From a virus, in the IMG/VR virus record IMGVR_UViG_3300035698_018961, positions 1 through 23,692 of that record: DNA of 23,692 bases, one strand, 5' to 3'. The notes below the pieces were generated by a model. It saw only the letters and a list, made by a program, of their open reading frames with translations. It did not search any database and had not been told where the DNA came from. The first letter of the stretch is position 1. The number at the start of each line of letters is the position of its first letter. Shown here piece by piece: positions 1 to 23,692 of this stretch. The position numbers and the translations under genes were made by a program.

Positions 1-2758
1 TTAAGGCATTAGCTGTATCAACACCTGATAGTTTTGCATCAATCTCAGAGGCATCATTTTGTTTACCTATAACGGCTGCATTAACTTCGCTTGACGATGT
101 ATCAACACCTGATAGTTTAGCCGTAATTTGACCGTTAATAGTGTCATAGCCGGTTAATTTGGCATTAATTAAGGCATTAGCTGTTTGTTTACCAATTAAT
201 TTAGATTGAACCTCACTGTTTGTGTTGTCCTGGCCAAATGTTTTACTTTGAATTTCTCCGACAATTGTTTGTTTACCAGTAATTTTGCTTAAAACTTCAC
301 TATTATTGGTGTCTTGGCCGGTAGTTTTACCATTAATCTCATCACTAATGGTGTCAATACCTGACAATTTAGCATTGATTTCGTCATCTGCTGGGATTGC
401 TGTACCAATTAATCTAGCATTAATTTTAGAAAAACCATAATCTTGGCCGGTAGTTTTACCATTAATCTCATCACTGTCAGTAACTTTACCAATAATTTTG
501 GCATCAACGCTATAATTAATTAACGATTTACCATATATTTTAGCTAATACGCTTGAAAAAATATTTTGCTGGCCAATAGTTTTGGCACTGATCTCGTCAT
601 TAGTGGTATCTTTACCAGTGGTTTTAACACTGATTTCGCTGGTAGCTGTATCAACACCTGATAGTTTTGCATCAATCTCACCATTAGTGGTAATTTTTCC
701 GACAATCTTTGCATCGATCTCGTCATTAGTGGTATCTTTACCAGTGGTTTTAGCTTCAATCTCGCTAGCGCTTGAATCATTACCAACTAATTTGACATTA
801 ATATCAGCATTGCTTGTATCTTTGCCGGTTAATTTGGCATCTATTTTTTCGTTTATATTTTGTTTGCCAATTAATCTAGCCTCAATCTCGCTATTTGCAT
901 CGTCATGGCCGGTTAATTTGGCATCTATTTTTTCGTTTATATTTTGTTTGCCAATTAATCTAGCCTCAATCTCGCTATTTGCATCGTCATGGCCGGTTAA
1001 TTTGGCATTAATTAAGGCATTAGCTGTATCAACACCTGATAGTTTTGCATCAATCTCACCATTAGTGGTAATTTTTCCGACAATCTTTGCATCGATCTCG
1101 TCATTAGTGGTAATTTTTCCGACAATCTTTGCATCGATCTCGTCATTAGTGGTATCTTTACCAACAACCTTGGCGATAATACTTGAATTGGCCGTATCTT
1201 TACCGGTCAAAATTGCCAAAATTTCGTCATTGGCCTCGGGTAAAAAACCAGTTATTTTTGCAAGAATTTCACCGGTGGCCGTATCTTTACCAGTGGTTTT
1301 AGCCACTATTTCACTATTAGCAGTTTGTTTTCCGGTGGTTTTAGCTTCAATCTCTGAGTTGGTATTTGTACCAGATGATTCACCGGTTAATTTAGCGCTT
1401 ATTTCACCATTTGAGCTTGGAAATGAAAAAGTCCAACCACTATTCTCTCCACTATTTTCAGAATTAGGACCAGCATAAAAAGTAGCTCCACCAGTAGCAG
1501 TGCTATTTTTAATATCTATATAATTGCAAATAATTTCACCAGATGATTTTGTAAAAGTATGGTTATCAGTTGAAATTGAAATTGAATCAACCGTAAAGAC
1601 TGCCGATGTATTGGTCATTTCATAATCACTCACCACACACTCATCATCGACTGAAAATGCTTCCGGATTCAGCATGTTTACAGAATGTTCGGTTAGCGTT
1701 AGTCCAGTAATTCCACCGTTACCATCAACAGAATCAACATTAGCCACAATATATGCCAAAACAGTGGGAAAATCTGGGTGAACAATAATAACAGTTTGAT
1801 CAACAGAATACCCACTGCCAGCAGTAGTGATTGAGCCAGATAATGACTCAAATTCACTAGGAGAAGAAATTTTTATATCATCATCTGCATCACCTCTAAT
1901 ATTTAAATTAGAAACCTGAAATGTTTTGTCCATTTCAAAAAATAAAGAGCTTGGTGGATTGACTGCTTTAATTTCATTACATATAAAATTACCACTGGTA
2001 GGAGCTAGAAAATAAATATTGCCAGCAGTGGATGTAATATTAATTTTATAAAGAGTTTGACCCCAATTTTGAATTGTTTTTTGACTATCATCAGAATTAC
2101 TTATCAAAATTGTTGATGTTTCACAATAAAGAGTTGTACCACCAGAGGCAGTAGTAACTCCAAATGATAAAAAATCATCATTAGTATCAGCACCGGTTGC
2201 TTCCCAAGTTCCTGAACCCATATAAACAACATTGTCATCAGCAGCATCTTGGAGATTGTTAATATTTATGTTAGAGGCAGTTACATCATAATCATTCGCA
2301 TCAAAAGTTCCACTTTCAATAGTAATATTATCATTAGTTTCAAGATCATCAGATAAAGTCCAAGTTCCACCACCTGTATAAGCTTCATTTCCAAAATATA
2401 AATATCCATTCATGGCTACACCAGCAGTATCAATAGTTTCGGTTTCAGTTGATAAAAAATAAGTATCAGTAGACCAAGTTATCCCACTCTCTAAAGTGAT
2501 TGAACCATAAATTGACAATTGATTAGAACCTATAATGCTATAAGTATCATCACTATTAGAGGTAAAATCGTGACAATACCAGTTTCCATCAATTACTAAA
2601 TTCCCACCACTATCAAAGCCAGAATTTGAATCAACAATTACATCATCACCTAAAGCCGGTTTATTTCCGTCAGCAGGAGAACCACCAGAGCTAGTGGCCC
2701 AATGAGTATCGTCATCTGACCAATTTCCTGCACCACCAACCCAATATCTATCTGCCAT
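1..2758 (-). CDS. Giant virion/surface-type protein with 14-residue tandem repeats (partial, C-terminus outside window)
   Basis: This open frame runs from ATG at 2758 off the left edge, at least 919 codons without a stop. The N-terminus reads MADRYWVGGAGNWSDDDTHW, an opening I associate with secreted and phage structural proteins that fold as parallel beta-helices. Residues 1 to about 451 are rich in Ser, Thr, Asn, Asp and Gly, with beta-type spacing and almost no Cys. From residue 452 onward there are at least 33 copies of a 14-residue unit, consensus E-I-x-A-K-[LT]-[TSV]-G-K-D-T-x-N-x, with occasional 15 to 17-residue units. It starts 2 bases after the stop of the preceding gene and has no clear ribosome site, so translational coupling is likely. 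A tail fibre, spike or adhesin role is inferred from position at the end of the structural region and from fibrous repeats; the function is not proven. Confidence 0.85.
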   Translation of the reverse strand, partial: MADRYWVGGAGNWSDDDTHWATSSGGSPADGNKPALGDDVIVDSNSGFDSGGNLVIDGNWYCHDFTSNSDDTYSIIGSNQLSIYGSITLESGITWSTDTYFLSTETETIDTAGVAMNGYLYFGNEAYTGGGTWTLSDDLETNDNITIESGTFDANDYDVTASNININNLQDAADDNVVYMGSGTWEATGADTNDDFLSFGVTTASGGTTLYCETSTILISNSDDSQKTIQNWGQTLYKINITSTAGNIYFLAPTSGNFICNEIKAVNPPSSLFFEMDKTFQVSNLNIRGDADDDIKISSPSEFESLSGSITTAGSGYSVDQTVIIVHPDFPTVLAYIVANVDSVDGNGGITGLTLTEHSVNMLNPEAFSVDDECVVSDYEMTNTSAVFTVDSISISTDNHTFTKSSGEIICNYIDIKNSTATGGATFYAGPNSENSGENSGWTFSFPSSNGEISAKLTGESSGTNTNSEIEAKTTGKQTANSEIVAKTTGKDTATGEILAKITGFLPEANDEILAILTGKDTANSSIIAKVVGKDTTNDEIDAKIVGKITTNDEIDAKIVGKITTNGEIDAKLSGVDTANALINAKLTGHDDANSEIEARLIGKQNINEKIDAKLTGHDDANSEIEARLIGKQNINEKIDAKLTGKDTSNADINVKLVGNDSSASEIEAKTTGKDTTNDEIDAKIVGKITTNGEIDAKLSGVDTATSEISVKTTGKDTTNDEISAKTIGQQNIFSSVLAKIYGKSLINYSVDAKIIGKVTDSDEINGKTTGQDYGFSKINARLIGTAIPADDEINAKLSGIDTISDEINGKTTGQDTNNSEVLSKITGKQTIVGEIQSKTFGQDNTNSEVQSKLIGKQTANALINAKLTGYDTINGQITAKLSGVDTSSSEVNAAVIGKQNDASEIDAKLSGVDTANAL
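824..991. repeat. Perfect 84-bp tandem duplication (two 42-bp units)
   Basis: Bases 824-907 and 908-991 are identical copies of a double unit, and the first 17 bases recur again from 992. Perfect identity among otherwise diverged units indicates a recent slippage or unequal recombination event inside the repeat array. Confidence 0.9.
1061..1144. repeat. Perfect 42-bp tandem duplication, part of a dispersed 92-bp repeat
   Basis: Bases 1061-1102 and 1103-1144 are identical. In addition 1021-1112 is identical over 92 bp to 643-734, exactly 378 bp (nine units) away, and 1012-1058 matches 1-47. The array therefore contains long-range block copies as well as adjacent duplications. Confidence 0.88.
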
Positions 2759-2760
2759 AA

Positions 2761-3213
2761 TTATTCAACTTTATTTTTAAATAATACCCAACTATTTTTT
2801 GAATTATTCTCATCAACCCATAATTGCAAACTGCCAAAAGAGTAAATTGCCTCAATAACAGTAAACCAATCATCAAAACCATGCTCATTAAGAGGCACTA
2901 CAACGCCATTTTTAAGACCTGCAACATTTCTGCCAATGGTTCTAAACATTTGATAATCAAGGGGTTTTTCAAGGTCGCTAAACGCCTTAAACTTTGGATT
3001 TTTACCGGCCGATGGTAAATTAAAGCTTTGACCATCGTTGGTATAAAGAGATAATGAGGTAATTTGCGCCTCATTCTCTATTAAATATTTTTGCAATCTC
3101 TGCCATGGGGATAATTGGTCGGGAATTTCTATAAAATCCCCTTTATCTTCAAAAAAAGTTTCACCTGTACTAAGTGAAACCTGCCATTTTACATTATGAT
3201 TTAAAGTCTGCAT
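2761..3213 (-). CDS. Hypothetical phage protein, 150 aa
   Basis: No named family is recognised. The protein is soluble, begins MQTLNHNVKWQVSLSTGETF, and has a beta-rich first half with an SPWQRLQKYL segment at residues 35-44 and the conserved-looking stretch FNLPSAGKNPKFKAF near residues 64-78. The general pattern (a short protein about a quantity measured on 'SLSTGETF') resembles hypothetical proteins in structural regions of environmental phages. The start is well supported: GAAAGGAGG lies 7 bases upstream of ATG. It sits between a small 69-aa gene and the giant repeat protein and ends 2 bases before the latter, so the two are probably co-translated. It could be a chaperone or baseplate/fibre accessory, but that is only positional inference. 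Confidence 0.8.
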   Translation of the reverse strand: MQTLNHNVKWQVSLSTGETFFEDKGDFIEIPDQLSPWQRLQKYLIENEAQITSLSLYTNDGQSFNLPSAGKNPKFKAFSDLEKPLDYQMFRTIGRNVAGLKNGVVVPLNEHGFDDWFTVIEAIYSFGSLQLWVDENNSKNSWVLFKNKVE

Positions 3214-3274
3214 TAGCAGCCTCCTTTCTTTAATAATTATTAAGTCTCGATTGAGCCTCGTTAATTAAAATTAA

Positions 3275-3484
3275 TTAAATTTTAACTGTATATGATTTTT
3301 TACCGACAATAACTTGGATGTCACCTGGCTGTAAATTGATTTTTTTATCAGCGTCAACAATTCCGGCAATCCCTGCAATTCTGACTCTTTGTTTACCAAT
3401 TACATCTTTTGCCTCAAATTGATTGTCACCAACTTCAAAAGTAGTACCGACTTTTTCAAAGACTTCAAGTGCTGTAAATTTCAT
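3275..3484 (-). CDS. Small hypothetical protein, 69 aa
   Basis: The protein reads as a compact all-beta fold: alternating hydrophobic residues, two short glycine-flanked strands (RIAGIAGIVDADKKINL near residues 34-51) and a basic end SYTVKI. No catalytic or metal-binding motif is visible. A good ribosome site (AAAGGAAAAC) precedes ATG, and the gene starts 8 bases after the upstream structural gene ends, so it belongs to the same transcript. Its length and context suit a small virion accessory or head-tail protein, but I do not recognise a family. Confidence 0.7.
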   Translation of the reverse strand: MKFTALEVFEKVGTTFEVGDNQFEAKDVIGKQRVRIAGIAGIVDADKKINLQPGDIQVIVGKKSYTVKI

Positions 3485-3492
3485 GTTTTCCT

Positions 3493-4038
3493 TTATGAGT
3501 AGGTTAATTCGCTTCTAATAGCAAAAGCAGTTTTTTCACCGACTGATTCTGGGCTGGCTGAAACTAAGACATAGAAATCGTGACTTGTAGCTGATCCGCT
3601 ATCAGTAATTGTTAGCGCTGCGGCTGATCCCTCGGCATTTGTCCAAGCAGCGTCACCTTGTTCGGCAGCTTGAAAAGTCACTCCGGTTGGTACGGCCGTG
3701 GTGGTTGTACCATCATAAGCATATAAAGTGTGACCGGTAACTGCTACGGCTGATGCGTGAGCAAAATTAATCTTTAAAGTACATTCTGCGTCAGTAATAT
3801 CAGCCAATGATTCAGTGCCATCACCCCAATCACCAGTACCACTAGCAACATATTTGACATTGTTTGGGGTATTTCCGGATGAATTATCTGCGCTAGTTGA
3901 CTCATCTTCGACATGGGTGCTGTCATTGTATGCACCAACTGTGATGGCACTGTCAAAAGTTGCGCCAGCAAATTGTAAAATATCTGCACCGATGGTGGTT
4001 GGTGAGGTTCCTTGTAATGTCCAGGTATATGTTGCCAT
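3493..4038 (-). CDS. Thr/Ala/Ser-rich phage structural protein (virion-associated, 181 aa)
   Basis: The sequence is dominated by Thr, Ala, Ser, Gly and Asp, with no helix-forming or catalytic signature. It begins MATYTWTLQGTSPTTIGADI and contains ITVGAYNDSTHVED and GDAAWTNAEGSAAAL. This pattern recurs in small virion proteins of marine and environmental phages, probably with an immunoglobulin-like or jelly-roll fold; I judge decoration or minor tail protein as the likeliest role, without proof. A ribosome site (AAAGGAAAAAAAG) precedes the ATG. The gene follows the glycosyltransferase cassette and opens the last structural group in the window, so it is a plausible substrate for glycosylation because of its many surface Ser/Thr residues (inference). 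Confidence 0.75.
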   Translation of the reverse strand: MATYTWTLQGTSPTTIGADILQFAGATFDSAITVGAYNDSTHVEDESTSADNSSGNTPNNVKYVASGTGDWGDGTESLADITDAECTLKINFAHASAVAVTGHTLYAYDGTTTTAVPTGVTFQAAEQGDAAWTNAEGSAAALTITDSGSATSHDFYVLVSASPESVGEKTAFAIRSELTYS

Positions 4039-4105
4039 AATCTTTTTTTCCTTTATTTATAGTTTAATTATCTCACAAATTTAATAATAATTCTATTGGA
4101 TTATA

Positions 4106-5167
4106 TTAAATCAAATTTTTTAGTAGTTGTCTAATATCATTTGATTCTGACTCAAAGTTAATTTTAGCAATAAAGTTATTGTAAGTGTTAGTAAATAGGG
4201 CCTCATACCTGCTTTGTTCACTATAATACTCAATTTTATTAACAATCTCATCAATTGTTAAATTATCAATAGTGATGCAAGTTTCACCATCTCTCATTAA
4301 AACATCACCAAGTTTACCAATATAATGGGACCGTCTCACGATTAGTGGCCTAGCTACGGCGGCAGCATTATGAATAATGTGACCATAGCCATCACCAGCA
4401 TTTTTGGTGTGCCAAATAAATTTTGATCTAGTCATCGCATTTGCTAAGTTTTGGGACCCACTAGCATTACCATCACGGCAACCACCACCATAAACATTAA
4501 ATTGCCAATCAGGCATCTTTTTTTCAACCTCTTGAAAAATTGCCCAATCAAAAGAAAATAATTGGTCAGTATTAAAACAATTAACAAACGATGTAATGAT
4601 TTGTTTTGGCTTGGTATTGGTTGATGGGCGAAAAACCTTTAAATCAAATTCTTGGTGGTATTCAACAAATGGCAAATTAGGCTTAACTGGTAAACGGGCC
4701 GATGCTAGGACCGCATCAATCATCGTTTCCTGTGACGGTGAGACATTCCAATTATTGCCAATTTGATAAATCAGCTTTGGTTTGTTCGGGTGAATATTGC
4801 AAAGTTTTCTAAACGGCTCAATGTGCTGCGGAATTGATGCAATAACTATATCAAAATGACTACTCATAAAACCATTAAAAGTGATGGCCTTATTTGTTTT
4901 ACCACTATCAATGTCGTTGCAAAAATAAACCTCACCACCGTCATAATCTTTAATTTGGTTCAATTTTGGTGTATTGTCCGGCGTGGCACCGCCAATCCCT
5001 AAAAACTGCTCAACGGTAGCAGGATGATCATAAACTTTCCAATAACCTCGCTCGTGCCATTCTTTACCAATGGGCCTATATACTTGTCCGCCTAATCTAT
5101 TTTCAAAAAGTAAAATTATTGAATTTAAAAGTGATGCGTGGTGAAAATCTGTAAAAACTTTATACAT
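4106..5167 (-). CDS. Glycosyltransferase-like protein, GT-B fold (353 aa)
   Basis: The layout fits a GT-B glycosyltransferase: an N-terminal Rossmann-like half with strands at HFDIVIASIPQ (104-114) and KLIYQIGNNW (131-140), then a second half with FNVYGGG (223-229) and a donor-site region GDGYGHIIHNAAAVARPLI (258-276). In active GT4-type enzymes that last region carries an E-x7-E motif; here the glutamates are replaced, so the nucleotide-sugar contact differs or the protein is non-catalytic. It is the final member of the sugar cassette, and its leader is the GC-rich spacer at 5168-5277. There is no Shine-Dalgarno sequence before ATG, only a TATAAT about 20 bases upstream. Fold assignment is moderately sure; substrate is unknown. 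Confidence 0.72.
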   Translation of the reverse strand: MYKVFTDFHHASLLNSIILLFENRLGGQVYRPIGKEWHERGYWKVYDHPATVEQFLGIGGATPDNTPKLNQIKDYDGGEVYFCNDIDSGKTNKAITFNGFMSSHFDIVIASIPQHIEPFRKLCNIHPNKPKLIYQIGNNWNVSPSQETMIDAVLASARLPVKPNLPFVEYHQEFDLKVFRPSTNTKPKQIITSFVNCFNTDQLFSFDWAIFQEVEKKMPDWQFNVYGGGCRDGNASGSQNLANAMTRSKFIWHTKNAGDGYGHIIHNAAAVARPLIVRRSHYIGKLGDVLMRDGETCITIDNLTIDEIVNKIEYYSEQSRYEALFTNTYNNFIAKINFESESNDIRQLLKNLI

Positions 5168-5277
5168 AATTACTATTGATTATTTATTATAGGCTCTCCC
5201 CTACTCCGCCCCTATGCCCCTCTTTTTACCCGAGTACAATTTGAAAAAGTACCTCTCCCCCGGTAGGGTAGGGGAGA
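5168..5277 (-). promoter_or_regulatory. GC-rich inverted-repeat spacer between two glycosyltransferase genes
   Basis: This is a 110-bp gap in an otherwise gap-free cassette. It contains 10-bp perfect inverted arms, TCTCCCCTAC at 5195-5204 and its complement at 5268-5277, plus a nested 7-bp stem at 5254-5260/5271-5277. On the coding strand there are several GGGG runs close together, a possible quadruplex, followed by TATAAT at 5191-5186 and then the ATG at 5167. No -35 matches at the right distance. It may act as a terminator/attenuator for the upstream genes, an internal promoter, or a recombination scar. Confidence 0.45.
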
Positions 5278-6033
5278 CTAACTCAATTTTTCGTTTTTAA
5301 GTGATCTATTAGCTGCAATGAATAAAGCAGCCGTTTTATAAAACCTTAAATCCATGTTAATTATGCGCTCATGGCCCATTTTTAAACATGTCTCTAAATA
5401 CCCTAAAAACTTGCTGGTTTCGTAATTTGGGACCTCACCACTGGCTAATAAATTCCAATTATGTGATAAACCATTAAAGTGAAAAAAGCTTTTATCTTTG
5501 GCCTCAGCTCTATCAGACATTAAATGTGTCTTTGCCCCGGCTAGTTTTAAATCTTGCTGAAAAACACCGAAGTGGTCCAATTTATCTTTTACAATCCCAA
5601 AGTTTTTAGTGGTCCGGTCAATAATTTCTCTTTTAGCAAAAATGCAACATGGGTGAAGTCTGCCGCTAACATTGACACCAATCACATCTTTGATCTCCGC
5701 CATTGCTTCGACCTCATCCCAAAACACCAAATAAGTAATCCAAAAATCTTGCTCAGTAAACCAAACCCATTCAGCCTTTGATTGCTTTAGTGCTGCATTA
5801 ACGGCCACATTTCGCCAATCTTGATCACCGGTGACTGGTGGTGAATTAATAAAAGTAATTTTATCGTCTGCCATAGATTCTCTGACAAACTCTTCATAAT
5901 TATCGCCACTATATGTTTTAGTGAATACGACAAAAACTTGGTTAAAGCGCTCTCGCTCTTTTCTAATCATTAATCGCCAAATAGGGTAGTCATTATTAGT
6001 GGGCCAGCTAACTATAATGTCGGGTTTTGTCAT
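5278..6033 (-). CDS. GT-A-like glycosyltransferase (251 aa)
   Basis: The N-terminus DIIVSWPTNNDYPIWRLMI followed by FVVFTKTY fits the first beta-alpha-beta of a GT-A nucleotide-sugar transferase. The sequence AEWVWFTEQDFW (residues 88-98) sits where GT-A enzymes carry their DxD metal-binding motif, here as E94-Q95-D96, so metal binding is plausible but not canonical. Residues 105-135 contain the acceptor-side segment with two adjacent cysteines (HPCCIF). Length is typical of a small family-2-like enzyme. The ATG overlaps the stop of the preceding transferase by 4 bases (ATGA), a strong sign of coupled translation. Substrate unknown; confidence in the fold class is moderate. Confidence 0.65.
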   Translation of the reverse strand: MTKPDIIVSWPTNNDYPIWRLMIRKERERFNQVFVVFTKTYSGDNYEEFVRESMADDKITFINSPPVTGDQDWRNVAVNAALKQSKAEWVWFTEQDFWITYLVFWDEVEAMAEIKDVIGVNVSGRLHPCCIFAKREIIDRTTKNFGIVKDKLDHFGVFQQDLKLAGAKTHLMSDRAEAKDKSFFHFNGLSHNWNLLASGEVPNYETSKFLGYLETCLKMGHERIINMDLRFYKTAALFIAANRSLKNEKLS

Positions 6034-7082
6034 AATCCTATTTCCTTGTAAATTCTTTGTCTTTGTCTGATTCTTTTAATTTTTAATTTATACTGATCAA
6101 TGATGCGATAAACTGCTTTTTTATAAAGCTCTTTAAATTCAGGAATTGCATCATCCGGAGCAGTTTCAACAAATGTGAGCCACTGTTGTACACGGCGCTC
6201 AAATTCAAATCTCTCATTTTCAGTCTGACACCATGATTTATTTATTAATGTCGGGCCACCATCGGGGTCAATTAAACGCCTAGTCAAAGATCGATTGCTA
6301 TCATCCATTAAAATACCACCAACGCCACTGCTCAGTGACCCAATATGACACCAGGGTGCCTTACTATCCCATAAACCCTGTCGTTTCTGATAATCATCAA
6401 TATCATTAGGGCTGCCGTGATATTGAGGTATATAAACAATGCGATTCTCTGGCACTATCGTTCTAAGTCTCAAACTAGCCTCGACAAAAGTATCACCGGC
6501 ATTAATTATGTCTTTAATAACATAGTCAAGCGGTTCAACTAATTGACCCACAACCCATGATGTTGCACCATAGTAGGGGATTTGTCTTAATAAATCAGTC
6601 TTGATAAAAAAGAAATTAGGCCAAAAATTGGGACCCTGATCGCCTAGGCCCTCATAATTTAAATGCCATTTTGCCTTTGCTGCTCTTAATATCTCTGTAC
6701 CGCATGAGCCTCGCTTGCTACCGATAATGTCGCAATCACCACTTTCAAGCTTTTTAAAGATAGCATTAACGGTCCCAGGTTTAAAAATAAAGCCATCATC
6801 TTCAACTAACATCACATAATCCTCAGTGACTTTAGCTAGGGTACGCTTAATAGCCTCACCATGCTCAATTTGGACATCGTTATAGGTAAAGTTAATCTTG
6901 GCGCTATGTTTTGCTAAACAAACGCTTTTAATGTATTTGACAACCTCCGGCTCAATGGTACTGTTTAAATAAATGTAAAGTGTATCGATCTCTGATCCCC
7001 AAACACGATCAAATAAATCAAGCCAATATCTAATTAAAAACGGATCGCCCGGGTAGGGTAGAATTGCTGCTCTGCTTCTCAT
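6030..7082 (-). CDS. Family 2-like glycosyltransferase, GT-A fold (350 aa)
   Basis: The protein begins MRSRAAILPYPGDPFLIRYW and has a clear GT-A pattern: beta strand TLYIYLN, then the sequence TEDYVMLVEDDGFIF, in which E94-D95-D96 is the DxD-type motif that binds the metal and nucleotide sugar. Further on, residues around 150-175 (a WPNFFFIKTDLL stretch) fit the acceptor-side sheet, and a basic coiled tail ends the protein. I place the start at 7082, one base after the previous stop; a longer reading from 7103 would add seven residues and overlap the upstream gene by 20 bases. Neither start has a strong ribosome site. It lies between the methyltransferase and another GT-A gene with a 4-base overlap, so it is part of one coupled cassette. 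Confidence 0.78.
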   Translation of the reverse strand: MRSRAAILPYPGDPFLIRYWLDLFDRVWGSEIDTLYIYLNSTIEPEVVKYIKSVCLAKHSAKINFTYNDVQIEHGEAIKRTLAKVTEDYVMLVEDDGFIFKPGTVNAIFKKLESGDCDIIGSKRGSCGTEILRAAKAKWHLNYEGLGDQGPNFWPNFFFIKTDLLRQIPYYGATSWVVGQLVEPLDYVIKDIINAGDTFVEASLRLRTIVPENRIVYIPQYHGSPNDIDDYQKRQGLWDSKAPWCHIGSLSSGVGGILMDDSNRSLTRRLIDPDGGPTLINKSWCQTENERFEFERRVQQWLTFVETAPDDAIPEFKELYKKAVYRIIDQYKLKIKRIRQRQRIYKEIGL

Positions 7083-7083
7083 A

Positions 7084-7755
7084 TTATTTCCACTCAAAAT
7101 CATCTTTGCTAACTTTATAAAAACCAGTTAAACCTCTTGGGGTTGAAAAATGAAATGGCCTCAACTTTCCGGACCGCACTAATTCAATCATCGGTTTTGG
7201 TATCTTTCCATAGGGCCAAGCAAAGCCATGATCAGCATTAGGGATTTGGTGCATGTGTCGATGTAAGTCGTGGATAAAAATAAAGCCACCCTCTGCTAAA
7301 TTATCGTAAAATTTTAATAACTCTTCAAAGCGTGTCTGGGGTTCTGTATCAAGTAAAATCATTTCGTAAGTTTTACCCTCTGGATTAAATAAACGAACAT
7401 CACCAAAATGGCAAGTAACAACATCATCAAGCTCTAAATCAGTCATTCTTTGTTTAGCTCGCTGGTGAATCTCTGGCAAAAATTCAATAGTATCAAGGTG
7501 TCCGGTGTGATTATCTTTAAGCGCTTGGCCCATATACGAGGCACCAATACCCCAATGGGTCCCTGTCTCGAGTATATTATGGGGTTTTAATACTCTAGCC
7601 ATAGCATAAAGAAACTCTCCGGTCTCAACTTCAATGCCAGCATCGTTAAAAGATGAAAAACCAGAAATGCTCGGATTAAATGGCTGGTCCCAATGATTCT
7701 CATTGTGTTGAATAAGTGTTGAATCAAGCTCTTGCAATTTTTTGGTAATATTCAT
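7084..7755 (-). CDS. Class I SAM-dependent methyltransferase (223 aa)
   Basis: The Rossmann methyltransferase core is visible: motif I ILETGTHWGIGASYM (residues 61-75) for S-adenosylmethionine, an acidic end of strand 2 at LDTIE (88-91) that would bind the ribose, GDV at 118-120, and ILLDTEPQTRFEELL (133-147) with a following HDLH (162-165) resembling the metal-assisted O-methyltransferases of the Methyltransf_24 group. These usually methylate hydroxyls on sugars or small molecules. Set between glycosyltransferases and the phosphatase-like gene, it probably caps or decorates a glycan made by the cassette (inference). A TTTTCCTTTTAT-complement gives a ribosome site AAAGGAAAAACT just before the ATG. 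Confidence 0.85.
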   Translation of the reverse strand: MNITKKLQELDSTLIQHNENHWDQPFNPSISGFSSFNDAGIEVETGEFLYAMARVLKPHNILETGTHWGIGASYMGQALKDNHTGHLDTIEFLPEIHQRAKQRMTDLELDDVVTCHFGDVRLFNPEGKTYEMILLDTEPQTRFEELLKFYDNLAEGGFIFIHDLHRHMHQIPNADHGFAWPYGKIPKPMIELVRSGKLRPFHFSTPRGLTGFYKVSKDDFEWK

Positions 7756-7766
7756 AGTTTTTCCTT

Positions 7767-8174
7767 TTATAGATAAGCAGCACCAATGTCAAAATCAGGC
7801 CACAAACTTTTTAATTCTAGCATAATCTCATAAATTGTTTTTTGCTCTAATTCACAAATTGCTCTACATGCGACAAAAGAGGCTTGTTTACTTGGATCGT
7901 CTGAGATAATTAAAACTTTTTCACCACATTCGATCATATACTTGGGGATATGGCAGGCAATATCTTTGACATGGGGTTTATTAATAGCATTTGCCTGTAA
8001 ACCAACTTTAAAAATAGAAATGTTAAGCTTTTTTAAATTGCCAATGGCTGCTCTAGTCATTAATAAATCAGTATCAACTAAAACAATCGCACTAATGTCA
8101 TTTTTATTTGAAACCAATAAAATACCGACATCATCTAAATCACCTAAAAATAAATTGTCTCTAAACTTTATCAT
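7767..8174 (-). CDS. Dual-specificity phosphatase-like protein lacking the catalytic Cys (135 aa)
   Basis: The fold follows small dual-specificity phosphatases: MIKFRDNLFLGDLDDVG at the start, a central sheet, then GEKVLII at residues 84-90 where the P-loop should follow, and a closing helix ending SLWPDFDIGAAYL. In active enzymes the loop is HC-x5-R; here it is ISDDPSKQASF with no Cys and no Arg. The protein is therefore likely a pseudo-phosphatase that binds rather than cleaves, or a partner of a glycosyltransferase. I chose the ATG at 8174 because GAGAGG lies at the right distance; a longer frame from 8234 would overlap the previous gene more deeply. The gene overlaps the preceding transferase by 14 bases. 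Confidence 0.62.
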   Translation of the reverse strand: MIKFRDNLFLGDLDDVGILLVSNKNDISAIVLVDTDLLMTRAAIGNLKKLNISIFKVGLQANAINKPHVKDIACHIPKYMIECGEKVLIISDDPSKQASFVACRAICELEQKTIYEIMLELKSLWPDFDIGAAYL

Positions 8175-9183
8175 TTGACCTCTCAAGAAATGATTGCCAT
8201 TGTTTAGCAATTTTTTCTTTGCCAAAAATCTCAATTGCTCTTTCCCTCGAGTTGTGTGAGATTTCTTTAGCTAAATCATAATTATTAATTAACTGATCAA
8301 TTCTGAAACGCATGTCTTGGACCGAGTCACAAATAAAACCGCTTTTGCCGTTTTCAATAATCTCATCAGCTTCATAAAAATCAATTTTTTCAAAGTCTGA
8401 AATGTGTGCTAACTTTTTGCTAATTGCTACCACCGGGATGCCCAACATCATGTACTCCATGAGTGACAAAGTGTAAGACGCCGGCCAAGTGCCGCCATAA
8501 ACTGCCACCCGAGCATCTTTTAATATCTCAAGCATTTTGGCAAAACCAACCTCACCACCGTTAAGATTTCCAAGGTCCTCATTACCGGTCCCATAAACTT
8601 TAGAGCCATAACCAATGATCGATCCTAAAATTTCTTTATAGTGGCAAAATTGCCCTCTGCCTTTTAAACTCTGTGAAAAATTAACAACTCTTTTACTATT
8701 ACCAACCCAGCCACTAAATGTGTCCTGGTCCTTGTAAAACCTAATTAAAGCGTCTCCACCTAGGTAATTTGGTATATTGGCTTCTTTAGGTGAGTAGCGC
8801 ACTATTTCAAGGCCCTCAGCTCGCATCGGCGCTAAACGCTTCTCGATGTTAGAAACTGATTGACCAATTGTTCGCCAAATAACTCTTTTATGTTTAATTT
8901 TCTGCCAGTTATTCACAATTAAATCGGGAGTGTGCATAACTATGATCACATCAAACGGCTCAATTAACTCTTGAGGTAAATTTGTCCTGGCTTCATTAGT
9001 TGCTAGTGAAATCATCTCATCTGGCCACTTTTTTGCACAATCAATCCCTGGCCGTGGTAGTGAAAAATGGCCGGCCGGGTCTAAATAGGCGCCATTACTA
9101 AAAACATCATGCCCCAATTCAGTCAAAAGTTTAACTTCGTCATATTCTAGGACCGCATGACATGATAAATAGTGAATTTTCAT
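8161..9183 (-). CDS. Glycosyltransferase, GT-B fold (340 aa)
   Basis: The protein starts MKIHYLSCHAVLEYDEVKLL and has an N-terminal Rossmann domain (FDVIIVMHTPDL at 77-88, then KRVIWRTIG at 99-107). The C-terminal domain has GSKVYGTG (193-200), a VAVYGGTWPAS segment (226-236) and LMEYMMLGIPVVA (241-253), which corresponds to the donor-binding EAMA-x-G-x-P-V motif of GT4/GT1-type enzymes; the first glutamate of the usual E-x7-E pair is absent. The ATG overlaps the stop of the small membrane gene by 4 bases, so its translation is coupled to that leaderless gene and it should be transcribed from the promoter at 9362-9391. Acceptor and sugar cannot be read from the sequence. Confidence 0.82.
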   Translation of the reverse strand: MKIHYLSCHAVLEYDEVKLLTELGHDVFSNGAYLDPAGHFSLPRPGIDCAKKWPDEMISLATNEARTNLPQELIEPFDVIIVMHTPDLIVNNWQKIKHKRVIWRTIGQSVSNIEKRLAPMRAEGLEIVRYSPKEANIPNYLGGDALIRFYKDQDTFSGWVGNSKRVVNFSQSLKGRGQFCHYKEILGSIIGYGSKVYGTGNEDLGNLNGGEVGFAKMLEILKDARVAVYGGTWPASYTLSLMEYMMLGIPVVAISKKLAHISDFEKIDFYEADEIIENGKSGFICDSVQDMRFRIDQLINNYDLAKEISHNSRERAIEIFGKEKIAKQWQSFLERSNDKV

Positions 9184-9353
9184 TTGTTTATAATCACCTC
9201 AATAATCATTAATAAAAGTATGATCAAAATTAATGGCCAAGCAAAAAGCACAATTACTGGATTAATTCTGCTCGGACCTGAATTAGCATCGTGTTTACTT
9301 ATAAAAGTTGCTAATACTAAACCGACTGAAAAATATATTAAAATAGCGATCAT
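9180..9353 (-). CDS. Small two-TM membrane protein (57 aa)
   Basis: The sequence has two hydrophobic helices, about residues 3-18 and 32-54, joined by a polar loop (SKHDANSGPSRIN), so a hairpin in the inner membrane is expected. I place the start at 9353 rather than at 9380, because the region 9362-9391 is a strong promoter and the upstream ATG would lie inside it. The mRNA would then begin at or within a base or two of the ATG. It overlaps the next glycosyltransferase by 4 bases (ATGA). Function is unknown; a flippase-like partner, a membrane anchor for the transferases, or a holin-like peptide are possible, and its place at the head of the sugar genes favours a role with them. Confidence 0.6.
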   Translation of the reverse strand: MIAILIYFSVGLVLATFISKHDANSGPSRINPVIVLFAWPLILIILLLMIIEVIINK

Positions 9354-9361
9354 GTAATTAT

Positions 9362-9391
9362 AGTGTAAAGCAATTGTCATATAGTTGTCAA
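9362..9391 (-). promoter_or_regulatory. Promoter A with 11-bp-spaced direct boxes, heads distal glycan operon
   Basis: On the coding strand the -35 is TTGACA at 9391-9386, followed by an 18-base spacer and a -10 TACACT at 9367-9362. The ATG of the small membrane gene starts 8 bases after the -10, so the transcript should be leaderless or nearly so. Two TTGTCA boxes (9374-9379 and 9385-9390, plus-strand reading) lie 11 bp apart, one helical turn, a layout expected for an operator. The element fits exactly in the gap between the previous TAG and this gene. It matches promoter B (22746-22775) in 26 of 30 positions. Confidence 0.72.
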
Positions 9392-9395
9392 CTAG

Positions 9396-9674
9396 CTAAA
9401 TGATAATATCAGTTTTCTTTTTGTTTTTATCGTTAATCCCACCGGTGTGACCAATAAAATTCTTGCTTTGTTTACCTTTACCAGCTCCAAGCTTTGACAA
9501 ATCTGTTATTGGTCTTTGACATGGGAAATGGGACCGTGCTATTAGCATCATCACATCTCTTTTTTTCAAACGAGCATCGTACCTGAAAATGCTATCGCAA
9601 TGTTTGCAATGCCAGTCTTGCTTTCCCTTTGGGGTGTCCATTCTGTTAATTGGTTGCCAATCGTGCTGTCTCAT
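9396..9674 (-). CDS. Small zinc-binding protein, 92 aa
   Basis: WHCKHCDSIF at residues 21-30 is a zinc-knuckle half-site (C23, C26). A second ligand group may be H49 and C52 in RSHFPC, giving a C2HC-like site; after that the tail is basic and glycine/lysine rich. Small proteins of this type (Trp, CxxC, a linker, then a single Cys) are common phage accessory proteins of unknown role. The start at 9674 overlaps the upstream glycosyltransferase by 29 bases; a shorter start at Met12 (9641) would remove the overlap but neither has a clear ribosome site. It ends just before promoter A. A role in assembling or regulating the glycan enzymes is only a guess. Confidence 0.6.
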   Translation of the reverse strand: MRQHDWQPINRMDTPKGKQDWHCKHCDSIFRYDARLKKRDVMMLIARSHFPCQRPITDLSKLGAGKGKQSKNFIGHTGGINDKNKKKTDIII

Positions 9675-10770
9675 AGATTTGTTTTAACCTTTCGTGCATT
9701 TTAATGCCTATGACCTTTGTGTCAAAGCGCTGATTTATAATTTTTTTACCAAACTCACCAATTCCCTTGGCTTCTTTTTGATTATCAAAAGCCCAGCGCA
9801 TCGTTTTGCGCAAGTTATCAATATCAATCTCGGCCCAATTTTGATCCGGGCAATACCATTGAGCATTTCTTGATACATTTTGGACCGGGACCATTTTACA
9901 ATTAACCAACATTGCTGCATCTCTAATATGCTCGTGAATACCTCCGCAATCAGTAGAAATTACAAGTTTACCCATGAGCATTGCTTCCATTTGCGGTATG
10001 CCCCAGCCTTCGCCTCTGTGAGCGCTCACAAAGCAATCAAATGTTTCGTGGAAACGATAAATTTGTTTTCGGTCCATTAAGTGTTTATAAAGATAAATTG
10101 GGGGATAGTGGTCAAGTTTTATTTTCTTCTTGAGTATATTAATATATTGATCAATTTCTTTGCGATGATGAGGGTCGAAGTTGTCGACATAAGTTTTGAG
10201 CGTGAGACTAACTCCCTGGATGTTTTCAAACTCTCTCCAATATGCCTCGATTAATGCTTCCGGGTTTTTTCTAGTGGTCCACTCAAATATTGAATAAAAT
10301 TTAAAATCTTTTTTGTTTTCGACAATATATGGGTCCACTTTTGGTCCCGGTGTAACAATTGCTTCGGGGATGATATAAATTGGTTTAGTAACGCCGGCGT
10401 TTCTTATGGCCTGTGCATTAAACTCACTGCCGGTCCAAACTTCGTCACAAAAATTGATTCCGGTCGCAAATTCTTTGGGCAATTTGTCAGTTTCCCAAAA
10501 GACACGGCCAATGTTATATTTACCCGGTTCAATATAATTACCATAAATGTTGGGGGTTGTGTGAATAATCTTGATCTGATAGTCAAATTTATTAGTATTT
10601 AACCTCTGGACTAACTCACCTAATGCCCCAAAATCGGCTATTTCTAAACAATGCCTTGTTAGCTCGACTTCTACATCGACACCAACATCATTAAGCGCTG
10701 CAATATCATGCCGATTCGCTTCGCCATAACCTGAATAATCCAAAGCCGATCCGCAATACTTTATTTTCAT
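9646..10770 (-). CDS. Glycosyltransferase, GT-B fold, GT4-like (374 aa)
   Basis: This is the clearest transferase here with its neighbour at 10992. The N-terminal domain begins MKIKYCGSALDYSGYGEANRH, a glycine-rich loop that fits the start of many GT4 enzymes. The C-terminal domain has FKFYSIFEWTTRKNPEALIEA (about 156-176) and the donor motif RGEGWGIPQMEAMLMG (252-267), with E254 and E262 forming the E-x7-E pair that contacts the nucleotide sugar. The reaction is transfer of a sugar from a nucleotide donor with retained anomeric configuration, by family analogy. The ATG lies 22 bases after the stop of a zinc-ribbon gene without a recognisable ribosome site. Substrate unknown. Confidence 0.88.
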   Translation of the reverse strand: MKIKYCGSALDYSGYGEANRHDIAALNDVGVDVEVELTRHCLEIADFGALGELVQRLNTNKFDYQIKIIHTTPNIYGNYIEPGKYNIGRVFWETDKLPKEFATGINFCDEVWTGSEFNAQAIRNAGVTKPIYIIPEAIVTPGPKVDPYIVENKKDFKFYSIFEWTTRKNPEALIEAYWREFENIQGVSLTLKTYVDNFDPHHRKEIDQYINILKKKIKLDHYPPIYLYKHLMDRKQIYRFHETFDCFVSAHRGEGWGIPQMEAMLMGKLVISTDCGGIHEHIRDAAMLVNCKMVPVQNVSRNAQWYCPDQNWAEIDIDNLRKTMRWAFDNQKEAKGIGEFGKKIINQRFDTKVIGIKMHERLKQIYETARLATN

Positions 10771-10792
10771 AAGCTAACGATCTTTTTTTGTT

Positions 10793-10981
10793 TTAGATTT
10801 TAACCCATCGGTTTAATTCATTCAAAACAATCTCTTTGCCACAAACTTTGCAGGTGATTTTTACACCCATCATTTTATTGCTGCTTTCAATAGCAACATT
10901 TGTGCAAGCCGGACATAAGTATTTAAACTTTGCCTTTGGAGCAGGCTTGGAAATGATTTTTGTCAATTCTTTTTTTGCCAT
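10793..10981 (-). CDS. Zinc-ribbon miniprotein (62 aa)
   Basis: Two CxxC pairs are visible, C23/C26 in YLCPACTN and C44/C47 in ITCKVCGK, separated by 17 residues, which is a standard zinc ribbon. The N-terminal 20 residues are basic (KKELTKIISKPAPKAKFK) and could bind nucleic acid or an acidic partner. A strong ribosome site, AAAGGAGGTTTT, directly precedes the ATG, so it is well expressed. It sits between two GT4-like glycosyltransferases and ends 22 bases before the next ATG. I do not recognise a named family; similar miniproteins are common in phage genomes. Confidence 0.72.
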   Translation of the reverse strand: MAKKELTKIISKPAPKAKFKYLCPACTNVAIESSNKMMGVKITCKVCGKEIVLNELNRWVKI

Positions 10982-10991
10982 AAAACCTCCT

Positions 10992-12218
10992 TTATATTTT
11001 CTCGAGCGTTAATACATTTTTTAGTTTTCGCTCGGGTATTGGTTCACTTATTATATCGTTAAAAATGGTTTTAATCATCTTTGCAGTGTTTTTGATAGAC
11101 CACTGCTTGACATACTCAGAGGCTTTTTTACCTATCTCAAGCGCCTGATCTTGATGCTCGTAAACATAACGCATCTGGCGCCTCAAGTCAGCCACATCAC
11201 TGACATACATTTCGCCAGTATCTTCATTTTTATATCGTTGATAAAGCGCATCGCACATCTCACCAACTTTGACCTCATACATATAATTAGCATTAAAATA
11301 TTCAGTTATCCCGTGGGCGTTAGGTACGATCGTGGGTAAACCGGTTGCCATTGCTTCAAGTGGGGTCATCCCAAAGCCCTCACCTCTCGAGGGAAAAACA
11401 AAAGCATCGGACCGGCCACATAAATCAGCAAGCTCATGGCTCTCATAGGCCCCATTGATTACCTCAATATTTGGGTATCTCACTGGTGAAATTGGAAATG
11501 GTAAACTTTTAAGATTTGTTTTAAAAATTAATTTAACTGGCTCATCCGGGGCAAATTCTTTAGTAAAAGCCTGAAAAACCTCAACAAATCCTTTGCGGAT
11601 ATTAAAAGCGTTGTAATGTAAAAAAACAAACTCTTTTTTAGCTTTGCGCTTATTCTCTCTCTCGATGTAGGTATAAACACGATCATCATAGCCAAGGGGG
11701 ACCACCTCAGTCTCAATCCCTGATTTTTTAAATACATCGTGGCACCATTGACTCGGGACCAATATTTTTTCGGCTGATTCTAAGTAATCAAGCCAACTAT
11801 CAGGAATTTTGGTGCTTTCAAACATCGTGTAAAGTATTCGATATGGTGCCTCTAATCTCAAAATTGAGTATGGATTGTGAAATAATAAAGCAATTTTCTG
11901 GCCGTTGTTTTTAAAAGTTGTATTTACTCCCAGGGCGTTTAGCTCTCTAATCATGCCCTCGCTGGCTACACTGTAACCATCTTTTCCGCCTTGCGACACG
12001 GTGGCCATATAAATACCGTCTTTTTCGTATTTAAGCCGGTTTTGATTCTGTAAAGCCTTTTTGCGCATTGATTCAAACTTTAAATTACGCATTGTTTGGT
12101 ATTCAATAATTTCTTTTTGGTCCGGTATTGTAAAACCTTTGGTATTAAGCAATTGATTATATTCGCTTTGCTCTTCAATCTGGACAATACGATTACCGGG
12201 ATTAATTAAATATAACAC
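10992..12218 (-). CDS. Glycosyltransferase, GT-B fold, GT4-like, with extra N-terminal segment (408 aa)
   Basis: Residues 1 to about 65 form a separate small module (MLYLINPGNRIVQIEEQSEY, then a helix) before the catalytic core starts at GIYMATVSQGGKDGYSVASEG (68-88), a glycine-rich loop of GT4 type. The donor-site motif SRGEGFGMTPLEAMATGLP (277-295) carries E280 and E288 in E-x7-E spacing. The gene starts with GTG, has no ribosome site, and lies about 20 bases downstream of the MCP terminator; a TAAACT seven bases before the GTG could be a -10 for another leaderless transcript, but the -35 is poor. It is the first gene of the glycan cassette, so read-through or a local promoter must supply its transcript. 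Sugar and acceptor unknown. Confidence 0.88.
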   Translation of the reverse strand: MLYLINPGNRIVQIEEQSEYNQLLNTKGFTIPDQKEIIEYQTMRNLKFESMRKKALQNQNRLKYEKDGIYMATVSQGGKDGYSVASEGMIRELNALGVNTTFKNNGQKIALLFHNPYSILRLEAPYRILYTMFESTKIPDSWLDYLESAEKILVPSQWCHDVFKKSGIETEVVPLGYDDRVYTYIERENKRKAKKEFVFLHYNAFNIRKGFVEVFQAFTKEFAPDEPVKLIFKTNLKSLPFPISPVRYPNIEVINGAYESHELADLCGRSDAFVFPSRGEGFGMTPLEAMATGLPTIVPNAHGITEYFNANYMYEVKVGEMCDALYQRYKNEDTGEMYVSDVADLRRQMRYVYEHQDQALEIGKKASEYVKQWSIKNTAKMIKTIFNDIISEPIPERKLKNVLTLEKI

Positions 12219-12239
12219 GACAATAAGTTTACACTAATT

Positions 12240-12277
12240 TTAAACAAAACAAAAGAGCCACCTCAAAGAGATGGCTC
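12240..12277 (-). terminator. Rho-independent terminator after the major capsid gene
   Basis: On the coding strand GAGCCATCTC pairs with GAGGTGGCTC through a TTT loop (10 pairs, one G-U), positions 12277-12255, followed at once by TTTTGTTTTGTTT. This is the only hairpin in the window with a proper T-tract. It separates the head module from the glycan cassette. Confidence 0.9.
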
Positions 12278-12300
12278 AGTTGCTCTAGTTGATCGTTAGC

Positions 12301-13218
12301 TTAAAAACTTTCAACTTCAACAATTCGGCGTTGATCCATGATAGCTACTCCATAGAGCAGATCAAGGGTCAATTGGTGAGCGCCGAGATCACCGTTGTAC
12401 CAGAATAAGGTACGCAGGGATAATCCGACACTTGGATCGTTGATTACACCGGACAAAACACCGGTACCGGCCATTGGCTTCTCGAGTGGTCGAGATGCTA
12501 AGACCAAGGCGTTTTTGGTGTAGGCTAAGTTGTGATAAGCGGCTGGTGAGCCGGATTTCTGTACAACTTGGCTTTCCCAAGATTCAATACCGTAGGTTCT
12601 AACGACTTGACCTTGTGAGATCGATTCATTAGCGCCTCGTGCATCAAAACGGGTGTATTTATCAACACCTAACAAATCATTAAAGACCGTGCCATCAGCG
12701 TAAAAATAACGCTGTTCTAATCGTGGCACCTTTTGATCAGTAAAGAATTTGCGAATCGCCAACATGACACCATCAATAGTGGCATCACTGGTGCGGTCCC
12801 AAGTCAGAGTGTTCTCAATTTGGGCGTGCATACTTGCGAGTGAAGTTTCCACTGCTTCGGCTAACGCTAAAGCGCCATCCTCTGCATAACCATTTTGAGT
12901 GTCTTGGTTTTCTAAAACCTTGGTAACATCATCGATGGTCAAAGTGACCTCTTTGTGTTTATCAAGAGTAACCGAGACATTGGTGGCCGTTGGATTTTGC
13001 TTGGTGAAATTTTCACCGGCAACTTTATCGTTGGCAATCACTGCGCCTCGTTTTGGCACTTGGATGGTGGCTCCCTCTTTGGTCACTGTCCAATCGCTGT
13101 CACGACTGATCGTGCGAGCTAAATTTAAATAACTAGGGAACTTACCAATTGCTTTTTGTGCAATTATGGTAGGGATGAACACCGCATTAGTGGTGTTGTT
13201 TAAGACATTTTCTGCCAT
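12301..13218 (-). CDS. Major capsid protein, P22 gp5-like coat family (305 aa)
   Basis: The N-terminus MAENVLNNTTNAVFIPTIIA followed by QKAIGKFPSYLNLARTISRDSDW matches the coat-protein pattern I know from P22 gp5-like families, including VPKRGAV and the segment FTKQNPTATNVSVTLDKHKE (about 83-102) and IDDVTKVLENQD (105-116). The fold would be HK97-like; it assembles the procapsid shell around the scaffold. A strong site, AAAGGAGGT, lies 5 bases upstream of ATG, as expected for a highly expressed virion protein. It follows the scaffold gene by 77 bases and is followed by the rho-independent terminator at 12240-12277, so it closes the head transcript. Confidence 0.93.
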   Translation of the reverse strand: MAENVLNNTTNAVFIPTIIAQKAIGKFPSYLNLARTISRDSDWTVTKEGATIQVPKRGAVIANDKVAGENFTKQNPTATNVSVTLDKHKEVTLTIDDVTKVLENQDTQNGYAEDGALALAEAVETSLASMHAQIENTLTWDRTSDATIDGVMLAIRKFFTDQKVPRLEQRYFYADGTVFNDLLGVDKYTRFDARGANESISQGQVVRTYGIESWESQVVQKSGSPAAYHNLAYTKNALVLASRPLEKPMAGTGVLSGVINDPSVGLSLRTLFWYNGDLGAHQLTLDLLYGVAIMDQRRIVEVESF

Positions 13219-13295
13219 TTTATACCTCCTTTTAACTAATAATATTTACCTAAGTTAAGGCTGGGCAGCTTATTACTAGATTTTTGAGGTTTCCG

Positions 13296-13937
13296 TTAAG
13301 CAGGCAAATCGTTTTCGATTTGATTGTTTTTCATGGCTTCCAAAATTTCAGCTTCGTGTTCTTGGTAAAATTTAGGCTCTTGAATTTGACTATGGGTAAA
13401 TTTCTTTTTACCGCTGGTGTCATTTTCGCCTGGACTTGTACCCGACCCGACAGTTGTATCGTTTCCGCTTGCTTCACCCTTTAAATAGGGTTTTGATTCG
13501 AGCAGGCTTTTGACTTGCTCTTCGACACCGGTTATGGTGCCATCTTCTGCAACCGTAATTTTATCTTGATCAACCAATTTCGTTATGACCTCTAAATCTT
13601 TGGCGCCTAGAGTCTGGGCAATATTCATTATTTGTATTCGCTTTTCAGCGGCTTCAAACTTGGCTTTTTGTTTTTCTGCCAATTCTTTATATTGCTTGTT
13701 CTCTTCGAGTTTTGCCGTTTCTAAATCCTCGAGTTTTTTGCTGGCCGTTCGACCAACTTTGGCGTCATCATTCAGCTGCTTAAAGCGTGGGTGATTCCAA
13801 AGTCTTGCATCATCGAAGATTTTGGCAAAATCCTCATCAGACAAACTTTTTGAATCGAACGCTTTATCGTCTCCGGTTTTCTCGTTTTTTTTAATTGGGT
13901 CGGTCCCATCTTTGACGATTTTTTTCTCTTCTGGCAT
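13296..13937 (-). CDS. Capsid scaffold protein (213 aa)
   Basis: The sequence is strongly charged, low in aromatic residues and Cys-free. A coiled-coil or long helix runs over about residues 62-105 (alternating E, K, A, L). A Gly/Ser/Thr linker at about 155-172 precedes a short C-terminal helix that scaffolds use to bind coat protein (FYQEHEAEILEAMKNNQIEN, 188-207). Position directly upstream of the coat gene and downstream of portal and minor capsid genes is the classic place for a scaffold. The leader contains promoter C; the ATG has no good ribosome site, which is odd for a protein needed in large amounts, and its leader carries a small GTGG/CCAC dyad at 13957-13969. Confidence 0.85.
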   Translation of the reverse strand: MPEEKKIVKDGTDPIKKNEKTGDDKAFDSKSLSDEDFAKIFDDARLWNHPRFKQLNDDAKVGRTASKKLEDLETAKLEENKQYKELAEKQKAKFEAAEKRIQIMNIAQTLGAKDLEVITKLVDQDKITVAEDGTITGVEEQVKSLLESKPYLKGEASGNDTTVGSGTSPGENDTSGKKKFTHSQIQEPKFYQEHEAEILEAMKNNQIENDLPA

Positions 13938-14008
13938 TTTTAATTCATTTTTTATCGTGGTATGCCCACTTTAAAAAATGCCTTTCATATTAACTTTTTA
14001 CTGTCTTG

Positions 14009-14037
14009 ATTATGATTGACTTTTTATTTTTTGTCAA
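14009..14037 (-). promoter_or_regulatory. Promoter C for scaffold and coat genes, -35 inside the preceding gene
   Basis: TTGACA at 14037-14032, a 17-base spacer, then CATAAT at 14014-14009 (five of six to consensus). The -35 is formed by the last codons of the minor capsid gene. The spacer is flanked by inverted TTGAC/GTCAA arms (14016-14020 and 14033-14037), so a regulator could bind here. It would give an extra transcript for scaffold and coat, the proteins needed in the highest copy number. Confidence 0.62.
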
Positions 14038-14926
14038 CTTGTTGTTTGGCGATGCCGGCTTTTTTGGGTGTTAGGGTCTCTGTATCTGGGTTATATGCCC
14101 TTGTTTTAGATGCTAGCGATGGGATCATTGTATTCATAGCATGACGGCAATTTGGGTGAAATAAACCAGAATCAACGGCATCTCTAAAAGTTGGATAGCC
14201 TTTGGTTTGTCCGGTAATACTTAAAATCTTGCCCTCCCAAGGGGCGCATAATGGGCATGAATCACTATGAGCTGATACTTGGACCAAATCATAACCATTT
14301 TCTGACATTCGATTTACTAAACCAACATTTCTAGCCTCAACAACCTTGGTCCTAAATAACATCTCAGCATAACTATCAGGGGACCATCTTCGGCCACCTT
14401 TATCAATCATCGAGGCTAAACCCTGATCTTGCAATGTAGTTTTAATTGTTTTTGCCACTTCTTTAAGAGCAGCGCCTTTAGTTTGACCAATGGCAATTTT
14501 TTGCGTCACCTCTTCTCTGACTGCTTTGCCAAGTAGCCTAGTGACATCTCTTTTAACTCCGGTGAGACTTTCAGCCACATATTGCATCGAATCATCAACC
14601 AAAGCAGCAATGGCCTCTTTGTGAATTACATTAAAACCCTTTGAGACATTAATTGGAGCATTAACATTTTTTAGCTGCTTAACTGCATCATTAGCACCAC
14701 TTTTATAATATTCAGGTAATTCAGTCTCAACCCATTTTTGGGTATTCTCTCCCAAATCTTCTAAAATGGTTTCAATTTGAGCTAATAGCTTTTTTCTGTT
14801 AGCAACGCCAAAATTAGTGGCCGTTGATAATTCACCCACAATATCTTTGTAGGCACCTTTAAATAAAGCAATAACTTTGTTGATATTTTTTTCGTTGATT
14901 TCAACTTGTAACGGATAGACGCTCAT
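14024..14926 (-). CDS. Phage minor capsid / head morphogenesis protein (MuF / min_cap2 type, 300 aa)
   Basis: The C-terminal signature is C224-x2-C227 in DSCPLCAPWEGKIL, then GYPTFRDAVDSGLFHPNCRH with H257, C260 and H262; this pattern of two cysteines plus HPNCRH is typical of phage minor capsid protein 2 and the related SPP1 gp7/Mu F head proteins. The N-terminal 200 residues are mostly helical. Such proteins enter the procapsid with the portal and sit near it. It lies between portal and scaffold, as expected. The start follows the portal stop by 7 bases without a strong ribosome site, so coupling with the portal gene is likely. Confidence 0.87.
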   Translation of the reverse strand: MSVYPLQVEINEKNINKVIALFKGAYKDIVGELSTATNFGVANRKKLLAQIETILEDLGENTQKWVETELPEYYKSGANDAVKQLKNVNAPINVSKGFNVIHKEAIAALVDDSMQYVAESLTGVKRDVTRLLGKAVREEVTQKIAIGQTKGAALKEVAKTIKTTLQDQGLASMIDKGGRRWSPDSYAEMLFRTKVVEARNVGLVNRMSENGYDLVQVSAHSDSCPLCAPWEGKILSITGQTKGYPTFRDAVDSGLFHPNCRHAMNTMIPSLASKTRAYNPDTETLTPKKAGIAKQQVDKK

Positions 14927-14933
14927 AAAAACA

Positions 14934-16481
14934 TTATACCGTCTTTATTGGGTTTTTGCCCTCGGTTGTTTTCTGATCAGCTGGCTTGTCTTTGATGTTT
15001 AAATTTTGGTCAATGTTTTTAGCACCAAACATCGTGGGCATTTTTAACTCGTTGGCTTTTTTAATATCATCATGTTTTTGTTGGGCAGCTTTTTCGTCTA
15101 ATCCATAAACTTTTTGAATAGCATCGACCTCTGACCTAATGCCGGCATCAATAGCTCTGGCCTCAATATCAACTTGCTCGCTCTCATCAATTGGCAGGCC
15201 GTCAGCAAATTCAATATCTGGCTTGACGATCTTTGATGGTGGTTTAACGCCTTGCACTTCAATACCGTGAGCTTTGCCTAGTTCTTGAGCAATTTCTAAC
15301 ACGGTCCTAAGTTTAGCGTGGTAATATAGCTTTTTTCGTGAAACTTTGGCAATGGTTCGCATCAATTTAAACTTGAGCGCCCGGCCACTATCATTAACAC
15401 CTTGACCCATACCCAAAGCATCTGGTGAAACTTCGGCGATCATATAGAAAAATTCGACCAGCTTCTCAATGTATCTAAAAGCGTTATCTAGTGAGGCATC
15501 CCATACGACATACTCGGCCTTGCCATCATCACCATTTTCAAATTCAATAACACGGCCATCTTTTTTCTTAACCCTGCCATTTTCGTCTAAAACTCCTGGT
15601 GGGACCATTAAAATTGGGTCGCTATGTTTATCTAAAATGTTGTCAGTCTTTGTTAAACGATTATTAATTGAATAAAATAAACTATCAAGATCGTTATAGT
15701 CTGATATACCAAAATATTTAGTGTTAATGCGATAATTAGGTATATGAATAATTAGGTCTTTTTTGATTTTAGTTTGCTCGGATTCTTTAACACCAGTCAA
15801 TCCGGCAGTTGCTAAATCAACCTCTGCTTTTATTTTTTCACCCTCCATTAAAAAAGCTTTATTCTCAATTTTACCCTGGGAATGAATCTCTTTGCGCAAA
15901 TAGTCTTTTTGACCATGTTTATAAACCCACATTAAATTCTCAGTTTTTGGTTGTTCTCTGATGTTAAATGGGTTTAGGTCCGGAAAATAGATCGTTGGGG
16001 TTATATCTTCAATGATTACCGTTGGTTTGGCATCATTTGGGTGGCGCTTACCAATTCTAATTTTAAACAAAGCATCGCCATTATATGAGTTTGACAATTC
16101 GCTCTCATAAGCTTGGATGTCCATATCGTTATCATCCCAAATAGCACGGGCATAAGATTCGTCACCATCTTTAGCACTGATTTTAATTGGTTCACCAAAT
16201 AACATGTCAGCGCAAATCTTCGACACCATGCCAGCAAAGTTGACCATCACATAACGCAATTTTGAATATGCTTTGTTATATGCCTCATTGTCAATCCGGT
16301 AATTAAAAGCCTCAAAGTGATCGCCTAAAAATAACTGACGGTAATAATTGTAGGTCATCACCCGTGATTTTTGTAAATTGTCCGGAAATACACCCAATGG
16401 CGCTGTTAGAGATGGGTTTGAGCCAAGTTCCATCTTGGGCATTTGGATTTTTGGGGTGGTATCGCTGTAATCTTTAGGCAT
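14934..16481 (-). CDS. Portal protein, SPP1 gp6-like (515 aa)
   Basis: Portal proteins form the dodecameric ring through which DNA is packed. Supporting evidence: the length (515 aa), placement immediately after TerL, and the motif MGQGVNDSGRALKFKLMRTI (about residues 358-377), a stem/wing region I associate with SPP1-like portals. There is also an early block with FLGDHFEAFNY and YVMVNFAGMVSKICADMLFGEP (77-98) common to this family. The C-terminal tail is Lys/Asp rich and unstructured. The ATG at 16481 has no strong ribosome site. Confidence 0.92.
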   Translation of the reverse strand: MPKDYSDTTPKIQMPKMELGSNPSLTAPLGVFPDNLQKSRVMTYNYYRQLFLGDHFEAFNYRIDNEAYNKAYSKLRYVMVNFAGMVSKICADMLFGEPIKISAKDGDESYARAIWDDNDMDIQAYESELSNSYNGDALFKIRIGKRHPNDAKPTVIIEDITPTIYFPDLNPFNIREQPKTENLMWVYKHGQKDYLRKEIHSQGKIENKAFLMEGEKIKAEVDLATAGLTGVKESEQTKIKKDLIIHIPNYRINTKYFGISDYNDLDSLFYSINNRLTKTDNILDKHSDPILMVPPGVLDENGRVKKKDGRVIEFENGDDGKAEYVVWDASLDNAFRYIEKLVEFFYMIAEVSPDALGMGQGVNDSGRALKFKLMRTIAKVSRKKLYYHAKLRTVLEIAQELGKAHGIEVQGVKPPSKIVKPDIEFADGLPIDESEQVDIEARAIDAGIRSEVDAIQKVYGLDEKAAQQKHDDIKKANELKMPTMFGAKNIDQNLNIKDKPADQKTTEGKNPIKTV

Positions 16482-16521
16482 ATTTTAAAAGTATATCATT
16501 TTTACTGCTTCATTTTAATTA

Positions 16522-18093
16522 TTAGTTTAGGGGGTTTGAGCCAAAAACCCTCGCCCTTGGGCGTTTTAAAACTCTCAGCATCATTGCTATAAAAGCAGCG
16601 AATAAAGAGTCATCGTGCTTCCCGTCAGCATGCTCTCGTTTTCCATTGTCTTTTTTAACAAAAGTACGCATCTCTGATAATGTTATTGTACTATTAATTT
16701 CTAAATTACTCTCATCGAATAATTTTAAATAGGTGTCGATCATAATATCTCTGGTCTTGGTGTTGGTATTAATACCAAGCTCCTTGGTCCGCTTCAATGA
16801 TTTTTTATCTTGTTTAATTTCATAATAAATATTGTCATAAATCTTGCTTAAAAATAAAATAGCCGATCGCATATTATTCTCAACCCCGGCATAAGCATGA
16901 TTATAAAACTCTGCAATGTCTTTATTTAACTCGGCCAACTCATCAGCTCTTAATTTGCCATAATATTGAGCGCACTGCCTAATTGGGTCGCTCATTTTAA
17001 CCTCATCATCCCAAACATCAATTGGACTATAATCAGCGCTATCACCACCAGAGGGATCGCAACCGGTGACATAGTGTTTATTTGGTTCCGGTAGGTGCCA
17101 AAATTTAACATTTTTTCGATGTAAACTAACAAAACTCTCAATAATAACCGGATTGTTTGGGTATTTTTGTGCTAACCATTGTCGGCCTTGCTCTTCGCTG
17201 ATTGGTTCTGGTGGTTCAATTGAATCAATTAACTCGGTGTCAAATATATTACCAGCACCAGATTGAAACGCCTCAGAAATAGTCAATGGGTATTCTTGCT
17301 TAAATAGTTGGGACCCACTCAGGCCGGATGCTCGTTGAGTCAATAACAACTCTTTCATTTTCCAACGGCGCCACAATATCATTCCATCAGTAACAACAAC
17401 ATTATAATTTTCTTTTGCTATATCAATGATTTTCTTCTCTTCTGGGGTAATATTTTCAATGGTCCCGGGTAAAGTGTACTCAGGATTAATCACCCATGGG
17501 TAAAAAAATGATTGATAGTCGTATGGGGTAATGTTTTGATTGTCTTTAGCTGCAATATAATCATCGTAAAACTCATTAAAGCCATTGCCGGTGGTCTCTT
17601 CTGAGATTGAACCTGTTAATGGCACTGCTTGTTTAGAGCCGGCTTTAAGCTCCTGGCGGTCTTTAATATAGGCACTTTCAGAGATATGCAAGCGTTGCAC
17701 GGTCCCCGATCTTACCTTTAACGCAACATAAATCGTGCTATCAAGTGGTTCGCCATCAAATCTCTGAGTAAAAACATATTCTTGTTTGGTATCGTATTTG
17801 GTAACCGGCTTTAAATCATCATTAAGATTCTCATAAGCTCTTTTTACAATCTGAAAAATTTTGTTTACTGCATCCCGTTCATGGGCAACAATGGCCACGG
17901 TCATGCCTGAGTTCCAAAGCGCCTCATCTAATAAATCAATGCAATAAAGAGTAGTAAAACCAAATTGTCTGGCTTTTAAAATAAAATTGTATCGGTGATT
18001 TTTACGCTGGGCTAAGTGAATCAGTTGGGGCAGATTCGGCTTGAATATCACTAGTTTGCCCTGTTTGTTCTTTATCTTGTAAAGATGCGTCAT
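16522..18093 (-). CDS. terL: Terminase large subunit (523 aa)
   Basis: This is the packaging ATPase and nuclease. Walker A is the degenerate form KARQFGFTT (residues 40-48), and RLHISESAY (134-142) is the Walker B/catalytic acid region. The nuclease domain opens with VTGCDPSGGDSADYS (342-356), with D346 as first metal ligand; GVENN (403-407) gives the second acidic residue and HADGKHDDSLFA (488-499) the third. The frame is open to 18156, but starting there would overlap TerS by 155 bases; MTHLYKIKNKQGKLVIFKPN at 18093 looks like the native TerL N-terminus. Even then the overlap with TerS is 92 bases, unusually long, and a GTG at 18051 is another option. The last codons fold a GGGTTT/AAACCC hairpin without a T-tract. 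Confidence 0.93.
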   Translation of the reverse strand: MTHLYKIKNKQGKLVIFKPNLPQLIHLAQRKNHRYNFILKARQFGFTTLYCIDLLDEALWNSGMTVAIVAHERDAVNKIFQIVKRAYENLNDDLKPVTKYDTKQEYVFTQRFDGEPLDSTIYVALKVRSGTVQRLHISESAYIKDRQELKAGSKQAVPLTGSISEETTGNGFNEFYDDYIAAKDNQNITPYDYQSFFYPWVINPEYTLPGTIENITPEEKKIIDIAKENYNVVVTDGMILWRRWKMKELLLTQRASGLSGSQLFKQEYPLTISEAFQSGAGNIFDTELIDSIEPPEPISEEQGRQWLAQKYPNNPVIIESFVSLHRKNVKFWHLPEPNKHYVTGCDPSGGDSADYSPIDVWDDEVKMSDPIRQCAQYYGKLRADELAELNKDIAEFYNHAYAGVENNMRSAILFLSKIYDNIYYEIKQDKKSLKRTKELGINTNTKTRDIMIDTYLKLFDESNLEINSTITLSEMRTFVKKDNGKREHADGKHDDSLFAAFIAMMLRVLKRPRARVFGSNPLN

Positions 18094-18619
18094 TCGCCAA
18101 TATTTGTTTTTTAGCCTGTTTGGCAAGTTCCTCATAAGCGTCAACCTCTTCGTCAATAATATCTAATATTTTTCCAATGTTTTTGTCATCGGATGGGGCA
18201 GCCTCAACTCGAGTAACAAAAAATGGTTGAGCGCTTCTAAGCTTCTCAGCAGCAAGCTTAATAACTTGCATTTCGTCTCGACTAATTGCTAATCCCTGTT
18301 TAACATTTTGACTGATACGCTTAACCTCTAATACCACGGTATTATTAACCATCTCGCCTGGCATTGCTCTCATGGCATCAACTTTTTGAGAAAACCATCG
18401 AGTCCCCTTATATTTCTCCAAAATGACCCAATAGTTGCTACCAATTCCGGCCATGTTGCAAGCATAATGTAAAGATTGCCCTAATTCTAGCCACGGTCTC
18501 ATTGATTCTAGCCAAGTCGAATATTGCTCATCTGCATAAGCTGGTCGGCCTTGATTTCCGGTTTGTTTAACAATTGCACCCGGTTCGGCTTTGGTAATTT
18601 CTTGATCTTTGTTTGGCAT
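18002..18619 (-). CDS. Probable terminase small subunit (205 aa)
   Basis: TerS recognises the packaging site and loads TerL. The evidence is placement immediately upstream of TerL and a helix-turn-helix-like N-terminal segment: WLESMRPWLELGQSLHYACN (36-55) followed by MAGIGSNYWVILEKYKG, which reads as 'helix, turn, recognition helix'. The middle is a helical, acidic stretch suited to ring formation and the C-terminal 30 residues are disordered (TSDIQAESAPTDSLSPA). The last 92 or more bases also encode the start of TerL in another frame. No direct database comparison was possible, so the label rests on context and the HTH pattern. Confidence 0.75.
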   Translation of the reverse strand: MPNKDQEITKAEPGAIVKQTGNQGRPAYADEQYSTWLESMRPWLELGQSLHYACNMAGIGSNYWVILEKYKGTRWFSQKVDAMRAMPGEMVNNTVVLEVKRISQNVKQGLAISRDEMQVIKLAAEKLRSAQPFFVTRVEAAPSDDKNIGKILDIIDEEVDAYEELAKQAKKQILANDASLQDKEQTGQTSDIQAESAPTDSLSPA

Positions 18620-18622
18620 AAT

Positions 18623-18793
18623 TTATTTTTCTTTAATCTCTTCAACTCTAATAACACTGCACAACACTTTTACTTTTTGAGGGTGACCGCCGCCACTATT
18701 GTCTAAATATAAATAAATATAAGTGCCGTCACTTTTTGCTATCCTAATTAAATCCTGTTTTTCTTTACTAGCTCGGGCGTTAATTCTTACCAT
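18623..18793 (-). CDS. Small hypothetical protein, 56 aa
   Basis: An ATG at 18793 opens a 56-codon frame with TAA at 18623, three bases upstream of TerS. The product begins MVRINARASKEKQDLIRIAK, then a beta-like TYIYLYLDNSGGGHPQKVKV and a charged C-terminal helix (SVIRVEEIKEK). The regular beta pattern and the close packing to TerS make it a real gene, although it has no strong ribosome site. No family is recognised. It has the look of a small DNA-metabolism or packaging accessory protein, but that is speculation. Confidence 0.62.
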   Translation of the reverse strand: MVRINARASKEKQDLIRIAKSDGTYIYLYLDNSGGGHPQKVKVLCSVIRVEEIKEK

Positions 18794-18927
18794 GGGTAAA
18801 CTTTCTATAAACTAAAAAATAATTTATTAATACAATCTTACCACAATCTGACAAAATTTGTTCAGTTGGGAGGGCAACGGGATGGTCCATGCAAAACCAA
18901 TATTGCCCCCCCAGCAAAACTTTTAAG
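18794..18927 (-). promoter_or_regulatory. Structured intergenic region upstream of the terminase genes
   Basis: Two structures lie here. The first is an 11-bp stem (one G-U pair): 18903-18913 pairs with 18867-18877 around a 25-base loop, with a run of seven G on the coding strand. The second is a near-palindrome, CTGACAAAATTTGTTCAG at 18848-18865. No convincing -35/-10 pair was found. It is the largest non-coding gap near the terminase genes and could hold a packaging (cos/pac) signal, an operator or a regulatory RNA element. Confidence 0.4.
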
Positions 18928-19134
18928 CTAACGATTCTTTTTTAACAGTGGTAATCCGGTGCGTGACTCAACAACATAAAAGCCGTCAGGCATATTTTCG
19001 ACAACATTTATCCTTTTATCTTTGCAAAAATAATAAATTCGCAAATTAAAGCCGTTTCTAAGCTTCACATCTTTTGCATGTAAAAACCACTCGACAAATT
19101 TAGAGTCGATATAAGTGTAAATTTCTGGTCCCAT
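18928..19134 (-). CDS. Small hypothetical protein, 68 aa
   Basis: The protein begins MGPEIYTYIDSKFVEWFLHA and contains several aromatic residues, then a beta-strand pair LRIYYFCKDKRINVVENM and a second hairpin (GFYVVESRTGLPLLKK). It is soluble, basic and without recognisable motifs. A strong ribosome site (GAAAGGAGG) lies 8 bases upstream of the ATG, so it is a true gene. It is the last gene before the structured gap that precedes the terminase block. No function can be assigned from sequence. Confidence 0.72.
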   Translation of the reverse strand: MGPEIYTYIDSKFVEWFLHAKDVKLRNGFNLRIYYFCKDKRINVVENMPDGFYVVESRTGLPLLKKNR

Positions 19135-19149
19135 TTTTAACCTCCTTTC

Positions 19150-19395
19150 CTATTGGTTCAGAGCTGCTACTAAATTGAAAATTCTTTTTTGCCAATCTAG
19201 GGCAGGCACTTTGATGTACTTTATAATGACAAACTTGAGATGTTCAAATCCGACATTGTAAACCATTGGTGGCCTATTAGCATCTTGCTCAATCACTTGC
19301 TGCAAGTCAATTAAAAATTCTGAGCGCTGTAAATATTCAGCCGGGATTTCCTTTGATACATTATTAACTAAATCTTGCAATGTTATTGCTGGCAT
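19150..19395 (-). CDS. Small hypothetical protein, 81 aa
   Basis: The product begins MPAITLQDLVNNVSKEIPAE, is predicted helical at both ends, and contains a central beta-like segment VGFEHLKFVIIKYIKV. The ribosome site AAAAGGAAAAT is at a normal distance from ATG. It lies between the HTH-membrane gene and the 68-aa gene, with 15 bases to the latter. No family is recognised. The leader of this gene carries the perfect hairpin at 19428-19446. Confidence 0.7.
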   Translation of the reverse strand: MPAITLQDLVNNVSKEIPAEYLQRSEFLIDLQQVIEQDANRPPMVYNVGFEHLKFVIIKYIKVPALDWQKRIFNLVAALNQ

Positions 19396-19427
19396 ATATT
19401 TTCCTTTTATTAATTATTAACTTAATA

Positions 19428-19446
19428 CCTGGCCCGTTAGGCCAGG
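19428..19446 (-). other. GC hairpin after the HTH-membrane gene
   Basis: CCTGGCC and GGCCAGG (7 perfect pairs, loop TAACG on the coding strand) start 6 bases after the TGA stop of the HTH-membrane gene. The downstream sequence is AT-rich but has no T-run, so it is more likely a stabilising or weakly terminating hairpin than a full terminator. Confidence 0.55.
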
Positions 19447-19452
19447 AGTAAA

Positions 19453-19914
19453 TCAACCAATTAAAATGATTGTTATTAACCAAACCATTACCGCCGTTGA
19501 CAACATAATTGCCATCAAATCAAAAAAGTTAATATATTTTTTTTCTGCCGGCTGATTTATTAGTTTTGAAATTTCATCAATCCTAATTTTTCTAATCTCT
19601 TTTTGCAACCCATAAATTGCAAATACACCTTGGCGAATATTTTTTAATTCTCTCTCAACCGCTTCGCCACCAATTACAACATGCTCAAAGCTTAATTGTT
19701 TATCGTGATGGCAGTGAGGCTTTTCAACCTCTTTTTTTGGGGTTGCAACTGGCGCCCTATCCTTGTAATCTTTAAAACTATCAGCAAGGTCAATTCTATC
19801 AATTGTTAGTCTTGATCTGCCTGAAATCTCAACTACTTTAGAAAATTTTTTATATTTTCTGAGTAAGTCTTTTATATAGACAAACTCTTTGTTTGTAATG
19901 TGTCGGTATCCCAT
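19453..19914 (-). CDS. HTH protein with C-terminal membrane anchor (153 aa)
   Basis: Residues 5-50 read as a DNA-binding helix-turn-helix of the resolvase/Hin type: TNKEFVYIKDLLRKYKKFSK, turn VVEISGRS, recognition helix RLTIDRIDLADSF. A His/Lys-rich linker follows (EKPHCHHDK, 64-72), then a helical segment (83-118), and finally a hydrophobic helix LMAIMLSTAVMVWLITIIL at 133-151 that reaches the C-terminus. The last gene parts would place the DNA-binding domain in the cytoplasm and the tail in the membrane. Such a topology is unusual in phages. A GAAAGGAAACC ribosome site precedes ATG. Possible roles are a membrane-tethered regulator or a replication-anchor protein; both are inference. Confidence 0.72.
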   Translation of the reverse strand: MGYRHITNKEFVYIKDLLRKYKKFSKVVEISGRSRLTIDRIDLADSFKDYKDRAPVATPKKEVEKPHCHHDKQLSFEHVVIGGEAVERELKNIRQGVFAIYGLQKEIRKIRIDEISKLINQPAEKKYINFFDLMAIMLSTAVMVWLITIILIG

Positions 19915-19935
19915 TTCTGGTTTCCTTTCAATTAA

Positions 19936-20304
19936 TTAATAATTAATTTCAATCTCTGTATGCCATGAATTATGGCCGGTGTATTTTTTAAAATGTCCCT
20001 CGATCACCAGGTCATCATCGGCAATAATTCCATGATCTTGTAAAATATCTAAAATGCTGGTGTAAAGATTGTCGGCATCAACTTTATATTTTCCCTTGAT
20101 GTAAAAAGTGCAATCGACCATCATTGGTTTATTAATCATGGGTCGTTTACCATTAAAAGCTTTATAAATTTCAGTTCCGGCATCAAGTTTAAAACGCTCA
20201 TAGGCTTCACTTGGCACAAAAAACTTACGGCCACCCCTCATAATCAAGCGTTTACTATTTTTTTTGCTAATAACTCTCATTGATAATGTAAAAAATATTT
20301 TCAT
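19936..20304 (-). CDS. rusA: RusA-family Holliday junction resolvase (122 aa)
   Basis: RusA nicks four-way junctions symmetrically, helping to resolve recombination and replication intermediates before packaging. The family signature is visible: a basic N-terminal strand (SMRVISKKNSKRLIM), then KYKVDADNLYTSILDILQDHGIIADDDLV (residues 72-100), where D76 and D78 in the DADN motif, D86 and the acidic cluster 96-98, with K72/K74, match the catalytic acids and lysine of RusA. Length agrees with the family (about 120 aa). It overlaps the exonuclease gene by 4 bases (ATGA), so both are translated together. Confidence 0.9.
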   Translation of the reverse strand: MKIFFTLSMRVISKKNSKRLIMRGGRKFFVPSEAYERFKLDAGTEIYKAFNGKRPMINKPMMVDCTFYIKGKYKVDADNLYTSILDILQDHGIIADDDLVIEGHFKKYTGHNSWHTEIEINY

Positions 20305-20864
20305 TTCAAAAATTCCTCAATTTTATTTATTACTTTTTTAGTGGCTTCAATATCGCTAAGAGCATCATGGGCGTTGATCTTAATATTAAAATGATCGCAA
20401 ACAGTGCTTAATTTATGATTTTCTAAATCAAATTTTCCGCAATAATCTAAAAAGTGAATTAAAGCTAAGCCATCAATTAGGCGCCAGTTAAACCATGAGC
20501 CATAATAATTGTCACCATTTTTTTTGAAAAACTCGTTTAAAAACCCAACATCAAAGCCGACATTATATCCGGCCGGGTAAAATTTATCATTTCGATCAAA
20601 TTTATTAACATATTTGGCCATCAACTCGACTAAATCATTATAAACATCTCGTGGCGATGGGTATTTTTTAATATCTTCAAGCTTTAGACCAGTAACATCG
20701 AGGGCCTCTTGCTGCACATTATCATAATCAAACGGCTGGCATCTAAAATTAAAAGTCTCTTTAACTTTGCCATCAATTTCAATAATGCCAGATAGCTGAA
20801 TAATGTCATTTTTAATTTTGTCAGTTCCTGTTGATTCAATATCAAAATAAAATATTTTTCTCAT
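20301..20864 (-). CDS. DnaQ-like 3'-5' exonuclease, DEDDh type (187 aa)
   Basis: All four exonuclease motifs are in place: Exo I FDIEST (D8, E10), Exo II GYNVGFDVGFL (99-109, with D105), and Exo III HDALSDIEAT (166-175, with H166 and D171), which makes it the DEDDh subclass. Such enzymes trim DNA or RNA from the 3' end or proofread a polymerase; as a stand-alone phage protein, a role in recombination or DNA turnover next to RusA and the AAA ATPase is likely. Its start overlaps the preceding small membrane gene by 4 bases. Confidence 0.92.
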   Translation of the reverse strand: MRKIFYFDIESTGTDKIKNDIIQLSGIIEIDGKVKETFNFRCQPFDYDNVQQEALDVTGLKLEDIKKYPSPRDVYNDLVELMAKYVNKFDRNDKFYPAGYNVGFDVGFLNEFFKKNGDNYYGSWFNWRLIDGLALIHFLDYCGKFDLENHKLSTVCDHFNIKINAHDALSDIEATKKVINKIEEFLK

Positions 20865-21013
20865 TCAGACTTTCCGCAGCTTGTGCAAATTGGATCAAGC
20901 GCCTCTTTTACTGCATCAGCATAACCATTAACTAAATATGCAAATGCTAAACAAGTTGCAACCGTAAACAATGCTAAAAAAGCTGATATTAATAAAATTT
21001 TAATTTTGCTCAT
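20861..21013 (-). CDS. One-TM peptide with C-terminal CxxC (50 aa)
   Basis: A single strongly hydrophobic helix (KILLISAFLALFTVATCLAF, about 5-24) is followed by a short polar tail with CTSCG near the end. I use the ATG at 21013, immediately after the upstream stop; a longer frame from 21085 would overlap that gene by 71 bases. The preceding GGAATTAAT may act as a weak ribosome site. Small phage membrane peptides of this size can be holins, spanin subunits or membrane-targeting proteins, but the position among recombination genes gives no clue to which. Confidence 0.55.
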   Translation of the reverse strand: MSKIKILLISAFLALFTVATCLAFAYLVNGYADAVKEALDPICTSCGKSE

Positions 21014-21014
21014 A

Positions 21015-21338
21015 TTAATTCCATCCCTCACTATAAATAAAGTTTCCGCCGGTTTTGCTTTTTTGTTTTCTTTTAACTCGTACAACTGAGCTAGTAGCCT
21101 CTAATTCCTTGCAAGTCTCTTGAATTTTTTGTCTAGTGCGTCTCACTGTTTCGAGACTAATAGTGTTTTTTGATATAAATTGGTCTTTGCTTATGACCTC
21201 TTTAGTGCCATCGAACCACTCAATCGTTCTAACTAAACCTTGCTTTTTTAAGACTTGCCATTGCAAATATTTGTCACTATTTCTAGTTTGTGAATCTGTC
21301 TCTAAAAGTTGTTTAACTATGGTATAAATTTTTTTCAT
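21015..21338 (-). CDS. Hypothetical phage protein, 107 aa
   Basis: The protein is soluble and basic. Residues 4-33 (IYTIVKQLLETDSQTRNSDK then YLQWQVLKKQ) and 55-80 (FISKNTISLETVRRTRQKIQ) contain conserved-looking blocks that I recognise from uncharacterised phage and prophage proteins; the second block reads like the recognition helix of an HTH, so DNA binding is plausible. There is no Shine-Dalgarno site; instead a GC-rich hairpin (21353-21383) sits 15 bases upstream of the ATG, which may control its translation. It lies just downstream of the AAA ATPase gene. Confidence 0.7.
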   Translation of the reverse strand: MKKIYTIVKQLLETDSQTRNSDKYLQWQVLKKQGLVRTIEWFDGTKEVISKDQFISKNTISLETVRRTRQKIQETCKELEATSSVVRVKRKQKSKTGGNFIYSEGWN

Positions 21339-21352
21339 ATTTTTAGATTCGT

Positions 21353-21383
21353 TGGGGCGGGTTGTCAGCGGTGGCCCGCCCCA
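21353..21383 (-). other. GC-rich hairpin in the leader of the 107-aa gene
   Basis: A 9-bp perfect stem (TGGGGCGGG with CCCGCCCCA) encloses a 13-base loop. It is not followed by a T-tract on either strand. Located between the AAA ATPase stop (21438) and the ATG at 21338, in a 99-base gap with no other coding, it may regulate translation or stabilise RNA. A short palindrome, GTAATAATTAC, also lies near 21424-21434. Confidence 0.6.
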
Positions 21384-21437
21384 TTAGTTATTAGTTTGCC
21401 CTTAAACTGCCTTTAAAAGAGCTTGTAATAATTACTT

Positions 21438-22496
21438 CTAATTCAATAAAGCCTCTTCTGCCTCTTCGACTGTCAAATCATCATTTTCAACTTTTTGATT
21501 TGCAAGTTCCTTGGCTCTTTTTTGAGCTGCTTTAAATTTATCATCGGTGCTTTGCTCTTGGGTTTTTTTAATACCCTCATCAATCTCATCGACATCAACC
21601 TCATCAGTTAAAAGCTCGCTTTCCGGTGTTTTTTCAACCTTTGGAGTAGGTTTTTTGACCTCAACTTTTTTATCAGGCAATGCTTTAACTCTATCGAGTG
21701 CCTTTAAAAGTGAATTTGGTGAAACCGTAGTCAAATCATCTGTTTTATAAAACTTTTTTAATCCCTCATAAGTCATTTTTGTATCTTTGATTGGCAAAAG
21801 CTCAACCATTTGCTGCACAATTATGACCGGATCAATGCCAGTATTTGACCACTTTAATAATTGCTTGCCAGTTTCTTTAGTGATCACAAATGGGTCAGCA
21901 TCCATAAACATGCCGGTTCTATCCTTTGAGGTTTCGACTAGGTGATTAATGTTTAGGTCAAAACTAACCGTCATCTCATACTCAAACCCATCTCTGGTCT
22001 CTGACTTTAAACCAAGTTTTTGCACTTTAGTTTTACCACCCTCACTACTCATAGCATAATCAGTTTTTGATCGAACGGTGGTAATGATGTGACACTTTGA
22101 CCCGACAATTGCATCAATAAAGCGGTTATGAATTGGGGTAACTTTTGCCCAATCTTGAAATCTACCGCCTAATTTATCAACCATGTTTTTGGCCTCAGTC
22201 CATTCGTGGGTAATTGAGTCAACAATAATAACCTCCATTGCACCATCCTCAGCCGTTTTGATGGCCTCAATATAGTCTTTTGGGGCAAATGGTGACTCTA
22301 GCGTAATGACATTGTATGGGCCTAAATCGCTATATAAATCAGCGCTTTGGCGTTCTGTGTCTATGACGCAAATTTTATCCCATGAGGTCATCCCACTGGC
22401 TAGTAATAGCGCTGAATAAGTTTTACCCGAGCCACTTGTGCCGGATAATCCAATGCGCAATTTGGATTTTGATTTTTGGGCTTTGCGAATCTGCAT
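21438..22496 (-). CDS. RecA-like / AAA_24-type phage ATPase (352 aa)
   Basis: The nucleotide-binding core is plain: Walker A GTSGSGKT (residues 19-26), an early acidic strand VIDTERQ (44-50) and Walker B EVIIVDSITHEW (88-99). This is the arrangement of phage AAA_24 and Sak4-like single-strand annealing ATPases, proteins that work with a recombinase on single-stranded DNA. The C-terminal third (about 270-352) is a charged, low-complexity tail (KVEVKKPTPKVEKTPESELL and acidic stretches) longer than in minimal Sak4 proteins. A ribosome site AAGGGG is 7 bases before the ATG. It follows the HTH gene with a hairpin between, and is upstream of the exonuclease and RusA, fitting a phage recombination cassette. 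Confidence 0.87.
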   Translation of the reverse strand: MQIRKAQKSKSKLRIGLSGTSGSGKTYSALLLASGMTSWDKICVIDTERQSADLYSDLGPYNVITLESPFAPKDYIEAIKTAEDGAMEVIIVDSITHEWTEAKNMVDKLGGRFQDWAKVTPIHNRFIDAIVGSKCHIITTVRSKTDYAMSSEGGKTKVQKLGLKSETRDGFEYEMTVSFDLNINHLVETSKDRTGMFMDADPFVITKETGKQLLKWSNTGIDPVIIVQQMVELLPIKDTKMTYEGLKKFYKTDDLTTVSPNSLLKALDRVKALPDKKVEVKKPTPKVEKTPESELLTDEVDVDEIDEGIKKTQEQSTDDKFKAAQKRAKELANQKVENDDLTVEEAEEALLN

Positions 22497-22514
22497 GATT
22501 TTCCCCTTTTTTCT

Positions 22515-22532
22515 TTCGGTTGAGCAACCGAA
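22515..22532 (-). other. Perfect 7-bp hairpin directly after the HTH stop
   Basis: TTCGGTT, loop GCTC, AACCGAA begins right after the TAA stop of the HTH gene; the ribosome site of the ATPase follows. No T-tract on the coding strand. It may insulate or tune the ratio of HTH to ATPase expression. Confidence 0.6.
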
Positions 22533-22739
22533 TTATTTTAATTTGCTCATTTTTTTAATAATAGAATGAATATGTTGTCTTGAATAATTTTTATTTGTTT
22601 TTGAGTTGATGTGCATTTTTGCTATCTCACGGGCCGGGATGCCTGAATTATATTGATCAACAACTTTTGACCAAAATGGCATCACTTCGTCTCTGAGTGC
22701 TTTTAAATATTTTTCTCTTTGTCTATTAATTTTGATCAT
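22533..22739 (-). CDS. Small helix-turn-helix protein (68 aa), candidate regulator
   Basis: The product begins MIKINRQREKYLKALRDEVM, and residues 34-64 (PAREIAKMHIN, turn, NYSRQHIHSIIKKM) read as a two-helix DNA-binding motif, with the second helix having the RQHIHSIIKK pattern of a recognition helix. The rest is basic. I set the start at 22739; a longer frame from a TTG at 22775 lies inside promoter B and is rejected. The transcript would begin at the ATG itself, so it is leaderless. Being the first gene behind promoter B and carrying a DNA-binding fold, it is a good candidate for an autoregulator that may also act on promoter A (inference). Confidence 0.68.
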   Translation of the reverse strand: MIKINRQREKYLKALRDEVMPFWSKVVDQYNSGIPAREIAKMHINSKTNKNYSRQHIHSIIKKMSKLK

Positions 22740-22745
22740 GTCTGT

Positions 22746-22775
22746 ATTGTAAACCAATTGTAATATAATTGTCAA
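22746..22775 (-). promoter_or_regulatory. Promoter B, near-twin of promoter A, heads the HTH/recombination block
   Basis: TTGACA at 22775-22770, an 18-base spacer, TACAAT at 22751-22746 (five of six to consensus), then ACAGAC and the ATG. The likely start of transcription is the A of the ATG. Plus-strand boxes TTGTAA (22758-22763) and TTGTCA (22769-22774) are 11 bp apart, the same layout as promoter A. The whole element lies in the gap after the CAP/RlpA gene stop. Confidence 0.78.
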
Positions 22776-22789
22776 CTGGTAATTTCCCT

Positions 22790-23590
22790 CTAGTTATTTT
22801 TTAAATCAACTTCAACATCGCATACATGGCCACATCCAATGGCATCTCTAGTGGCAATCGTTAAATCGATAATCTTTCCATGGCGTTTAAATCCGCCGGT
22901 GTCAGTTACTTTTGCAACTACTGATTGCCCAGTTTTAATATTAGTAATCGTTAAATAAGAATTGAGCGGCGCATCATTATAGGCAACCGTTAAGCGTGAA
23001 TCATCGAGTGGCTCCCCGTTAGCCATGGTCATGGTTGGGCTACACCCTAAACAACCCTCACGGCTGTAATAGCTAGCTTTACCGGTAACGGCAGTGGTAG
23101 ATTTTTTGCAACCAATGTGAAAAACATAAATATCATCAACATTAGCCAATCCGTACTCGCAAGCCTTTGCACTTAATAAATTATCATTGTGAAGAGGCGA
23201 ATTTTTCCAACCGGTAAAAACTCCCATTTCTGTATCAAAGTTTCTGGCTAAATTTTCACCAATAAATCTAAAAGCACCATAATGATTAATTATAATTTGT
23301 TTATAGCCATCATGGTTCCATTCACGGCGACCATCTTTTATCATCTGAGCTGACTCTAATGCCGACTCAAACAAAGCCTGATTATATAAAAGAGGTTCTA
23401 ATCCATTTTCTTGGCGATAGCTATTAATCTCTAAAATTAAGTCGGTTTTAGGCTCCTCAACGACTTCGGCTGCTAACACTGCTGAATTAGTTGGTTGATT
23501 ATTTGGTTTTAAAATAATCACCGTTAAAAAAGCAAATAGCATAGTATTTAATATTAAAAAGCTAATTATTTTTTTACAGTCATTGTTCAT
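22790..23590 (-). CDS. Exported CAP-domain plus RlpA-like (double-psi beta-barrel) protein (266 aa)
   Basis: An N-terminal hydrophobic helix (about 8-27) with a possible cleavage after VLAA makes it a secreted or membrane-anchored protein. Residues 48-162 form a CAP/SCP-like domain: H93 in WNHDG, E112 in GENLA and H134 in SPLHNDNLL match the His/Glu/His cavity of the family. Residues 168-263 form an RlpA-like barrel, from GKASYYS through TMANGEPLDD, VTDTGGF (D230) and IIDLTIATRDAIG; RlpA proteins cut glycan strands lacking peptides. The barrel has four extra cysteines (C180, C183, C253, C257) that may form disulphides. Wall-loosening by this protein could serve lysis or entry. The ribosome site AAAGGAG and a 4-base overlap with the upstream gene support the start. 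Confidence 0.85.
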   Translation of the reverse strand: MNNDCKKIISFLILNTMLFAFLTVIILKPNNQPTNSAVLAAEVVEEPKTDLILEINSYRQENGLEPLLYNQALFESALESAQMIKDGRREWNHDGYKQIIINHYGAFRFIGENLARNFDTEMGVFTGWKNSPLHNDNLLSAKACEYGLANVDDIYVFHIGCKKSTTAVTGKASYYSREGCLGCSPTMTMANGEPLDDSRLTVAYNDAPLNSYLTITNIKTGQSVVAKVTDTGGFKRHGKIIDLTIATRDAIGCGHVCDVEVDLKNN

Positions 23591-23692
23591 AATGTTTTAA
23601 GCTCCTTTAAACACTTTTTACTTCTAGATAAAATGTCATCTAATTTAATATAGTCAACTCCGTCAATAGTTAAGCCAGTCAAAACAACATAA
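23587..23692 (-). CDS. C-terminal end of an unknown protein (partial)
   Basis: An open frame enters from the right edge and ends with TGA overlapping the CAP/RlpA ATG by 4 bases. The visible 34 residues start YVVLTGLTIDGVDYIKLDDI and end with a basic helix (SRSKKCLKELKTL). The pattern 'G-V-x-Y-I-K-L-x-D-I' is common at the start of DNA-binding or copper-amine-oxidase-like short domains, but the piece is too short to call. Confidence 0.55.
   Translation of the reverse strand, partial: YVVLTGLTIDGVDYIKLDDILSRSKKCLKELKTL

Follow-up and report, generated by a model that had tools for sequence, protein, structure and literature searches.

A capsid-linked cassette of glycosyltransferase and methyltransferase genes is core to a lineage of uncultured tailed phages and probably serves virion glycosylation

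Introduction

So far, methylated sugar chains that phages or viruses build on their own particles have been described only from algal giant viruses and a small number of cultured phages. In mycobacteriophages (Che8 and its relatives in cluster F1; cluster O), capsid and tail-tube proteins are glycosylated, and in cluster O three tandem glycosyltransferase (GT) genes lie beside an O-methyltransferase gene (PMC11256854, PMC11600133, PMC12619734). In the chlorovirus PBCV-1, the capsid protein is glycosylated in the cytoplasm by the virus's own GTs and methyltransferase (PMC7826918). Sugar genes of phages are otherwise usually listed as accessory or host-modifying.

Here we describe a gene cassette that resembles the cluster O type, in which phage-encoded GTs accompany an O-methyltransferase, in that it holds six GTs and one methyltransferase. 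It belongs to a lineage of uncultured tailed phages, with Patescibacteria as their tentative hosts, of which we found no description in the open-licence PMC literature. We suggest from genomic evidence that the cassette is probably a core, late-expressed pathway that glycosylates the phage's own particle.

Gene content of the cassette

The window analyzed is the whole 23,692-nucleotide stretch of the virus record. The cassette lies on its minus strand at 4106-12218 and comprises six glycosyltransferases, four of the GT-B and two of the GT-A type, together with one SAM methyltransferase, assigned by Pfam or by predicted fold (Z 16-23). Read from the major capsid gene toward the head-tail connector genes, the core enzymes are GT4a, GT4b, GTBc, MT, GTAa, GTAb, and GTBd, in that order (Table 1). 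All open reading frames of the interval are present on that one strand, as the preliminary description had it, whereas the genes were said there to be mostly overlapping, and only about half of the junctions overlap; the rest are mostly gaps of 10-22 nt, with one of 110 nt. No transmembrane helices were predicted in the core enzymes of the window or of the complete relative G001, and all seven look soluble.

Table 1. Features of the window, listed by position
Feature	Position	Strand	Basis or remarks
Rest of the portable module: acc33 (69 aa), acc34 (150 aa), repeat-rich fibre-like protein	1..3484	-	
Thr/Ser-rich 181-aa protein (acc32), portable module	3493..4038	-	Found at 28 loci, mostly in the absence of the cassette
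GTBd, GT-B glycosyltransferase, last core gene	4106..5167	-	Model; GDGYGH motif invariant
GTAb, GT-A glycosyltransferase	5278..6033	-	Model pLDDT 92, Z 16 to GT2-type enzymes only; T-E-x-D motif conserved
GTAa, GT-A glycosyltransferase	6030..7103	-	Weak GT2 match; E-D-D motif (D103 invariant, E101 nearly); profile match to GTAb
MT, class I SAM methyltransferase, core	7084..7755	-	Methyltransf_24 41 bits (cut-off 26)
136-155-aa protein	7767..8177	-	No phosphatase match; not core
GTBc, GT-B glycosyltransferase	8161..9183	-	Pfam Glycos_transf_1 28.9 bits
66-aa membrane peptide	9180..9380	-	Only in the window and L002
92-aa zinc-binding-like protein	9396..9674	-	No family match; cluster only in the window, L002 and L004
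GT4b, GT-B glycosyltransferase	9646..10770	-	Pfam group 1 38 bits; E254/E262 invariant
ZnR, small zinc-ribbon protein, 62 aa	10793..10981	-	Two CxxC pairs, weak zinc-ribbon matches
GT4a, GT-B glycosyltransferase	10992..12218	-	Pfam Glycos_transf_1 59 bits, GT4-conflict 43 bits; E280/E288 invariant
Terminator-like hairpin, gap between capsid gene and GT4a	12255..12277	-	10-bp stem and T run
Major capsid protein, P22-type HK97 fold	12301..13218	-	Pfam P22_CoatProtein 52 bits

The six GT-like proteins and the SAM methyltransferase proposed from the sequence were all recovered, the latter above its Pfam cut-off; three of the GTs exceed the Pfam group-1 cut-offs, and the others were recognized by fold, motif, or profile. 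The E-x7-E motif reported for two GT-B enzymes is invariant in both GT4 families, and the EDD motif reported for one GT-A enzyme is that of GTAa, which occurs in one or two copies in the relatives. GT4a is extended at its N terminus by about 70 residues, for which Pfam and PHROGs gave no family match, and the closest PDB relative of GT4b is the chlorovirus GT B736L (3oy2; E 3e-6). Of the E-x7-E motif, GTBc retains the second Glu alone (E243, invariant in the alignment), and its profile matches that of GT4b (E 2e-7). The best PDB relatives of MT are O-methyltransferases (E 2e-12), and its ETGT, DTEP, and HDLH motifs are invariant; it probably O-methylates a sugar of the predicted glycan.

Since profile searches of GTAa, GTAb, and GTBd against PDB sequences returned nothing meaningful, folds were predicted for two of the three. 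GTBd falls below the Pfam cut-off and its profile did not match that of GT4b, so its class was settled by the predicted fold instead. In the model (pLDDT 90), the protein adopts a GT-B/GT4 fold over its full length, with Z 22.8 to TarM over 299 aligned residues; other GT4 enzymes are also near, as is the T4 alpha-glucosyltransferase, a DNA enzyme. Teichoic-acid GTs (TarM, TarP, and TarS) are structural neighbors of several of the cassette GTs.

The small genes of the interval fared less uniformly. The reading frames described as two zinc-binding miniproteins and a membrane peptide exist, but of these only the 62-aa zinc ribbon is present, by synteny, in most relatives; the 92-aa protein, confined to the closest relatives, and the 66-aa peptide are not core. 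The 155-aa protein once called phosphatase-like has lost that label; a protein resembling it is carried by L050 at 6314-6703.

Conservation across the lineage

GT4a is the first recognized gene after the capsid gene in all 37 records with room for it, including all 24 such relatives when the search was made with the capsid protein only, and all seven enzymes stand in one order ahead of the head-tail connector genes in 23 records, which answers the earlier suggestion to look for the same cassette in related phages. The smallest relative, G001, is complete (33,235 bp with a 127-bp terminal repeat); its cassette of 7.5 kb makes up 23% of the genome, and no integrase was seen in it. A mobile accessory island was also considered and is ruled out, because the cassette is present and ordered in every relative with room to show it. 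The seven sugar genes are core, as constant as portal or terminase.

The dN/dS of GT4a is 0.09, versus 0.05-0.07 for capsid and portal, and in another pair the pN/pS of the seven enzymes is 0.13-0.39, values that indicate purifying selection. Given this selection and the conservation of order and motifs in 23 records, the cassette is not a product of chance. In the divergent L100 and L103, GT4a still adjoins the capsid gene, but the rest of the sugar genes differ: their places are taken by a two-domain GT, another GT, and GDP-mannose 4,6-dehydratase or, in L103, by a single 994-aa protein with three GT domains. Some phages of the lineage also carry a second methyltransferase, acc37. The distance correlation between GT4a and the capsid protein (0.48) is not above that between GT4a and other proteins, and by this measure no single GT stands out as the partner of the capsid; the genes seem to reassort within the lineage.

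The phages have the hallmarks of tailed phages, namely, a P22-type HK97-fold capsid protein, terminase, and portal. The capsid protein is 66-93% identical in 18 relatives and has no Ser/Thr-rich tail. The 82-nt gap between its gene and the cassette contains the terminator-like hairpin; a comparable hairpin is present behind the capsid gene in 17 of 19 relatives, versus about 1 expected from shuffles, and its position is conserved while its sequence is not.

One relative was co-binned with Patescibacteria. A search of 380 Patescibacteria genomes with the capsid protein retrieved only the MAG already found, and a GTBd search retrieved the same MAG and two weak partial matches. As these searches added little, the tentative host assignment rests on one co-binned 34-kb contig.

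A proposed pathway for virion glycosylation

The six GTs and the methyltransferase support, as a prediction, the earlier proposal of a multi-sugar, methylated glycan, and they bear out the view that the block is more than one DNA-base glucosylation enzyme. We hypothesize that late-operon transcription would pass a leaky terminator behind the capsid gene, which would leave capsid protein in excess over the enzymes. Acting in the cytoplasm, GT4a would initiate the glycan on a virion protein, the major capsid protein being the favored acceptor and the tail-tube protein the next; the other five GTs would then add sugars singly from host nucleotide sugars, and MT, together with acc37 in some phages, would O-methylate a sugar. 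A search of G001 and of 96 accessory proteins from six further relatives found no flippase, oligosaccharyltransferase, or polymerase. Judged from the enzymes encoded, the most likely product is an O-methylated oligosaccharide synthesized stepwise in the cytoplasm on a virion protein, with the major capsid protein favored. Once complete, the oligosaccharide would cover the particle, where it could shield it, aid attachment, or stabilize it.

Alternative explanations

Virion glycosylation, as put forward in the preliminary description, remains the best explanation, but the acceptors named there were not borne out. These were the adjacent Thr/Ser-rich 181-aa protein and a repeat protein that is truncated by the end of the contig (919+ aa). 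Both are encoded in a portable module of their own (acc32-acc34-acc35). Most phages with this module have no cassette homologue in the DNA read, and in them it sits after unrelated capsid genes; cassette phages often lack the module. Co-variation, the check proposed for acceptor genes, thus failed, and the 181-aa protein is rejected as the specific acceptor. It is nevertheless conceivable, if quite improbable, that the glycan is placed on the downstream fibre-type proteins or on the tail-tube protein instead of the capsid. The variable downstream proteins are Ser/Thr-rich (24% Thr in G007; long SPS repeats and 37% Ser in G011), G011 has extra GTs and a nucleotide-sugar dehydrogenase-like protein downstream, a GDST-like C-terminal tail is conserved in the tail-tube proteins, and mycobacteriophage tail tubes are glycosylated. 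Against this stand the mostly cassette-free occurrence of the acc32 module and six cassette phages, including the complete G001, that have no insert between the last GT gene and the connector gene. The major capsid protein is most likely the better acceptor candidate; its gene is always next to the GT4 gene. Such proximity is not proof of the acceptor, however, and the undistinguished distance correlation and the lack of a Ser/Thr-rich tail on the capsid protein count against this choice.

The enzymes might alternatively act on the host surface during infection, decorating a surface glycan, lectin ligand, or S-layer and thereby blocking superinfection or, in an episymbiont, altering attachment to its own host cell. 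This would fit a Patescibacterium host, where phage sugar genes have been read in this way (PMC12911398), as well as the structural proximity of several GTs to the teichoic-acid enzymes. We consider it a live alternative but a less likely one: the cassette lies in the late structural module rather than in an early or lysogeny region, its linkage to the capsid gene is tight and deep, the complete G001 shows no integrase, the core enzymes of the window and G001 lack transmembrane helices, and no lipid-carrier enzyme, flippase, or polymerase was found in G001 or the 96 accessory proteins. Sugar coating of modified phage DNA bases appears highly improbable. Phage GTs are known to hypermodify DNA with diverse glycans (Pyle 2024, as cited in PMC12619734), and the T4 enzyme is near GTBd, but only as one neighbor among many; such a role would be unusual for six GTs and a sugar-type methyltransferase encoded in a late operon with the capsid gene, and no known base-creating enzyme (thymidylate synthase/hydroxymethylase, TET, or 7-deazaguanine type) was found in G001 or in the same 96 proteins of six relatives.

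Comparison with known systems

If the particle is indeed glycosylated, virion glycosylation would be ancient and essential in an abundant group of uncultured phages. Catalogues of "auxiliary metabolic genes" in which such enzymes are taken to alter the host surface would then have to be re-examined. With its gene set, its capsid-linked GT4, and its naturally swapped cassettes, the lineage is well suited to identifying the acceptor and the glycan.

Among described phages, the mycobacteriophages have two to three GTs, and those of cluster F1 are encoded close to the 3' end of a genome of 60 kb, whereas the cassette has six GTs and MT straight after the capsid gene and is found in every relative long enough to show it. 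In a tblastn search of 50,697 phage records, no Mycobacterium phage was among the matches listed for GT4a and GT4b, and GTBc, GTAa, and GTBd had no match at all. The isolate-phage matches of GT4a and GT4b were mainly Streptomyces and Rhodococcus phages at 24-30% identity; in the best of these (Blueeyedbeauty gp20-21 and Trina), one or two GTs lie beside ribonucleotide reductase and lysin genes, whereas the cassette GTs follow the capsid gene. DNA-glycosylating systems differ in having base-making enzymes, of which none were found in G001 or the 96 accessory proteins, and Gtr-type cassettes for serotype conversion or host O-antigen modification, which combine membrane-bound or lipid-carrier GTs with a flippase in a lysogenic phage, differ in that no transmembrane helix was predicted in the core enzymes here and neither a flippase nor an integrase was seen in G001.

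A functional parallel is PBCV-1, whose cytoplasmic, virus-encoded, multi-GT methylated capsid glycan (A111/114R, A064R, and others; PMC7826918) resembles the pathway that we propose here from gene content. The likeness extends to the closest PDB relative of GT4b, a chlorovirus GT, to the fusion of three GT domains in A111/114R as in the 994-aa protein of L103, and to the autonomy expected of seven enzymes without a transmembrane helix in phages where no flippase or oligosaccharyltransferase was found. However, PBCV-1 is an unrelated eukaryotic virus with a 330-kb genome, an N-linked glycan, and a double-jelly-roll capsid; a shared gene order is absent, and descent is unproven. Lacking the double jelly roll, the phages share at most the same way of working and are not members of that system. 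We offer only tentatively the possibility that in a lineage of small tailed phages, perhaps infecting Patescibacteria that live as episymbionts, a capsid glycan of the chlorovirus kind, encoded by the virus itself, has become an obligate core component of the particle, made by a late-operon pathway that a capsid-dedicated GT begins.

Conservation and gene order of the cassette

The glycan cassette is core rather than cargo in this group of phages. A scan with the capsid protein only yielded 25 viral contigs, and extra records came from a scan with the last glycosyltransferase (GTBd). GT4a was the first recognised gene past the capsid gene in all 24 capsid-scan contigs with any sequence there, and in 37/37 records with room for it when all scans were pooled. 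The preliminary description had proposed looking for the same cassette in related phages, and the complete seven-enzyme set was indeed found in 23 records (a count that takes in the window, a MAG copy, and a few near-identical pairs), in the single order GT4a-(zinc ribbon)-GT4b-GTBc-MT-GTAa (one or two copies)-GTAb-GTBd. Past GTBd lie connector, head-closure, gp10-like, terminator, zinc, tail-tube, chaperone, tape-measure, and tail genes, with the roles from connector to tail inferred from size, order, and sequence. In the relative G001, which appears complete (33,235 bp, with a direct terminal repeat of 127 bp), the cassette (11594-19109) accounts for 23% of the total length, and nothing separates it from the connector gene. 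Other metagenomic phages, 53-304 kb in size (L073, L074, and L078-L081), also carry parts of the cassette, with different neighbours.

Several relatives have further features. The 40.9-kb contig G004 (L028-L030) carries the same tail genes (~3.4 kb) at either end, so its genome is probably complete; no exact terminal repeat was detected in it. In G011 (L023/L047; 15627-20274), a 1185-aa protein carrying long Ser-Pro repeats is set apart from the cassette by extra GT-A-like proteins, a nucleotide-sugar dehydrogenase-like protein, and a methyltransferase. Loci L079-L081 are near-identical neighbourhoods in 55-, 65-, and 304-kb contigs, holding GT4b, GTBc, two copies of GTBd, GTAa, and GTAb amid many further sugar genes. 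The early region of relatives retains a shorter DPBB (RlpA-like) protein, comparable to the 266-aa protein of the window.

The sole genome match was a contig in a Patescibacteria MAG, with gene positions equal to those of L023; 380 further Patescibacteria genomes gave no match. The co-binning of this one contig points to Patescibacteria as a possible host.

Features of the window, an IMG/VR virus record of 23,692 bp
Feature	Position	Strand	Order or content
Upstream of cassette		-	Replication genes, terminase, portal (SPP1_portal), minor capsid (Phage_min_cap2), scaffold-like protein
Major capsid protein		-	P22_CoatProtein; after scaffold-like protein, directly before cassette
Cassette	12218-4106	-	After major capsid protein
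GT4a	10992-12218	-	GT-B
Zinc ribbon	10793-10981	-	Small protein
GT4b	9646-10770	-	GT-B
GTBc	8161-9183	-	GT-B
MT	7084-7755	-	Methyltransferase
GTAa	6030-7103	-	GT-A, 357 aa
GTAb	5278-6033	-	GT-A, 251 aa
GTBd	4106-5167	-	GT-B
Downstream of cassette		-	181-aa Thr/Ser-rich protein (acc32), two small proteins, repeat-rich protein truncated at contig end
Post-capsid hairpin	12277-12255		Terminator-like, in 82-nt gap
Second hairpin	5254-5277		Terminator-like, in 110-nt gap ahead of GTBd
266-aa protein	22790-23590		Signal-like N-terminus, CAP-like part, RlpA-like C-terminus

Enzymes and their putative regulation

The six glycosyltransferases and the SAM methyltransferase named in the preliminary description were confirmed by Pfam matches, predicted folds, and motif and profile evidence. 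Three cassette proteins passed the GT-B group 1 Pfam cut-offs. GTBd scored under the cut-off, and its predicted model is a full-length GT-B fold (pLDDT 90); TarM is the top structural neighbour (299 residues aligned, Z 22.8), ahead of BshA, MshA, and protein O-GlcNAc transferases. The GTAb model has a GT-A fold (pLDDT 92; Z 16), the neighbours listed being all glycosyltransferases. GTAa has a weak GT2 match and an E-D-D motif that is conserved among relatives, and its profile matches that of GTAb. MT belongs to Methyltransf_24, and its best PDB relatives are bacterial O-methyltransferases. The phosphatase-like label given to the 155-aa protein found no support in family searches; protein clusters across relatives indicate that this protein and the 92-aa and 66-aa cassette proteins are not common to the family. 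Catalytic residues are conserved in alignments across relatives, dN/dS is low for GT4a (0.086, versus 0.050 for the capsid protein and 0.069 for the portal), and pN/pS of the seven enzymes is 0.13-0.39, with synonymous sites close to saturation; these values and residues show that the seven genes encode working enzymes.

The hairpin past the capsid gene of the window resembles an intrinsic terminator. Of 19 relatives, 17 have a hairpin ending in a T-rich stretch in this gap (~1 expected from block shuffles), although its sequence varies from one to another. We read it as a putative leaky terminator separating the capsid gene from the enzyme and tail genes. Two unrelated small zinc-ribbon proteins have fixed places in the late operon, one within the cassette and the other (t27) past the tail-completion genes of relatives; by analogy with Mu Com, they are possible regulators.

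Proposed target of the glycan

The preliminary description had put forward the 181-aa Thr/Ser-rich protein and the repeat protein as candidate acceptors and had proposed a co-variation test. Among 28 acc32 loci, a full or partial seven-gene cassette was present in 4 and a GT4a variant in 3 more; in the remainder, the DNA read held nothing homologous to the seven families, a few of these loci being short or starting beside acc32. At four inspected loci, acc32, acc34, and a large fibre-like protein lie shortly downstream of other capsid genes, and in six cassette phages nothing is inserted between the last glycosyltransferase gene and the connector gene. Since acc32 occurs mostly without the cassette and six cassette phages lack the insert, the module appears to be a portable particle part, unconnected in origin with the cassette, and the two do not co-vary as those acceptors would suggest. 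The module is perhaps a head fibre. It comprises three to four genes (acc32-acc34-acc35), including the repeat-rich fibre-like protein, is present in the window (1-3484) and at L087, L091, L104, and L109, and lies behind capsid genes that are unrelated. Large Ser/Thr-rich repeat proteins do recur downstream of the cassette (e.g., 37% Ser in G011 and 24% Thr in G007) and might act as secondary substrates.

In four respects the data favour as target a virion protein, made in the cytoplasm. The cassette is placed in the late structural module. None of the core enzymes of the window and G001 has a transmembrane helix, and no flippase, oligosaccharyltransferase, polymerase, or lipid-carrier transferase was found in G001 or among 96 accessory proteins of six relatives. 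Base-modification enzymes were likewise absent from G001 and from these accessory proteins. Finally, GT4a still adjoins the capsid gene in divergent relatives in which the other sugar genes are swapped, for a two-domain glycosyltransferase, another glycosyltransferase, a methyltransferase-like protein, and a GDP-mannose 4,6-dehydratase in L100 and for one protein of 994 aa, made up of GT4, GT4, and GT2 domains, in L103. From this gene linkage, we infer that the glycan may be attached to the capsid protein and that GT4a may act first.

Comparison with known systems

A search of 50,697 isolate-phage records found no match for GTBd, GTBc, or GTAa and distant matches only for GT4a and GT4b. Published work on mycobacteriophages describes glycans on the capsid and tail tube, an O-methyltransferase adjoined by three glycosyltransferases in cluster O, and glycosyltransferases close to the 3' end of the genome in F1 (PMC11600133, PMC12619734, PMC11256854). 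Sugar genes of Patescibacteria phages have been ascribed to host-surface adhesion (PMC12911398). Chlorovirus PBCV-1 decorates its capsid protein with a methylated glycan, which its own glycosyltransferases build in the cytoplasm (PMC7826918), and the best PDB relative of the cassette GT4b is a chlorovirus enzyme. Phage virion glycosylation is already known, and the cassette is a real, conserved system that is unusual in its completeness, its capsid-side place, and its constancy.
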